From NCBI GenBank assembly GCA_029309925.1, contig JARKND010000001.1:2790001-2854000 (forward strand): a stretch of DNA of 64,000 nt. The letters run 5' to 3'. Positions 1 through 64,000 of the stretch are shown piece after piece. This DNA is from Fulvivirgaceae bacterium JP3-4 (lineage in GTDB: Bacteria > Bacteroidota > Bacteroidia > Cytophagales > Cyclobacteriaceae). Within the stretch, counting starts at the first letter, position 1, and every line of letters begins with the position of its first letter. The notes under the pieces are model-generated. The model was given only the letters and a program-made list of their open reading frames with translations. It did no database searches and was not told the DNA's origin. The position numbers and the translations under genes are program-made.

Positions 1-2488
<2,488 letters not shown>

Positions 2489-2500
2489 TTGAATAGTTGA

Positions 2501-2530
2501 TTGTAAAGTGATTCTCTTCCCTTATTTTTG
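2501..2530 (+). promoter_or_regulatory. Bacteroidota-type promoter before pfkA
   Basis: TTG at 2501-2503 and TATTTTTG at 2523-2530 are separated by 19 bases. This fits the Bacteroidota housekeeping consensus (TTG at about -33, TAnnTTTG at about -7) exactly. Transcription would begin near 2537, about 10 bases before the pfkA ATG at 2548, giving a very short leader. pfkA can therefore be expressed independently of pgi. Sequence match only. Confidence 0.6.
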
Positions 2531-2547
2531 ATGGATTTTTTAACCTG

Positions 2548-3531
2548 ATGGACAATAAAATTCGGAAAATTGGAGTGTTTACATCGGGTGGCGATGCTCC
2601 AGGAATGAATGCAGCCATCCGTGCGGTTGTCCGCGCCTGCACCTATTACAAAATTGAAGCTTTCGGAATCATGCGTGGATACGAAGGTATGATCGAAGGC
2701 GATTTCGTGAAATTGGGCGCCCGCTCAGTGGGTAATATAATTCAGCGTGGCGGTACGATTTTGAAGTCTGCACGCAGTAAGGAATTCAGAACGCCAGAAG
2801 GCCGCAAAAAGGCTTATGAAAATATTAAAGAAGAAAGCATAGATGCGCTTGTCGCGATCGGTGGTGACGGTACGTTCACTGGTCTGAACAAGTTTTTTCA
2901 GGAGTATAAAGTACCATCGATCTGTATTCCAGGCACCATCGACAACGATCTTCCCGGAACGGATTATACGATCGGGTACGACACGGCAACCAACACCGCA
3001 GTAGAAGCGATTGACCGTATACGGGACACGGCTATGTCACATAACAGACTTTTCTTTGTTGAAGTGATGGGCCGTAACTCAGGTTATATCGCCATCAACA
3101 GCGGCATTGCAGGTGGTGCTACAGGAATCATCATTCCTGAAGAGGAAATGAGCTTTGATACACTATACAATCTTCTTGGCGAAGGTAAAGAGACGAGTAA
3201 GAAATCAAACCTGATCGTTGTGGCAGAAGGGTCGAAGATCGGAGATGCGACCACGCTTGCAAAGAAGGTGGCGGAACGATCATCTTACTTCGATATTAAG
3301 GTAACGGTGCTTGGCCATTTGCAGCGCGGTGGGACGCCAACCTATTTCGACCGTGTCCTGGCGAGCCGAATGGGTATTGCGGCAGTGGAAGGTTTATTAA
3401 AAGGCGAGCGCGATGTGATGGTGGGTATTCTGAACAATAAGGTGGTTTACAACGACTTCACTACCATCATGACGAACAAGCATGAAATTGACAGCGAATC
3501 ACTACGAATAGCAAAAATATTATCTATTTAA
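2548..3531 (+). CDS. pfkA: 6-phosphofructokinase (ATP type)
   Basis: Phosphorylates fructose-6-phosphate to fructose-1,6-bisphosphate. The 327 residues match the short bacterial PfkA form. Visible motifs are the nucleotide site FTSGGDAPGMNAAIR (about 10-25), IGGDGTF (about 102-108), the catalytic PGTIDNDLPGTD (about 125-136) with Asp in TIDND, MGRNSGYIA, and the substrate loop HLQRGGTPTYFDR. GGDGT (rather than GGDDT) points to ATP rather than pyrophosphate as donor. A consensus promoter lies just upstream and the ROK kinase follows after 19 bases, suggesting a two-gene unit. Confidence 0.96.
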   Translation: MDNKIRKIGVFTSGGDAPGMNAAIRAVVRACTYYKIEAFGIMRGYEGMIEGDFVKLGARSVGNIIQRGGTILKSARSKEFRTPEGRKKAYENIKEESIDALVAIGGDGTFTGLNKFFQEYKVPSICIPGTIDNDLPGTDYTIGYDTATNTAVEAIDRIRDTAMSHNRLFFVEVMGRNSGYIAINSGIAGGATGIIIPEEEMSFDTLYNLLGEGKETSKKSNLIVVAEGSKIGDATTLAKKVAERSSYFDIKVTVLGHLQRGGTPTYFDRVLASRMGIAAVEGLLKGERDVMVGILNNKVVYNDFTTIMTNKHEIDSESLRIAKILSI

Positions 3532-3550
3532 TTTATAATCCCGGCAGTTC

Positions 3551-4540
3551 ATGAAGGAGCTCACCATTGGCATTGATATCGGAGGAACGAACACCAAGTA
3601 CGGCATCGTAGATAAGGAAGGTCATGTGATCTTTCATGGAAGCATTTCTACCGCTGAGTACGAAGAGTTCAAAGATTACTTCAAGGGATTAGCCAATGCA
3701 ATCCGTGAAGCGATAAAGACACTGAAAGGTGAGTACAAGATTCTCGGAATTGGCGTGGGCGCAGCGAACGGAAATTATTACAAGGGAACGATCGAACGCG
3801 CGACCAACCTCAAGTGGAAAGGGATCATTCCTTTGGCAGACATGCTCAAGGAAGAATTTGACATGCCTGCCATTATTACTAACGATGCGAATGCTGCAGC
3901 GGTTGGCGAGATGGTGTACGGAGCTGCCAAGGGTATGAAGGATTTCATCGTCATCACGCTGGGCACCGGCCTTGGGTCAGGGTTTGTTGCCAACGGCATG
4001 CTGCTTAATGGTAAGCACGGCATTGCGGGCGAAGTCGGGCACACATCGGTAAACCCGGCAGGTCGCTACTGCAATTGCGGCAAGCGCGGATGCCTTGAAA
4101 CCTATGTGTCGGCAACTGGTATTAAAAGAACGGTTTACAAATTACTCGCAGATCACCTCGAGCCGAGTGAGTTGCGCGGCATCAGCTTCGACAACCTCAA
4201 CACAAAAATGATTACTGAAGCGGCCATTCGCGGTGACATTGTCGCCCTGGCTGCATTTGAATACACCGGAAGAATTCTTGGAATGAAGCTGGCGGAAACA
4301 GTTGTGCACACAGATCCGGAAGCAATTTTCCTTTTCGGAGGCCTTTCGCTGGCCGGAGATCTTATCTTCAAGCCAACAATTCGCCATATGGAAGCTAACC
4401 TCATGCCGCTGTTCCGAGGCAAGGTGAAGGTGTTGCCGTCAGGACTTCAGAATCAGGCCGCACCCATTCTTGGCGCAAGCAGTCTGGTCTGGAATTACCT
4501 CGACAACACGCAACGGCAGTTTGAAAAGGTTATCGCGTAA
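3551..4540 (+). CDS. ROK-family glucokinase
   Basis: A sugar kinase of the ROK family, 329 residues, most likely phosphorylating glucose. The N-terminal phosphate loop IGIDIGGTNTKYGIVD, the catalytic Asp in ITNDANAAAVGE, the glycine segment LGTGLGSG and the ROK zinc motif CNCGKRGCLETY with a preceding His (GEVGHTS) are all present. The lack of an N-terminal helix-turn-helix excludes a NagC/XylR-type regulator. Its place directly behind pgi and pfkA supports glucose as substrate. A second, more distant ROK kinase lies at 47382-48323. The substrate is inferred from context, not from the sequence alone. Confidence 0.9.
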   Translation: MKELTIGIDIGGTNTKYGIVDKEGHVIFHGSISTAEYEEFKDYFKGLANAIREAIKTLKGEYKILGIGVGAANGNYYKGTIERATNLKWKGIIPLADMLKEEFDMPAIITNDANAAAVGEMVYGAAKGMKDFIVITLGTGLGSGFVANGMLLNGKHGIAGEVGHTSVNPAGRYCNCGKRGCLETYVSATGIKRTVYKLLADHLEPSELRGISFDNLNTKMITEAAIRGDIVALAAFEYTGRILGMKLAETVVHTDPEAIFLFGGLSLAGDLIFKPTIRHMEANLMPLFRGKVKVLPSGLQNQAAPILGASSLVWNYLDNTQRQFEKVIA

Positions 4541-4544
4541 GATG

Positions 4545-4670
4545 AGCAGTAGGCAGTAGGCAATTGATAATTGGCTTAGCAAATCTGCGAAAAACAATTC
4601 TGTCGATTTAACCCTTGGCACTCGAAGGATAACGACTTTGCCTACTCCTCATTGCCTACTGCCTACTGCT
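4545..4670. repeat. Word-array inverted repeat: 20-bp perfect arms
   Basis: The left arm agcagtaggcagtaggcaat at 4545-4564 is repeated exactly in inverted orientation at 4651-4670. Each arm is itself a tandem of the word gcagtag. The 86-base interior holds no gene. The element begins five bases after the ROK kinase stop and could fold as a long-range hairpin at the transcript end. It belongs to the class described in the findings. Confidence 0.85.
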
Positions 4671-4720
4671 TAAAGCCGCTGGCATGTGTTTAGTACGATG
4701 GATTTCCATACCGGAATTCC

Positions 4721-6568
4721 ATGCGCCTGTTACTTTTACTAGTCTTTTTTTCGTTTGCAGGCTCTGCCTATGGCCAGCGAGATAAGCCCAGGATCGAAGA
4801 TCAACGCCCAGTTGCAACCGATGAAGATCAGGCAGTTACGATACGCCTCACTGATCTCATCGTTCGCGACCGCGATGATTGGTTCTATCCTTTTGGCTTC
4901 ACACTGACGGTCTATCCAGGTGAGAATTATTCTGTTAGCACACATACGATCACACCTGCAGCAAATTTCAATGGCACCTTGAAGGTGAAGGTCACCGTCA
5001 ATGATGGCGAGAACGACAGTGCGCCTTTTGACCTTAAGGTTGATGTTCGGCCAGTAAATGATCCTCCGGTAATCACAGGACAATCGCCTTTAAGCGCAAA
5101 ACAAAACGAGTCACTTACTCTTAAAACCGGTGACCTGACCATCACAGACCCGGATGATTCCAAATTCACATTGTCTGTTGCGACAGGCGCAAATTATTCA
5201 GTGTCGGGAACAACGGTCACACCTGCAGCCGGCTTCTCCGGCCAGCTCACGGTGCCGGTCACGGTCAGTGATGGAAAAGCGAATTCCGCACCTTTCAATG
5301 TCAAGATTGATATCATTCCCGTGAACGACATTCCTACCATCACAGGTCAGGTGCAACTTGCAACGGACGAAAACAAACCAATCACCATCGAGCTATCTCA
5401 CCTTACCGTTACTGACAAGGACAACCCATACCCTACCGGTTTTACGTTGCATATCGCTCCGCCTGCGAGCAACACTTACACGGTGAGCGGGAATACTGTT
5501 CAGCCAGCGCTGAACTTCGAAGGAACATTGTCAGTGCCCTTGCGTGTTAATGACGGAAAAGATTTTAGTCCGACATATAATTTACAGATCACGGTAAGAG
5601 CAGGCAATAACTCTCCTGTGATCACGGGACAATCTCCAGTAACGATCAAGGAAGACGAAGTCTTTGTGATGCAATTCTCCCATCTGTTTGTTTCTGATAC
5701 GGATAACACCTACCCCAACGGATTCACGCTGAAAATCGCCAATGGTGCAAACTATACTGTCTCAAATAATCAAATCACTCCTGCGCGCGACTTCACAGGC
5801 AGGCTGGTTGCCGCAGTGACTGTCAATGACGGCACGAGTGACAGTGCTCCGTTCAATTTTGAAATCAATGTCGGTGCTACGAATGACTCACCGCTCATCG
5901 CGTTAGAACCGGACGCGCTTATCTTTACGCCAGGCAAAGGTCCGGTGCTGATCAGTGAGAGTTTACAGATTACCGATGCAGAAAATGACTCCATCACGCA
6001 GGCAGAGGTTTCATTCCTCCCGCAGTTCTACACGCCAGGTTATGACGAATTGAAATATCAGGGTAGTGATCAGATCAGAAGCTCATTCGATCTGCAGCGC
6101 GGGATTTTGCTACTTACCGGCAAGGCTCCGCTCGCACAATATGTTCAGGCTATCAAAGCGATTCAGTACAACTTCGTTGCAGGGCCGGATTCGTTTATCG
6201 AAGGAAAGAAGTTTTCCGTCAAGGTGAGCGACAGGTTTTCAACGAGTGCTCCGGCAACGCGTGAGATCCGTACGAAGGCGCTTGACATCGACCTGGATAT
6301 TCCGTCAGGGTTTACCCCGAATGGTGATGCAGCAAACGATACGTGGGTTATCAAACCGTTAAAGGCAAGTGAAGAGCTTGCCCGCGCGGTTGTACGCGTT
6401 TACAACCGCCACGGAGTGTTGCTCTTTGAAGCCATAGGTTTTGAAAAAGAATGGGACGGCAAGCTGAATGGCGAATCCCTTCCATGCGATTCATATTTCT
6501 ACACAATCGATCTTGGCGATGGCTATATCAAGTCATCAATAAAAGGAATTGTGACAATCCTGCGCTAG
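4721..6568 (+). CDS. Exported cadherin-like repeat protein with gliding-motility (T9SS) C-terminal domain
   Basis: A 615-residue exported protein of unknown specific role. Residues 1-18 are a signal peptide (LLLLLVFFSFAGSAYG). About four tandem repeats of roughly 90 residues follow (about 25-390), each starting near ITGQ or IEDQ, containing an LTVTDKDNPYP-like acidic turn and a VTVNDGxxxSAPFN strand; they resemble tandem-95/cadherin-like adhesin domains. A different segment (about 395-530) leads to a C-terminal domain of about 85 residues with FTPNGDAANDTWVI, VYNRHGVLLFE and WDGKLNGESLPCDSYFY, the hallmark of gliding-motility-associated T9SS type B cargo. It is probably surface attached or secreted. 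Its stop overlaps the stop of the opposite-strand GH57 gene by four bases (CTAG). Confidence 0.85.
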   Translation: MRLLLLLVFFSFAGSAYGQRDKPRIEDQRPVATDEDQAVTIRLTDLIVRDRDDWFYPFGFTLTVYPGENYSVSTHTITPAANFNGTLKVKVTVNDGENDSAPFDLKVDVRPVNDPPVITGQSPLSAKQNESLTLKTGDLTITDPDDSKFTLSVATGANYSVSGTTVTPAAGFSGQLTVPVTVSDGKANSAPFNVKIDIIPVNDIPTITGQVQLATDENKPITIELSHLTVTDKDNPYPTGFTLHIAPPASNTYTVSGNTVQPALNFEGTLSVPLRVNDGKDFSPTYNLQITVRAGNNSPVITGQSPVTIKEDEVFVMQFSHLFVSDTDNTYPNGFTLKIANGANYTVSNNQITPARDFTGRLVAAVTVNDGTSDSAPFNFEINVGATNDSPLIALEPDALIFTPGKGPVLISESLQITDAENDSITQAEVSFLPQFYTPGYDELKYQGSDQIRSSFDLQRGILLLTGKAPLAQYVQAIKAIQYNFVAGPDSFIEGKKFSVKVSDRFSTSAPATREIRTKALDIDLDIPSGFTPNGDAANDTWVIKPLKASEELARAVVRVYNRHGVLLFEAIGFEKEWDGKLNGESLPCDSYFYTIDLGDGYIKSSIKGIVTILR

Positions 6569-8985
6569 GTCGCTGGCTGGCTGATCCCCATGTCCACCTT
6601 CACTCCGAGGTTATCACCGAGCAGGTTGAATTGAGTCTTCCATTCATCCGAACGTCCGTTGCTTTCGTGGATCTCTCTTGAGATCTCGAAGAACAGATTC
6701 TGGCTTTTATAGAGATTCGGGCGAAGGTTGAATTTAAACATGAGCGGGAACAAACGGTTCAGTCGCTCGATGCGCTTGAGACTCTCTCCCTCTGCAGCAA
6801 TTCGCTTGAGCTCCTTGAAAATACTTTCACCTGCAAAACGTTCCACCTTTCCGGGATCTTCGATGCGCAGATCCCAGTTTACAAGCTCGGTCATAATCCG
6901 CTCCACCTGGCGAATGTTGATCTTGTCGGTCTGGAAGCATTTGATCAGGTCGACATTGAGAATATATTCGAACGTGGTCTTGTATGCGTTTGGAATCGGG
7001 ATGCCATTATGATTCAACGCCATCACCAGCGGATAATCACGGTTGTAAATTCTGCGAAGTGAATCTTCCAGGTCGAGCATGCTCTGCTGTGTGATGAAAT
7101 TGAAAACTTTCCGCTTTTCATCCTGGAACAGCTGCCAGATGGTATACTTTTCAGGGCCGAAGTAGGTCTGCATCAAACCAATAATATCACCGAGCCTTCC
7201 TTCTTCAAAGGCTGTAGTCATCCGCACCTGCATGCTTGCAAATTTCTCCTCTTCCATATCAAGGGAAATGTTTCCGATGATATTATGCTTGCCCATGTAG
7301 ATTACCGCAAACGCAAATTTCTTTTCAGAGCGCGTTACATTTGATTTTACTTTCGTGACACCAAGGACGAGCTTCTGTTCTCCAGCCTCCTTCCGGATGA
7401 AAACTTCATTGGAAGTTGTGTAGTTGAATACCGGGAACGCATCCGGATCTTCTTCAAAGAGCGATGCCACGGCATAATGCATGCCCACACGCTGAAGGTT
7501 AATCTTAGAAGGAATGACATACTTCTGGTATACATTCGATGCATTTCCAAGGCCCGGAACATTGCTTGGGACTTCTTCAAGCCTTCTGCGGAACTCCACC
7601 TCGAGATTAGCTTCTGAACTCACCTGGCTTACCAGTTGCATCGCACGGCAGGCGTACTGCATGATCTGTGTTGTCTCGATGCCAGAAACTTCATCAAAAA
7701 ACCAACCACAGCTTGTATACATCAGCATGGCGTTGCGCTGTACCTCCAGCATGCGCAGCACGTGGTTTGGTTCAACATCCTTGATGCAATGATCGCGCAT
7801 GAATTTTTTGATACTGTCATCTGTGCGCTTGAGGATAACGTTGATGTACTCGTTTCGTGCTTCCCATGGATCGCGCAGGATGCCTGACATCTCCTCCTCG
7901 AAAATGCGCTCCAGCTTGTCGCGAAGCCAGTCGAGTGATTCCCTGAGAGGTTTTCTCCACTTCTGATTCCAGTTCGGTTTTCCTCCGGTATTGCATCCGC
8001 AATCATTTCTCCAGCGCTCCACTCCATGAGCGCAACTCCACGAGCTGTTCTCATGGATCTGCGCCTCATACGTTGGCGGATGCTTTGCAAGATACTGCGC
8101 GTAGTTTGTCAGGTTTGCGATCTTGTGCTTCTCGATATGGTCAAGACAAAACGCCAGCGCCATGTCGCCATGCTTGTGATGGTGGCCATAGGTTTCGCCA
8201 TCGGTCGCGATATGTGAGAGCTGAGGCTCAGGTGTTGTGTCAAAGTTCGCCAGCAAACGTTCGGCAAATTTCTTTCCGTCATTCAGAAGTCCATTGAAAG
8301 CAACGCCCTGTGATGTGTCACCGTCATAGAAAAACAAAACGATAGAATTACCGGATGGCAACTTATACAAATATGGTCTCCGTGTATCGATACCGGTCTG
8401 TTCAAGATCGTTCCACTCAGCAGCTCCGATCTTCCGAAAGCCTCTCGCCTGCCTGGGCGCAAGAATCGTAAACTTAATACCGTGCTTAACGAGCAGTTCG
8501 AGCGATTCTGTATCCACTGCAGTCTCCGCCAGCCACATGCCTTCCGGCTTTCGATTGAAGCGGTGTGAGAAATCGCGGATGCCCCAGATGATCTGTGTTT
8601 CCTTATCGCGTCTTGACGACAAAGGCATGATCATGTGGTTGTAAACCTGCGCGATAGCCGAACCATGACCTCCGAACTTTTCCATGCTCTCTTTGTCAGC
8701 ATCGAGGATCGCCTGATACGTTTCAGGGTCGTTCGTCTCCATCCACGACAAGAGTGTGGCTCCGAAGTTGAAACTTATGCGAGAGTAATTATTGATGATC
8801 TGTTTGATGACACCTTTACCATCGAGGATACGCGATGCAGTATTCGGACCATAGCACTCGGCTGTGATCCGTTCATTCCAATCATGGTAGGGGTGCGCAG
8901 AATCCTGGACTTCGATTACCTCAAGCCAGGCATTTTCACGGGGTGGCTGATAAAAGTGCCCGTGAATACAAATATACTTTTCCAA
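6565..8985 (-). CDS. Large GH57 family protein with DUF3536-type C-terminus
   Basis: An 806-residue cytoplasmic protein without signal peptide. The N-terminal ~300 residues are a GH57 barrel: CIHGHFYQPPRENAW at residues 5-19, the expected nucleophile Glu in EGMWLAETAVD and the expected acid Asp in HIATDGETYGHHH are intact, so hydrolase or transglycosylase activity on alpha-glucan is plausible. The remaining ~500 residues are mostly helical and resemble DUF3536. Its position downstream of glgB, treS-mak and glgE on the same strand supports a role in glycogen metabolism. The exact reaction is not known from sequence. It ends tail to tail with the T9SS gene, sharing four bases. Confidence 0.85.
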   Translation of the reverse strand: MEKYICIHGHFYQPPRENAWLEVIEVQDSAHPYHDWNERITAECYGPNTASRILDGKGVIKQIINNYSRISFNFGATLLSWMETNDPETYQAILDADKESMEKFGGHGSAIAQVYNHMIMPLSSRRDKETQIIWGIRDFSHRFNRKPEGMWLAETAVDTESLELLVKHGIKFTILAPRQARGFRKIGAAEWNDLEQTGIDTRRPYLYKLPSGNSIVLFFYDGDTSQGVAFNGLLNDGKKFAERLLANFDTTPEPQLSHIATDGETYGHHHKHGDMALAFCLDHIEKHKIANLTNYAQYLAKHPPTYEAQIHENSSWSCAHGVERWRNDCGCNTGGKPNWNQKWRKPLRESLDWLRDKLERIFEEEMSGILRDPWEARNEYINVILKRTDDSIKKFMRDHCIKDVEPNHVLRMLEVQRNAMLMYTSCGWFFDEVSGIETTQIMQYACRAMQLVSQVSSEANLEVEFRRRLEEVPSNVPGLGNASNVYQKYVIPSKINLQRVGMHYAVASLFEEDPDAFPVFNYTTSNEVFIRKEAGEQKLVLGVTKVKSNVTRSEKKFAFAVIYMGKHNIIGNISLDMEEEKFASMQVRMTTAFEEGRLGDIIGLMQTYFGPEKYTIWQLFQDEKRKVFNFITQQSMLDLEDSLRRIYNRDYPLVMALNHNGIPIPNAYKTTFEYILNVDLIKCFQTDKINIRQVERIMTELVNWDLRIEDPGKVERFAGESIFKELKRIAAEGESLKRIERLNRLFPLMFKFNLRPNLYKSQNLFFEISREIHESNGRSDEWKTQFNLLGDNLGVKVDMGISQPAT

Positions 8986-9098
8986 AATGCTTTGATATCA
9001 GTTTATAAAACAACCGAAAAACGCGTAAGATTCACTATCCACACTGATAAAATTCAGCGTTTTGAATGTGAATGGTACGCTGGTATGTCGCCAAAAAA

Positions 9099-11090
9099 CT
9101 ACGTGCTGATATCTTCAAGCTCAAACTCACTGATCTCTTTCTCCAGCTTGAGGACAGTCATCGCCAAAGGAGGTAAAGTTAATGAAACTGAATAATCCTG
9201 TCCATGATACTTTACGGGCGAAGTTGCCAGCAGGCCACCATTGGAAACACCTCCTCCGCAATATTTTTTATGGTCAGTGTTAAAAACTTCTTTCCATTGA
9301 CCACGGTAAGGTACACCAATCCGATAATGGTAGCGAACTTCCGGTGTAAAATTGCATACCACGATCAATAAATCGTTCTTGTTTTCCCCTTTCCGCTGGA
9401 AGGCGATCACACTATTTTCACGGTCTCCATAGTCAATCCATTGGAAACCGCGCTGATCAAACGAATGTATATAAAGGGCGGGCTCGGACTTGTAAAGGGC
9501 ATTCAAATCCTTCACAAGGTCCTGCACACCTTTGTGGAATCCGTAATTCAATAAATCCCAGTCGAGGCTTCGTTCGTGGTTCCATTCCGCACTTTGTGCA
9601 ATTTCCCCACCCATGAACAACAGTTTTGTGCCGGGATGGGTAAACATGTATGCAAAAAGCAGTCTCAGGTTTGCGAATCTTCTCCACTCATCTCCCGGCA
9701 TACGTCCAAACAATGAACCCTTTCCGTGCACTACTTCGTCATGCGATAACGGAAGCATAAAGTTTTCCGTAAAGGCATACATGATGCTGAAGGTGATCTC
9801 ATTCTGGTGATATTTCCGGTGAACAGGATCGAGCTGGAAGTAGTGCAATGTATCGTGCATCCAGCCCATCATCCACTTCTGGCCGAATCCCAATCCGCCT
9901 AGGTAAGTCGGACGCGACACTCCCGACCATGAAGTTGATTCTTCTGCTATAGTAATGGCGTCCGGGAACATGGAATACACCACTTCATTCATTTCCTTGA
10001 GGAAGGAAATAGCCTCGAGATTTTCGTTTCCACCATACTGGTTTGGAATCCATTCCCCGTGCTTTCGTGAATAATCAAGATACAGCATTGATGCCACCGC
10101 ATCGACACGCAGACCATCAATGTGAAATTCCTCCAGCCAGTACACCGCGTTGCTGATCAGGAATGACCTCACTTCGTTTCTGCCGTAGTTGAAAATATAA
10201 CTCTTCCAGTCGGGGTGGAAGCCTTTGCGGGGATCTTCGTGCTCGAAGAGATATGTTCCATCAAATTTGAAAAGTCCGTGCGCGTCTCCGGGGAAGTGCG
10301 ATGGAACCCAGTCGAGGATTACGCCAATGCCCGCGCGATGAAAACAGTCGATCATGTACATGAAATCTTCCGGACTTCCGAATCTGCTTGTCGGAGCAAA
10401 GTACCCCGTCAGCTGATAACCCCAGGAGCCGTAGAACGGATGTTCCATCAGCGGAAGGAATTCAACGTGTGTGAATCCCATCTCCTTCACGTAAGGAACC
10501 AGTTCGTGCGCCATCTCAGGATAGGTCAGTGGCCTGCCGCCATCTTCTACCTTTCTTCTCCACGATCCGAAGTGCACTTCATAAACGGAATAAGGCTTAG
10601 GCTTGCCGATTGTTTTTTTGCGCTGATCGAGCCATTCCTGGTCTTTCCACTCATATCGCGGTTCCCAGACAATCGATGCAGTCTTGGGAGGTGTTTCGTT
10701 AAACACAGAGAACGGATCTGCCTTATCGAGTATTTCGCCCGTGTTTGAATGAATTACATATTTGTATGCTTCGCCATGTTTGATATCCGGAAAGAATCCT
10801 TCCCATATACCCGACTGATCCCAGCGCGCATGAAGATTGTGTTTCTCTCTCTGCCAGTAATTGAAATTACCGATGACAGACACTGCCTTCGCGTTCGGTG
10901 CCCACACTGCGAAGTAGGTTCCCTCCTGCCCGTTGTGCGTTACGATCCGCGACCCTAACTTTTCATGAAGCTTGTAGTGTTTTCCACTTTTGAAAAGATG
11001 GATGTCGTAGTCGGAAATGAGAGAGAAGCTCTCAAAGGTGGTTTCCGCTTTTACAATATTGGTTTGTTTCTTTGACATAGTCGTATACAT
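9099..11090 (-). CDS. glgB: 1,4-alpha-glucan branching enzyme
   Basis: Makes alpha-1,6 branches in glycogen. About 660 residues: an N-terminal CBM48 domain (about 40-135, [20 protein letters not shown]), a GH13 barrel and a C-terminal beta domain. All three catalytic acids are present: nucleophile Asp in [13 protein letters not shown], Glu in [12 protein letters not shown] and Asp in [12 protein letters not shown]. The YGGNEN and [12 protein letters not shown] segments are typical of GlgB. The start could be 11090 or the second ATG at 11078 (MSKKQ); neither has a clear ribosome site. It lies 99 bases downstream of the treS-mak stop, with a short-word repeat in the gap, and completes the GlgE route by branching the linear glucan. 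Confidence 0.96.
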
Positions 11091-11103
11091 TCAGCGTGAG
11101 TAG

Positions 11104-11176
11104 AAGCTGCAAGCTGCAAGCTACAAGCTGCAGGCAGTGTGCGCATGCTTGAAGCTTGAAGCTTGTCGCTTGTAGC
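11104..11176. repeat. Word-array inverted repeat (aagctgc / gcttgaa)
   Basis: The left arm (11104-11134) is a tandem of the 7-base word aagctgc with variants; the right arm (11147-11176) is a tandem of gcttgaa and gcttgt, imperfectly complementary to the left. It sits between treS-mak and glgB. A relative using the same word occurs at 57276-57349. It may fold into a hairpin in the treS-glgB transcript. Confidence 0.75.
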
Positions 11177-11189
11177 CTTTGCATTTATT

Positions 11190-14100
11190 TTATTTCCTTT
11201 TCTCGTCTTTCTGCTTCACATATCTCTTCACCAGGTAATCGATTCCGCGCAACGGGATAATTGTCCAGTCCGGACGGCCGTTGAGTTCGTAACCCAGCTC
11301 GTAGATCGCCTTTTCAATCAGGAAGGTACGGATAAGGATATCATTTTCTTCAGAAAGAATTGTTCCCATGCCAATTCGCTCCATATAAGCACCGAGATAA
11401 AAGCGGCTGACATAGTGCTGCCACTGTTCAGCAGCCTGCTCGAGCAATTCGAGCTCCTGCTCGCGATAGTTCTCATTGAGCAACAGTTTGCCAAAGGCCG
11501 CATAATGGAAGGAGCGCATCATTCCGGCAACATCCTTGAATGGATTTTTCTTCAGCCTGCGTTCGCTGAAAGAAAAGCCAGGTTCACCTTCAAAATCGAT
11601 GATTACGAAATCTTTTCCGGTGAACAGCACCTGCCCGAGGTGATAGTCACCGTGGATGCGCGTTTTGAGCGCGCTGATCTTTACTTGGTATACTTCACTG
11701 AATGATTCGAGGATGCTTTCTTCCATTGCAAGTACTTCTTTCGCCAGATTCTGCGTTTCAGGCGGAAGTTTTCCAATCGATGTCTCAAGGATGCTAAAGC
11801 GGTCGCGCAAAAGTTTTCTCAGTGATGAGTAGAGCGACCGTTGATAATTTGCAGTGAATGTTTCGGGCGAGAAAGCTGGGTTTGACGCATCTGATGCGAG
11901 TGCCATGTGCATTTCTGCAGTCCGCTGGCCCAAACGTACCACGCGCTCGTAGAAGCCTCGTCCGATGAGTTCCTGCAATAGTTCAGGAGCCTCTTCAAAT
12001 TTGATTGCCGGATTATTATTAAGCTTCGGAAACTTCAGTCCCTTTGCTTTTGTGATAACGCGCTCGTAGTAACGGCCGACCGAGTCAACAGTCATCCCCC
12101 ACGAATCGCCCTGGTTATCAACTTTCTCCTGCAGCAAGCCAAACACGATAGTTCTTCCTTCGGAATCCTTGTACTCAACGCTTCCGGCATACTTCGGACA
12201 ATTCTGGAACGTTGTATGTTCCGTGAGGAAACGAACAATCTCGAGATCGGGGTTAATCTCCTTCTCGATTTTTCTGTAGAATTTAAAGAAGTATTTATCG
12301 TTGTAAATGATGGCGGTATTGCTTTGATCTGCCTTCAGGATCTTCGAATCAACTTCTTTCGTATTCAGCTTGGCAAACACTCCGGAATTGAATTCGAGCG
12401 TACCGTTCTGATCATCGCGCAAACGCAATTCCTTGTCCATGCTGGTAAAAAGAAAATCACGGAAATTTTTGTCGTAACTGCTATCCATGATAAATCCCGC
12501 CTTGCCCTGAATTTCCGCACGGCATACAACACTCTGAACGGTATACTCCACTCTTTCGAGGATACTGTCAGATAAGACAAATGTCAATGGGAGAAAATAA
12601 AACTCTGGCAGGCGTTGAACATAATGCACCTCGATCATCGTGAGGAAATGGGTGTCTCCTTCGACCTTGAGAGGAATGACCTTATGGATCGCCATCTTGC
12701 TGACGACCTTTGCTTTTCCCCCAAACCAGCGACATTTTTTCATGAAGGGCGGAAGAAACTTTCTTTCGAACAGTCTTGCTTCGTTGTAATTGTCAAGCAA
12801 CCGCTCCCATGAGATGTCAGTGGTTAAAAGAGGAAGTTCACCACTCGCTTCCGCTTTCTCCTTTTTCTCGGCACTATCGACCTGGAACCAGAAATATCCG
12901 TATGGGCCGATGGTGATGTTGTATTCACCTTCTTCCACATTCATAAACCGGTTCTGGCTGAACACCTCAGTGATATCAGCATCCTTGTATTCTGAAAGGT
13001 TGAGTGTGGCTGCCTGCGAAAATTGTGAAAGGTTTGCTACAACAATGATCTGCTGGTTGTCAAGGCTACGGGCGAAAGCAAGCACTTTAGCATTTGAGCT
13101 TTCAATGAATTTGATGTCGCCACGGCCGAAAATATTCAGACGTTTGCGCATCGCGATCACGTTCTTCATCCACCAAAGCAGCGATGAAGGATTTTCTTCC
13201 TGCGTAGCTACGTTCACCGACTCGTGGCGGTAGATCGGATCGGATATGATCGGTAGAAACAACCGCTGCGGATTCGCATTTGAAAATCCGGCATTAATGT
13301 TCATGCTCCATTGCATTGGCGTACGCACACCGAAACGATCACCCAGGTATACGTTGTCTCCCATGCCGATCTCGTCACCATAGTACAGGACTGGTGAACC
13401 CGGCAGTGAAAGCAATATTGTATAAAGCAATTCAATTTTTCTCCGGTCGTTGTTCATCAGCGGTGCCAGGCGCCTGCGGATGCCGACATTGAACTTTGTG
13501 TTCTGATCATTCGCGTACGCTTTGAACAGATAATCTTTCTCCTCCTCCGTCACCATCTCCAATCCGAGCTCATCGTGGTTCCTGAGAAACAAGGCCCACT
13601 GACTGTTTGGAGGCGTTGTTGGCGTCTGGTCCATGATATCGACAATCGGGTAGCTGTCTTCCGTACGAAGCGCAAGGAACAACCGCGGCATCAGCGGGTA
13701 ATGAAAATTCATATGACACTCTTCCCCGTTGCCGAAGTATGTTGCGGCATCTTCAGGCCAGAGGTTTGCTTCTGCGATCAGAATCCGGTTCTTATAATTT
13801 TTGTCGATGTGTGCTCTCAGCTTTTTAAGGTATGCATGCGTCTGCGGAAGGTTTTCCGAACTGGTTCCCTCCTGCTCGAACAAAAATGTAACGGAAGGCA
13901 AACGAAATCCATCGACACCCATCTTGAGCCAGAAGTCAACGACTTTAATCATTTCGAGCTGCACTTCTGCGTTATCGAAATTCAATTCCGGCTGATGGCG
14001 GTAATAGCGATGCCAGAAGTACGCTTTCGCCTCGGGATCGTAGGTCCAGTTGGTAGATTCCGCGTCTGCAAAAATAACGCGGGCCTCTTTGTACTTCTCA

Positions 14101-14516
14101 GGTGTATCGCTCCACACATAAAAATCGCGGGAACGTGAACCTGACTTGGAGCGTTTCGCTTTCTTAAACCATGGGTGCTGATCGGAAGTATGGTTCAGAA
14201 TAAGTTCGGTGATTACACGAATTCCCCTCCGATGCGCCTCCTTCAAAAATTGTTTGAAGTCGGCCAGGGTTCCGTAGTCGGGATGCACATCGTAGTAGTC
14301 TGTGACATCGTAGCCGTCATCCTTAAGAGGCGAAGGGTAAAAAGGCAGAAGCCAGATGGTGTTAATGCCGAGGTCTTCCAGATAATCAAGTTTTTGGATG
14401 AGCCCGGGAAAATCTCCGATCCCATCTCCGTTGCTATCATAAAAAGCACGAACACTCAACTCATAGATTATCGCATCTTTAAACCAAAGCGGATCAGCAG
14501 CTTTTTGAACGCTCAT
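11190..14516 (-). CDS. treS: TreS-maltokinase fusion with substituted TreS nucleophile
   Basis: 1108 residues: a trehalose synthase-like GH13 domain (about 1-550) fused to maltokinase (about 570-1108). Known TreS-Mak fusions isomerise trehalose to maltose and phosphorylate it to maltose-1-phosphate for GlgE. In the GH13 half the first conserved region (ITELILNHTSDQHPWF), general acid Glu249 (LIAEANLWPED) and Asp315 (FLRNHDELG) are present, but where TreS has RLDAV this protein has RLPSV: Pro207 (codon 13896-13898) replaces the nucleophile Asp. The kinase half looks intact, with RWFGGKAKV, IHGDYHLGQVLF and IIDFEGEPGFSF. Isomerase activity is therefore doubtful while maltokinase activity is expected. 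The start overlaps the glgE stop by one base (TAATG), indicating translational coupling. Confidence 0.93.
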   Translation of the reverse strand: MSVQKAADPLWFKDAIIYELSVRAFYDSNGDGIGDFPGLIQKLDYLEDLGINTIWLLPFYPSPLKDDGYDVTDYYDVHPDYGTLADFKQFLKEAHRRGIRVITELILNHTSDQHPWFKKAKRSKSGSRSRDFYVWSDTPEKYKEARVIFADAESTNWTYDPEAKAYFWHRYYRHQPELNFDNAEVQLEMIKVVDFWLKMGVDGFRLPSVTFLFEQEGTSSENLPQTHAYLKKLRAHIDKNYKNRILIAEANLWPEDAATYFGNGEECHMNFHYPLMPRLFLALRTEDSYPIVDIMDQTPTTPPNSQWALFLRNHDELGLEMVTEEEKDYLFKAYANDQNTKFNVGIRRRLAPLMNNDRRKIELLYTILLSLPGSPVLYYGDEIGMGDNVYLGDRFGVRTPMQWSMNINAGFSNANPQRLFLPIISDPIYRHESVNVATQEENPSSLLWWMKNVIAMRKRLNIFGRGDIKFIESSNAKVLAFARSLDNQQIIVVANLSQFSQAATLNLSEYKDADITEVFSQNRFMNVEEGEYNITIGPYGYFWFQVDSAEKKEKAEASGELPLLTTDISWERLLDNYNEARLFERKFLPPFMKKCRWFGGKAKVVSKMAIHKVIPLKVEGDTHFLTMIEVHYVQRLPEFYFLPLTFVLSDSILERVEYTVQSVVCRAEIQGKAGFIMDSSYDKNFRDFLFTSMDKELRLRDDQNGTLEFNSGVFAKLNTKEVDSKILKADQSNTAIIYNDKYFFKFYRKIEKEINPDLEIVRFLTEHTTFQNCPKYAGSVEYKDSEGRTIVFGLLQEKVDNQGDSWGMTVDSVGRYYERVITKAKGLKFPKLNNNPAIKFEEAPELLQELIGRGFYERVVRLGQRTAEMHMALASDASNPAFSPETFTANYQRSLYSSLRKLLRDRFSILETSIGKLPPETQNLAKEVLAMEESILESFSEVYQVKISALKTRIHGDYHLGQVLFTGKDFVIIDFEGEPGFSFSERRLKKNPFKDVAGMMRSFHYAAFGKLLLNENYREQELELLEQAAEQWQHYVSRFYLGAYMERIGMGTILSEENDILIRTFLIEKAIYELGYELNGRPDWTIIPLRGIDYLVKRYVKQKDEKRK

Positions 14517-16462
14517 TACATATTTGATTCGTGGACTTCTAATTTAAACAAATGGAAAGGCATTTTGTATGGATCGATCTCCACATAATTCCACTCCTGC
14601 GTCCACGTATAATGCTCATCCGTCATCAGGTCATGCAATTTCAGATTAATCCTATCGCCAAGTTTTAATCTTTCCCGCGGTATCTGCACATAGCCGGAAT
14701 GCCTGTGGTGCGGATCAAGGTTTACCACCACCAGCATGATGCTTGACAGGTCAGGAGTCGCCTTAATGTAGGCAAGCATATTCTGATCTTCGATCTGGCA
14801 GAACTGTATGTTCCAGGTCGACTGTAATGCAGCATGCTCCTTGCGTGCGCGATTAAGAATGGTGATAATATCTGTTAGTCGATTCGTTTTCTTCCAGTCG
14901 TGTTTTTTGATCTCATACTTTTCGGAATCCCAATACTCTTCTTTACCTGGCATCGGAACATTGTCGAGGAATTCGTAAGCCGGCCCGTACAGACCGTAGC
15001 TCGATGACAAGGTTGCTGCGAGCGCTACGCGGATCAGGAAGATATTTTCACCCTGATGTTGCAGATGGTATGGAAGGATGTCAGGCGTGTTGGGCCAGAA
15101 ATTCGGACGGAAGTAATTTTTGGATTGCGTGTAGACCAGCTCGTTCACATATTCTGTGAGCTCCTGCTTGGTAACGCGCCAGGTGAAGTAAGTATAAGAT
15201 TGTGTGAATCCTACTTTCGCGAGCGATGCCATCACCTTCGGCCGCGTGAAGGCCTCAGAGAGAAAGATAATGTCTTCATGCTTTTTGTTTACTTCAGCAA
15301 TCACCCAATGCCAGAACTTGATAGGCTTGGTGTGCGGGTTGTCAACGCGGAAGACTTTCACGCCCTGCTCGATCCAGTATAAAAATACGGAGAGCAATTC
15401 TTCCCATAGTCCTTTCCAGTCTTCCGATTCAAAATTGAAGGGATAGATATCCTGGTATTTCTTTGGCGGATTCTCAGCATACTGGATGGTTCCGTCAGGG
15501 CGCTGCTTAAACCAATTCGGATGTTCATTCACATAAGGATGATCCGGAGCACATTGGAACGCAACATCCATGGCAATGTCAATGTTGAACTTTTTCGCTT
15601 CCGCGATCAGCTTCTTGTAGTCGTCAAGCGTTCCGAGTTCGGGAAGGATGGCCTTGTGCCCCCCTTCATCACTTCCGATCGCCCATGGAGAGCCGGGTTC
15701 ACCGGGGAGTGCACGAACGTTGTTATTTTTTCCTTTGCGATTTATTTTTCCGATCGGGTGAATGGGCGGCATGTACAGAATGTCGAAGCCCATTGCATGG
15801 ATCCGCGGAAGTAGTTTGATAACATCCTTGAATGTACCGTGCTTTCCCTCCAGCGAGGCAGAACGGGGGAACAATTCATACCACGAACTGAAATTTGCCT
15901 TGCGATGCTCAACTACAACACTAAGCTCCTTCTCGTAAATCGTTTCAAAGTCGATCAGCGGATGATTGTGAACGATGTCATAAAATTCCGGGCTGAGGAC
16001 GAATTCAATTGCGTTAGCTTGCTGTTTATCCTGAAGTCTCGTTATCGCGGACTTAAGTGACTTATCTTCTTTTGCGAGGCGCTCCAGCATGATGACACCT
16101 TCCATAAGCTCCACCGTCACATCTACCTTTGCGTTGGCTTTTTTCTTAAAGCCGTCATACCACGTATCAAAATGGTCGACCCATGCTTTCACCGTAAAAA
16201 CATATGTACCTTTTTCCTTAACAGGAAAGCTTGCAAACCAGCCGTCATTATAGCTCGCTTTCATCTCGACAACTGACCATGATGACGCACCTTCTTTTTT
16301 GTAGAGAAGATGTGCGCGAATGTGATCATGACCGTCACCAAATATGTCCGCAGATACGTTGATGAAATCGCCTACCGTGCCTTTGGCGGGATAAAGGCCG
16401 CCATCAACCTGGGGCTGGACGTTCTCTATTACTACTCTTGATTGACCACGAAGAGAATTCAT
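14516..16462 (-). CDS. glgE: Alpha-1,4-glucan:maltose-1-phosphate maltosyltransferase
   Basis: Transfers maltosyl units from maltose-1-phosphate to the end of alpha-glucan chains. The 648 residues hold the N-terminal beta domain of GlgE (about 10-120, VIENVQPQVDGGLYPAKGTV), a helical insert and a GH13 barrel. The catalytic residues can be placed: nucleophile Asp374 (VFRVDNPHTKPIKFW), acid/base Glu403 (FLSEAFTRPKVM) and Asp461 (NTPDILPYHLQ). The EFLDNVPMPGKEEYWDSEKY segment is also typical. The gene is followed by treS-mak with a one-base overlap and preceded by two amylase lipoprotein genes. Its substrate would come from the maltokinase half of the neighbour. Confidence 0.95.
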   Translation of the reverse strand: MNSLRGQSRVVIENVQPQVDGGLYPAKGTVGDFINVSADIFGDGHDHIRAHLLYKKEGASSWSVVEMKASYNDGWFASFPVKEKGTYVFTVKAWVDHFDTWYDGFKKKANAKVDVTVELMEGVIMLERLAKEDKSLKSAITRLQDKQQANAIEFVLSPEFYDIVHNHPLIDFETIYEKELSVVVEHRKANFSSWYELFPRSASLEGKHGTFKDVIKLLPRIHAMGFDILYMPPIHPIGKINRKGKNNNVRALPGEPGSPWAIGSDEGGHKAILPELGTLDDYKKLIAEAKKFNIDIAMDVAFQCAPDHPYVNEHPNWFKQRPDGTIQYAENPPKKYQDIYPFNFESEDWKGLWEELLSVFLYWIEQGVKVFRVDNPHTKPIKFWHWVIAEVNKKHEDIIFLSEAFTRPKVMASLAKVGFTQSYTYFTWRVTKQELTEYVNELVYTQSKNYFRPNFWPNTPDILPYHLQHQGENIFLIRVALAATLSSSYGLYGPAYEFLDNVPMPGKEEYWDSEKYEIKKHDWKKTNRLTDIITILNRARKEHAALQSTWNIQFCQIEDQNMLAYIKATPDLSSIMLVVVNLDPHHRHSGYVQIPRERLKLGDRINLKLHDLMTDEHYTWTQEWNYVEIDPYKMPFHLFKLEVHESNM

Positions 16463-16466
16463 TCTT

Positions 16467-18059
16467 TTAATTCTTTTTAATTATAACTGTACTATACGCA
16501 GGCAGCCTCAACTCGCCATCTTCCAGCGCTACTTTACCGCCAGCGGTATCAAAATCCAGATTACTGAATGTGCTTAGGGAATCGGGCATTGCCACGGTCA
16601 CCTCAACATCTGACACATTATGCAACACCAGCACTTCCTCACCTTCATGTTTTCTGATGAAAGAAACGATCTCATCATATTTTATACCCGCACTTTCGAT
16701 GTCGCCATAGGTAAGGGCATCACTGCTGTTGCGGTATTGAATCAACCGTTTATAAAAGTTGTAGAGCGACTCGTTGTCGGACTGCTGCTTGTTGAAAGGC
16801 ACCACTGTCTTATCAGTGCTGTACTGCGGAACTTCCCAGGACGTCTGCATCTTTTCAACCTTGCCCTCGTTCCAGATGAACGGCTCCCGCACAAAGGCGT
16901 CCGGCCCGAACTGATCGGCATACTGACTCAGCTTATCTCCTACCATGCCGATCTCTTCACCATAATAGATGTAAGGCGTTCCCGGCATTGTGAGCAGCAT
17001 AGCGGCAGTCATCTTTGCTTTATCAACATCACCCTTCAACTCGCTGAGTATCCGGGTCTGGTCATGATTTTTCACGAACGTTGCATCGAGGTAGTCGCTG
17101 GTGATGGATTTGTAAAAGTCACGAATGTCTTTGTATCGCTGAACGATATTGATCGTATCCTTGCCTGCACGGGCTACATCCGTGATCGCATATCCGAGAT
17201 CAAAATTAAAAAGCGATGGCAAGCCCTTCAGGTACGGAGCAACTGTCTTTGAGTCTGCCCACACTTCGCCCACGAGATAAACATCAGGCTTGATGGTTTC
17301 CATTTCTTTTTTGAACCACACCCAGAAGTTATGATTGTCTTCAGCGCGCTCATCCGGAAACACGTGGCGCGCGGCATCCATCCGGAAACCGTCCACTTTC
17401 ATTTCGTTGAGCCAGAACTTGGCAATGTCGACAATTTCCTCTTTGACTTTCGGATTGTCGAGATTCAGGTCCGGACAGAGTCCGTTAAAATATCCGTAGT
17501 AGTGTTCCGCCAGTGTGTCGCCATTCACGGGATGCCACTTGCGGATGTTGTCTGAGTCAAACGACTTTGCTTTTTTGAACAGCTGACCGCGGATGGAATC
17601 CTTCTTTGCCCATACATAGTAATCCCGGTAAGGACTGTCTTTGCTTTTCTGCGCATCGAGAAACCATGGATGCATGTTGCCGGTGTGGTTGATGACGAAG
17701 TCGGTGATGATGCGGATGTCGCGCTTGTGAGCTTCTTCCACGAATGTCTTAAAATCGTCAATCGTGCCGTAGTCGGGATCGATGTTCCGGTAATCGGTAA
17801 CGTGATATTTGTGATAAGTATCTGACGGCATGATCGGCATCAGCCACAGACCGTTGACACCGAGATCCTTGAAGTAATCCAGTTTGGCGGTGAGTCCTTT
17901 GAAGTCACCTTTGCCGTTGCCATCGCCATCCGCGAATGACATAACAAACACTTCATATTTCACACCGTAGGGCCACTTGACTTTCGACTTTTCTTCTCCG
18001 GTAGTGCAACCAAGGAGCAGAATGGAAAGAAAGATAGCGGTGAGTTTACTCTGTTTCAT
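16467..18059 (-). CDS. GH13 alpha-amylase family lipoprotein
   Basis: A 530-residue GH13 enzyme predicted to be anchored in the outer or inner membrane. The start at 18059 is preferred over a longer frame to 18107 because it gives a clean lipoprotein signal (MKQSKLTAIFLSILLLGC, Cys18). The catalytic set is complete: Asp in VDGFRMDAARHVF, Glu in VYLVGEVWAD and Asp in FVKNHDQTRIL. MVGDKLSQYADQFG and the C-terminal beta domain fit alpha-amylase or oligo-glucosidase types acting outside the cytoplasm. It lies four bases upstream of glgE, so probably in one transcript, an unusual pairing of an exported amylase with cytoplasmic glucan synthesis. No SusC/SusD pair is adjacent. Confidence 0.88.
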   Translation of the reverse strand: MKQSKLTAIFLSILLLGCTTGEEKSKVKWPYGVKYEVFVMSFADGDGNGKGDFKGLTAKLDYFKDLGVNGLWLMPIMPSDTYHKYHVTDYRNIDPDYGTIDDFKTFVEEAHKRDIRIITDFVINHTGNMHPWFLDAQKSKDSPYRDYYVWAKKDSIRGQLFKKAKSFDSDNIRKWHPVNGDTLAEHYYGYFNGLCPDLNLDNPKVKEEIVDIAKFWLNEMKVDGFRMDAARHVFPDERAEDNHNFWVWFKKEMETIKPDVYLVGEVWADSKTVAPYLKGLPSLFNFDLGYAITDVARAGKDTINIVQRYKDIRDFYKSITSDYLDATFVKNHDQTRILSELKGDVDKAKMTAAMLLTMPGTPYIYYGEEIGMVGDKLSQYADQFGPDAFVREPFIWNEGKVEKMQTSWEVPQYSTDKTVVPFNKQQSDNESLYNFYKRLIQYRNSSDALTYGDIESAGIKYDEIVSFIRKHEGEEVLVLHNVSDVEVTVAMPDSLSTFSNLDFDTAGGKVALEDGELRLPAYSTVIIKKN

Positions 18060-18125
18060 AATTCGAATCGTTAAAACAATACCAGTGCGAAGGGCACCGG
18101 CATTCATTTATCCAAGGCAGTATAA

Positions 18126-19943
18126 CTATTTGATTTTAAAAATAAAGCAACTGTAAGGTTTCACCCGAAGGTTAAAGGTTAAGTTTTTGTCAAATCCCAC
18201 TTCCACTTCTCTCCACAGCAGGTCACGGGCGATATAAGTTTCATTCTTGTCAAGCCCCATCGCAACGCCAACCGTTTCAGGAATATTTACCTTTATCTCC
18301 TGATCCTTATCATTGAAGGTTGTAACGATGAGCAGTTTTTCTCCTTCATGATGACGGACAACAGCGTGCACACGCTCATCAAAATTACCGTTGGCAATAT
18401 TATGGTCTGTGATGTCAATGTATTCGCCCTGGGTGAGCGCTGGATTTTTTCCGGCAAGGTTCAGAAGGTCGATGTAGAACTGACGGAGCTGACGCTGTTC
18501 CGGATTCAATCCGCCTCCGTCAAACTTTCCACCATTCATCCATTTCTGATGCTCGGGCACACCCCAGTAATCAAAGATCGTTGTGCGACCATCATCGCCC
18601 TGGAATCCTTCAGCGCCTGCGCCTGGTTCTCCGACTTCTTGACCAAAATAAATCATCACTGCACCACGATCGATTGTAGCACTCAGCACCATCGCTGGGC
18701 AGCCTTTCCAGATGTCGCCTGCAAAAAACTTTGACGCAAGCCTTTGCTCATCGTGGTTCTCCAGAAAGTGCAGCATGTTGTGGCTCACATCTTTAAGGCG
18801 CTTCTGCACGGCAACGATGTCAGAACTTTTGCGGTCGTTGTTCATCAGAAACCTCAGCGTGTCATACAACAGCACTTTGTCGTAGAGGTAATCGAATCTT
18901 CCGTTGCGTATGTAATTTGTGTACTGATCAGGATTATAGATCTCAGCGATGAACGTGATTTCAGGATTGACATCCTTCACCTGCGGAATCACCCAATTCC
19001 AGAATTCGACCGGAACCATTTCAGCCATATCACAGCGGAATCCGTCAACTTTCTTGTTCGCCCAAAACACGAGAATGTCGCGCATTTTATTCCAGGTGTC
19101 AGGGACGGGATCGAAATAGGTTTTGCGGCCGTTCTGAATATCTACACCATAGTTCAGCTTCACTGCTTCGAACCACTCGTTAACGCCAGGGCTGGCGGTA
19201 AACTGGTCGTTCCCTGTAACTTTCGCGGGTGTCTCCTCGAACTTTCCGTCTTTTGTTGGAAATGAGTTATTGCCAAGCGAGTTATAACCACGTGGCACCT
19301 GGAACGATTCCCCCGGGAGATAGTAAAAATTGTTATTCGGCTTGAAGGAAACCGACTTATCATCATTAGCGCCAAAGTCGACTATACCTTCCGGTTTTGC
19401 GTCTGATTTATAGGCGCGGGCAACGTGGTTCGGGACAAAATCAATGATCACCTTAAGTCCGGCTCCGTGGGTTCTGTCTATCAACTGCTCGAATTCCTTC
19501 ATCCGGTCGGGCACGCTCACGGCAAGGTCGGGGTTGACGTCATAATAGTCTTTGATCGAATAAGGCGAACCAGCTCGTCCTTTCACAACATCTGCATCAT
19601 CAAGCGGGATTCCATATTGGGTATAATCTGTTAGAACAGCGTGCTCAAGAACACCGGTGTACCATACATGCGTAGTTCCCAGTTCCCTGATTCCGCGAAG
19701 TGCGATCGCATCTATGTCATTGAATTTTCCGACACCGTTTTCATCACGCGTACCAAATTGCTTGTTCGTTGTGCTCTTGTTTCCGAACAACCGCGTCATC
19801 ATTTGATAGATGATTATTTTACCAGGTGATTTTTCCATCGTTTCAACAGGCGGGATTTGTTCTTTCGGTGCCGAACAGCTTATAACAAAAATGATAAGCC
19901 ATGAGTAAATAAAAACCTTCTGCATGAATGAATATAGTTTCAA
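18126..19943 (-). CDS. GH13 alpha-amylase family lipoprotein
   Basis: A 605-residue secreted GH13 enzyme. The N-terminus is a lipoprotein signal (FIYSWLIIFVISC, Cys near residue 23); translation may instead begin at the internal ATG at 19925. The catalytic residues are present: Asp in VDGFRCDMAEMVP, Glu in ITFIAEIYNPDQY and Asp in FLENHDEQRLASKF. KIIIYQMMTRLFGNKS and ENGVGKFNDID near the N-terminus place it in the subgroup of Bacteroidota periplasmic alpha-amylases. It precedes the other amylase by 66 bases and is the likely first gene of the unit running through glgE and treS-mak to glgB. Exact product specificity cannot be read from the sequence. Confidence 0.87.
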   Translation of the reverse strand: MKLYSFMQKVFIYSWLIIFVISCSAPKEQIPPVETMEKSPGKIIIYQMMTRLFGNKSTTNKQFGTRDENGVGKFNDIDAIALRGIRELGTTHVWYTGVLEHAVLTDYTQYGIPLDDADVVKGRAGSPYSIKDYYDVNPDLAVSVPDRMKEFEQLIDRTHGAGLKVIIDFVPNHVARAYKSDAKPEGIVDFGANDDKSVSFKPNNNFYYLPGESFQVPRGYNSLGNNSFPTKDGKFEETPAKVTGNDQFTASPGVNEWFEAVKLNYGVDIQNGRKTYFDPVPDTWNKMRDILVFWANKKVDGFRCDMAEMVPVEFWNWVIPQVKDVNPEITFIAEIYNPDQYTNYIRNGRFDYLYDKVLLYDTLRFLMNNDRKSSDIVAVQKRLKDVSHNMLHFLENHDEQRLASKFFAGDIWKGCPAMVLSATIDRGAVMIYFGQEVGEPGAGAEGFQGDDGRTTIFDYWGVPEHQKWMNGGKFDGGGLNPEQRQLRQFYIDLLNLAGKNPALTQGEYIDITDHNIANGNFDERVHAVVRHHEGEKLLIVTTFNDKDQEIKVNIPETVGVAMGLDKNETYIARDLLWREVEVGFDKNLTFNLRVKPYSCFIFKIK

Positions 19944-20067
19944 AAATCAAGTGTGTTGGCCGCAAATGTCTGAAATCTTAAACAAAATATGCGACCAGCC
20001 AACCGACCTTAATTTATGAAAAAGTAAACACAGGTGAGGCGGAATAACGATAAAGGTTGAAGGAATT

Positions 20068-20442
20068 TTAAGCTGCAATCGTTGCTTTTCGCGACCGTAC
20101 AACCTGCAGAATCAGCACGATCACACAGATGAGCAAGCCGAGGAACTCGCGCGACTCTTCGATGTACAGGTGTTGCATCTTCATCCCTTCATCAAACAAG
20201 ACGCCTTTGTCGGGCTGTGCCATCCATTCCTGCATTCCGGGAATCAGTATCGCCATGTAGACTATGAAACCGGCCAGCAGCACCCATAGAAGCGGCTTAA
20301 TAAAATATCGAAAAGCTGCCATCACGCAGACTGCCGCCATTGCTCCATAGATCAGAATCCACAGCAGCGGGTCGGGGTCATTGATCTGCACGAATGCAAA
20401 CAGCAGAAACATAACGGCCAGGACGAGATTTACAACTTTCAT
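20068..20442 (-). CDS. TMEM220-like small membrane protein
   Basis: 124 residues with about four hydrophobic helices (about 3-18, 26-46, 50-66 and 98-115). The segment FAFVQINDPDPLLWILIYG is characteristic of the transmembrane protein 220 family, found in many Bacteroidota and in animals, of unknown function. It starts 10 bases after the TonB receptor stop, on the same strand, so the two are probably co-transcribed. Confidence 0.75.
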   Translation of the reverse strand: MKVVNLVLAVMFLLFAFVQINDPDPLLWILIYGAMAAVCVMAAFRYFIKPLLWVLLAGFIVYMAILIPGMQEWMAQPDKGVLFDEGMKMQHLYIEESREFLGLLICVIVLILQVVRSRKATIAA

Positions 20443-20452
20443 GACTGTTGAA

Positions 20453-22768
20453 TTAAAAATCTACGCGGTACACCAGCACCGGAATAATTCCCAGATGATA
20501 TTTACTAACTACTTTTGCCTGCACACGATCATAGTACTGATATGCTTCATTCTGCTGATTGGTCAGGTTCTGAATATCGATGGCGAAGGTACGGGTGTAT
20601 CCAGGTTTATTTTTCCTGAAACTCAGCCTGACGTCAAGCCGGAAATAATCAGGTAGCTGCATCGTATAAGGATCAGCTTCATTGTACACTGTCTCACCAG
20701 CAAGCACTGAGGAGCCCTGCGAAACCTCGCTCTCGCGCATTCCTCCGAGGTAAAGAATACGCGAGTTTAAACCTATCGTTCTGCGCTTCGAAACTTTTGT
20801 CCATTCCTTTCCGTGGATTGCACTGACGGTGTATTTGCCATTGAACCGCGAATCTCTCTCAATTCCATCGGCTGCGATGTACTTCGACTCATAATAACTT
20901 CCGCCAAAAAGAATATAATGCTTGTTAAAGAATTGTTTTTCGATAGTGACGTCAGCTCCATAGTTCGTCCCGGTTCCTTCGCTGATCAGGTCGTCAGGTG
21001 GCAAGCCTTCCAGAAAATTAATCGCTGAGAAAGGAGATGTCCGCGCAACCGGAACATCAAACAGGCGCTGATAATACAGCCCCGTGGTGAATTGAACATC
21101 GTTGACAAAAGTTTTCGTGTACGATGCATCGAATCGATGGGACTTTGTGAGTTCGAGATCGTTTACCACTGCATAGAACTGCGGCAGCTGCGTCTGACTT
21201 ACAAGCGCATAGGAAACCGAATAGGACGAAGTTGCATCCGCCTTGTAGGTGGCAGACGCACGCGGCTCAACTGCAGAAGTGGAATTGAAACTGTAGTTGA
21301 CATAACGCACTCCGGCATGAAGCGATAATGCATTTGTCACGTCCACTTTAAAACTTGTGTACGGCTGAAGCAATACACCATTGTTTCCGCCAGAGAGTGT
21401 TTGCTGAACCCCGTCAGGCGCGCCAAAAAAGTTGGTTACTTTAAGCGCATCGACAGTGTTGTCAATCAAGTTTGTGTTTACTCCAACTTCCCAGGCGATT
21501 TGTTTTGAGAGTGGTAGAGCATAGGAAAGCCGTCCGGAAATGAGTGCGTTCGACTGATCATAGTTGTCCGTGCGGACATACGCGCCTTGAAAAACCTGAT
21601 TTGGCGTTATCTCTCCTCTCCGTTCCTGCCCGGTAGCCGAGTATGCAAGCGCAGCAATAAATTTCCCGCGACCGAGGGGAAGATTCATATTTGCACCGAC
21701 TGCACCAGTGTTTGATTTGTAGTTGATATCGTACTGATCTTTTTCTTCTTCCCAGTCTTCAGGAGCTTTTGCTTTGAAATCATTTGTGCTTGCACCCCAG
21801 AAACCAAAAAGCGAAAAGACGAATCCCTTGCTCCCGCGATGATTGACGTGAAAGGATGCATCCTGAAAGGCAATGGATTCGTCACCGAAATCCACACCCA
21901 TTTTCGACAATAGACCCACCGTTGAGTAGCGATAATTGACAAGGAATGAAGTATTCTCCTTTGAGCCCACTGGTCCTTCTGCAGCCACATCCAATCCGAT
22001 GAGCGAGGCCTGCGCTGTAACTTCGAGCTTTTCCTTATTGCCTTCGCGCAGATTCATATCGATGATTCCGGCAAGAGCATTGCCGTATCCTGTAGGGAGT
22101 TGCCCCATGTAAAAGTCTGTGCGATCGAGCATTTGTGCACTCAGAATATTCACGCCTCCTCCATTCGCCATCGGTTTATCTGCAAATGTGCCAGCGTTAG
22201 AGAGGTGATTTGGATTGACGACATCAACACCGTTAACCTTCCACAACAATCCGTTCGGGGAATTTCCTCTGACGATAATTGAGTTGCCCTGATCGTTGCC
22301 AACGACAACACCCGGATAAGCAGTAACTACCCGCACCGGATCAAAAAAGTTTGCCGGTATTCTCAGCGTTTTTTCGATGGTGAGTGAGCGCTGGCCTGCC
22401 ATCTCTGTTGGGATGGTGGAACTCTGAATTTCGACTTCCTGCAGTTGCTGAACCGATTCGCGCATCGCAAGATTTACGGTTAGGTCTTTTCCCGCGATCG
22501 TGAGAATCTCCTGCACAAAGCTCTCGTATCCCGTGAATGATGCAATGAGTTTGTAGCGCCCAGCTCCGGTTTCGACAGCGAATTTTCCGATGTCATTTGT
22601 CTGGCCGGAGTAGGCATCGGTGCCGCCTTCAATACGAACGTTCACGCCCGGGATCGGAGTTCCTGTCGCGAAGTCGGTGATCCTGCCCTTCACAGTGGTT
22701 TTGACATCCTGCCCAAAGGCGATTGAAAAAAGCGCAAGCAGAAAAAATGTGCAAATGGTTCTTTTCAC
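20453..22768 (-). CDS. TonB-dependent outer membrane receptor
   Basis: 771 residues. A signal peptide (1-19, ending SIAFG) precedes a carboxypeptidase-regulatory-like domain (about 25-105, VKGRITDFATGTPIPGVNV), a plug domain (about 120-235, including SIIVRGNSPNGLLWKVNGVD) and a ~530-residue barrel ending in an aromatic residue (VYRVDF). No SusD-like partner lies next to it, so it is not a classic SusCD glycan importer; it may bind a metal complex, vitamin or other ligand. A hairpin just upstream (22795-22827) separates it from the preceding isomerase gene. The substrate is unknown. Confidence 0.88.
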   Translation of the reverse strand: MKRTICTFFLLALFSIAFGQDVKTTVKGRITDFATGTPIPGVNVRIEGGTDAYSGQTNDIGKFAVETGAGRYKLIASFTGYESFVQEILTIAGKDLTVNLAMRESVQQLQEVEIQSSTIPTEMAGQRSLTIEKTLRIPANFFDPVRVVTAYPGVVVGNDQGNSIIVRGNSPNGLLWKVNGVDVVNPNHLSNAGTFADKPMANGGGVNILSAQMLDRTDFYMGQLPTGYGNALAGIIDMNLREGNKEKLEVTAQASLIGLDVAAEGPVGSKENTSFLVNYRYSTVGLLSKMGVDFGDESIAFQDASFHVNHRGSKGFVFSLFGFWGASTNDFKAKAPEDWEEEKDQYDINYKSNTGAVGANMNLPLGRGKFIAALAYSATGQERRGEITPNQVFQGAYVRTDNYDQSNALISGRLSYALPLSKQIAWEVGVNTNLIDNTVDALKVTNFFGAPDGVQQTLSGGNNGVLLQPYTSFKVDVTNALSLHAGVRYVNYSFNSTSAVEPRASATYKADATSSYSVSYALVSQTQLPQFYAVVNDLELTKSHRFDASYTKTFVNDVQFTTGLYYQRLFDVPVARTSPFSAINFLEGLPPDDLISEGTGTNYGADVTIEKQFFNKHYILFGGSYYESKYIAADGIERDSRFNGKYTVSAIHGKEWTKVSKRRTIGLNSRILYLGGMRESEVSQGSSVLAGETVYNEADPYTMQLPDYFRLDVRLSFRKNKPGYTRTFAIDIQNLTNQQNEAYQYYDRVQAKVVSKYHLGIIPVLVYRVDF

Positions 22769-22794
22769 TGAATTGGATTAGGCTTCAAAAATAG

Positions 22795-22827
22795 CTGATG
22801 TCGGATGATTTTGTCACCCGACATCAG
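22795..22827 (-). terminator. Hairpin terminator after the 22846-23700 gene
   Basis: CTGATGTCGG at 22795-22804 and CCGACATCAG at 22818-22827 form a perfect 10-bp stem with a 13-base loop. On the minus strand it is followed by CTATTTTTG, a U-rich run. The same run reads TATTTTTG (22786-22793), a perfect -7 box, so the terminator tail could also serve the TonB receptor promoter, though no well-spaced TTG was found. Confidence 0.7.
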
Positions 22828-22845
22828 ATAAACTCACGATATTAA

Positions 22846-23700
22846 TTACAGAATGGTATTGAGGTATTTGATACTTGCACCAACACTGTCGATCGGTGCG
22901 CCCGGATACGTCTCCTGCTCGACATAAAAGTGTTTCATGCCGGACTTCTTCGCGTTAGCAAAGATCTTTTTCCAATCGATGGTGCCTGAGCCTACATTGG
23001 CATTCCGCATCTTGTCAGACTTATCCATATCCTTCACATGCCACTGTGTGAACCTGCCAGGATGTTTTTCAAAGTATTTGATCGGATCGTGGCCGGCATT
23101 CACCACCCAGAAGATATCCATTTCCATGTCAACCAGTTTCGGATCGAGTTCCTTCAGCATGACATCATAAGGAATCTGACCATCCAGTGTCTCGAACTCA
23201 AATGCATGGTTGTGGTAGCCGAACTTCATGCCGTTCTTTTTTGCAACCTCACCTGCCTTGTTCAGCGCAGCACAGACTTTTTTGTAGTCATCAATTGTTT
23301 TGCGGTCGCCTTCCTGAAGGTAGGGAACAACCAGGTAATCCTGACCGATGGATTTTGCATCGGTTACTGCTTTCTCCCAGCTGTCACTCTTCGCCTGGTC
23401 AAGCCCGTAGTGACCGCTGGTGACCTTCATGCCGAGGTCCTTAATGTATTTTCCAAAATCTGCGAATGGCATTCCGAAGATGCTGCCATCGCGGTAAGCG
23501 AAAGTCTCGAGCTTTTTATATCCGAAGTCAGCAACCTGCTTCAACACGCCTTTTGGGTCTTTGAAGATGGTGTCGCGAAGCGTATAGATCTGCAGACCAA
23601 CCTCTCCCTTCCCTTTTGCTGCTGCAGTTGCCAGCGATGGCAACGCGAGTAATCCTGCTGCCGCAACAGCGGAGGATTGAATGAACTCTCTTCTTTTCAT
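22846..23700 (-). CDS. Exported sugar phosphate isomerase/epimerase-like TIM-barrel protein
   Basis: 284 residues. A twin-arginine-like signal (MKRREFIQSSAVAAAGLLAL, then SLATAAA) shows export to the periplasm, probably folded. The mature part is a xylose-isomerase-like TIM barrel (AP endonuclease family 2 type): VGLQIYTLRD at the first strand, GYHNHAFEFE and MEMDIFWVVNAGHDP carry probable metal ligands, and FTQWHVKDMDK and HFYVEQETYPG follow. This group includes 3-keto-sugar and inosose isomerases or hydrolases; the present substrate is unknown. It is the downstream member of the oxidative sugar island and ends in a clear terminator. Confidence 0.85.
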   Translation of the reverse strand: MKRREFIQSSAVAAAGLLALPSLATAAAKGKGEVGLQIYTLRDTIFKDPKGVLKQVADFGYKKLETFAYRDGSIFGMPFADFGKYIKDLGMKVTSGHYGLDQAKSDSWEKAVTDAKSIGQDYLVVPYLQEGDRKTIDDYKKVCAALNKAGEVAKKNGMKFGYHNHAFEFETLDGQIPYDVMLKELDPKLVDMEMDIFWVVNAGHDPIKYFEKHPGRFTQWHVKDMDKSDKMRNANVGSGTIDWKKIFANAKKSGMKHFYVEQETYPGAPIDSVGASIKYLNTIL

Positions 23701-23763
23701 GTGTATTAGGTTTAAATGTTTGGGTACTCACTGAAATGCTGTCACCATTTCACAACCTCAATT

Positions 23764-26700
23764 TTATTTATTGCTCAATTTCGCGCCTCCGAAATAAAAC
23801 AGATTCTTGTCTCCGGCTTTATCATTCTTAAATACGAAGTACAGATCATGAACGCCCTGAACCTGCTTGAATGAAACCTTTTCCGAATTCATGTTTGGCT
23901 TGTCAAGCTTTGCGGTACCAAGCAGTTCGCCATCGGGTTTATCCAGCCGGACCTCAACACTGCCAGTCACCGAATCTCCAGGTCTTACAAACGCCATTAC
24001 ACTAACACTCTTCACACCGGTAAGATCAAGTTCCTTGTATGCAGCCCATGCATTGTGTTTTACATTGTCAAGTCCGGCCTGTCCGTTGAAGCGAAGTACG
24101 CGCGCTACATTTAATTGGCTTGCCTGATCTGCACCAAGGGTCGGGCCGCGTAACACTGCAGCGCCCTGGGCAGGGATAGATGGAACGTTCTCGCCACCCT
24201 TATCGAAATAACTTGCGGTGAGAATGTAAGCGCCATCCTCTTCTTTGCCTGGCGTAACGGTCGACACCAGCGGAAGCGACTTGTCAGTTTTTACCTGGTT
24301 GAGTGACAGAATGTAGTCAACCATTTTCTTCGCATCATCAACAGAGATCTGCGGATGCGCTGCCATTTCAGTTGTGCCCCATACGCCTGCACCGCCTTTG
24401 ATAATTTTTGCAGCGAGGTAATCGGTCGCGTCTTTCTGCTTCTCATATTTCGCTGCAACCTCTTTATAGCTTGGGCCCGCTGAACGCTGATCGATCAGGT
24501 GGCAAGACTTACAGTCGCTGTTGTCAATGAGCGCTTTGCCGGGAAGCTCTATGGTTGGCATTTGGTGACCCTGCGCTATCGCAGTCATATCAAAGCCTTT
24601 CAGGTAGTTGAATGTCACCTTCACATCCGATGCGGTGATCTTTCCATTTTCACTTGACCCGTCTTCTTTATCTGTTACGGTTACCTTGTATCCTACCGGA
24701 GCGCCAGGGAAGTAGAACGTTTTGTTCCCGCTCGTAAATTCAACTTTGACAGTTGGCTGTTCATTTCCTGCGATGATCTGAAGTTTCGCAGAATTGGAAC
24801 CTCCGTTCTTATCGGTAATTTTTAACTCAGGAGTATACACTCCTGCTTTGTCGAAGGTGACGGTGAAGGTGCCATCATTGGAAGTTTCCGTTTTTCCGTT
24901 GGCGATCAGTTCGTATTTCAATGCATCGCCATCAGGGTCCTGACTTCCTTCAGCTGTGAACTTGACAGTGAGCGGAACAGCTCCGTAAAACTTGTCGGCA
25001 GTGAGCATTGCAACGGGTGGTCTGTTGCCTCCGTTGTAATCGATCCGGACGAGACGCGCGTCAATGTTCTTCGCGAACCATTTTGTGCCATACTCGAGCA
25101 TGTACAATTTACCGTCAGGACCGTAAGCCATGTCCATGATATTGTTGAACTTTGTGCCCGCCATAAACGGTTCGATGTCCTTGATCGCACCGTCTTTATC
25201 GAGCGTCAGCAGGAACATGAAGTTCCGCATCCAGTCATAGATCATTACCTTACCATCGAAGTAGTCTGGGAATGCGCCTTCCATGCCTTTGTAATCTTCG
25301 CTGTAATAAATCGGCCCGGCCATAGCGTTGCGCCCGCCTTCCTTCATCATCGGGAAGTCATCATTCTTTGCATAGGGGTACCAGATGAACGCGTCAGATA
25401 CAGGAGGAAGCTCGCGCTTACCCGTGTTGTTTGGTGAGTCGTTGATCGGTGCTTTCGGATCCCACTTTGCCGAAACTTTCTTGCCTGCAAAATCATACTT
25501 CCCGTAAGCATAGTTGTTTCCAACGAAGTAAGGCCACCCGAAGAAGCCGGCCTTCTTTGCCTGGTTAAGCTCGTCATATCCGCGAGGGCCGCGAAGTGAA
25601 TCGTTGTTACCCGCGTCAGGCCCGACTTCACCCCAATAGAGATAGCCGGTTTTCTGATCGATCGAAATTCTGTAAGGGTTGCGATTTCCCATCACATAAA
25701 TTTCAGGCCTTGTCTTCTCCTCTCCTTTCGGGAACAGATTTCCTTCCGGGATGGTGTATGTTCCATCAGGTTCGGGATGAATGCGAAGAATTTTTCCACG
25801 CAAGTCGTTCGTATTGGCAGAAGATTTCTGCGCATCGAATGGAGAACGACCCGGACGCTCATCAGAAGGACTGAAACCGTCAGACTCAAAAGGACTGGTG
25901 TTATCGCCCGTGGAGATGAACAAATTCCCACCAGGACCAAACGCAAGCGACCCGCCTGTGTGGCAGCACGTCTCCCGTTGTGTCGGCACCTCAAGCATCT
26001 CCTTTTCGGAGCTCATGTCAATCTTGTCATCCTTAAATACAAACCGAGAAAGCACGTTTGCAGAACGCTCCGGATGTGAGTAAAAAATGTACAGGTAGTT
26101 ATTGTCTTTGAAGTTTGGATCGGAAGTGAGACCGATTACACCGTCTTCGAATTTCGTCCCTACTTTGAATGTGTTGATCACCTTCGTCTTATTATCCGAT
26201 GGCGTGTAAAGTTTCACATCACCTTTGCGCTCAACAAAAATAATCTTCCCGTCAGGGAGAATTGTCATCTCTGTCGGCTCGTCCAGATTAAAATCGAGAA
26301 CCGTTTTAGTAAATCGGTTTTCTTCAGGGATGCGCTTTGAAGTAGCCTTGCCATAGTCGAGCTTGTTGTCGCCCATAGCCCACTCGATGCCTTGCAGAAC
26401 ATGGTCAAGGAAAAGTGAATCCTTATAACTCTCCTTTGTATGTCCGAGACCCGTATAAAAAGACCTTCCGCCTTCAAATTCCTGGTACCACGCGATCGGA
26501 TGATTGTTGCCATTCTCGCCTCCCTGGTAAGAACTTTCCTCCAGGTTATAAATAACATTGATCTTGTCTGAAATCTTTTTATAGTTATACCACTCATCCG
26601 TTCGTGTCCATGTGTCGGGCAATGTGTTCGGACCGAAGGGGCGCACCTTCGTCAACTTTGCTTCCTGAATTTTCGGATGGCTCTTAAAATAAGCACCGAG

Positions 26701-27069
26701 AAGTTTTCCATACCAATGCCATTCATATTCTGTATCGGCTGCGGCATGAATCCCTACAAACCCACCACCGGCCTCGATGAATCGTTTGAAATCTGCCTGC
26801 TGGACAGGATTGAGGACGTCCATCGTTGTGCTGAGGAAAACGATAGCGCGGTATTTTTTAAGGTTGTCCTCTGTAAAAAGGCTTGCGTCCTCGGTGGTGT
26901 CCACCTCGAATTCATGCTGCTTACCAAGATCGATCAGCGCAAGCTTTCCATCCGGAATAGATTCATGCCGATAACCTTTTGTTTTTGAGAAAACGAGAAT
27001 GCGCTTTTTTTCTTTGCTGCATGAAAGCAGGAGGCAGAAAAGGAGGAAGATTGGAATGTAACGTCTCAT
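23764..27069 (-). CDS. Multidomain lipoprotein: ThuA, sugar-dehydrogenase propeller, PKD, cytochrome c, carbohydrate-binding domain
   Basis: 1101 residues anchored by a lipoprotein signal (IFLLFCLLLSC, Cys17). Domains in order: ThuA-like (about 22-245, ILVFSKTKGYRHESIPDGK), a glucose/sorbosone-dehydrogenase-type propeller (about 260-690, LTSDPNFKDNNYLYIFYSHP and GNRNPYRISIDQKTGYLYWG), a PKD domain (about 705-785), a short beta region, a class I cytochrome c (about 870-960, CKSCH with distal Met in WGTTEMAAHP) and a CBM6-like C-terminal domain (about 975-1101). It probably binds sugar polymers, oxidises a sugar and passes electrons to its own heme. The cytochrome segment closely resembles those of the next two genes upstream. 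The natural substrate is unknown. Confidence 0.86.
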   Translation of the reverse strand: MRRYIPIFLLFCLLLSCSKEKKRILVFSKTKGYRHESIPDGKLALIDLGKQHEFEVDTTEDASLFTEDNLKKYRAIVFLSTTMDVLNPVQQADFKRFIEAGGGFVGIHAAADTEYEWHWYGKLLGAYFKSHPKIQEAKLTKVRPFGPNTLPDTWTRTDEWYNYKKISDKINVIYNLEESSYQGGENGNNHPIAWYQEFEGGRSFYTGLGHTKESYKDSLFLDHVLQGIEWAMGDNKLDYGKATSKRIPEENRFTKTVLDFNLDEPTEMTILPDGKIIFVERKGDVKLYTPSDNKTKVINTFKVGTKFEDGVIGLTSDPNFKDNNYLYIFYSHPERSANVLSRFVFKDDKIDMSSEKEMLEVPTQRETCCHTGGSLAFGPGGNLFISTGDNTSPFESDGFSPSDERPGRSPFDAQKSSANTNDLRGKILRIHPEPDGTYTIPEGNLFPKGEEKTRPEIYVMGNRNPYRISIDQKTGYLYWGEVGPDAGNNDSLRGPRGYDELNQAKKAGFFGWPYFVGNNYAYGKYDFAGKKVSAKWDPKAPINDSPNNTGKRELPPVSDAFIWYPYAKNDDFPMMKEGGRNAMAGPIYYSEDYKGMEGAFPDYFDGKVMIYDWMRNFMFLLTLDKDGAIKDIEPFMAGTKFNNIMDMAYGPDGKLYMLEYGTKWFAKNIDARLVRIDYNGGNRPPVAMLTADKFYGAVPLTVKFTAEGSQDPDGDALKYELIANGKTETSNDGTFTVTFDKAGVYTPELKITDKNGGSNSAKLQIIAGNEQPTVKVEFTSGNKTFYFPGAPVGYKVTVTDKEDGSSENGKITASDVKVTFNYLKGFDMTAIAQGHQMPTIELPGKALIDNSDCKSCHLIDQRSAGPSYKEVAAKYEKQKDATDYLAAKIIKGGAGVWGTTEMAAHPQISVDDAKKMVDYILSLNQVKTDKSLPLVSTVTPGKEEDGAYILTASYFDKGGENVPSIPAQGAAVLRGPTLGADQASQLNVARVLRFNGQAGLDNVKHNAWAAYKELDLTGVKSVSVMAFVRPGDSVTGSVEVRLDKPDGELLGTAKLDKPNMNSEKVSFKQVQGVHDLYFVFKNDKAGDKNLFYFGGAKLSNK

Positions 27070-27085
27070 TGGTTGTAAAAAGAAA

Positions 27086-27108
27086 ATCCTGACCCAACAG
27101 GTCAGGAT
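27086..27108 (-). terminator. Rho-independent terminator after the 27115-30810 gene
   Basis: ATCCTGACC (27086-27094) and GGTCAGGAT (27100-27108) form a perfect 9-bp stem with a 5-base loop. On the minus strand it is followed by TTTCTTTTT. It separates the 27115-30810 transcript from the 1101-residue lipoprotein gene downstream, which must then have its own promoter or depend on read-through. Confidence 0.85.
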
Positions 27109-27114
27109 AGTTAG

Positions 27115-30100
27115 TTATTTTATTTCTCTGATCTTAATATTTCTGAATGACACCTGGTCGCCATGATCCTGCAAAGCGATTCTACCTTTTGTAGCTTTGC
27201 CGAAGTCAGGCATATCTTTAAACTTACTATTCTTCACCATGTCATCCCACTTTGCGTCATGCATGGTAAACTCAACAATCTTGTATCCATTGAGCCAGAA
27301 CTCGTAGTTGCCTTTGTTAGAAATGATTCGCGCCTGATTCCACTCACCGGGAGGATTCACCGCCACAAATTTGCTTTCGATCAGGTCGTACAGATCTCCT
27401 GCACGATGCTTTTCAATGCGTGCATCCGGATGACACGTGTTATCGAGCACCTGCATCTCCGGGCCTGTTTGCCACACGTAATCATACTTCGCATCTTCGA
27501 CCGCATTGAAAATAATACCACTGTTTCCACACTTCGAAATCTTCCACTCGATGGAGAATTCGTAGTTCTCATACTCATCAGTCGTAACGATGTCGCCTCC
27601 TCCAACGACCTGGCCATTGGCTTTTTTCGAATTATCGAAGCTGAGCATCCCATCTTTCACTTTCCATGCTGATCCGATCTTATCGGACTTGAAATTTCTC
27701 CAGCCCGTGGTGGTTTTGCCATCAAACAATAATTTCCAACCTGCGGCTTTTTCGCTTTCGCTGAGCACATTGGCAACCGGAGGTTTCACCGGATTCCTGA
27801 AGCCCGGCTCTGACGGAATTGCATTCAGCGTATACCACGCCTCGGTTGCCCAGAGATTTCTGTTTTCCTTGCTGACAAACAAACCCCTGAGATGAACATA
27901 CACCACGTGATTGGGCTGCATTCCCTGGATCTCAAGGAAAACTTTCTTGCGGTCATTTGAAATATTTACTGATTTTACGGTGAGCTGTTTTTCATCAAGC
28001 TTTGGTCCACCGTAATTTTCAGTCGGCTTATAATACCATTGACGGATCTCGTAATCGGAAACAGAGTTACCGAAGTTGTCAGCAATGGGTTCCGTCATTT
28101 CGATTTCCATTCCATTCGCTTTCGCGCGAACCGCAAGCATTTCAAAGGCAGGCTTTCCATTGTATTTCAGTTTCTGCAGGCCATACCACTTGCGGCCCGA
28201 GTGACTCCAGTTACCAGGATTTCCAATCATGCCCACATAAAGTGCATTATCAGGCCCCCACACTGCGCGGTTTACACCACCTTCAAGCCCCTGAGAGAAG
28301 CGGAACACTGCTCCCTGGTATTCACCGTTTACCTTCTCCATGAACACACGCTTTAATCCACCGTGTGTCACTTCACCGTGAAGCTGTTGCCCTTTGTATG
28401 GACCAACGTTGATGGGCACGGGTTGCCCCGGTGAGTTTCCAATTTCATCCTGCGGAAGCCATACTACCGGAAGTTTTTCTTTGAGATTTGCCGTTCCTTC
28501 AAAATCAACAGAGCGCGAACCATACCACGATCCCTTCGTGATGTGCAGCACTTTGCTTGACGGAAGCCAGTCTCCCTGGTTGTCGGTGATGAAGAGTTCG
28601 TTGTCAACACCGAGACCAATACCGTTCGGAGTGCGGAGTCCGCTAGCGATGAATTCAACCGTTCCATCCTTCTTCGAGATCTTGACGGCCTTTCCGCGAT
28701 CCGGAATTTGCGGTTTCGTACTCGCTCCACCTGGATTAATGGCAGTAGCCAGTGACGCGTAGAAATACCCGTCTTTATAAACAAGTCCGAAGGCGAACTC
28801 ATGGAAGTTTGCAGATACGCGCCAGTCATCACTCACGGTTTGATATTCATCGATGATGCCATCCTTGTCGTTATCAAGGAGGCGTGTGAGCTCCTGCTTC
28901 TGAAGAACATAGATCGTGTCGTTCACGACTTTAATTCCCAACGGCTCGGCAAGGCCCGATGCTATCCTTGTGATCTTGATCTTTGACGGGTTATTGCGCG
29001 TTACGCCTTCAAGACGATACACTGGTCCAACGGAATCCCATGTACAAACCAGGAGACTGCTGTCGGAAAGAAAATCCATTCCGCCAACTTTAGGTTCGAA
29101 GTTATCGGGCCGCGCCTGAAACAAATCGAATGATGGGTGTACACCAGCTTCATCTGTTTTATCTCCAGGAATGCTTTTCACAAGTTTGCTTAGCGGAACA
29201 TAAGGCACTGATTTTTTAAAGCTTGCCTTCGTATGGCCGAGCGCTTCAACAGGAATGACCGAGAATTTTCCATCACCATGTTTCGCCCACTGCAGTGAGA
29301 GTGCATAGCCTGCGAGTCCCTGATAGTAAATGATCTCGACCGGATGCTTCCCTTTTTTCAGGATCATTTCAGCATCACGTGGCTGAGGGCCGTGGAAACC
29401 ATCGTTGTCGATCTGCAGTTTTCCATCGATCCACATGCGGGACCCGTCATCGCTGATCAGGCGGATCACATAGTTATCTTCTTCCTCAATGTTCAAAAAT
29501 CCTTTAAAGTGCATCAGCACAGATTCATTGATCTCAGGATTGTTCTTAGTGAGCTCTACACTGAAGTGAACCCCAGGCGCAACAGCAGTATACATTGGAT
29601 CAAACTGCTTCGGCAACTGGTAAAAGTCCTGCGTAAAATTTTCAATCTTGTAAACGGATACAGCAAGACCCGGATAATCTTTATTTGCTTCCTCTTTTTC
29701 AAATTCGTTTTTCGAATCGAATGTGAAGCTGATCGGTTTTGTACCCGCGCTGAGATCATCAGTGTTTTCTGCCGTAGCAAGTTTCTCACCATCCAACGCC
29801 ATGATGTAATTGACCATCAACGTTGCATCGGATTCAGTAAGGTCAGGATGGGCCGTCATGGGAACTTCGCCCCACACTCCACTACCTCCTTTAATTACTT
29901 TACCAACGAGTTTTGACACGTTAGCTTCGGTGTAGTCATATTTCTTAGCAACATCAACGTAAGCCGGACCAACCGTTTTTACTTTTTCGTTGTGGCATGT
30001 TTTGCAATCGGAGCCATCAATGAGCTTAGCACCTTGTGCAAGCGCATCAACAGGTTGTTCTTCTTTCTTCTCATCCTCTTTCAGCGAATCGAAACCGGGA

Positions 30101-30810
30101 TGGAAGAAAACGGTTAGTTCTGTTTCTGCATTGGACTTCAGCGTTACTTCGGCCTTCACTTCCTGAACCGATCCTGCAGGAAGAGTCTTCGTTTCTTTGG
30201 AGATAACCCTGACATTTCCTGACGATTCGTAGTCATCTTCTTTTTCGAGGTTAGTAAAGACAGTCTTTATCTTCACTTCAGCACCGGAAGGAACACCGGA
30301 GGTTTTGAAAGTGCGTTTGAGTCCGGTTTTGTTGTCGTTGCGTTCATATTCAGGTGTTTCCTCAACAACAAACTTTTCCCCGTCTTCAGTAGCGAGCTCA
30401 TACTTGAAAGTCACCTGGCCATCGTTGAAGCGATAGCCTTTGAAATTCGGAATAAGTTCAATGTCTTGCCCACCCTTCGAAAGAACCCAGAATGTCTCTC
30501 CTTCAGGCTGTTGGTAGTAAGCATATCCTTTTGACGTTGGCTGCGGACCGTGATTGGTTGTATACACTGCGCCATCAAAGATTACCCCTCCCTTCCACGC
30601 TTTGTACATCTGACATTGCCTTGCGTCATAAGCAACGTAAAGGTTGTCGTGTAACGCAGCCGTTATCATGCGTGGCTTCTGGTCAAGCACTGACCGGAAT
30701 ACCCACGGATCCATCGGGCGTTTGGTTTCTTTATTTGAATCACAGGAAGAAACAGCAAACGCTAGTGCGAATGCTGTCACGAGGTGCCTGAAGGCCCATT
30801 GGGGTTTCAT
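27115..30810 (-). CDS. Giant lipoprotein: cytochrome c, PA14, sugar-dehydrogenase-like propeller and DUF1080 domain
   Basis: The start at 30810 is chosen because it gives a lipoprotein signal (HLVTAFALAFAVSSC) and 1231 residues; the longer frame to 30867 adds a non-signal leader. Domains: an N-terminal beta region (about 30-250), a cytochrome c (about 260-350, CKTCH, distal Met in WGEVPMTAHP), a PA14 carbohydrate-binding domain (about 400-545, IRLISDDGSRMWIDGKLQID), a propeller like glucose/sorbosone dehydrogenase (about 570-870), a linker, and a C-terminal DUF1080 domain (about 1040-1231). DUF1080 proteins include 3-keto-disaccharide hydrolases and 3-keto-glycoside lyases. One protein thus combines binding, oxidation, electron transfer and probable keto-sugar cleavage. 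Its DUF1080 part closely resembles the adjacent free-standing DUF1080 protein. Confidence 0.84.
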   Translation of the reverse strand: MKPQWAFRHLVTAFALAFAVSSCDSNKETKRPMDPWVFRSVLDQKPRMITAALHDNLYVAYDARQCQMYKAWKGGVIFDGAVYTTNHGPQPTSKGYAYYQQPEGETFWVLSKGGQDIELIPNFKGYRFNDGQVTFKYELATEDGEKFVVEETPEYERNDNKTGLKRTFKTSGVPSGAEVKIKTVFTNLEKEDDYESSGNVRVISKETKTLPAGSVQEVKAEVTLKSNAETELTVFFHPGFDSLKEDEKKEEQPVDALAQGAKLIDGSDCKTCHNEKVKTVGPAYVDVAKKYDYTEANVSKLVGKVIKGGSGVWGEVPMTAHPDLTESDATLMVNYIMALDGEKLATAENTDDLSAGTKPISFTFDSKNEFEKEEANKDYPGLAVSVYKIENFTQDFYQLPKQFDPMYTAVAPGVHFSVELTKNNPEINESVLMHFKGFLNIEEEDNYVIRLISDDGSRMWIDGKLQIDNDGFHGPQPRDAEMILKKGKHPVEIIYYQGLAGYALSLQWAKHGDGKFSVIPVEALGHTKASFKKSVPYVPLSKLVKSIPGDKTDEAGVHPSFDLFQARPDNFEPKVGGMDFLSDSSLLVCTWDSVGPVYRLEGVTRNNPSKIKITRIASGLAEPLGIKVVNDTIYVLQKQELTRLLDNDKDGIIDEYQTVSDDWRVSANFHEFAFGLVYKDGYFYASLATAINPGGASTKPQIPDRGKAVKISKKDGTVEFIASGLRTPNGIGLGVDNELFITDNQGDWLPSSKVLHITKGSWYGSRSVDFEGTANLKEKLPVVWLPQDEIGNSPGQPVPINVGPYKGQQLHGEVTHGGLKRVFMEKVNGEYQGAVFRFSQGLEGGVNRAVWGPDNALYVGMIGNPGNWSHSGRKWYGLQKLKYNGKPAFEMLAVRAKANGMEIEMTEPIADNFGNSVSDYEIRQWYYKPTENYGGPKLDEKQLTVKSVNISNDRKKVFLEIQGMQPNHVVYVHLRGLFVSKENRNLWATEAWYTLNAIPSEPGFRNPVKPPVANVLSESEKAAGWKLLFDGKTTTGWRNFKSDKIGSAWKVKDGMLSFDNSKKANGQVVGGGDIVTTDEYENYEFSIEWKISKCGNSGIIFNAVEDAKYDYVWQTGPEMQVLDNTCHPDARIEKHRAGDLYDLIESKFVAVNPPGEWNQARIISNKGNYEFWLNGYKIVEFTMHDAKWDDMVKNSKFKDMPDFGKATKGRIALQDHGDQVSFRNIKIREIK

Positions 30811-30830
30811 AAAATGGTAAATGGAACTAT

Positions 30831-31547
30831 TTATTTGATTTCTCTGATCTTGATATTGCGGAACCACACCTTATCACCGTGGTCTTGCAGTGAGATATGC
30901 CCTTTTGTGGCTTTTCCGAAGTCGGCCATGTTCTTGAACTTACTTCCTGCAACGAGTGCATCCCATTGCGCATCGTGCATTGTAAATTCTACAGCTTTGT
31001 TGCCATTCAGCCAGAATTCATACTTGCCCTTGTTCGAAACGATTCGCGCTGTATTCCACTGACCGGCAGGCTTTACGGTCTCCTTGTTGGATTTGATGAG
31101 ATCGTAGAGATCGCCAGCTCTGTGTTTTTCAATCTTTGCATCAGGATGGCACTCGTTGTCGAGTACCTGCATTTCCGGACCTGTATGCCACACCGCGCGA
31201 TACTTCGGATCCTGAATTACATTAAACATCACGCCACTGTTTCCGCACGAATCAATCTTCCAGTCGATGGTGAACTCAAAATTTTCAAATTCATCGGCAG
31301 TGATGATATCACCACGATCTTCGCGTTCCTTGACGGTGTTGTCGAGGTACAGCGCACCATCCTGGACTTTCCATGCTTTTCCGATCGTATTAGAATTGAA
31401 GTTATGCCAGCCTGTTGTGGTTTTCCCATCAAAGAGCAGCTTCCATCCGTCCTTTTTTTCTTTCTTCGACAACGTGTTGTCCTGCGCAATTGTGTGAATT
31501 GTACACAATGACAACATCAGCGCAGCAATTAGTACTCTTACGTTCAT
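30831..31547 (-). CDS. Secreted DUF1080 protein (3-keto-glycoside hydrolase/lyase family)
   Basis: 238 residues with a signal peptide ending near TIHTIAQ. The mature part is one DUF1080 lectin-like beta-sandwich, running from WKLLFDGKTTTGWHNF through the acidic and histidine-rich GPEMQVLDNECHPDAKIEKH to FRNIKIREIK. Members characterised in Bacteroides and in 3-keto-disaccharide pathways cleave glycosides that were first oxidised at C3. It lies 20 bases before the giant fusion gene and 33 bases after the cytochrome c gene, in one apparent operon. The residues are strikingly similar to the C-terminal domain of the downstream neighbour, implying local duplication. Confidence 0.88.
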   Translation of the reverse strand: MNVRVLIAALMLSLCTIHTIAQDNTLSKKEKKDGWKLLFDGKTTTGWHNFNSNTIGKAWKVQDGALYLDNTVKEREDRGDIITADEFENFEFTIDWKIDSCGNSGVMFNVIQDPKYRAVWHTGPEMQVLDNECHPDAKIEKHRAGDLYDLIKSNKETVKPAGQWNTARIVSNKGKYEFWLNGNKAVEFTMHDAQWDALVAGSKFKNMADFGKATKGHISLQDHGDKVWFRNIKIREIK

Positions 31548-31580
31548 AGGTCTGGTAGATTGATTGGTTTAAATATCTGA

Positions 31581-32018
31581 TTAGCGATCGGCAGGTTTTT
31601 CTCCATCCAGCGAAAGCACATACATCGCCATCTTTTCAGCATCCTGCTGTGAAATGTCAGGGTGTGCTGTCATCGGAATCTCTCCCCACACTCCGCTTCC
31701 ACCTTTGATGATCTTGCCCGCAAGCATGGTAACATTGCCCTGGGTGAACTCATATTTCTTGGCTACGTCAGCATGCGCTGGTCCGATGATTTTGTTGGTA
31801 GCGTGGTGGCATGTCTTGCAATCGCTCTGATCGACCAGCACCTGACCTTGCTTGATAAGATCTTCAGAGGATTCTTTCTTTGGCTCAGCGAGATCGCTGT
31901 CATCATAAGCCTCTTCAGTCTCTTCGCCTTCTTTAGCTTCTTCTTTTTTACCACCACAGGATGTCATTGTCCAGCTTACCGTTACAGCGACAAACAGGAC
32001 CAGCATTAACTTTTTCAT
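31581..32018 (-). CDS. Lipoprotein class I cytochrome c
   Basis: 145 residues. The signal ends in VSWTMTSC (lipoprotein Cys21); an acidic linker (about 25-55) follows, then one heme domain with CKTCHH, IIGPAHADVAKKY and distal Met in WGEIPMTAHP. It is a periplasmic membrane-tethered electron carrier. Very similar heme domains are built into the two large neighbouring lipoproteins, so this is probably the free shuttle that takes electrons from the island's dehydrogenases to the respiratory chain. It could also serve the GMC oxidoreductase at 53198-54901, whose family usually needs a cytochrome partner. Confidence 0.9.
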   Translation of the reverse strand: MKKLMLVLFVAVTVSWTMTSCGGKKEEAKEGEETEEAYDDSDLAEPKKESSEDLIKQGQVLVDQSDCKTCHHATNKIIGPAHADVAKKYEFTQGNVTMLAGKIIKGGSGVWGEIPMTAHPDISQQDAEKMAMYVLSLDGEKPADR

Positions 32019-32083
32019 CGGTTTAAATTTTATACCTCTTTTATTTTACACGTAAATACATCTACTCTCGGGAACTTGCATCG

Positions 32084-32110
32084 GATGAAATGCATATGTC
32101 GCATTTCATC
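32084..32110. other. Perfect hairpin between isomerase and cytochrome c genes
   Basis: GATGAAATGC (32084-32093) and GCATTTCATC (32101-32110) form a perfect 10-bp stem with a 7-base loop. On the minus strand there is no U-tract after it, so it is not a classic rho-independent terminator. It may be a processing or stabilising hairpin, or an operator upstream of the cytochrome c gene. Confidence 0.5.
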
Positions 32111-32125
32111 GTAATACTAAACTGA

Positions 32126-33178
32126 TCAGATTCCCAACACTTTTTTATTCAGTTTTTGATCTTTTCCTGCACCGGCAAAGTCGTCAAAAGCCTTCTCAGT
32201 GACGCGGATAATATGGTCTTTGATAAACTTCGAGCCTTCGGCAGCACCCTGCTCCGGATGCTTGATGCAGCACTCCCACTCGAGCACGGCCCAGCCATTA
32301 AAGCCATACTGTGTCAATTTAGAGAAGATTGACTTGAAATCCACCTGCCCATCGCCCAAAGAGCGAAATCTTCCCGGCCGGTTCACCCAATCCTGGAAAC
32401 CTCCGTACACGCCAGATCTTCCGGTTGGATTGAATTCGGCATCTTTTACATGGAACATCTTGATGAACTGGTGATAGAAATCGATGTATTGCAGATAATC
32501 AAGCTGTTGCAGAACGAAGTGGCTTGGATCGTATAAGATGTTGCAGCGCGGGTGTTTCTCGGTAGCTTCCCAGAAGCGCTCGAAGGTAACGCCATCGTGC
32601 AGGTCTTCTCCCGGGTGGATTTCGTAGCATACATCCACGCCAGCCTTGTCGAACGCATTGAGGATCGGCAGCCAGCGTTTTGCAAGTTCTTTAAACCCAT
32701 CTTCAACCAGTCCTGCAGGACGCTGTGGCCACGGATATACGGTGTGCCACATCAGGGCACCTGAAAAAGTTGCGTGTGCATTCAAGCCGAGGTTCTTGCT
32801 CGCCTTTGCAGCAAACTTCAACTGCTCTACCGCCCAGGCCTGACGCGCTTTTGCATCGCCACGCACTGACTTCGGAGCAAATCCGTCAAACAATTCATTG
32901 TAAGCCGGATGAACAGCCACCAACTGGCCCTGAAGGTGCGTTGACAATTCAGTAACCTGAAGCCCCGCAGACTCTATTACCCCTTTCCAATCATCGCAAT
33001 AGTCTTTGCTTTCCGCAGCTTTCTGGAGGTCGATGGCGCGCGGGTCCCACGTTGGAATCTGGATACCAACATAGCCGAGCGATGCCGCCCACTTAGAGAT
33101 TGTTTTAATATTATCAAACGGAGCCTGATCGCCCATGAACTGAGCGAGAAATATGGCGGGACCTTTGATTGTCTTCAT
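32126..33178 (-). CDS. Cytoplasmic sugar phosphate isomerase/epimerase-like protein
   Basis: 350 residues without a signal peptide. A TIM-barrel fold of the xylose-isomerase-like family: GYVGIQIPTWDPR, probable metal ligands Glu in VCYEIHPGEDLHDG and Asp and His in NILYDPSHFVLQQLDY, His in MFHVKDAEF and Glu in WAVLEWECC. Close relatives are usually encoded beside Gfo/Idh/MocA oxidoreductases, as here (33806-34963). That pairing is typical of cyclitol, keto-sugar or xylose-type catabolism. The substrate is unknown. The four-helix-bundle gene and its flanking repeats lie between it and the oxidoreductase. Confidence 0.87.
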   Translation of the reverse strand: MKTIKGPAIFLAQFMGDQAPFDNIKTISKWAASLGYVGIQIPTWDPRAIDLQKAAESKDYCDDWKGVIESAGLQVTELSTHLQGQLVAVHPAYNELFDGFAPKSVRGDAKARQAWAVEQLKFAAKASKNLGLNAHATFSGALMWHTVYPWPQRPAGLVEDGFKELAKRWLPILNAFDKAGVDVCYEIHPGEDLHDGVTFERFWEATEKHPRCNILYDPSHFVLQQLDYLQYIDFYHQFIKMFHVKDAEFNPTGRSGVYGGFQDWVNRPGRFRSLGDGQVDFKSIFSKLTQYGFNGWAVLEWECCIKHPEQGAAEGSKFIKDHIIRVTEKAFDDFAGAGKDQKLNKKVLGI

Positions 33179-33233
33179 GTAGAACTCGTTTTTAAGTTTG
33201 GTTTAATTCGGTGTTTAGTCTTCGGTTGAAAAA

Positions 33234-33297
33234 GTCACTGGTCATTGGTCATTGGGAGGAAAAAGTAAAATAGAAAAATGAAAAGGGAAAAAGAAAG
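33234..33297. repeat. Left inverted arm flanking the four-helix-bundle gene
   Basis: The outer part contains a ggtcatt word array, the inner part an A/G-rich run. The outer 29 bases (33234-33262) match the inverted complement of 33777-33805 at 25 of 29 positions, and the inner A-rich part also matches less exactly. The arm ends four bases before the gene's stop codon. Confidence 0.8.
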
Positions 33298-33301
33298 TTA
33301 G

Positions 33302-33679
33302 TTATACATCAGGGAAATCAGATTGACTTGATTTGCCTATCGATCGAATATATCCGTTGAGCATCTTTGAAATTGTTGAGAGGTCTGAAGATATCGATTG
33401 AAAATCTGAACCAGCTATCAATTTTCTGTTTGACGCTTTTACGATCCAGGTTTTGGTTTCGTAAAGAGAACCTCTGGAATAGTATCCAAAATTCTTCTTC
33501 TCTCGGTAATGATATCTACCATATCCTTCGCTCAAGTTTGAAGCAATCGAATCTGTAGCACGCACGAGTTGTTTTCCGACAGTGTCTTTCTGGAAGTAAT
33601 TCCATCCATCAACGATAGCCCAAACTTTCTCGCCCATTTCCATTGCCAGGTTGTAAACTTTTAATTCTTCTAGCTCCAT
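33302..33679 (-). CDS. Four-helix-bundle protein (23S rRNA intervening-sequence protein family)
   Basis: 125 residues from the ATG at 33679 (MELEELKVYNLAMEMGEKVW); an upstream ATG at 33715 would add 12 residues untypical of the family. The pattern AMEMGEKVWAIVDGW, KQLVRATDSIASNLSEGYGR and an ETKTWIVKA-like third helix identifies the IVP/S23 four-helix-bundle family, which is abundant in Bacteroidota, occurs inside rRNA intervening sequences and includes the Avd accessory protein of diversity-generating retroelements. No rRNA or reverse transcriptase is nearby. The gene sits inside a pair of inverted repeats and splits two genes that belong together. Function unknown. Confidence 0.88.
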   Translation of the reverse strand: MELEELKVYNLAMEMGEKVWAIVDGWNYFQKDTVGKQLVRATDSIASNLSEGYGRYHYREKKNFGYYSRGSLYETKTWIVKASNRKLIAGSDFQSISSDLSTISKMLNGYIRSIGKSSQSDFPDV

Positions 33680-33737
33680 AAATTTCTGATTTAGTCTTGC
33701 ATTAAACCGAAGCATCTATGGTGAACTATCCTATCTC

Positions 33738-33805
33738 CTTTCCAAGTTTCCTTTTTTCAATTTCCTCTTTTTCCTCTTTCCTCCCACTGACCAGTAACTA
33801 GTGAC
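33738..33805. repeat. Right inverted arm flanking the four-helix-bundle gene
   Basis: A pyrimidine-rich run then the array cactgaccagtaactagtg, inverted relative to 33234-33297. It ends at 33805, exactly one base before the stop codon of the oxidoreductase gene at 33806. Together the arms bound a unit of about 570 bases. Confidence 0.8.
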
Positions 33806-34963
33806 TCATATCTTCAACGGTGTCCACTTCTTATTCGAAGTCGCACTCTTAATAACCGTTTCAACGAATGCCATTCCCCTCACACCATCTTCTGCGTCAG
33901 GGAAATCGTATTTTGCCGGGTCGATTTTTTTGCCGGCCTTATGGTCGCGTACGCCACGGGCGAAGGCCATGTATATGTTGGCAAACGCCTCGAGATATCC
34001 CTCGGGGTGTCCGGATGGTGTACGTGTGTTTTTCTTGGCGATGTCAGAAAGGTATCCCCAGCCTGCGCGAAGAATTTCTTTTGGCTTGTCAAGCCACTTC
34101 ACTACAAGTGTATTAGGTTCTTCCTGGCGCCATTCCAGACCGCCCTTCTCTCCATATACGCGGATGTTGAGGTTGTTCTCATCGCCAGCCGCCACCTGAG
34201 TAGCCAGTAGCACACCCGTTGCACCATTCTCAAACTTCACGAGCATGGAGCTGTCATCGTCAAGGAGTCTTCCCTTCACGACCGTATTTAACAATGCGTT
34301 GATCTCATTAATATTGGAGCCGGTGATGTATTCCGCGAGGTTTGCAGCGTGCGTGCCGATGTCACCTATCGCCCCGCCTGCGCCTGACTTCGAAGGATCT
34401 GTTCTCCAGCTTGCCTGTTTATTGCCGCTGCCTTCAACAAAGGTCGAAAGCCAACCTTGCGGATACTCAACATATACCTTGCGCACTTTTCCAATTTTTC
34501 CGGTAGCGACCATGTTGCGCGCTTCTTTCACCATCGGATAGCCTGTATAAGTGTGCGTCAATGCCAGCACAAGACCGGATTTATCTACAACCTTTTTGAG
34601 CGCTTTCGCCTCCGCCACGTTAAAGGCTATGGGCTTGTCGATGATCACATGGAAACCATTTTCCAATGCCATCTTTGCGGGATCGAAATGCACATGGTTT
34701 GGTGTTACGATGGAAACGAAATCCATCCGTTGATCTTCAGGCAGAGACTTTTCAGTTTCAATCATCTCACGGTAGCTGCCATACACTCTTTTCGGATCGA
34801 GGTAAAGCGCCTTGCCTGTAGCTTTTGATTTTTTAGGATCGCTGCTGAAAGCCCCACAGACGAGTTCAATCTCGCCATCGATCGAGGCAGCTTTGCGATG
34901 AACGGCACCGATGAAAGCCTCCAGGCTTCCACCGATCATTCCCATGCGTAGTTTTCTGCTCAT
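33806..34963 (-). CDS. Gfo/Idh/MocA family NAD(P)-dependent oxidoreductase
   Basis: 385 residues, cytoplasmic. An N-terminal Rossmann domain (MGMIGGSLEAFIGAVH), the conserved EKP-type lysine (VIIDKPIAFNVAEAKAL) and the catalytic histidine region (GGAIGDIGTHAANLAEY) are present. Such enzymes oxidise or reduce ring hydroxyls of sugars and cyclitols; in known 3-keto-glycoside pathways they interconvert 3-keto-glucosides and glucosides. It would naturally pair with the isomerase-like protein at 32126-33178. The substrate is inferred only from context. Confidence 0.9.
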   Translation of the reverse strand: MSRKLRMGMIGGSLEAFIGAVHRKAASIDGEIELVCGAFSSDPKKSKATGKALYLDPKRVYGSYREMIETEKSLPEDQRMDFVSIVTPNHVHFDPAKMALENGFHVIIDKPIAFNVAEAKALKKVVDKSGLVLALTHTYTGYPMVKEARNMVATGKIGKVRKVYVEYPQGWLSTFVEGSGNKQASWRTDPSKSGAGGAIGDIGTHAANLAEYITGSNINEINALLNTVVKGRLLDDDSSMLVKFENGATGVLLATQVAAGDENNLNIRVYGEKGGLEWRQEEPNTLVVKWLDKPKEILRAGWGYLSDIAKKNTRTPSGHPEGYLEAFANIYMAFARGVRDHKAGKKIDPAKYDFPDAEDGVRGMAFVETVIKSATSNKKWTPLKI

Positions 34964-35044
34964 AAGGTTTAAAAATAGGCGTTGATTCAGTTTTTTAAAG
35001 TTTCTTCATCAAAAAATACGAAATAATATCATCGAAATCGATTG

Positions 35045-35101
35045 CAACCCCCTAGCCACCCAAGGGGGAATGTAAGTCCCCTTCAGGGGATTTAGGGGTG
35101 A
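35045..35101. repeat. Structured CCCCT/AGGGG intergenic repeat
   Basis: The spacer between xylA and the oxidoreductase contains several nested complementary runs: CCCCCT with AGGGGG, and TCCCC-TTCA-GGGGA, enclosed by outer ACCCCCTAG and TTTAGGGGTG. It can fold as a compact branched structure. I recognise it as the kind of repetitive intergenic element common in Bacteroidota genomes. It may help to end the xylA transcript (minus strand). Confidence 0.65.
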
Positions 35102-35105
35102 TTTT

Positions 35106-36434
35106 TCAAATGAATTTGCTGATCAGGTTTTCAAAATATTCCTGCTTGCCGCTGATCTGTTTTGGTTCGCCTGTCTTATGAGCAAGGCTGCGTAATTCAT
35201 CCAACGCAAGTTTACCCTGCGAAAATGCTTTTCCTTTGCCTGAGTCAAATGAGGCGTAGCGATCTTTCCGAAGCTTTGTGTATTCACCATCGTCAAGCAC
35301 TGCCTGAGCGATGAGAAGTGATCGCGCAAAGCAATCCATTCCACCGATGTGCGCATAGAAAATATCTTCGAGGTCGGTAGAGTTTCTCCTCGCTTTCGCA
35401 TCGAAGTTTACACCGCCTCCTTTGAGTCCGCCAGCTTCGAGGATCACCAGCATGGATTCGGCTAATTCGTACAGGTTGTTAGGAAATTGATCTGTATCCC
35501 ATCCATTCTGATAATCACCGCGGTTTGCATCGATGCTCCCCAGCATTCCTGCATCAGCAGCAACCTGCAACTCGTGCTGGAAGGTATGATGTGCCAGCGT
35601 TGCGTGGTTCACTTCGATATTCAGTTTGAAATCATCCATCAGGTCGAATTGACGGAGGAACGAAATTACTGTCGCAGAATCAAAATCATATTGATGCTTT
35701 GACGGCTCCATTGGTTTTGGCTCGATGAAAAATGTTCCTTTGAATCCATTTGCACGCGCATAATCTTTTGCCATGTGAAGGAAACGTGCCATGTGTTCCT
35801 GCTCACGTTTCATGTTTGTATTCAGCAACGACATATAACCTTCTCTGCCGCCCCAGAATACATAGTTGGCGCCACCGAGTTCAATTGTTGCGTCCAGTGC
35901 ATTTTTTACCTGTGCTCCCGCATAGCATACGACATCAAAATCAGGATTCGTGGCTGCACCATTCATGTAGCGTGGATGTGAAAACAAATTGGCAGTTCCC
36001 CAAAGCAGTTTCACCCCGGAAGCCTTCTGCTTTTTCTTTGCATATGCCACAACCTTCTGAAGGCGGTCTTCCGATTCTTTCAGCGTAGGGCCTTCGTCCA
36101 CCAGATCATAATCGTGGAAGCAATAGAATGGCGCACCGATCTTCGTGATGAACTCAAAGGCAGCATCCATTTTATCATAGGCACGCTGCACAGGATCGTC
36201 ATTCGTGAGCCACGGAAACAGTTTGGTTCCAGGTCCGAACGGGTCGCCACCGGTGCCACAGAACGTATGCCAGTATGCAATCGCAAAACGGAAGTGCTCT
36301 TCCATGGTTTTCTTTCCGATTTTTTTTGTCGGGTCGTAAAATTTGAAAGCTAACGGATTGTCAGATTCCCTTCCTTCATACTTGATCTGCCCGATGCCTT
36401 TAAAATACTCTTTGTCGCCTAAGGTGAGTTTCAT
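35106..36434 (-). CDS. xylA: Xylose isomerase
   Basis: Converts D-xylose to D-xylulose. The 442 residues match the longer (group II) bacterial form. Metal and substrate residues are in place: [14 protein letters not shown] (catalytic His and Asp), [33 protein letters not shown] (metal Glu and Lys), [14 protein letters not shown] and [19 protein letters not shown]. xylB lies 21 bases upstream on the same strand, so xylB-xylA is one operon. Control is probably by the divergent Nudix regulator through the palindrome at 37985. Confidence 0.97.
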
Positions 36435-36455
36435 AATGTTGGAGATTATAGACTA

Positions 36456-37955
36456 TTACTTTATATACAATTGAAGTTTTGCTTTCCAGTTTTCATAGGC
36501 AGCCTCGTACTGCTCAGACTTGCTTTTGTCAGGGACTTCGCTGCCGATAATCTTGAGTCCGCTAAAGGCCTCATTGAAATTTTTGAAGATACCGGCACCT
36601 ACACCCGCTCCTATCGCAGCCCCGGTGGCACCATCGGTGTTGCAGAGTTCCAACGGTGCGCCTATCGTATTGACAAACGCTTCGCGGAACAGCGGGCTTA
36701 GAAACATATTCGCCTTACCTGCGCGAATTACACTTGTTTTCAGTCCCATACTTTTTAGAATATCAAAACCATAGCGGAGCGAGAAAACAATTCCCTCCTG
36801 CGCGGCACGAAAAATATGGTTTTGAGAATGCTGGTTGAAATTCAGTCCATGGAAAGAGGATTCAATCGACTTATTCTCCAGAATTCTCTCAGCACCGTTT
36901 CCAAAAGGAAGTACAGCGAGACCGTCAGAACCGATCGGAGCCTTTGAGGCCATTTCGTTCATCACTTCATAGGCATAAGGCTCACCAGCAGCACGCGTAT
37001 TTTTACGGAGCCAGCTGTTGAGGATACCCGTTCCGTTGATGCACAGCAACACACCATTCGAAGTCTTCGAAGCCGTGTTGTTAACATGAATGAATGTGTT
37101 GACTCTCGATTTCGGATCGTAAGCGTTCTGGTCGGTGACACCGTAAATGACACCAGAAGTACCTGCCGTTGCTGCAGTCTCGCCATTGTTCAGCACGTTG
37201 AGAGAGAACGCATTGTTCGGCTGATCTCCCGCACTGTACGAGATCCTGACGTCCGGGTTAAATCCTAACTCATCTGCTACTGTCTTTTTTATCTGCGCAT
37301 GAACTGAAAAGACCGGCTTAATCTCCGGGAGGAAAGATTTGTCAAACCCAAAGTAAGAAAGCAGCTTATCCGAAACCGACCTGGATTTGTAATCCCAGAA
37401 GATGCCTTCCGAAAGGCTCGAGTCTGTGGTTACAACTTCGCCCGACAGCTTTAAGGCAATGTAATCTCCCGGAAGCATGAATTTGTATACCTTCTCGTAT
37501 ATATGCGGCTCGTTTTGCTGGACCCATTTCAATTTCGCAGCGGTGAAATTTCCAGGTGAGTTAAGGAGATGTTCAAGACAGTACCACTCGCCAAGGTCCT
37601 TGCATGCGCGATCGCCATACGGCACTGCGCGACTGTCACACCATATGATCGATGGCCGCAAAGGCTTGAGGTTTTTATCCACCAGCACCAACCCGTGCAT
37701 CTGATACGAGATACCGATTGCCTGAATAGCCTTTGAGTCGATCTTCGATTTTGCCAGCGTGGCGCGGATTGCTGTGACTGCATGACCCCACCACATATCA
37801 GGGTCTTGCTCCGCCCATCCGGGATTTACAGCAAGCATCGGCATTTCCTCTGCAGGTGATTGTGCAGTAGCTACCGATAGTCCGGTGGATGCATTAACAA
37901 GTGATGCTTTAATGGAAGAACTTCCAATATCGAGGCCAAGAAGATATTGCGTCAT
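36456..37955 (-). CDS. xylB: Xylulokinase
   Basis: A FGGY-family kinase that phosphorylates D-xylulose to xylulose-5-phosphate. 499 residues; LLGLDIGSSSIKASLV at the N-terminus, SYQMHGLVLVDK, the catalytic Asp in SYSAGDQPNNAFS, and a glycine-rich ATP site (DGATGAAIGAGVGAG) are visible. Neighbours are xylA downstream and, divergently, the Nudix regulator at 38049. The 93-base divergent spacer holds a 17-bp palindrome that probably is the operator. Confidence 0.95.
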   Translation of the reverse strand: MTQYLLGLDIGSSSIKASLVNASTGLSVATAQSPAEEMPMLAVNPGWAEQDPDMWWGHAVTAIRATLAKSKIDSKAIQAIGISYQMHGLVLVDKNLKPLRPSIIWCDSRAVPYGDRACKDLGEWYCLEHLLNSPGNFTAAKLKWVQQNEPHIYEKVYKFMLPGDYIALKLSGEVVTTDSSLSEGIFWDYKSRSVSDKLLSYFGFDKSFLPEIKPVFSVHAQIKKTVADELGFNPDVRISYSAGDQPNNAFSLNVLNNGETAATAGTSGVIYGVTDQNAYDPKSRVNTFIHVNNTASKTSNGVLLCINGTGILNSWLRKNTRAAGEPYAYEVMNEMASKAPIGSDGLAVLPFGNGAERILENKSIESSFHGLNFNQHSQNHIFRAAQEGIVFSLRYGFDILKSMGLKTSVIRAGKANMFLSPLFREAFVNTIGAPLELCNTDGATGAAIGAGVGAGIFKNFNEAFSGLKIIGSEVPDKSKSEQYEAAYENWKAKLQLYIK

Positions 37956-37984
37956 AGCGGTTGTTAAAACAATATTATTGACAA

Positions 37985-38001
37985 ATAGTCAAAATGACTA
38001 T
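37985..38001. promoter_or_regulatory. Palindromic operator between xylB and the Nudix regulator
   Basis: ATAGTCA-AAA-TGACTAT is a perfect inverted repeat (7+3+7). It lies 30 bases from the xylB start and 48 bases from the regulator start, in the only shared regulatory region. Sugar-responsive Nudix regulators of Bacteroidota are known to bind palindromes near their target operons. Binding here is inferred. Confidence 0.7.
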
Positions 38002-38048
38002 AATTTTTACTTTTTTTTATACCTTAGAACTGAAAGCTCAAACTCCTC

Positions 38049-38744
38049 ATGGCATCACCTCAATACAGTGACGATATAATCGATGCACTCTCGATTGACT
38101 GTTTGATCTTTGGATTTAAGGATGGTGAACTCGATGTGTTGCTCATCAAACATGGTGAGGGAATCAGCAAAGGAAAGTGGGCACTGCCGGGAGGATGGAT
38201 CCGCTACAACGAGGATGTGGATGAAGCCGCAAGCCGATTGCTGAAATCCCTGACAGGAGTGTCTAATATCTATCTCGAGCAACTGCGGTCCTTCGGAGAT
38301 GTCGACCGCTACCCCAACAAGCGCGTCATAACCATTGCGTACAAGGCGCTTGTAAATGCCGACAACTATTCCCTTAACCCGGGATTCACAGCATCAGATG
38401 CCAAATGGTTTAACATACATGATGTACCGAAGCTTCCATACGACCACAATAAAATCCTCGCGTATGGATTCACAAACCTGAAGCACAAGGTGCGGCATGA
38501 GCCTATCGGCTTTAACCTGCTGCCGAAGAAATTTACCCTGAATCAGATCCAGCAATTATATGAGGCGATTCTCGAAACGGAAGTTGACAAACCGAACTTC
38601 CGGAGAAAGCTCCTGAACATGAATTTACTGGTGCCTTGCAATGAAAAGCAGAAAGAAGTGTCGCACCGTGCTGCCAGCCTGTACAAATTCGACAAGAAAA
38701 TTTATAATCAGCTTACGGAGAAAGGATTTTCATTTGAGCTATAA
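38049..38744 (+). CDS. Nudix-family transcriptional regulator (NrtR/AraR type) of xylose genes
   Basis: 231 residues. An N-terminal Nudix fold (about 10-145) is joined to a C-terminal winged helix domain (about 155-230; FTLNQIQQLYEAIL, FRRKLLNMNLL). The Nudix box is degenerate: after GGWIRYNEDVDEAA the expected REXXEE motif reads SRLLKS, so hydrolase activity is unlikely and the domain probably binds a sugar effector. This is the architecture of the Bacteroidota arabinose regulator AraR. Divergent placement from xylB-xylA, and an MFS transporter gene 81 bases downstream, point to control of xylose uptake and use. It may bind the palindrome at 37985-38001. Confidence 0.88.
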   Translation: MASPQYSDDIIDALSIDCLIFGFKDGELDVLLIKHGEGISKGKWALPGGWIRYNEDVDEAASRLLKSLTGVSNIYLEQLRSFGDVDRYPNKRVITIAYKALVNADNYSLNPGFTASDAKWFNIHDVPKLPYDHNKILAYGFTNLKHKVRHEPIGFNLLPKKFTLNQIQQLYEAILETEVDKPNFRRKLLNMNLLVPCNEKQKEVSHRAASLYKFDKKIYNQLTEKGFSFEL

Positions 38745-38825
38745 GTAAAAATTGTTTGCACGAATAAAGATTAAACAGGATATTCAATTACGAATAAGCA
38801 ACCAAAACTTAAACCACTAAAACAC

Positions 38826-40163
38826 ATGGAAAAAAACTTTAACGCTTCGCGTCTCTTTGTGGCCAGTTGCCTTGCGTTGTTGGTCACTTCGCTGACCTTC
38901 GCAATCCGCGCCAAAATTGAAGCAGTGTTTCAAAACGATTACGGGCTATCCGCTCAGGATGTTGGATGGGCATTTGGTCCTGCCTTCTGGGGCTTCACCG
39001 TTGCCATGTACATCGGAGGCCTTGTGATCGATGCAGTGAAGACAAGGCGTATCATCTGGTTGGCGTTCTTTACGCACCTCATTGGCATCGTGTTACTGCT
39101 CACTGCCAAGGATAAGACAATGCTGTTTATTTCCAATGTATTTATCGGTCTGGGCAACGGTAGTGTGGAAGCTGCGTGCAACCCTCTCGTTGCAACCATT
39201 CACTCCGAAAATAAAACAAAATGGCTCAACCGGTTCCATGTTTGGTTCCCTGGCGGGATTGTGATTGGCGGCATCCTGGCATGGCTGCTCATCGATAACC
39301 TTGGCCTGAGCTGGCAACTGCTGACAAGCCTGCTGTTTATCCCGCTGGCGTTATACGGCTACATGTTCTTCGGCCAGAATATACCTGAGACTGAGCGTGT
39401 AAGTTCGGGTGTGAGCTACAAAGATATGCTCAAGAACGTTGGTGCACCGATCACCATTCTTGTTGTCGTCACTTTCATGATCCTTGCAGCCAGTGTTCCT
39501 GCGCTTGCCATCCAGTTTAACACAACCACATACATCATCATGGCGGTGATCGTGGTCGCAGTGATTGCAGAGAGCAAATTCGCCAACAAAGCGAGCCTTC
39601 TGTTCCCGTTCATGCTGTTCTGCATGTTCCTCACCGCATCCACGGAACTCGGAACGAACCAATGGATCAATGCCCTGCTGACAAACAGTGGCATTAATCC
39701 GATGATTATCCTTGTAGTCGTGACGGGTATCATGGCCGTTGGACGCTACTTCGCAGGTCCGCTTGTTCACAGACTGAACCCTGCGGGTGTTCTCCTGGGT
39801 TCTGCAATTCTTTCTTTTGCCGGACTCTACCTTCTTAGCATTGCCGATGGGGCCGCGTTCACGATGTTCGCTGCGATCGTTTTTGCCATTGGAATTTGTT
39901 ACTTCTGGCCGACTATGCTTGGCTTCGTAGCGGAGTACATTCCGGGCAGCGGAGCGCTTGGACTCTCGATCCTCGGTGGCGCTGGAATGGTTGCTACTTC
40001 AATGGTGCTGCCGCTGATGGGCGAATCTATCGATACAGAAGGGCCTCAAGTAACATTGCGTTATGTGTCAATTCTTCCAGGGATACTGATCGTGGCTTTT
40101 GCCGCACTCAACATCTTTATGAGAAGCAAAAAGAAACCGCACCTTACACCAAAAGCTGCGTAG
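38826..40163 (+). CDS. MFS sugar transporter, probably xylose
   Basis: 445 residues with about 12 hydrophobic segments and no signal peptide, typical of the Major Facilitator Superfamily (LVIDAVKTRRIIW between helices 2 and 3; FIGLGNGSVEAACNPLVATI as helix 4). The sequence resembles Bacteroidota sugar permeases of the fucose/glucose type. Its position behind the Nudix regulator and opposite xylB-xylA suggests that it imports xylose. A strong terminator follows at 40173-40204. Confidence 0.86.
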   Translation: MEKNFNASRLFVASCLALLVTSLTFAIRAKIEAVFQNDYGLSAQDVGWAFGPAFWGFTVAMYIGGLVIDAVKTRRIIWLAFFTHLIGIVLLLTAKDKTMLFISNVFIGLGNGSVEAACNPLVATIHSENKTKWLNRFHVWFPGGIVIGGILAWLLIDNLGLSWQLLTSLLFIPLALYGYMFFGQNIPETERVSSGVSYKDMLKNVGAPITILVVVTFMILAASVPALAIQFNTTTYIIMAVIVVAVIAESKFANKASLLFPFMLFCMFLTASTELGTNQWINALLTNSGINPMIILVVVTGIMAVGRYFAGPLVHRLNPAGVLLGSAILSFAGLYLLSIADGAAFTMFAAIVFAIGICYFWPTMLGFVAEYIPGSGALGLSILGGAGMVATSMVLPLMGESIDTEGPQVTLRYVSILPGILIVAFAALNIFMRSKKKPHLTPKAA

Positions 40164-40172
40164 CATAAAAAC

Positions 40173-40204
40173 AAAAATCCCGACAACGAACTGCCGGGAT
40201 TTTT
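40173..40204. terminator. Strong bidirectional terminator
   Basis: AAAAATCCCG (40173-40182) and CGGGATTTTT (40195-40204) form a perfect 10-bp stem with a 12-base loop. The A-run and T-run make it work from both sides. It lies between the convergent MFS gene (plus) and OmpA-family gene (minus). Confidence 0.92.
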
Positions 40205-40229
40205 CACTTTTATATATGGCTATCGAAAA

Positions 40230-40952
40230 TTAATTGTCGTTGCCGGTTTTTGTTTCAGCTGCTGAAACTTCGCCAAGCTCACCTTTCTCTGCTTTCTTCT
40301 TCAACTTCTCGTTTGCAAAGATCGCCACTTCTACCCTGCGGTTCTGCTGTCTTCCGTAGTCGGAGTTATTATCGCCTACTGGCTGATCAGGACCATATCC
40401 TTCTGTCGTGATACGCTTCGTTGCCACACCAAGTGTTTCAAGGTAGTCGGCCACAGCCTCTGCACGTCTTTCAGAAAGTCCCATGTTATGCTCGCGTGAA
40501 CCTGTGATATCAGTATGACCTTCAATCAGGATGTTTGTATCCTTATACTTCTGAAGTGTTTCAGCGAGATCCTTGAGGTTTGTCTTTGAAGCTTCGCTTA
40601 CAACGTCAGAGTTCACCGCAAACTGAATTCCTTCGCGGAAAGTAATTTTAATACCTTCACCTACGCGTTCGATCTCTGCTCCTTCAAGATCCTTCCTTAA
40701 TTCCTCAGCCTGCTTATCCATGTAACGGCCGATTCCGTAACCCGCAGCACCCCCGACAACAGCTCCGAGGATTGCTCCCATTGCTGTGTTTCCTGCCGCT
40801 TTACCGATAGCCGCACCCGCTGCTGCACCACCTGCCGCGCCAATGTATGTTCCTTTTTGAGACTTACTCATGTTTTTACAAGCGCCCAATAACAAGCACA
40901 GTGCTAGCAAAATGCTCATTACCTTACCTGATCGATTCGATACAATTTTCAT
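40230..40952 (-). CDS. OmpA-family peptidoglycan-binding lipoprotein with glycine zipper
   Basis: 240 residues. The ATG at 40952 gives a lipoprotein signal ending LLLGAC; a longer frame to 40982 does not. A glycine/alanine-rich zipper (about 35-85, AAGGAAAGAAIGKAAG and AVVGGAAGYGIG) may insert in the membrane. The C-terminal OmpA domain (about 110-225) has IEGHTDITGSREHNMGLSE and GRQQNRRVEVAI, the peptidoglycan-binding segments. It probably links the outer membrane to the cell wall. It is a single gene with a terminator behind it. Confidence 0.92.
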   Translation of the reverse strand: MKIVSNRSGKVMSILLALCLLLGACKNMSKSQKGTYIGAAGGAAAGAAIGKAAGNTAMGAILGAVVGGAAGYGIGRYMDKQAEELRKDLEGAEIERVGEGIKITFREGIQFAVNSDVVSEASKTNLKDLAETLQKYKDTNILIEGHTDITGSREHNMGLSERRAEAVADYLETLGVATKRITTEGYGPDQPVGDNNSDYGRQQNRRVEVAIFANEKLKKKAEKGELGEVSAAETKTGNDN

Positions 40953-41059
40953 ATTTAACTGTTTTGTTCTTGTATGATACATTTTAAAAAACTATGCCGC
41001 TCTCATTTCTCTATCGCCAATACCATGCCGCGTTAAATAAATGAATCTCATATCTTTAT

Positions 41060-41728
41060 ATGATGAAGCGACTTCTAGTTATTGCATTAGGCCTGTTCAC
41101 AGGTTCGCTCGCTATGGCACAACAACCTGTTAAATCCAAACCCATGAAGTTTTTAGCATTAGGTGATTCGTACACGATTGGTGAAAGTGTAGCAGAAGAT
41201 CAACGATGGCCGGTACTGCTGGTTAAAGAATTAAATGCGCGCGGGCAGAAATTCAGTCCGCCCAACATCATTGCAACCACCGGTTGGCGCACGGACGATC
41301 TGAAGAATGCCATCCTGCGCGAGAATCCTGCGAAGGATTATGACCTTGTTTCATTGCTTATTGGCGTGAACAATCAATACCAGGGAAAGTCTGTTGAAAG
41401 CTACGCTCCTGAATTCGAAGAATTGCTGAAGATGGCAATTGTCTTTGCCGGTGGCGACAAGTCAAAAGTGTTTGTCGTTTCAATTCCCGATTATGGCTTC
41501 ACTCCTTTCGGAAAAGAAAAACAGGAAAAAATCACGCGCGAGCTGAATGAGTATAATCGCGTCAATGCATCCATCACGGAAAAATATGGTATCCGGTATT
41601 TTAACATCACGGATATTTCACGCAAAGGCTTTGACGATCCGGAACTGATTGCCAGTGACGGTCTTCACCCAAGTGGAAAGCAATATGCCGAGTGGGTCAA
41701 GGTGATTCTTGCAGAAAGTGATAAATGA
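41060..41728 (+). CDS. SGNH/GDSL-family hydrolase, exported
   Basis: 222 residues with a signal peptide (about 1-20, LGLFTGSLAMAQ). The catalytic Ser is in FLALGDSYTIGES, the oxyanion Asn in LIGVNNQYQGK, and the Asp-His pair in ASDGLHPSGKQY, so all SGNH blocks are intact. Family members act as lipases, esterases or carbohydrate deacetylases in the periplasm. It stands alone between the OmpA lipoprotein and a transposase region, so context gives no substrate. Confidence 0.9.
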   Translation: MMKRLLVIALGLFTGSLAMAQQPVKSKPMKFLALGDSYTIGESVAEDQRWPVLLVKELNARGQKFSPPNIIATTGWRTDDLKNAILRENPAKDYDLVSLLIGVNNQYQGKSVESYAPEFEELLKMAIVFAGGDKSKVFVVSIPDYGFTPFGKEKQEKITRELNEYNRVNASITEKYGIRYFNITDISRKGFDDPELIASDGLHPSGKQYAEWVKVILAESDK

Positions 41729-41736
41729 CGAATAAC

Positions 41737-41757
41737 GAGTGAGGAATGACGAATGAA
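41737..41757. repeat. Left word-array arm bordering the transposase/REP region
   Basis: gagtgaggaatgacgaatga matches the inverted complement of 43348-43367 at 17 of 20 positions. It lies nine bases after the GDSL hydrolase stop. With the right arm it brackets the transposase and all REP copies. Confidence 0.65.
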
Positions 41758-41839
41758 GATGATCCGGGATAGCTCGAAAAAAGTAAGAAGCTGTCTCCGG
41801 GCCTGTCAGGAAGTTCAATGCGAAATCAACCGTAACCCG

Positions 41840-41853
41840 GTGCCATGAGGCAC
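41840..41853. repeat. REP-like palindrome next to the transposase 3' end
   Basis: GTGCC-ATGA-GGCAC, six bases beyond the transposase stop codon. It has the same stem as the GTGCC-GTCA-GGCAC palindromes in the cluster on the other side of the transposase, with a changed loop. Confidence 0.75.
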
Positions 41854-41859
41854 GAGATA

Positions 41860-42318
41860 TCAAACAGGTTTGAACACGAACCGATTATCATGTTCAATTT
41901 CAAATTCCACTAAAAGACGCTGATACTCCTCTATGAAACTAATAGTCTTGTGATGCATCTCCTGGTCTTCGATGTATTGAATTATCGTGGACAGATCGGA
42001 CTTAGCATAGGAAAAAGCACCATATCCTTCCTGCCATGAAAATTTTCCGTTAACAAATCGCTTCTCATTGATCCACTTTGACGAACTTCCTTTGATATCC
42101 TGCATCAAACTGGAAAGCGATTGGGTCGGACGAAGGCCAAAAAGCAAATGGAGATGATCCGGCATTCCGTTTATCGCTATCAGTTTGTGTCCTTGATTGC
42201 TCACAATGCCGCTAATGTATTTGTATAATTCATCTTTCCAGGTTTGATCAATGATGCAAAGTCTGTTTTGAACAGCAAAAACCGTATGGATATGGATTTG
42301 CGTATAGGTGTTTGCCAT
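41860..42318 (-). CDS. REP-associated tyrosine transposase (IS200/Y1 family)
   Basis: 152 residues, a single Y1 transposase domain. The HUH metal motif is MPDHLHLLFG (His55, His57); the probable catalytic tyrosine is Tyr115 in the IIQYIEDQEMHH helix. LMQDIKGSSSKWIN and WQEGYGAFSY are typical of the Bacteroidota group. The gene is full length. No left/right IS ends with a tnpB were found; instead at least nine REP-like palindromes lie close on both sides, which is the arrangement of RAYT genes that process REP sequences rather than of a normal insertion sequence. It probably nicks or moves single-stranded REP hairpins. Confidence 0.85.
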   Translation of the reverse strand: MANTYTQIHIHTVFAVQNRLCIIDQTWKDELYKYISGIVSNQGHKLIAINGMPDHLHLLFGLRPTQSLSSLMQDIKGSSSKWINEKRFVNGKFSWQEGYGAFSYAKSDLSTIIQYIEDQEMHHKTISFIEEYQRLLVEFEIEHDNRFVFKPV

Positions 42319-42682
42319 TGCTCTTGTGTTATCTAATGATTAATACTCTCCTCGATATGATCTACACCACCAGGGCTGATATCGTCCCTAGGGGACTTGT
42401 GTATACTTCGCATTTAACTTCGACCGATATCTCGTCCCTATCGCGACTCGTTTGTGTCGGCTAAATGTGACATGACTACGATTGTGCAGCATGTAATGGG
42501 ATCCGCGCTATCGGGACTTCTGTCAAAAACGGGCCACATCCAATCACTCGAAGTTGGTTGTGAGTTATGAAGAATAAAATCATGAAAAGTTCAATCTCTA
42601 ACGTCACCGGATCAAAGCGAATTTTCGCAGTGGTTAAAAAGTTGTAGACCTGCGTACAAGGGCAACGGGTTACATGTACGTT

Positions 42683-42757
42683 TCTCGTCCCGTCAGGGAC
42701 AACATATCGGTAGAATCAATATGAAAAGGTAGGAACGAGTGCCGTCAGGCACGAAAT
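42683..42757. repeat. 75-bp REP-pair unit, copy 1
   Basis: Contains one GTCCC-GTCA-GGGAC and one GTGCC-GTCA-GGCAC palindrome 38 bases apart. It matches 43231-43305 at 72 of 75 positions without gaps. Confidence 0.9.
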
Positions 42758-43088
42758 GTCGACAGCGGATGTATATGCGAACGTCCACAATTTGTTATAC
42801 GTGATTCGAAATTCAACTTCGATTTGGGTTCCTGACGTATTTCGTCCCTGACGGGACTTCGCGTTTTGTCGTGTGAATTTTCTACCAGTATGAAAAGGTA
42901 TCAACAAGTGCCGTCAGGCACGAAATGTCGGCAGCGGATGTATATGGAATTGCGAACGTCCACAATTTATTATCCGTGATTGGAAAATTCAACGTTGATT
43001 TGCATTGAAGACGTATTTCGTCCCTGACGGGACTTCTGCACGTTTCGTATGGAAATTCTTTCTACCGATATATCGTCCCTATCGGGAC
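42739..43088. repeat. Diverged tandem duplication of a ~170-bp REP unit
   Basis: Two head-to-tail copies (about 42739-42907 and 42908-43088). Both run from GTGCC-GTCA-GGCAC through gcggatgtatatg, gcgaacgtccacaattt and gacgtatttcgtccctgac to a ttctacc segment. The copies differ by scattered substitutions and small indels, so the duplication is not recent. Confidence 0.8.
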
Positions 43089-43230
43089 TGTCGTATACGC
43101 TTCATTGTTTGCGCTCCGTTGCCATTGAGATCCAGTCTCTGAAGGATTCTGGCGCACCACTACCCTCATACCCGCAAGCTTTTTGTTGGTCGAAATCAAG
43201 AGCATGAAATATGAATCATGATCCATCACC

Positions 43231-43305
43231 TCTCGTCCCGTCAGGGACGACATATCGGTAGAATCAATATGAAAAGGTAAGAACAAGTGCCGTCAGGCAC
43301 GAAAT
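43231..43305. repeat. 75-bp REP-pair unit, copy 2
   Basis: The second copy of the unit at 42683-42757, with three substitutions. It is separated by about 470 bases from the first, so the copies are direct but not tandem. Confidence 0.9.
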
Positions 43306-43347
43306 CTACCACGTTTATATGGCGTTGCGAATGACGAATGAAGCGCT

Positions 43348-43367
43348 CCATCCGTCATTCGTCACTC
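43348..43367. repeat. Right word-array arm bordering the transposase/REP region
   Basis: ccatccgtcattcgtcactc, inverted relative to 41737-41757. Just left of it (43329-43342) lies gaatgacgaatgaa, so this end also forms a local hairpin. It ends seven bases before the GH65 stop codon. Confidence 0.65.
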
Positions 43368-43373
43368 CAAATT

Positions 43374-45665
43374 CTATATTTTTTTCAAAGTGATTGTCTG
43401 ATCCTTCAGGACGATGTCCATCGGGTCGCCTGATTCCAGCTTCGTCTCAACTCCATCTTTACTTACTTTGACCTTGATGACACGACCGCGGAATTCAAGA
43501 CGGAACGAGTAGCTTTTCCATTGCTCGGGAATGAACGGATTGAAGTGCAGCTTACCATCGGCCACACGCATCCCGCCAAAGCCTTTAATCACACTCATCC
43601 ATGTGCCGGCCATACTCGTTATGTGGAGACCGTCTTCCGTGTCGTTATTGTAATCATCGAGGTCGAGACGTGCAGTGCGTAAATACATTTCGTATGCCTT
43701 CTGCTTGTAGCCAAGCTTGGAGGCCAGAATCACATGCACGCATGGCGAGAGGGAAGATTCGTGAACCGTCATCGGTTCGTAGAAATCAAAATTCTTGCGA
43801 AGGGTTTCCTGGTCAAAGCGCTCTTCGAAGAAGTACAAGCCCTGCAGCACATCAGCCTGCTTGATAAAACATGAACGCAGAATTCGGTCCCACGACCACT
43901 TTTGATTTAATGGGCGATCTTCTTTTCGAAGTTCGCTCACCGTCATCAGTTCTTTATCAAGGAATCCATCCTGCTGAAGAAAAACGCCTCGTACAGGGTC
44001 TTCGGGGTAATACATTTTTTCTACGATTTCCTTCCATCGCGCAAGCTCCTTTGCCTCATCAAACTTCACTTTCGAAACGATTTCCTTGTATCGCGAAGAG
44101 TTGTCTTTCTTTACAAAATCTACTGCCTTCTGTGTATAATCCAGCGTCCACGTTGCAAACGTGTTGGTATACCAGTTGTTGTTGACGTTGTTCTCATATT
44201 CGTTCGGCCCGGTTACGCCAAGCATTACATATTTGTTTCGGCTTGACGACCAGTTCACGCGTTGCGACCAGAAACGCGAAATACCGATAAGCACTTCGAG
44301 GCCGTACTCGGTAAGATATCTTTCGTCACCGGTGTAACGGATGTAATCATAGATCGCGAAGGCAATTGCACCATTGCGATGAATCTCTTCAAATGTGATT
44401 TCCCACTCGTTGTGACATTCTTCACCGTTCATCGTCACCATAGGGTACAAGGCGGCACCATCGGTGAAACCCAGTTTCTGCGCGTTCTCGATTGCACGTT
44501 GCAAATGTTTGTATCGGTATACGAGCAGGTTGCGGGCTACCTTCTGTTCTGCTGTTCCAAGGTAGAAGGGCAAGCAATACGCTTCCGTGTCCCAATATGT
44601 ACTTCCTCCATATTTCTCTCCTGTAAAACCTTTCGGGCCAATGTTGAGGCGCTCATCTTCTCCGGTGTAAGTCTGTGTCAGATGGAAGATGTTGAAGCGG
44701 ATGCCTTGCTGTGCCGCAGCATCACCTTCGATGGTGATGTCACATTCTTCCCACTTATGTTCCCAGATCGCCTTGTGCTCTTCGTATAATTTTTCAAAGC
44801 CTTTCGCCACCGCTTCGTCCAGCACTTTTTTACAATCCGCGACAAGCGATTTTTTATCGTGATTCTCAGAAGAGAGAACAGCGGCATACTTATAGACTAC
44901 AGTCTCTTTGCCTTCCTTCAGCTCAAGCTGGATGACGTTGCCGGCAAACTTTTCGCGCTGCTCAATATTGATGCGATCGGTGACAGCTTTCTTTCCATCC
45001 GTTTCAATGAAATAGCGCATGCCGGTGGTCACGTGAAAATGTGTTTTCTTCGTTTGTGCAGTTACGATGGCCTGACCTTCACTCGCCTCTTTGGACACTT
45101 CTTCCCAGAACTTTTCATCGTAGTTGGAATCTTTGTTGACTACATCAGCGTCAATGTAGATGGAGAACGCTGCTTTCGAGGTGAAGTTCAACGGTGTGAT
45201 GGAATAGCGAATGGCACCGATCTCGCCATGCGCCATGCTGCAGAACCGTTTTGAATCAATCTTCACTTTTTTGCCATCGGGAAAAGTTGCAGCAAAACTG
45301 CGCGAGAGCAGTCCCGACTTCATATCGAGGACGCGCTTAAAATCCTCAACCTTACACTTGGCAAGATCGAGCTTCTGGCTCTCGATCATAATGTGAATAC
45401 CGATCCAGTTCGGAGCGTTGAGCACCTTTGCAAAATATTCCGGATATCCGTTCTTCCACCACCCCACGCGCGTTTTGTCGGGATAGTAAACACCCGCAAC
45501 ATAGCTTCCGCGAAGAGTCTCCCCAGAATACTCTTCCTCAAAATTGGCGCGCTGGCCCATTCGCCCGTTGCCGATGGCGAATATACTTTCGGATATCTGA
45601 TTGTAGTGCGGGTTAAAGCCCTCTTCGACAATTTGCCATTCGTGAGGCTTGAGGTAATTCTTCAT
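43374..45665 (-). CDS. GH65 disaccharide phosphorylase (maltose/trehalose/kojibiose type)
   Basis: 763 residues from the ATG at 45665 (MKNYLKPHEWQIVEEGFNPH); a longer frame to 45716 adds 17 unusual residues. An N-terminal beta-sandwich (about 1-260), helical linker, (alpha/alpha)6 barrel (about 310-680) and C-terminal beta domain follow the GH65 plan. The general acid Glu is in MNGEECHNEWEITFEEIHRN; a phosphate site candidate is near HESSLSPCVH. It splits an alpha-glucosyl disaccharide with phosphate to glucose and beta-glucose-1-phosphate. The neighbouring beta-phosphoglucomutase handles that product, confirming the reaction type. Maltose is the most likely substrate, but trehalose or kojibiose cannot be excluded. 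Confidence 0.92.
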   Translation of the reverse strand: MKNYLKPHEWQIVEEGFNPHYNQISESIFAIGNGRMGQRANFEEEYSGETLRGSYVAGVYYPDKTRVGWWKNGYPEYFAKVLNAPNWIGIHIMIESQKLDLAKCKVEDFKRVLDMKSGLLSRSFAATFPDGKKVKIDSKRFCSMAHGEIGAIRYSITPLNFTSKAAFSIYIDADVVNKDSNYDEKFWEEVSKEASEGQAIVTAQTKKTHFHVTTGMRYFIETDGKKAVTDRINIEQREKFAGNVIQLELKEGKETVVYKYAAVLSSENHDKKSLVADCKKVLDEAVAKGFEKLYEEHKAIWEHKWEECDITIEGDAAAQQGIRFNIFHLTQTYTGEDERLNIGPKGFTGEKYGGSTYWDTEAYCLPFYLGTAEQKVARNLLVYRYKHLQRAIENAQKLGFTDGAALYPMVTMNGEECHNEWEITFEEIHRNGAIAFAIYDYIRYTGDERYLTEYGLEVLIGISRFWSQRVNWSSSRNKYVMLGVTGPNEYENNVNNNWYTNTFATWTLDYTQKAVDFVKKDNSSRYKEIVSKVKFDEAKELARWKEIVEKMYYPEDPVRGVFLQQDGFLDKELMTVSELRKEDRPLNQKWSWDRILRSCFIKQADVLQGLYFFEERFDQETLRKNFDFYEPMTVHESSLSPCVHVILASKLGYKQKAYEMYLRTARLDLDDYNNDTEDGLHITSMAGTWMSVIKGFGGMRVADGKLHFNPFIPEQWKSYSFRLEFRGRVIKVKVSKDGVETKLESGDPMDIVLKDQTITLKKI

Positions 45666-45728
45666 TTTTGAAAAACTTTTCTGGTTGAGTATACAGTCCG
45701 CGGTTTTGTCCGCCAATCAATAAAGTTC

Positions 45729-46382
45729 TTAATTTCTTTCCAGTTCGCGTAAACCTGCGATCCTGAAATCTCCGGTAGTCGTGATAACCTTGTTGGCTTT
45801 ACCCAGTTGTTCCGGTGAGCCTACACCAACGCATTTCATTCCGGCAGCAATCGCAGCTTCCACGCCTGCTTCAGCGTCTTCAAAGACCAGACACTCCTGA
45901 GGCAATACGCCCAGCCTTTCCGCTGCGAGTAAGAAAATTTCGGGATGCGGTTTTGAATGCGTGATCATCGTTCCATCGACAACCGTGTCAAACTCATTTT
46001 GAATGTGCAAAAGCTGAATTACAGTTTTTGCATTCTTGCTGCTCGAGGCGAGCCCGACTTTGATTCCGCTCTGGCGAAGGTCTTTGATCAATTGTTTGAC
46101 ACCAGGAAAAATTTCTTCGGGTGCCATACGTTCGAGGTAATCGACAAACCAACTGTTTTTCTTGTTGGCAAGATTTTCCTTCTCGTGCTGGCTTAGCGAA
46201 ATCCCGCCAAGGCCGAGAATGATCTCCAGCGAATGCATGCGGCTTACACCCTTGAGGCGCTCGTTGATTTCTTCGGTCAGGTCGATATTGAGTTCTTGCG
46301 CCAGGCGCTTCCACGCGAGGTAATGGTAATGTGCAGTGTCCACGATAACACCATCGAGGTCAAAAATACAGGCTTTGATCAC
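45729..46382 (-). CDS. pgmB: Beta-phosphoglucomutase
   Basis: Converts beta-glucose-1-phosphate to glucose-6-phosphate. A HAD-fold protein of 217 residues: nucleophile and acid/base Asp in IFDLDGVIVDTAHYH, the cap helix with RLKGVSRMHSLEIIL, Ser in LASSSKNAK and the metal site VFEDAEAGVEAA. The cap residues GVSR are characteristic of this mutase rather than a general phosphatase. It lies 63 bases upstream of the GH65 gene in the same operon; together they feed disaccharide glucose into glycolysis at the cost of one ATP less than hydrolysis. Confidence 0.94.
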   Translation of the reverse strand: MIKACIFDLDGVIVDTAHYHYLAWKRLAQELNIDLTEEINERLKGVSRMHSLEIILGLGGISLSQHEKENLANKKNSWFVDYLERMAPEEIFPGVKQLIKDLRQSGIKVGLASSSKNAKTVIQLLHIQNEFDTVVDGTMITHSKPHPEIFLLAAERLGVLPQECLVFEDAEAGVEAAIAAGMKCVGVGSPEQLGKANKVITTTGDFRIAGLRELERN

Positions 46383-46403
46383 AGTTCTGATTTTAAAATA
46401 GCG

Positions 46404-47372
46404 TCAAAAATAGGTTTCCTGGATGATTTTATCTGTTTCGACCTTCGATTTAAATACTGCAAACGTTTTTCCCTGCGTTCGCAGTGCGCCAAGCGCGTTT
46501 CCATATCGCACGGCATTCACGTAATCCTTTGGATCCTGCAGCAAACCGAAGCCCACGCCTCCTGCGAACGAGTCACCACAGCCGGTCGTATCGATCACGT
46601 TTTCCACCTTCACAGCCGGCACCATCTCCTCGACAAATTTGCCGCGCTTCTTATAGTACAGCATACAACCCCTCGAGTCCATGGTGATGGCAACGCATTT
46701 CACGCCCTTGTCGAGGCAATGCTGTCCAAAAATGCGCATGTCCTCGTGGCTGATTTCCTGTGTGAAGTCCGTGCTCTCATATTCTTTTTTGAACCACGAT
46801 GCCTGTGCTTCCTCAATGTTCATTTTCAGCACATCAATGTAAGGCAACCACTGATCACGGTCTATCCAGAATTTGCGCATACGTTCACCGTTGAACAGGC
46901 ACGCAGTGGTAGGACCATGTGCGTCAAAAATGATCACACTCTTCCTGCTTTTCTTTTTAAGGAACTGCAGCGTTTCGAGCGAGATCTCATAATCACTGAT
47001 GGGGATAAACACAAAGACATCGACATCCAGCAGGTCTTTGAAATCAGCTGGCACGATCGGGTCCATAAAACCCGTCTGGCGCTCAAGCCTGTTGTTGACA
47101 TCTACAAACCGCAAACTGATGATATCGCCCTGATCGTTTGTAGAGGTGATGTGATTGAGGTTTATTCCCGGATAGCCTTTGAACACTTCCCTGACATTGT
47201 CGAGGTCCACGTTGCGTACGTGGCAGACAGGAATGATCTCGATCGATTCTCCGGCCATCACCGACAGCGCGATTACAGGATGTGTAACACAGCCCCACTT
47301 CTGAATGAGGTCGCCCTGGTGAGTAACAATGTGGTCACGAGGGATTGGTCCGACAATGGCGATTCGCTTCAT
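46404..47372 (-). CDS. PfkB-family carbohydrate kinase
   Basis: A ribokinase-type sugar kinase of 322 residues. The C-terminal signature VIDTTGCGDSFAGGVGFGLL holds the catalytic Asp and anion hole; the N-terminal lid is short, without a clear sugar-specific signature. The substrate cannot be named. It lies 21 bases before pgmB and 9 bases after the ROK kinase, within the disaccharide phosphorylase operon, so a hexose released by that system is plausible. Confidence 0.86.
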   Translation of the reverse strand: MKRIAIVGPIPRDHIVTHQGDLIQKWGCVTHPVIALSVMAGESIEIIPVCHVRNVDLDNVREVFKGYPGINLNHITSTNDQGDIISLRFVDVNNRLERQTGFMDPIVPADFKDLLDVDVFVFIPISDYEISLETLQFLKKKSRKSVIIFDAHGPTTACLFNGERMRKFWIDRDQWLPYIDVLKMNIEEAQASWFKKEYESTDFTQEISHEDMRIFGQHCLDKGVKCVAITMDSRGCMLYYKKRGKFVEEMVPAVKVENVIDTTGCGDSFAGGVGFGLLQDPKDYVNAVRYGNALGALRTQGKTFAVFKSKVETDKIIQETYF

Positions 47373-47381
47373 AACTTTGCG

Positions 47382-48323
47382 TTAATAGTTAACTAAGTAT
47401 GCTGCGCCAAAAACCCCAGCGCTGTCGCCCAGCGAAGGGCGGACGATAGGCGTTTCAAGCGAATGGTTGAATACATATTTTTCAACAGAATCTCTTCCGC
47501 GATCATAGAGCAGATCGATATTACCCACTCCACCTCCGATCACGATGACGTCCGGATCAAGAATGTTGATGATCATGCTGAGGGCTTTCCCATAAAACTC
47601 GACCAGACGCTGAATTGTTTTCTGCGCTGTAGGATCGACTTTTGATTCCGCCAGCGCAACGATATCTTTCAGCGGCTTCCGATTTCCTGTTTCCTTGAAA
47701 TAATATTTTTCGAGTGCGGGACCCGATATAACATTCTCGATACATCCGGATTTGCCGCAATAGCACGGGCCGCCTGACTCATCGAGAAAATTGTGACCCC
47801 ACTCCCCTGCAATGCCGTGTAAGCCGATGATCACTTTGCCGTCAACCACGATACCCCCACCGACACCGGTTCCCATGATCACCCCAAAGATCACACGGGC
47901 ATCCGGAAAATTTTCCTTCACGACACCCAGCTGAGTCTCAGCAAGCGCAAAGCAGTCGGCATCGTTCGCCATTTCAATTTTAACACCAAGAAGTTTTTCG
48001 AGGTCATCTTTCATCGCCCTTCCGTTCATGGCAACAGTGTTACAATTCTTCATGGTGCCGAGCTTCGGATCGTGTACACCCGGAGTGCCTATACCGATCT
48101 TGTCAGGCTTGTACCCGGCAAAATCGATCATCATGTCAAAAAGTTTTTTCGTCTGATTGAGAATATGGTCATAGCCTTGATCACCTTCTGTCGGCACACG
48201 ATCCCTGAACAACACGTCCGGGTTCGCTGCAGACTTCAGGATGGCGCCTTCCATTTTGGTCCCGCCCATATCGATTCCCCACAAGCTCTTCTTATCAACC
48301 GATATTTTCTTTTGCTTCGTCAT
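47382..48323 (-). CDS. ROK-family sugar kinase
   Basis: 313 residues. Motifs: LWGIDMGGTKMEGAIL, IEMANDADCFALAE (catalytic Asp), MGTGVGGGIVVDGKV, and zinc site CYCGKSGCIEN with His in AGEWGHNF. Likely a glucokinase or fructokinase that phosphorylates the free glucose left by the phosphorylase downstream. It differs clearly from the ROK kinase at 3551-4540, so this organism has at least two. No DNA-binding domain. Confidence 0.88.
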   Translation of the reverse strand: MTKQKKISVDKKSLWGIDMGGTKMEGAILKSAANPDVLFRDRVPTEGDQGYDHILNQTKKLFDMMIDFAGYKPDKIGIGTPGVHDPKLGTMKNCNTVAMNGRAMKDDLEKLLGVKIEMANDADCFALAETQLGVVKENFPDARVIFGVIMGTGVGGGIVVDGKVIIGLHGIAGEWGHNFLDESGGPCYCGKSGCIENVISGPALEKYYFKETGNRKPLKDIVALAESKVDPTAQKTIQRLVEFYGKALSMIINILDPDVIVIGGGVGNIDLLYDRGRDSVEKYVFNHSLETPIVRPSLGDSAGVFGAAYLVNY

Positions 48324-48376
48324 TATTTATGTCTACCTGAATTTACATCAATTGTTCTGGTGATTGTATACTTTTT

Positions 48377-49555
48377 TCACTGCTTTTTGAATTGCGATGT
48401 TTGCGGATGAAAGGTCCTCCACGAATGCCAGAATTCCTGGTAAGATTGAACCACCGGCAACTGCGAACCCTTTAGCTGTCCCTCAACGGCCTTGCCGTGC
48501 GCAGTCCATTCCGATTTTGTCTGACGATCACGCAATGCGCCCTGATCGCTGACTTCAAACACCAGGCTATCGCGCCTGAAAACGTGAAACGATGCTGTAT
48601 CACTTGCAAGCACAATTGCAATTGCTGTTCCGTTGAGTGTATCGTTGATCACACGACTTGTCACAAGATCGTTCCAGTCGTAGGCGCGGGCTCTGTCTCC
48701 GAGTTGAACGCCCACCACCCACGACTTCTCCTTCCACGAAAGTGAATCGCGTTTTTCAAGTCCGCTGCTGATAGTGCCCCTGTCGAATCCTTTCAGGTCA
48801 TCATAGTCTCTTTGAAAAACGGAATCAGGCTGCATGATCTCACTCGCAGGGTGCTGTTCGAGCCATGCGCGCAGCGACATCTGTTCACTAAAAATTTCTT
48901 CAAGCTTCTCCCCTTTCAACGGCCCGGCTATTGCTTCACCGCTTACCTGGCGCCACCAGCTTCTTGTAGACTCATCTTCAAACATTGCATTGAAATGATC
49001 CATTCCAACAAGGCGGAAATTCTCAGCCTTGCCTGTAACGACTGGCGAGAACACCCGCCCGGTCCGGCACACCGTGCAGTAGGTCACCATCACAGGTCTG
49101 CCGCCAACGGTATCTCGCACCTGATGATGATAGCCAATGATCTCGATTGGATAGGCTTTCGCTTTCTCATTGTTCACAACGCCAACAACAAGCCCATCCA
49201 TCGGTACTTTGCTTTGTGACGCATAGGCAAAAGTCTTGTTTGCTGGCTGATAGAACATTTTCTCAGCAAGAAACCTGTAGTTGAAAAAATAGAACACCAC
49301 AAAATAAAATATCAATCCAGCCGCGGCCAGCACCTTTGGCAGCGTCTTACCCAACGTAAAAAAGTGAACAATTGGAAACAGCACGATGAGATACCCGATC
49401 AGTCTCAGCCAGAAAATATTGGTGTGAATAAAATACGCAAGGTCTATGGTCTCCGATTGCTGGCTTCCCGGAAAAGGCATTATAAAATACACCTTCATCA
49501 CCTCAATGGCGATCAGCAACAGCAATCCGAAAATAAATTGAACGCTTTTACGCAT
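48377..49555 (-). CDS. DUF3179 membrane protein
   Basis: 392 residues from the ATG at 49555; the frame can extend to 49624 inside glpD but lacks a sensible N-terminus. About three transmembrane helices lie in residues 1-105 (FIFGLLLLIAIEVMKVYFIM, LIGYLIVLFPIVHFF, VLAAAGLIFYFVVFYFF). The rest is the extracytoplasmic DUF3179 domain with the conserved pair VTYCTVCRTG and WVVGVQLGDRARAY. The function of DUF3179 is unknown; the CxxC pair suggests a metal or redox site. Its start overlaps the glpD stop by eight bases, so translation is coupled. Confidence 0.83.
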   Translation of the reverse strand: MRKSVQFIFGLLLLIAIEVMKVYFIMPFPGSQQSETIDLAYFIHTNIFWLRLIGYLIVLFPIVHFFTLGKTLPKVLAAAGLIFYFVVFYFFNYRFLAEKMFYQPANKTFAYASQSKVPMDGLVVGVVNNEKAKAYPIEIIGYHHQVRDTVGGRPVMVTYCTVCRTGRVFSPVVTGKAENFRLVGMDHFNAMFEDESTRSWWRQVSGEAIAGPLKGEKLEEIFSEQMSLRAWLEQHPASEIMQPDSVFQRDYDDLKGFDRGTISSGLEKRDSLSWKEKSWVVGVQLGDRARAYDWNDLVTSRVINDTLNGTAIAIVLASDTASFHVFRRDSLVFEVSDQGALRDRQTKSEWTAHGKAVEGQLKGSQLPVVQSYQEFWHSWRTFHPQTSQFKKQ

Positions 49556-51200
49556 GTGACTTGAATTGAGTAGCCTCGTGGATGCGCGCCTGGATCTTTT
49601 TGATCTCGAGTTCCGTTTGAGCAAAACTCCATCCGAGTAAGTTCTTCATAAAATTTGCGATCTCTGCGTGAAACCGGATGACCTTGCGAATTTCAAAATA
49701 GATCAGCCCGGTTCGTCTCACAAAAAAATCTTCCAGCGAACACACCATCTCGTTGTGAATTGTAAACCACGCTTCGGCCTTCAGCAATGCGAGTTCTGCA
49801 ACGTCTTCATTAAGAGACAGGAAATATTTCACGATTATATCGGTTTGTTTGCCGTAAGTTTCCACCAGGTATTTTGGCGTATAACCGGACAGCGCGTACG
49901 GCTTGAGTTGCACTGCAATTGTTTCCGTGTATTGCTTTACCTGCTTGTACGATGTGAATGGCTCAGCATTGAGTTTGATCATCGCAGTGGAAACCGGAAC
50001 CAGAGACCGCTCAGCAAAATGCTTTTTGATGACCAGGTTGACGACACGCTCGGCCATCTTCCGGTACCCGGTCAGTTTTCCTCCGGCAATCGAAATCAAG
50101 CCAGTGGGAGATTCAAAAATTTCGTCCTTGCGGGAAAGTTCAGATGCCGATTTGCCATCTTCATGGATCAGCGGTCGCAGTCCTGCCCAGCTCGATTCGA
50201 TGTCATCCACGGTTAAGTCAACTCCGGTGAAAGTGTTGTACACGCCCCGGATGAGATACGAAGCATCGTCTGAGGAAGTAATGACACGATCCTTGTCGCC
50301 CTCGTAATTCGTATCCGTTGTGCCGATGTAGGTCACGCGGCCCCGCGGGATGGCAAACACCATTCTCCCGTCTTCAACATCGTAGTAGATTGCCTGATGG
50401 ATGGGAAACTTCTGATGCGGAACGACAACGTGCACGCCCTTGGTGAGGTGCAGTCTCTTGCCAACCTTTGACTTATTGATTTCTCTCAGCTCGTCAACCC
50501 ACGGACCTGCCGCATTGATCACGGAGGTTGCCCTGATCTGAAAAGTCTGCGTTGAAAGCTCATCGTGAACGATCACACCCGCGATCTTCTGATCATCGTA
50601 AACGAACTCATTCACCTTTAAATAGTTTGCCATCACGGCACCATAACGCGCAGCCGTTTTTGCAATCTCGATTGTCAATCTCGCGTCATCGGTTCTGTAT
50701 TCCGCATAGATCGCTCCTCCTTTCACGCCTTCCTTCTTCAGCAACGGCTCGTACCGAAAGGTTTGTTTGCCTGTGAGCATCATCCGCTGATCTTCCTTCT
50801 TCACACCAGCCAGGAAATCATAGATCATCAGTCCGATGGAGGTCAGCCAGTAGCCCAGTCCTTTTTTCTCATACAAAGGCAGGAGCATTTTTTCAGGAAT
50901 GACAAGGTGAGGTGCAAGGTTGTGAACTACAGCCCTTTCACTCCCCACCTCTTTCACAAGACCGAATTCAAGTTGTTTAAGGTAGCGAAGCCCACCGTGA
51001 ATCAATTTTGTACTCCGGCTGCTGGTGCCGTAGGCGAAGTCGTGCTTTTCCACCACGGCCACAGACAAGCCTCTTGAGGCCGCATCAAGACCGATGCCGG
51101 CACCGGTAATACCGCCTCCGATTACGAGCAAGTCAAAATGCTCTGAAGCAAGTCGTTGAAGTGTCTTTGGCCGTTCTAAAAATGAAAAGGTTTCACCCAT
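49548..51200 (-). CDS. glpD: Aerobic glycerol-3-phosphate dehydrogenase
   Basis: A FAD enzyme of 550 residues that oxidises glycerol-3-phosphate to dihydroxyacetone phosphate and passes electrons to quinone at the inner membrane. The FAD site LLVIGGGITGAGIGLDAASR (about 25-44), the family signature GTSSRSTKLIHGGLRYLKQ, WVDELREINKS and GRVTYIGTTDTNYEGD are present. It is the first gene of a six-gene minus-strand run that ends in GH65, an unusual neighbour set for a glycerol gene; no glpK or glpF is visible. Confidence 0.94.
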   Translation of the reverse strand: MGETFSFLERPKTLQRLASEHFDLLVIGGGITGAGIGLDAASRGLSVAVVEKHDFAYGTSSRSTKLIHGGLRYLKQLEFGLVKEVGSERAVVHNLAPHLVIPEKMLLPLYEKKGLGYWLTSIGLMIYDFLAGVKKEDQRMMLTGKQTFRYEPLLKKEGVKGGAIYAEYRTDDARLTIEIAKTAARYGAVMANYLKVNEFVYDDQKIAGVIVHDELSTQTFQIRATSVINAAGPWVDELREINKSKVGKRLHLTKGVHVVVPHQKFPIHQAIYYDVEDGRMVFAIPRGRVTYIGTTDTNYEGDKDRVITSSDDASYLIRGVYNTFTGVDLTVDDIESSWAGLRPLIHEDGKSASELSRKDEIFESPTGLISIAGGKLTGYRKMAERVVNLVIKKHFAERSLVPVSTAMIKLNAEPFTSYKQVKQYTETIAVQLKPYALSGYTPKYLVETYGKQTDIIVKYFLSLNEDVAELALLKAEAWFTIHNEMVCSLEDFFVRRTGLIYFEIRKVIRFHAEIANFMKNLLGWSFAQTELEIKKIQARIHEATQFKSHA

Positions 51201-51309
51201 CCTTGCCTGATCGAATAGGTCAGTAAAATAAGGAAAGGTGTTCAGAAAACGATGGATGGGTTGATTTTTCTGGAAACGGGTGCGGGGATTTTTGAGTGTT
51301 AAGGTTTAT

Positions 51310-51375
51310 CGTGATAATGTGTTAAGGTGTTAGGGTGTTAATGTGTTAGGGTGTTAGGGGGTTAAGGTGGTTGTT
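51310..51375. repeat. Single-orientation word array (gtgttaggg)
   Basis: A run of six or more imperfect tandem copies of a gtgttaggg/gtgttaatg word in the spacer between glpD and the small membrane protein. No inverted partner arm was found. A short relative (gtgttcatgtgttaatgtg) follows the gene at 51772-52353, near 52363. Confidence 0.7.
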
Positions 51376-51397
51376 GATGTCGGGATAGTTATCTGAG

Positions 51398-51685
51398 CTA
51401 CTTGGTGGTTAGCTGACGGCATTGCTGCAATTCGATTTGAAGTTTTTGCGCGATTGCGGCATTTTGCTCAGCCCGAGTTTCATTCGTGATCGCTTGTTCG
51501 CGGGCCTGGTCTGCTGCGGCTTTTTGCACGAAGGCGAAGACGACAAAGATGAGGGACATTATTGCAGCCATTGCAAGAACTATGGCGGTGATGCGTGCTC
51601 TCTGGAGTTGGAGATGATACACAGATTTTCCACTTGGGGTGATGATCTGTTTAAGCTGATCATCAACAGAAATGTGATTGTTCAT
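51398..51685 (-). CDS. Small membrane protein with coiled-coil tail
   Basis: 95 residues from the ATG at 51685 (MNNHISVDDQLKQIITPSGK). One hydrophobic helix (about 34-56, ITAIVLAMAAIMSLIFVVFAF) is followed by a charged, alanine- and glutamine-rich helix with heptad character (about 58-90). It is probably an inner-membrane protein with a helical domain on one side. The family is not recognised. It is divergent from the secreted protein at 51772 across an 86-base spacer. Confidence 0.6.
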   Translation of the reverse strand: MNNHISVDDQLKQIITPSGKSVYHLQLQRARITAIVLAMAAIMSLIFVVFAFVQKAAADQAREQAITNETRAEQNAAIAQKLQIELQQCRQLTTK

Positions 51686-51719
51686 GGGTCTCTTGGGTTT
51701 ATGGTGTCCGGACGGCAAA

Positions 51720-51771
51720 GGCGTTTTATCATCTCGTCCGGTTTAGTTAAATTAAGGAAAACCGGAACGCC
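51720..51771. promoter_or_regulatory. Hairpin directly before the 51772 start codon
   Basis: The 13 bases AAACCGGAACGCC ending at the ATG pair with two upstream blocks: CCGGTTT (51738-51744) with AAACCGG (51759-51765), and GGCGTT (51720-51725) with AACGCC (51766-51771). The left side has a 12-base bulge. In RNA this would bury the ribosome-binding region of the secreted-protein gene. It could instead be an operator for the divergent pair. Confidence 0.5.
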
Positions 51772-52353
51772 ATGAAAATTCAACTCACATTTTTATTTGG
51801 TGTCATGAGCACTATTGCAGCGGCCCAAACTCCCTCCACAGATGTTCAAATCAAAACTGCTTTGCTCGCAGCGCCTGAAGAGCAGCGCGCAGGAGCTACG
51901 GTTTATGGCTACAATGAGAAAAACGAGTTTGTTGTGCTGCGTAAAGGCACAAACGAGATGTATTGTCTTGCCGATGATCCGGCCCAAAGCGGACTGAACG
52001 TTTCCTGCTACCACAAAGACCTTGACGCCTTCATGGAACGCGGCCGGATTCTAAGAAAAGAAGGCAAAACCCACCAGGAGATTTTCACCATCCGCGAAGA
52101 CGAGGTCAAGAGTGGTAAGCTCAAGATGCCAAAGCAACCTACTTCACTGTTTGTATATTCTGCTGATGATGACAAGTACAACAGGACAACCGGTGAAGTG
52201 ATTAACGGATACCTTCGCTATGTCATTTATATTCCTTACGCCACAGCCGAAACTACAGGTCTCCCACTAAAGCCTGATGTTGCCGGAATGCCATGGCTGA
52301 TGGATCCGGGAACACATAGAGCGCATATTATGATTACGCCTGCAAAGCAATAA
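51772..52353 (+). CDS. Secreted protein of unknown function
   Basis: 193 residues with a signal peptide (about 1-18, MKIQLTFLFGVMSTIAAA). The mature part has MYCLADDP, VSCYHKDLDAFMERGR, a ...LFVYSADDDKYN segment and a conserved-looking C-terminus with MPWLMDPGTHRAHIMI. Two cysteines about 15 residues apart may form a disulfide. It reads like a conserved periplasmic protein, but I do not recognise the family. It ends in front of a repeat and a probable bidirectional terminator. Confidence 0.72.
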   Translation: MKIQLTFLFGVMSTIAAAQTPSTDVQIKTALLAAPEEQRAGATVYGYNEKNEFVVLRKGTNEMYCLADDPAQSGLNVSCYHKDLDAFMERGRILRKEGKTHQEIFTIREDEVKSGKLKMPKQPTSLFVYSADDDKYNRTTGEVINGYLRYVIYIPYATAETTGLPLKPDVAGMPWLMDPGTHRAHIMITPAKQ

Positions 52354-52458
52354 TGTGCGCGGGTGTTCATGTGTTAATGTGCTCATGTCATCGGGAAGGA
52401 ATTAACGCTTGCGCATGCAAATTGAGCCGCAAACAATTATAGATACCATTGCATTCCC

Positions 52459-52486
52459 TAATGCCTAGTGACTAATGCCTAGTGAC
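52459..52486. repeat. Two tandem copies of taatgcctagtgac
   Basis: Two exact 14-base copies, followed by a partial variant (taattactaatgcct). It is another single-orientation word array in a spacer between convergent genes. Confidence 0.8.
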
Positions 52487-52501
52487 TAATTACTAATGCC
52501 T

Positions 52502-52557
52502 AAAAAAAACGGCCCACAACTTTCGCTGCAGGCCGCACATTAATTTCCGTTTTTTTT
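52502..52557. terminator. Probable bidirectional terminator
   Basis: AAAAAAAACGG (52502-52512) and CCGTTTTTTTTT (from 52547) flank an inner GGCC...GGCC pairing. It lies between the convergent secreted-protein gene and the subunit-3 gene, right at the latter's stop codon. The large interior makes it less certain than the one at 40173. Confidence 0.55.
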
Positions 52558-53142
52558 TTAAGACGCCCAGGTCTTTCCGTTTCCTGCTTCGGATAATGGA
52601 ATGCAACCTTTGTACGCGCCTGGTACCGGATCGTACTGAAGCACCTGCGTTGCGCCTGGCTCTGAGGTGAAGAATCCGAGCATCGTCAGTTCCTTCATCA
52701 TCAAAATAAATGGACGCTTAGGGGCAGGCTGCGTTGTCTGCTCCGCTTTGATCGCTTCATCGTGAATTTTCTTTACGAACTCCTGTTGTTGTTCGGCTTC
52801 AAGATCCATAAACGCATCACCGTAAGCCTTCTTCGCTTCTTCGTCAAAAGCGGTGAGACCGGAAGTGAAACGATCCTGATCTTCTTTTGCGTAGCAATCA
52901 TTAAGAATATTATCGATAAATCCAGGCACACCAACATCTTTCGCGCCTGGCGTATCAGTCTTTGGTATAATGATCTCAGCCACTTCGCTTACGATGGAAG
53001 CCTGATCCTGAGTCAGAAATTCTGGTTTCCAGTCGAGCTTCGGCTCGGCTTTACATCCTTTCAATATGCCCATGATTGCCGGAGCGGAGATAACGCCTCC
53101 CATTACCCATGCCGTACGTTTTAAAGCTTCTCTTCTATTCAT
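52558..53142 (-). CDS. Gluconate 2-dehydrogenase subunit 3 family protein
   Basis: 194 residues from the ATG at 53142, with a twin-arginine signal (MNRREALKRTAWVMGG); a longer frame runs into the GMC gene but lacks sense. The mature part resembles the small subunit of FAD sugar dehydrogenases (IVSEVAEIIIPKTDTPGAKD, FIDNILNDCY, GYKGCIPLSEAG-like end). Such subunits escort the GMC catalytic subunit through the Tat system and stabilise it. The gene follows the GMC gene closely (55 bases). In known lactose 3-dehydrogenase and similar systems this protein, a GMC subunit and a cytochrome c make one enzyme. Confidence 0.9.
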   Translation of the reverse strand: MNRREALKRTAWVMGGVISAPAIMGILKGCKAEPKLDWKPEFLTQDQASIVSEVAEIIIPKTDTPGAKDVGVPGFIDNILNDCYAKEDQDRFTSGLTAFDEEAKKAYGDAFMDLEAEQQQEFVKKIHDEAIKAEQTTQPAPKRPFILMMKELTMLGFFTSEPGATQVLQYDPVPGAYKGCIPLSEAGNGKTWAS

Positions 53143-53197
53143 AAATGAATTTGAAATTTGAAATTCTAAAAATTGAAAATTTTGCCTGCTGCACCGA

Positions 53198-54901
53198 TCA
53201 GATGTTTTGTCTGTTGAGTTCTTTAACAGCATAATCCACCGCGCGGGCAGTAAGGGCCATGTAAGTGAGTGACGGGTTCTGACATGCCGCTGAGGTCATG
53301 GCCGAGCCATCGGTTACAAACACGTTCTTGCAGGCATGCACCTGGTTCCACTTGTTGAGCACTGACGTTTTTGGATCCTTACCCATACGTGCAGTTCCCA
53401 TCTCGTGGATACCGAGACCGATACCGGTTTCGCGATCGTAGGTGGCCACGTTCTTGAAACCAGCAGCGTCCAGCATTTCGGCAGCATCGTTCGCCATGTC
53501 TTTGCGCATCTTCAATTCATTTTCCTTGAAGCCTGCATCGAAGTTCAACACTGGCAATCCGTATTTATCTTTCTTGCTCTTGTCAATTGTCACTTTGTTG
53601 TCGTGGTAAGGGAGAATCTCACCGAAGCCCTGAATACCTATTGTCCACTCGCCCGGTTTTCCAACAGCTTCCTTCAACGGAGCGCCTATGCTCAGTTCGC
53701 GCACGAGGCTTGTCCAGCCCTGACGGCTTGCTCCACCCTGGTATCCAAAACCTCGAATGTAGTCGCGCTTGTCTTTGCCCACGTTGCGGTAACGCGGGAT
53801 GTACATACCGTTGGCCCTGCGACCGGAGTAATACTGATCTTCAAAACCTTCTACTGTAGCACCTGCACCTGCAGCGAGCTGGTGGTCCATGATGTTATGT
53901 CCAAGTTCTCCGCTGTCATTACCGAAGCCATTGGGGAAGCGGTTTGAAATTGAATTCAACATGATGAAGGTCGAGCCGAAGGTTGAAGCGCAAAGGAAAA
54001 TCACCTTTGCATAGTATTCTACCTGCTCGTTCGTTTCCGCATCGAGAACTTTTACGCCTGTAGCTTTCCCTTTTTTCTCATCGTAAATGAGTTCATATAC
54101 GATCGAGTTGGGACGGAGCGTCATGTTTCCTGTTTTTTCTGCAGCTGGAAGTGTTGAAGAGTTACTGCTGAAGTATCCACCATAAGGACATCCACGGCTG
54201 CAAAGGTTTCTGTACTGACATGTACCCCGCTGCGGACTGTGCGGAAGCGGTGCAGTAGCGTGTGCTACGCGGCCGATCGTGATGTATCGGGCCATCTTCT
54301 TTTCCACCTCGCTCTTGAAATGCTTCTCAACGCAGTTCAATTCCATTGGCGGGAGGAACTTTCCATTGGGAAGTTGATCGAGGTTATCAAGGTTACCGCT
54401 CACGCCAACAAACTGTTCGACATAGTCGTACCAGGGAGCAAGGTCATTATACCTGATTGGCCAATCCACAGCTATACCATCCTTTGCATTGGCTTCAAAA
54501 TCCATCGGGCTCCAGCGATAGCTCTGGCGGCCCCACATGATCGAGCGACCACCAACGTGATAGCCACGCATCCAGTCGAATCGTTTTGTCTCGAGGTATG
54601 GATTTTCAAGATCGTTGACAAACCAGTGCTTGGTAGACTGGCGGATGGTGTAACCTGTCCGGGCCTGAACGCCCTGTTTTTCAAGATCTTCTCTTGTGGG
54701 CCTGTCAGCAAATTCCAGATCCCACGGATCCTTTGTGGCGGTTGGGTACTCCGGATGTTTTACCATTCGTCCTCTTTCGAGTACCAATGTCTTTAATCCT
54801 TTTTCCGTGAGTTCTTTGGCTGCCCAGCCTCCACTAATGCCTGTTCCCACTACAATTGCATCGAAGGTATTTTTCTTTTGTGCGTCTTGGTTTAGGTACA
54901 T
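53198..54901 (-). CDS. GMC-family FAD sugar dehydrogenase
   Basis: 567 residues. The FAD site IVVGTGISGGWAAKELTEKG (about 16-35), RSIMWGRQSYRW, a cysteine-rich segment (CQYRNLCSRGCPYGG) that may bind an iron-sulfur cluster or structural metal, and the C-terminal GMC signature (HEMGTARMGKDP, TDGSAMTSAACQNPSL) are present. It has no signal of its own and is probably exported with the Tat-signal subunit encoded next. Members oxidise sugars, including the C3 position of glycosides, and hand electrons to cytochrome c. No cytochrome is adjacent; the lipoprotein cytochrome c at 31581-32018 is the nearest candidate. Confidence 0.92.
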   Translation of the reverse strand: MYLNQDAQKKNTFDAIVVGTGISGGWAAKELTEKGLKTLVLERGRMVKHPEYPTATKDPWDLEFADRPTREDLEKQGVQARTGYTIRQSTKHWFVNDLENPYLETKRFDWMRGYHVGGRSIMWGRQSYRWSPMDFEANAKDGIAVDWPIRYNDLAPWYDYVEQFVGVSGNLDNLDQLPNGKFLPPMELNCVEKHFKSEVEKKMARYITIGRVAHATAPLPHSPQRGTCQYRNLCSRGCPYGGYFSSNSSTLPAAEKTGNMTLRPNSIVYELIYDEKKGKATGVKVLDAETNEQVEYYAKVIFLCASTFGSTFIMLNSISNRFPNGFGNDSGELGHNIMDHQLAAGAGATVEGFEDQYYSGRRANGMYIPRYRNVGKDKRDYIRGFGYQGGASRQGWTSLVRELSIGAPLKEAVGKPGEWTIGIQGFGEILPYHDNKVTIDKSKKDKYGLPVLNFDAGFKENELKMRKDMANDAAEMLDAAGFKNVATYDRETGIGLGIHEMGTARMGKDPKTSVLNKWNQVHACKNVFVTDGSAMTSAACQNPSLTYMALTARAVDYAVKELNRQNI

Positions 54902-55050
54902 GTTCAGAATATAGTTTGCCTAAATTTAAAGGTTAAAACGAATTATTCTGCAAGAATTGCCATTAATGGCGGAAAAAGTTTATGAAGCATAGAGGTGGTT
55001 GTGTAGGAGATACACGGTGATGTTCAGCAGAAGTCAGCGGATCGGTTAGA

Positions 55051-55295
55051 GTAGGCAGTTGGCAATTGGCAGTAAGCAAACCCTGGCCTTGAATTTAGGC
55101 AGTAAGCAAAAATGCAGCAGGCAAAATTGTTCGGTCCCCCGGGCGTCCACGACAAAATTTGTTTGTCTACTCTTTTGGATGGCGATCCGATATTCGTTAG
55201 ACAGAATTAATACATCGTTCCGGGAAACTGGCAATCATCGTCCTATCTCAAATCACCCACGCCCCATTGCCAACTGTTCTTTGCCTACCGCCTAC
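55051..55295. repeat. Word-array inverted repeat (gtaggcagttggcaa)
   Basis: This gene-free 406-base spacer (54902-55307) holds a left arm at 55051-55080 (gtaggcagttggcaattggc and a related second run near 55100) and an inverted right arm at 55267-55295 (ttgccaactgttctttgcc ending in cgcctac). The words resemble those at 4545-4670. The interior has no convincing gene. Confidence 0.7.
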
Positions 55296-55307
55296 TATTT
55301 TTGCTCA

Positions 55308-57176
55308 CTACCCAACGATTTCCGCCAGTTCCAGCCACCGCAGGGTTTTGCTCTCAATATCGTCATTGGCGCGTTGAAGCTCAGCGGACCACTTCTGTAG
55401 TTGCTGATGATCCGTTGTTCCACTATTAATGAGGGAAGTGAGTTCCTGCTTTTTTGTTTCCAATGACTCAATCTCCTTCTGAAGCTTTTCGTACTCCTGT
55501 TTTTCCTTGAATGAAGGTTTGCGCTTCTCACTGGGAGCCTGCGGCTCTGCTTTCGGCTGCGGCCTGGGGGCTGGGCTCGCCTTCAGTGCTTCCTCTTCCT
55601 CCAGCCAGTCGCGGTAGTCGGTATAATTTCCATTGAACTGACGAATTACACCATCGCCCTCGAAGATAAAAAGCTGATCAACAAGGTGATCCATGAAGTA
55701 ACGGTCGTGTGACACGAGCAACAGACAACCGGAAAACTTTTCGAGAAAATCTTCCAGGACATTGAGCGTATCAATGTCGAAGTCGTTGGTTGGCTCGTCA
55801 AGGATCAGAAAGTTCGGATTCGTCACAAGCAACTTCAGCAATTGAAGCCTTTTCTTTTCGCCTCCACTCAGCTTGCTTACGTAGTTATATTGTTTTTCCG
55901 GTGGGAAAAGAAATGTATCGAGAAACTTCGAAGCAGAAACCTGCGAACCATCAGAGAGGGTGATAAACTCCGCAATGGATTTTACTTCTTCGATCAGACG
56001 ATTGTTCGGATTCAGGCTGATTGCCTCCTGTGTGAAATATCCAAACTTCGTGGTGACACCCGGGATCACTTCACCTTTATCCGGCTTGCTACGCATGGTG
56101 AGCATGTCGAGGAAAGTCGACTTACCAACACCATTCTTTCCAACAATACCGATGCGATCGTTCTTTTTGAAGACGTAAGAAAAATTATCCACGATCTTCT
56201 GACCTCCATAGGATTTAGAGATCTTTTCGACCTCCAGGATTTTTCCACCCTGGCGTGCTTCTTTGATATCGAGCTCAAGCTTGTCTTTGCGAAGGTCCTG
56301 AGACGCTTTTTCTTTGAGGTCATAGAAAGCTTCAATACGGTACTTCGCTTTCGTGCCCCGCGCCTTCGGCTGTTTGCGCATCCATTCCAGCTCTTTCTTC
56401 AGAAGATTCCGGGCTTTCGTCACCTCGACACGGAGGATCTCCTCGCGTTCACTTTTCTTCTCCAGAAAATAAGCATAGTTGCCCTTGTAACGGAAGAGCT
56501 GACCACGATCAAGTTCAATGATTTCCGTTGCCACATTATCGAGGAAGTAACGGTCGTGGGTCACCATGATGAGTGTGATGTTCTGACCCGACAGAAAATT
56601 CTCCAGCCACTCGATCGCGGTAAGATCAAGGTGGTTGGTGGGCTCGTCCATGATAATGAGATCTGGTTCCTGCAGAAGCAGCTGGGCCATAAAGATCCGT
56701 TTCTTCTGGCCGCCCGACAACTCGGAAAACTTCTTGTCAATATCGGGCACCCCCAGCTTGCCGATCACTTCCTGCACCTTAGCATCGTAATCCCAGGCTT
56801 TCAATTCTTCCATCCGCTCCAGCACGGCCTGCATGCGTTCTGGACTTGTATCAGGATGGTGAAGGCAGTCCTCATACTCCTTGACAACTTTCGCCACCTC
56901 GTTCGACTCCGAGAACAATACATCCTTGACAGACATGTTACCGTCAACCGTTGGCTGCTGTGTTAGAAACCCGGTGCGAATGCCCTGACGGACACTTACT
57001 TTACCGTTGTCCGGCTGGATCTCACCGGTGAGGATGCGGAGCAGTGTTGATTTCCCTACACCATTATTGCCAACGAGGGCAAATTTTTCACCCTGGGAGA
57101 TACCAAGGGATACATCCTTAAAAAGCCAGCGGTCGTTAAAGGTCTTCGAGACGGATTCTGCAGAGAGATAGTTCAA
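55308..57176 (-). CDS. ABC-F family ATPase (Uup-like)
   Basis: 622 residues with two ATP-binding cassettes and no membrane segments. Cassette 1: Walker A GNNGVGKSTLL, signature LSGGQKKR, Walker B DLIIMDEPTNHLDL. Cassette 2: GKNGVGKSTFL, LSGGEKKR, LILDEPTNDFDI. A charged linker (about 240-300) joins them and a lysine-rich coiled coil (about 530-610) ends the protein, as in Uup. ABC-F proteins act on ribosomes or, for Uup, at branched DNA. A solitary gene, with a -7 promoter element just upstream. Confidence 0.93.
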   Translation of the reverse strand: MNYLSAESVSKTFNDRWLFKDVSLGISQGEKFALVGNNGVGKSTLLRILTGEIQPDNGKVSVRQGIRTGFLTQQPTVDGNMSVKDVLFSESNEVAKVVKEYEDCLHHPDTSPERMQAVLERMEELKAWDYDAKVQEVIGKLGVPDIDKKFSELSGGQKKRIFMAQLLLQEPDLIIMDEPTNHLDLTAIEWLENFLSGQNITLIMVTHDRYFLDNVATEIIELDRGQLFRYKGNYAYFLEKKSEREEILRVEVTKARNLLKKELEWMRKQPKARGTKAKYRIEAFYDLKEKASQDLRKDKLELDIKEARQGGKILEVEKISKSYGGQKIVDNFSYVFKKNDRIGIVGKNGVGKSTFLDMLTMRSKPDKGEVIPGVTTKFGYFTQEAISLNPNNRLIEEVKSIAEFITLSDGSQVSASKFLDTFLFPPEKQYNYVSKLSGGEKKRLQLLKLLVTNPNFLILDEPTNDFDIDTLNVLEDFLEKFSGCLLLVSHDRYFMDHLVDQLFIFEGDGVIRQFNGNYTDYRDWLEEEEALKASPAPRPQPKAEPQAPSEKRKPSFKEKQEYEKLQKEIESLETKKQELTSLINSGTTDHQQLQKWSAELQRANDDIESKTLRWLELAEIVG

Positions 57177-57196
57177 GTGTTTTCGAATTAAGGGGG

Positions 57197-57204
57197 CAAA
57201 GGTA
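57197..57204 (-). promoter_or_regulatory. Candidate -7 box of the ABC-F gene
   Basis: On the minus strand the sequence is TACCTTTG, a perfect TAnnTTTG, 20 bases before the start codon at 57176. No TTG at the expected distance was found, so this is a half-match only. Confidence 0.4.
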
Positions 57205-57275
57205 GGTCTTTTTATAAAATTAGTGCAGCTAATTAGAAAGTGAGAGCGTTTTTAGTCCAGGCTGTGATCAGAAAA

Positions 57276-57349
57276 GGCTGCAAGCTACAAGCTACAAGCT
57301 GCAAGTCCGCACACCAGGGCTTGGAGCCTGAAGCTTGTAGCTTGTAGCC
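57276..57349. repeat. Word-array inverted repeat (ggctgcaagctacaagct)
   Basis: Left arm 57276-57305, right arm 57319-57349; 26 of the 30 left-arm bases can pair. The 13-base loop makes a strong hairpin. It uses the same word as 11104-11176. It lies in the promoter-side spacer of the ABC-F gene. Confidence 0.85.
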
Positions 57350-57428
57350 TGATCTTACAGTGATACATACGGAACACCTGCACACTATTTAAAAAGCGCT
57401 TGGCATACTTTTTACCTCCAGATATTTT

Positions 57429-57620
57429 ATGGAAAAGATAAAAAACGGAGACTCCGTGATCTATAAAGAGCAGATGGGCACCATCTATGGCAAGCCCAGA
57501 GAAAGCAAGTACAGAGGTACGATGTACACTGTCAAGGTAGGCGATGATTATTTCAAAGCAACTCCAGGTGAATTGAAGGTAGCGAATGAAGAGCTTGGCA
57601 AGGCCTTCTCACGCTTCTGA
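57429..57620 (+). CDS. Small soluble protein of unknown function
   Basis: 63 residues, lysine-rich. GDSVIYKEQMGTIYGKPRES and YTVKVGDDYFKATPGEL read as a small beta-barrel (SH3- or Tudor-like), a guess from strand pattern. The frame is uninterrupted between two repeat elements and the amino-acid mix looks natural, but there is no family match I recognise and no clear promoter. Confidence 0.55.
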   Translation: MEKIKNGDSVIYKEQMGTIYGKPRESKYRGTMYTVKVGDDYFKATPGELKVANEELGKAFSRF

Positions 57621-57632
57621 ATAAATAGCTAA

Positions 57633-57777
57633 AAGCAGAAAGCTTAAAGCAGAAAGCAGTTTGGGTGTTAGTCTGAAGTGATCCTTCTATAGACTCAGAT
57701 TCTTTCGCTTGAGTTTTCTGCTTTTTTGTATCCCTGAAGATGCTGTTGCACGCAAAAGCTTTATGCTTTCCGCTTAA
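57633..57777. repeat. Word-array inverted repeat (aagcagaaagctta)
   Basis: The left arm (57633-57660) repeats the word aaagcagaaagc; the right arm (57755-57777) is its imperfect inverse. It begins about 12 bases after the small gene at 57429-57620 ends. The 409-base spacer to treY otherwise holds only the array at 57882-57968. Confidence 0.7.
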
Positions 57778-57881
57778 AAAAGAGATGACCACCCCTGTAC
57801 AGAATGATCATCTCCGTCCTAAACCCTTGATGACTATAATACTGCGGGGTTTGTAATTGGTTACAACGGCAGTTGCAAAAG

Positions 57882-57968
57882 CCAAGATCCAACAGCCAAA
57901 GGCCAAAATCCAAGATCCAAATACCAAAAGCCAAAGGCCAAAGTCCACGATCCAAAAGCCAAAAAATC
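57882..57968. repeat. Single-orientation word array (gccaaaggccaaaatccaa)
   Basis: About ten imperfect copies of 7-9 base words such as gccaaag, atccaag and atccaaa. There is no inverted partner, although gagccaacaaccaatcgcc at about 58004-58022 continues the theme up to the treY stop. Confidence 0.75.
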
Positions 57969-58029
57969 ATAGTTGGTATGATTGCGTCAGCTGATTGCTA
58001 AGAGCCAACAACCAATCGCCATTCCTTCA

Positions 58030-60675
58030 CTAAATGTTTGTCAGAAGGGCTACTGGAAAGTTCTTGCAGACCTCGCCTACGGGTAAGCGCTTGTCAACAT
58101 TGTAGACATCTCCAGTGAAAACATTCTTCCAAAGCGTTGGAGCTCCGTCCGGCAGAACGACATCGTCATTAGCCTCGAAATCGTCTGATGGCTGTTCGGC
58201 TTTTGCACGCAACGGTATCACTAGCAGCGCCCATTTGTTGTTGTGGTTTCGCGCATAACTTACAGTCACCATGTCTTTTCCTGTAAGCTGTAATGGCACA
58301 TAACTTCCCTCGGAAAAGATATCAGGATTACCCTTTCTGAAATTCAACGCCTTTGCCGTTACAAAAAGCTTTTCAACGCCTTCGAGGCGATGGTCCTCGA
58401 GGTAAGAGAAAAGAACGGAGTTGCTTTCTGCTTCTTTGTCATGGATCTCCTGGAGGTATCTTTTTCGCGTTTCATAATCAACGGGCCGCCTGTTGTCCGG
58501 ATCGACAAAGCTCAGGTCCCATAGTCCAGCGCCCTGATACGTGTCGGGAATTCCCGGTGCACTGATCTTTATGAGAGACTGAGCAAGTGAATACCTGTTA
58601 GCGAGTTTTATCAATTCCGCGAGGAACGGTGTCAGTGTTTTCAGGAACTCGCTTTCAGGCGTCAGAATTTGTCTAATAAAATCGAGGCATGCCTGTTCAT
58701 ATTCTTCGTTGGGTGCTGCCCAGTCACTGTTGATCTTCGCCTCGCGCAAGACTTTTACATAATATGTTTGAATGCGTTCCAGGAATTCCTGAGTGACCAG
58801 GAAATCTGCAGGAAAACCACCGAGGATAGATTGGTAAATAAAGTACTCATCGTTGATCGTGGGCGCAAGAATTCCCTTCGAGGTGCGCTTGTGAAATTTC
58901 TGGTTAAACGAAATCCATTTTTTTACAAGCGCGGTCCACTGTTCAGGAAAATCACACAAAGCGTTAAGGCGAAGACGTGAGTCCTCCCCTCTTTTCGTGT
59001 CATGTGTGGCTGTCGCGTTTAGTGAATATGGAGTTGACGCCTGACGCAGTTGCATCTTGCGGTGAAATTCTGCTATACTGATACCCAGTGAAGAAGGAGC
59101 ATCTCCTACTTCATCATGCGAGATCAACGCATTGTAAACGTAAAACGTTGTATCTTCTACACCCTTCGCTGTCAGCGGACCCGTGAACTGCATGAGGCGC
59201 TGCAGGAAAATTAATATATCCTTTGAACTTTTGCCGGCTTCTACATTTGTGAATAATGACTGCAAGTAATTTAGTTCTGATCTCAATTCAGGGTTGTCGC
59301 CCATCGCCTTGCCGAACGCTTCATTGATGATCTTAAGTTCTTCACCTTTGAGGGGAACCGATTCAGGATAGATCCGATAGACCGGCAGCGCAATCATGAA
59401 AGCACCGAGGGCGTCCCGCATTCGTTGCTTATTAAAATCACCCTGAAGCCCCAGTGTTTCGAACATAACAGTCAGGTTATCCCATTCGCCCTGCATGTAT
59501 TTTTCGAGGATCATCCGCTTGTTCTTTTTCACAAGTTCATGGTAAGGCGGGATGCCGGGAACCAACTCTTTATAAAACGACAACAGTGTCTTCGCTCCGC
59601 TGCGGTTTGTCATCAGCTGGCTGGCGAATGAAAGGAACTCATAGCCACTGGTCCCTTCAAGAGGCCAATCCGCTGGTATCTGCTCCTTCGATTCGAGAAT
59701 TTTCTCAGCAATGATATAACAGTCCTTTCCAAACAACGCGCGCAGTCGCTGAAGATAGGTTGCCGGATCGCGCAGGCCGTCAATGTGATCAACGCGTACG
59801 CCCTGGATCAGATCTTCCTCATACAGCTGATGAAGGAAGGTGTGATATTCATCGAAGACGCGGTCATCTTCCATTTTAAGACAAATCAGTTCGTTTACGG
59901 TGAAGAACCTTCGGTAGCCCATTTCCTTCTCACTATCCTTCCAATGGCAAAGTAAATAATGCTGTGCGTCCAACACTTCCTTCAGTTTTTTCCTGTCTTT
60001 ATTTATGTCATCAATGGATTCAAGAAGTTTGTTCAATGCATTGTCGTCATTGTTAACGGTGTTGATCCAGGCACTCTTAACTTCTATCCATCTCTCAAAC
60101 GGCATTTCATCTCCCTCCGGAAACGGGCTCTCCGGCCAGAGCCGTTTGTATGCAGAAACTGACAAGGGATATGACGTCTGAAAGTAATCAACCGTAACGC
60201 CACGGTCACTAAAACCAAGTCTTAACTCCCCTGCCTCAATACATTCATCCAATGGTTTTCCCAGGAACGGAACCTGAACCTTTCCTCTCAGCCTTGACGA
60301 ATGATGATCCCAAAAGATATCGAAGTAATGCGCATACGAAGACCGTTGCCCTCGCTCAAGCACATCCATGAGCCGGAAGTTATCGGTGTGAAATGCCATG
60401 TGGTTGGGAACGATATCCTGTACCCACGATAAGTTCAACGCCTGGACTTTTTTGATCAGCGCACGAAACTCGTCAAGCGTACCGATTTCCGGATTGATCA
60501 TGTGAGGGTCGGTGATATCATAACCGTGCATGCTTCCGGGTGTGGCCTTGAGGATGGGTGCAGCATAAATTGTAGTGATGCCGAGTTCCTTGATATAATC
60601 GAGAATGCCTTCGAGTTTTTTGAAGTTAAAATCTTTATGAAGCTGAACGCGATATGTTGATGCAGGAATATTCAT
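58030..60675 (-). CDS. treY: Malto-oligosyltrehalose synthase
   Basis: Turns the reducing-end alpha-1,4 bond of a maltodextrin into a trehalose-type alpha,alpha-1,1 bond. 881 residues, longer than the usual 720-830. The N-terminal PASTYRVQLHKDFNFKKLEG, catalytic Asp in VRVDHIDGLRDP, Glu in CYIIAEKILES and Asp in ATATHDTKRGEDSRLRL are typical and intact. TreY acts together with TreZ, encoded three bases upstream, to release trehalose from glycogen. No signal peptide, so cytoplasmic. Confidence 0.96.
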   Translation of the reverse strand: MNIPASTYRVQLHKDFNFKKLEGILDYIKELGITTIYAAPILKATPGSMHGYDITDPHMINPEIGTLDEFRALIKKVQALNLSWVQDIVPNHMAFHTDNFRLMDVLERGQRSSYAHYFDIFWDHHSSRLRGKVQVPFLGKPLDECIEAGELRLGFSDRGVTVDYFQTSYPLSVSAYKRLWPESPFPEGDEMPFERWIEVKSAWINTVNNDDNALNKLLESIDDINKDRKKLKEVLDAQHYLLCHWKDSEKEMGYRRFFTVNELICLKMEDDRVFDEYHTFLHQLYEEDLIQGVRVDHIDGLRDPATYLQRLRALFGKDCYIIAEKILESKEQIPADWPLEGTSGYEFLSFASQLMTNRSGAKTLLSFYKELVPGIPPYHELVKKNKRMILEKYMQGEWDNLTVMFETLGLQGDFNKQRMRDALGAFMIALPVYRIYPESVPLKGEELKIINEAFGKAMGDNPELRSELNYLQSLFTNVEAGKSSKDILIFLQRLMQFTGPLTAKGVEDTTFYVYNALISHDEVGDAPSSLGISIAEFHRKMQLRQASTPYSLNATATHDTKRGEDSRLRLNALCDFPEQWTALVKKWISFNQKFHKRTSKGILAPTINDEYFIYQSILGGFPADFLVTQEFLERIQTYYVKVLREAKINSDWAAPNEEYEQACLDFIRQILTPESEFLKTLTPFLAELIKLANRYSLAQSLIKISAPGIPDTYQGAGLWDLSFVDPDNRRPVDYETRKRYLQEIHDKEAESNSVLFSYLEDHRLEGVEKLFVTAKALNFRKGNPDIFSEGSYVPLQLTGKDMVTVSYARNHNNKWALLVIPLRAKAEQPSDDFEANDDVVLPDGAPTLWKNVFTGDVYNVDKRLPVGEVCKNFPVALLTNI

Positions 60676-60678
60676 TTT

Positions 60679-62490
60679 TTAAAACTCAAAAAGTTGAACG
60701 GACAGTGGATTGATCTCGATGGGTTCATCACCATCGATACTATGCGGCTGAAAAGAGGCAGGGCCGCCCCACTCGCTGGATGATGAATCGAATACCTTTT
60801 TTATGTTGAATGCAAACGGTTGGAGAAATCGCGCGGGCGCATCATTGAAATTCAACGCAATCACGAGATTGGCGCCATCGTGAAACCGCTGGAATAAAAT
60901 TACCTTTGGATCCGGTGATGGCAGAACAACCAGGGAGTCTCTTTCAAAACTCTGCAGCGCTTTCAGTGTTTTGCGAAAGCCGATGAGCGTCTTGTAGTAG
61001 CTGAACAGGATCTTTCCCTCTCCTTCCTTGTAAGACCATGACAACTTACACTTATTAAAAGTGTCTTCGCTTTGCGGGTCAGGAACTTCTTCCTTCCAGT
61101 TGAAATAGGAAAACTCTTTTTTTCTTCCTTCGCGAACGAGCTTCACAAGGTCTTCATCGGTGTGACTGATGAAATATTGAAACGGATTCTTTTCCCCATA
61201 TTCTTCTCCCATGAAAAGCATTGGCACATGTGGAGACAGCAGATAAGCTCCCCCTGCGAGTTTCAATCCTTCAAGCGACAGCTGTGAAGTGAGCCTGTCT
61301 CCTGCGAGGCGATTTCCAACCTGGTCGTGGTTCTGGGCAAAAACCACAAACTGATCGTACTTATTTTCAGGGGCGATGCCGAAGTATTTTTTGCGATGAA
61401 CAGAATAGTCACCTGTATATACATACGAATGAGTGAGCGCCTTCACAAGGTGGGCCGGCTCCCCAAAGTCTTCGTAGTAGCCGTCACGTTCACCTGTGAC
61501 AAGCGAATGAAGCGCGTGGTGATATTCATCGATCCATTGACCGTCCAGCCCATAGCCGCCAACAGCTGGCGGGTTGATGTATCTCGGGTTATTTAAATCG
61601 AACTCCGCAATCAGGACTTTTTTGCGGCCAGTTTCAACTTCGAGTGCTCTCACTTTTGCACGAAGCTCATCGATAAAATGGCGCGCGCTGAAATCCCAGA
61701 TGGCATGCACGGCATCAAGCCGCAGGCCATCGATGTGAAATTCATCAAGCCACATCAATGCGTTTTGCCAGTAGAAATTGCGAACACCATCACAGTACGC
61801 ATCATCATAGTTGATCGCACTGCCCCACCCCGTTTTATATTTTTCCGTGAAGTAGGGTCCGTACTCCGAAAGATAATTTCCTTCCGGACCCTGATGATTG
61901 TAAACGACATCGAGGATGACTGCAATTCCATGACGATGCGCTTCGTTCACAAGCCGCTTCAATTCTCTCGGACCTCCATAGGAATTCTGAACAGCGAATG
62001 GATAAACACCATCATAGCCCCAGTTCCGACTTCCGGGAAACTGCGACAGCGGCATTAATTCAATCGCGTTAACCCCAAGTTCCCTGAGATATGCGAGACG
62101 CGAAATAATTCCGTCAAATGTTCCTTCGTTCGTAAACGTGCCGACATGAAGCTCATACTGGATCATTTCACCCAGCGATAATCCTTTCCATTTATCATCG
62201 GTCCATGAAAAGTTTTTGTCCACCACTTCTGAATTTCCATGCACCCCTTCCGGCTGAAAGCATGAAGCAGGATCAGGAAGAATTTGTTGACCATCGATCC
62301 GAAATTTGTACTGCGTGCCGATGGCTGCAAAATCCACCGCAGCCGACCAATACCCACGGTCGTCTTTTGTCATTGGAAAAAACTTTCCATCGATCGATAC
62401 CTCCATTTTATTTTTTTCGGGCGCCCAGACAACAAATCGGGTTTTGTTGTCTTCGACAAAAGCGCCCACCTTCGGAAAATTCAATTGCAT
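60679..62490 (-). CDS. treZ: Malto-oligosyltrehalose trehalohydrolase
   Basis: Cleaves trehalose from the end made by TreY. 603 residues from the ATG at 62490 (MQLNFPKVGAFVEDN); the frame can extend to 62547. An N-terminal CBM48-like domain (FVVWAPEKNKMEVSI) precedes a GH13 barrel with Asp in IDGLRLDAVHAIWD, Glu in KVLIAEFDLNNPR and Asp in FAQNHDQVGNR, all intact. It heads the treZ-treY operon and is divergent from the GH57 gene at 62664. Confidence 0.96.
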   Translation of the reverse strand: MQLNFPKVGAFVEDNKTRFVVWAPEKNKMEVSIDGKFFPMTKDDRGYWSAAVDFAAIGTQYKFRIDGQQILPDPASCFQPEGVHGNSEVVDKNFSWTDDKWKGLSLGEMIQYELHVGTFTNEGTFDGIISRLAYLRELGVNAIELMPLSQFPGSRNWGYDGVYPFAVQNSYGGPRELKRLVNEAHRHGIAVILDVVYNHQGPEGNYLSEYGPYFTEKYKTGWGSAINYDDAYCDGVRNFYWQNALMWLDEFHIDGLRLDAVHAIWDFSARHFIDELRAKVRALEVETGRKKVLIAEFDLNNPRYINPPAVGGYGLDGQWIDEYHHALHSLVTGERDGYYEDFGEPAHLVKALTHSYVYTGDYSVHRKKYFGIAPENKYDQFVVFAQNHDQVGNRLAGDRLTSQLSLEGLKLAGGAYLLSPHVPMLFMGEEYGEKNPFQYFISHTDEDLVKLVREGRKKEFSYFNWKEEVPDPQSEDTFNKCKLSWSYKEGEGKILFSYYKTLIGFRKTLKALQSFERDSLVVLPSPDPKVILFQRFHDGANLVIALNFNDAPARFLQPFAFNIKKVFDSSSSEWGGPASFQPHSIDGDEPIEINPLSVQLFEF

Positions 62491-62663
62491 GAAATAATAG
62501 CTAAGCCTCCCCGTGTTATAAAAAACATGCCCTGAGAAAGCAATCATCCGGTTGTGTCATGAAGTATTGTGTCAACCAACAGGAGTGATTTGCAATTCGT
62601 CTGCTTGCAGGCGCTTTGAGGTTGGAACGAAAGTTTTACCACGTTCTGTGGGAGAAGTACGAC

Positions 62664-63941
62664 ATGAGCGCAGCGACACAGCATATCGACAGCAGGCATT
62701 TGGTTCTATGTTTTCATATACATCAGCCTAAGAGACTCGGGGGATACGCTGGCGGACCCGGCACACCAACAGCGGAAGAACTGGATCGCGAGATCATGGA
62801 GCGCATCGCCCGTGAATGTTACATTCCAACCAATAGGCTACTGCTCAGGCTGATCGAGCAGTATCCCAACATCAAACTGTCGTTCTCGATTTCAGGCCTT
62901 GCCATCGAGCAGATGGAAGCGTACGCACCCGAGGCACTCGAGAGCTTCAGGAAGCTGGCGGAGACGGGTTCGGTCGATTTCGTTGCTCAGCCCTACTATC
63001 ATTCGCTTGCCTTCATCCTCGACAGCGATGAGTTCGAGATCCAGGTTTTACAGCATGTTGAAAAGAGCATTGAACATTTTGGAATAAGACCTTCGGTGTT
63101 TAAAAACACCAATCTCATTTACAATGATGATATCGGTCGAAGGGTACACATGATGGGCTTTGAAGGCGTGATCACGGAGGGGTGTGAGCGGAGTCTGCGG
63201 CAGAATCGCGGCCAGCTGCTGTACGAGCATCGTGATGGCAACGGACTCAAGATACTGATGCGCCACCAGAACCTCAGCGATGACATTGCGTTTCGCGTGG
63301 GCAAAGGTTATTGGAATATCACAGCCGACAAGTACATGTCGTGGCTTGACGCCATGCCTGAACATGAAAACCTTTTAACCCTTTGTGTCGACTACGAAAC
63401 GTTCGGGGAACACAACAAGGCAGATTCCGGAGTGTTTAGCTTCCTGGAGCACCTGTTGCTGATGCTCGCTATTCAAAATACGTATAAGATGGTGACACCG
63501 GCCGAGGTTGTTCATAACTACAAGGCTGAGCGTCAGATCTCGATTCCCGATTACATCGCAACATCGGGGACAGATTTATCCGACTGGGTGGGCAACGATC
63601 GTCAGCGCGAAGCATTCAGCGCCATGATCGCCCTGGAGCAACCTCTTAAGAAGAAAGGCGATCCTGAACTCACCGCCCTGTGGAAAATATTGCAAGCTTC
63701 AGATCATTTCTACTATATGTCCGACAAGGCTCACGGTCCGGATAGCCTTTCGCCATGCAGTTCTGCAGAAGGTGCCTTCGATTGCTATATGGCATGCATT
63801 CAGTATATCAACCAGAAGATTGATCCGATGCTCGACAGTACAGGTGACAAGCATAATGAAGTACTCGAAGCAGAACGAAGAAACCTCAACATGCCGTTGT
63901 GGGCTCTTAAACTCGAATCGAGAACCGGACCAGTCGCTTAA
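62664..63941 (+). CDS. GH57 alpha-amylase-like protein with substituted nucleophile
   Basis: 425 residues from the ATG at 62664 (MSAATQHIDS); the upstream frame to 62616 would need a TTG start. The first GH57 motif (LCFHIHQPKR, about 15-24) and the probable acid Asp243 (LCVDYETFGEHNK) are kept. In active members of this group the motif after strand 4 reads like NTELIY with Glu as nucleophile; here it is KNTNLIYNDDIG, so Asn150 replaces it (codon 63111-63113, AAT). It resembles the described alpha-amylase-like GH57 homologues that lack a catalytic residue. It probably binds rather than cuts glucan, or acts in a new way. The next gene is a probable glgX. Confidence 0.86.
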   Translation: MSAATQHIDSRHLVLCFHIHQPKRLGGYAGGPGTPTAEELDREIMERIARECYIPTNRLLLRLIEQYPNIKLSFSISGLAIEQMEAYAPEALESFRKLAETGSVDFVAQPYYHSLAFILDSDEFEIQVLQHVEKSIEHFGIRPSVFKNTNLIYNDDIGRRVHMMGFEGVITEGCERSLRQNRGQLLYEHRDGNGLKILMRHQNLSDDIAFRVGKGYWNITADKYMSWLDAMPEHENLLTLCVDYETFGEHNKADSGVFSFLEHLLLMLAIQNTYKMVTPAEVVHNYKAERQISIPDYIATSGTDLSDWVGNDRQREAFSAMIALEQPLKKKGDPELTALWKILQASDHFYYMSDKAHGPDSLSPCSSAEGAFDCYMACIQYINQKIDPMLDSTGDKHNEVLEAERRNLNMPLWALKLESRTGPVA

Positions 63942-63966
63942 CATTTAACCATTTGTACTATTCAAT

Positions 63967-64000
63967 ATGAAGATTTATCCGGGCAGCCCGTATCCGCTGG
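63967..64000 (+). CDS. glgX: Start of a probable glycogen debranching enzyme (cut by window edge)
   Basis: Only the first 11 codons are inside the window: MKIYPGSPYPL. The pattern YPGxPYPLGA opens GlgX/isoamylase-type GH13 proteins, and the position 25 bases after a GH57 glucan protein and next to treZ-treY suits glycogen debranching. Eleven residues cannot prove the identity. Confidence 0.6.
   Translation, partial: MKIYPGSPYPL

Follow-up and report, generated by a model that had tools for sequence, protein, structure and literature searches.

The TreS-maltokinase fusion encoded in the 64,000-nucleotide stretch of DNA analysed here (the window) carries proline where trehalose synthases have their catalytic nucleophile, and it belongs to a clade of nucleophile-less TreS proteins that is real and conserved. 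Retaining GH13 chemistry relies on this Asp. From the sequences we infer that the GH13 half is without the ancestral trehalose-maltose activity, and a required catalytic residue has gone from a domain that is kept by selection, so that a pseudo-TreS, i.e. a pseudoenzyme, is the likely reading of the clade. The role we favour, and consider fairly probable, is that of a domain that keeps its sugar pocket and would serve a maltokinase feeding GlgE without trehalose.

The gene is located at positions 11190..14516 on the minus strand and was identified by profile matches, an AlphaFold model and Foldseek. The open reading frame of 1108 codons contains zero internal stops, and the protein consists of a GH13 half (approximately residues 10–546) and a maltokinase half (approximately residues 570–1108). 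Residue 207, in the context GVDGFRLPSVTFLFE and encoded by CCT (13896..13898, minus strand), aligns with the TreS/GH13 nucleophile, and the PDB TreS structures 5x7u, 5h2t and 4lxf all have Asp at this column. The acid/base Glu249 (LIAEANLWPED) and the transition-state Asp315 (FLRNHDELG) are both present. An earlier, sequence-only reading of this DNA had reported Pro for the nucleophile Asp in an intact 1108-codon frame with Glu249 and Asp315 retained, and was correct on these points (CCT at 13898-13896, residue 207). Two further changes in the window protein, Y211F and T318G, were absent from it. According to column counts, Phe211 (codon 13884..13886, minus strand) occupies the column equivalent to Tyr213 of D. 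radiodurans TreS, a Tyr of the +1 subsite, and Gly318 (codon 13563..13565, minus strand) a column that is Thr in intact TreS-Mak.

With respect to family and fold the protein is a TreS, its GH13 half scoring 834.1 bits against NCBIfam TIGR02456 (curated cut-off 678.35) and its kinase half 443.3 bits against TIGR02457 (curated cut-off 375.05). Since both halves exceed these cut-offs, a pipeline naming genes by these models would label it trehalose synthase, and as the TreS equivalog model scores the clade as trehalose synthases, annotation may overstate trehalose metabolism in this group. The kinase half, beyond its family match, contains HGDxHxxQ, DFEGEP and QSNT, which we take to be kinase motifs, and across the clade H955, H959 and D974 are found in 74/74 rows and D957 in 73/74. 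The GH13 half conforms to TreS in its acid/base Glu and transition-state Asp and departs from it in the nucleophile Asp of the GFRLD motif and in the Tyr213/Glu320/Glu324 set of the +1 subsite, where the window protein keeps Glu316 and Glu320 and has Phe211. Ala mutants of Tyr213, Glu320 and Glu324 in the D. radiodurans enzyme (DrTS) are reported to be inactive (PMC4257617). The change in the window, Tyr to Phe, differs from the Tyr-to-Ala mutant published there.

Column 207 lacks Asp well beyond the window. Of 138 TreS-like rows, 55 have Asp there and 83 do not (P 28, S 22, A 19, T 10, G 3, N 1), a count in which genomes present in two collections enter twice. A deduplicated set, from which rows with fewer than 1000 aligned query columns were dropped, holds 74 non-Asp and 50 Asp rows together with L003, a protein of the source genome used as outgroup. 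There, the column check across TreS-Mak fusions that the sequence-only reading had proposed gave Asp in 50/50 intact fusions and in 0/74 rows of the clade. A sequencing error or frameshift is ruled out by the 83 of 138 rows, several of them from separately sequenced named isolates, and the earlier judgement that a read error was unlikely therefore stands. A two-hit event, in contrast to its argument from at least two base changes, is not required, since a single base turns Asp (GAY) into Ala (GCY) and the NCN codons connect A, P, S and T. Codon 207 is NCN in 69 of the 74 clade rows.

A FastTree phylogeny of 125 rows, with columns 207–211 and 318 left out, grouped the 74 non-Asp rows together as a single clade (support 1.0). 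Quick IQ-TREE runs on the GH13 half (47 chosen rows, the same columns left out) and on the kinase half (45 rows) each returned the same split, with SH-aLRT 99 in both. Two separate losses of Asp in two lineages are thus unsupported, as both half-trees put the non-Asp rows across one branch; gene transfer between Cyclobacteriaceae-type and Saprospiraceae-type lineages is possible. Within the clade, parsimony requires at least 21 changes of residue 207 when the large tree is used and 11 with the small tree. Pro is found in 23/74 rows and Ala in 18/61 Cyclobacteriaceae-type rows, among which column 207 belongs to the 7% most variable GH13 columns. Nevertheless, the residue is confined to A/P/S/G/T/N, with Asp in no row, and the chance that 11 of 11 changes stay in this set is about 0.001–0.004 under a simple single-step model, a rough figure that ignores branch lengths.

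The clade comprises two groups, the Cyclobacteriaceae-type Cytophagales on the one hand and Saprospiraceae/Phaeodactylibacter on the other. Among the best 80 of 473 relatives are Chryseosolibacter histidini, Chryseosolibacter indicus, Chryseolinea serpens, Parachryseolinea silvisoli, Dawidia soli, Chryseotalea sanaruensis and a Fulvivirga MAG, as well as, with residue 207 being T, S or N, Saprospiraceae MAGs and Phaeodactylibacter luteus. In the family sample a TreS-Mak was found in 26/98 genomes (E<=1e-200), and copies sharing 66% identity or more with the window protein in 11/98, all of which were read and all of which are non-Asp. Matches at E<=1e-250 were obtained in 83/390 genomes of the order, copies at least 72% identical occurring only in genomes of the same family, and the 18 more distant order loci that were read all have Asp. 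The phylum sample gave matches in 99/395 genomes, with Asp in 26/26 newly fetched loci. Around Phaeodactylibacter, a sample of 395 genomes of the class contained 11 genomes with a match at E<=1e-250 and 12 places, four non-Asp (all already known) and eight Asp. No earlier description of a natural nucleophile-less TreS was found in the literature searched, which covers part of the field.

Roles of active-site columns were taken from the D. radiodurans TreS report (PMC4257617) and mapped onto the alignment by motif. At the -1 subsite, D66 (the counterpart of DrTS Asp63), H109, H314, D315 and R394 are kept in 74/74 clade rows, R205 in 73 with Lys in the other, and the acid/base E249 in 71 with Asp in the other three. 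At the +1 site the Tyr213 equivalent (column 211) is Phe in 69/74 rows and the Glu324 equivalent is non-Glu in 27/74. Column 318, Thr in 50/50 intact rows, is G, A or M in 72/74. Furthermore, the Ile150 equivalent is non-Ile in 41/74 rows, and the gate residue Arg148 is lost in 13/13 Saprospiraceae-type rows. Of 224 GH13 columns fixed in intact enzymes, 136 are still fixed in the Cyclobacteriaceae-type rows. The retention of the -1 pocket (71–74 of 74 rows) though the +1 site has not been kept, and the fact that residue 207 has remained small through 21 or more substitutions, suggest that the pocket itself is selected. Both observations argue against a purely structural scaffold, in which the GH13 half would fold, oligomerise and dock the kinase and a pocket ligand would be irrelevant. 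We regard such a scaffold as rather unlikely, even if the drift of the +1 and gate residues and the relatively faster divergence of the GH13 half are in line with it.

The same columns bear on the notion that the protein is an ordinary trehalose synthase in which a carboxylate from another part of the polypeptide replaces the Asp. Its high score against the TreS equivalog HMM would be consistent with this. Among GH13-half columns fixed differently between intact and Cyclobacteriaceae-type rows, however, only two, E177 and E324, gained an acidic residue, each being Asp in the intact rows, and the +1 Tyr is Phe at a position where Tyr to Ala is reported to inactivate DrTS (PMC4257617), so that we consider a replacement carboxylate very unlikely.

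Selection was estimated from omega for pairs with dS <1.2, which gives few pairs per group. Five Cyclobacteriaceae-type pairs had a median omega of 0.020 in the GH13 half and 0.022 in the kinase half; the values were 0.059 and 0.048 for three Saprospiraceae-type pairs, and 0.054 and 0.128 for six intact-fusion pairs. Judged by sequence divergence, both halves are shown to be under purifying selection. Over all pairs, the slope of GH13-half against kinase-half divergence was 0.765 for the Cyclobacteriaceae type, 0.743 for the Saprospiraceae type and 0.425 for intact fusions. The slope of 0.765 versus 0.425 indicates that, with the kinase half as yardstick, constraint on the GH13 half is weaker than in intact fusions. 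Its evolution is nevertheless far from neutral, and its faster relative divergence can be read as partial relaxation. A decaying pseudogene is ruled out by full-length frames and an omega of about 0.02. Taken with the 83 rows without Asp, this leaves a negligible probability for an error or a pseudogene, an explanation with nothing to recommend it beyond the unexpected residue.

The AlphaFold model of the window protein (62 alignment rows) has a mean pLDDT of 81.5 and a pTM of 0.55, and ranks 1–28 of a Foldseek search against the PDB are all TreS entries. Confidence is low at residues 313–318, 336–349 and 379–434, near the active-site lids. The model of an intact Asp-type Pontibacter relative, made with the same 62 rows, has gaps at 317–320, 342–351 and 383–441, which indicates that the weak segments stem from the limited alignment. 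We therefore rejected the idea that a disordered gate region points to decay.

The fusion gene is part of a glgE locus. Directly upstream is the gene for the maltosyltransferase GlgE (14516..16462, minus strand), whose stop codon shares one base with the start of the fusion (TAATG). Asp374 and Glu403, presumably the catalytic residues of GlgE, are kept in 105/105 aligned rows including the window. Downstream are the branching enzyme GlgB (9099..11090, minus strand) and, following it, a GH57/DUF3536 protein (6565..8985, minus strand) with HGHFY and ETYGHH motifs. Upstream of GlgE are two GH13 amylases with lipoprotein-like starts (by eye), one SusG-like (16467..18107, minus strand) and present in part of the related loci only, the second (18126..19943, minus strand) present in most. 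In Cyclobacteriaceae-type loci GlgE is found within 400 nt upstream in 48/52, and GlgB follows downstream within 600 nt, likewise in 48/52, contig ends accounting for 4/4 loci without GlgB and 1/4 without GlgE (L068); GH57 is found within 700 nt after GlgB in 36/52. The order GlgE, TreS-Mak, GlgB also occurs in 15/15 Asp-type loci of the same set, so the nucleophile-less gene sits in the usual slot; in the window's genome the intact paralogue is located away from it. The Saprospiraceae-type loci, in which GlgE is within 400 nt in 2/13 only, count against the role proposed here.

The GH57 protein is 45–48% identical to the GH57 adjoining TreY/TreZ in Pontibacter loci, which by its place and two published motifs is probably the counterpart of PoGH57. 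For PoGH57, HGHFY and ETYGHH are the motifs reported, and it is described as hydrolytic with 4-alpha-glucanotransferase activity (PMC11206854). The same source reports that it yields more DP3–DP4 chains, and maltose is not among the products found in that account (PMC11206854). A GH65 gene in the window adjoins a HAD gene that, read by eye, resembles beta-phosphoglucomutase.

Searching the 5.8 Mb source genome for TreS-Mak and for trehalose and maltose genes revealed a second fusion (L002, C1:657336-660620) that has RLDAVPYLFE and shares 50% identity with the window protein. C5 encodes a further TreS-like protein of a single domain (L003), with RVDAAELL, which scores 564.5 bits, below the TreS cut-off. 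TreY and TreZ of this genome both lie inside the window, and OtsA, MalQ and GlgE are encoded as well. The earlier claim that GlgE must obtain its maltose from some other source consequently fails for this genome, which has an intact TreS-Mak, TreZ, OtsA and MalQ; it may hold for 28 of its relatives, described below. Both TreS-Mak copies were also present in the other two of two examined genomes of the genus.

The relatives comprise 50 genomes with the nucleophile-less gene, 38 of the Cyclobacteriaceae type (including the window's) and 12 of the Saprospiraceae type, loci on short contigs being mostly left out of the longer list; 15 family genomes with the Asp type only served as comparison. Ten of the 38 also possess an intact TreS-Mak, and 28 have the nucleophile-less copy only. 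TreZ and MalQ are each found in 10/10 genomes with the intact copy and in 0/28 without, OtsA in 7/10 and 4/28, and the GlgE N/S domain in 10/10 and 26/28. In the Saprospiraceae type an Asp TreS occurs in 8/12 genomes (two single-domain), OtsA in 8/8 with and 1/4 without it, TreZ in 0/12, GlgE in 11/12 and MalQ in 1/12. The Asp-only family genomes have TreZ in 11/15, OtsA in 15/15, MalQ in 15/15 and GlgE in 10/15. Altogether OtsA or TreZ is present in 18/18 genomes with intact TreS versus 5/32 without (Fisher p ~2e-9, for related genomes with kinship ignored), so that the nucleophile-less gene stands mostly alone where the OtsA/TreZ routes probably give no trehalose. That 27/32 genomes without intact TreS have neither OtsA nor TreZ also speaks against a trehalose synthase with a replacement carboxylate.

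All but one of the 28 (27/28) are MAGs, going by their titles, and most are 2.8–4.8 Mb in size versus 4.0–8.4 Mb for the 10 genomes with both copies, so that some gene absences may reflect assembly gaps or genome reduction. TreZ and MalQ are nevertheless present in the three MAGs that carry an intact copy (G479, G495, G497). Chryseotalea sanaruensis, the sole named isolate of the 28 (L074, G487), has OtsA, as do three others. MalQ was rejected as a general maltose source given its absence from all 28, which favours glucan hydrolysis or disproportionation by the operon GH57 or the amylases. GlgA as an alternative polymer maker was also rejected; PF08323 matches were obtained in 37/38 Cyclobacteriaceae-type genomes with open frames of 269–336 aa only, and a full-length GlgA was not found in these 38 genomes at the PF08323 threshold used.

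We suggest that this gene is a TreS-Mak paralogue of long standing whose isomerase has lost its nucleophile and would no longer be a trehalose synthase. The maltokinase half may still yield maltose 1-phosphate (M1P) for the adjoining GlgE, and the GH13 half would be retained for folding and for docking the kinase. Its preserved -1 pocket could hold a glucosyl end, either of maltose or of an alpha-glucan chain, and occupancy of the pocket might stimulate or gate the kinase, or tether it to glucan. Maltose would come from breakdown or disproportionation of alpha-glucan, or from the intact TreS-Mak paralogue where present. Ligand binding, regulation and the maltose source of the nucleophile-less fusion are thus what we infer from a single non-Asp clade in both half-trees, a kept -1 pocket with a changed +1 site, low omega, the GlgE operon, and the absence of trehalose genes from most relatives in which intact TreS is lacking. 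Against this count the failure to find MalQ in any of the 28 genomes, the DP3–DP4 products reported for PoGH57 (PMC11206854), the fact that these genomes are mostly MAGs, the OtsA genes of four of them, the reported lack of Pep2 stimulation by TreS in M. smegmatis (PMC6509496), the faster divergence of the GH13 half, and the substitutions E249D (3/74) and R205K (1/74). The earlier suggestion of a pseudoenzyme acting as scaffold or regulator fits a conserved GH13 half fused to a maltokinase with intact motifs.

More tentatively, the barrel may be a sugar-sensing domain, in which M1P synthesis is turned on or off by maltose or an alpha-glucan end bound in the -1 pocket, and a storage-polymer pathway formerly supplied by trehalose would thereby gauge its own glucan; a bolder version has the small residue at 207 admit phosphate, giving an inverting phosphorylase. 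Glycosidase nucleophile mutants can turn over with an outside nucleophile when rescued. A related but improbable explanation is that the clade has adopted other chemistry altogether, water or phosphate attacking from the beta face as in an inverting hydrolase or phosphorylase. Glu249 in 71/74 rows, the nearly invariant -1 pocket and the small residue 207 would suit such an enzyme, as would the window's GH65 and HAD genes, by which beta-glucose 1-phosphate may be handled. The interchange of P/A/S/G/T/N at 207, with Pro in almost a third of the rows (23/74), is unlike a selected catalytic residue, and the E249D rows, Y211F and the failure to find a new phosphate-binding residue likewise argue against it.

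With regard to known systems, the non-catalytic role we favour has a parallel in the TreS:Pep2 complex of M. smegmatis and M. tuberculosis (PDB 5JY7), where the TreS barrel is the docking platform for the maltokinase. The complex consists of separate proteins with an active TreS, whereas the window clade is fused and naturally nucleophile-less. M. smegmatis Pep2 is described as docking on the C-terminal domain of TreS, with its ATP site near the interface (PMC6509496), which would suit a purely structural scaffold. TreS is reported to enhance the activity of Mtb Pep2, and M. smegmatis Pep2 to be unstimulated (PMC6509496). As the active sites of the M. smegmatis complex are reported to be separated by ~53 A without a visible connecting tunnel (PMC6509496), the substrate channel once suggested for the window fusion is unlikely by analogy. 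The clade provides a natural test of a non-catalytic role of TreS for maltokinase, the question left by this structure.

Routes to M1P in the GlgE pathway are reported to be trehalose via TreS-Pep2/Mak and ADP-glucose via GlgC-GlgM, in addition to the MalQ bypass of P. aeruginosa (PMC11046441). P. aeruginosa PA2152 and the TreS-Mak of Estrella lausannensis resemble the window fusion in domain order and HMM families, and P. aeruginosa also shares the cluster of glgE, treS/pep2 and glgB. In P. aeruginosa the TreS domain is described as slow, MalQ can bypass it, and the trehalose-independent MalQ route to M1P via the TreS/Pep2 kinase is reported to work (PMC8084333). Both activities have been measured for the TreS-Mak of Estrella lausannensis (PMC7935935). 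PA2152 and the E. lausannensis fusion are known by measured activities, whereas the window clade, without GH13 nucleophile and +1 Tyr, is known by sequence; it points to a GlgE branch that may have dropped trehalose yet kept the body of the trehalose enzyme.

The engineered TreS-D238A of Mtb (PDB 8UQV) is called catalytically inactive and is reported to bind a trehalose analogue with loop movement (PMC11019547). Judged by sequence, the clade has the same character, its sugar pocket being present and the covalent step missing. Its Asp-to-Ala change at the nucleophile is the natural state in the Cyclobacteriaceae-type rows with Ala at 207 (18/61), although TreS-D238A is a laboratory mutant without accompanying +1 changes and the clade a natural lineage. 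A GH13-like pseudoenzyme whose fold is kept for a non-catalytic partner role is 4F2hc, the heavy chain of heteromeric amino acid transporters. This animal membrane protein is without most of the active site, whereas the -1 pocket of the window clade is nearly complete.

A second TreS-maltokinase fusion, which is intact, was located by genome search in the genome that holds the window (G000, contig C1:657336-660620; locus L002), and lies outside the glgE operon. The same genome also encodes a single-domain TreS-like GH13 protein (contig C5:942508-944109; positions 1492-3108 of locus L003). This protein possesses the nucleophile Asp, and it scored 564.5 bits against the TreS model, under the cut-off of 678.35. 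Places scoring like it against the same query were found in genomes G464, G467 and G491.

Inspection of the nucleophile-less fusions revealed further active-site changes in three rows, L079, L093 and L108, where the acid/base residue (Glu249 in the window protein) is replaced by Asp. L108 furthermore carries Lys in place of the Arg that precedes the nucleophile position by two residues.

A glycogen synthase (GT5, PF08323) match is present in G000 (C5:184481-185146), and in 36 of the 37 other Cyclobacteriaceae-type genomes searched. The open frames holding these matches encode only 269–336 amino acids, and are too short for a complete GlgA.

Adjacent treY and treZ genes, both above their NCBIfam cut-offs, are located on the minus strand of the window (58030-62547). 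A GH65 gene, assigned by Pfam, and an adjoining HAD gene (43374-46382, minus strand) are perhaps a pair for maltose or trehalose phosphorolysis. By eye, the HAD gene resembles beta-phosphoglucomutase. The window also contains a cluster encoding large proteins with ThuA, glucose/sorbosone dehydrogenase, cytochrome c, PA14 and 3-keto-disaccharide hydrolase domains (23764-31547, minus strand), and a GMC oxidoreductase gene (53198-54901).
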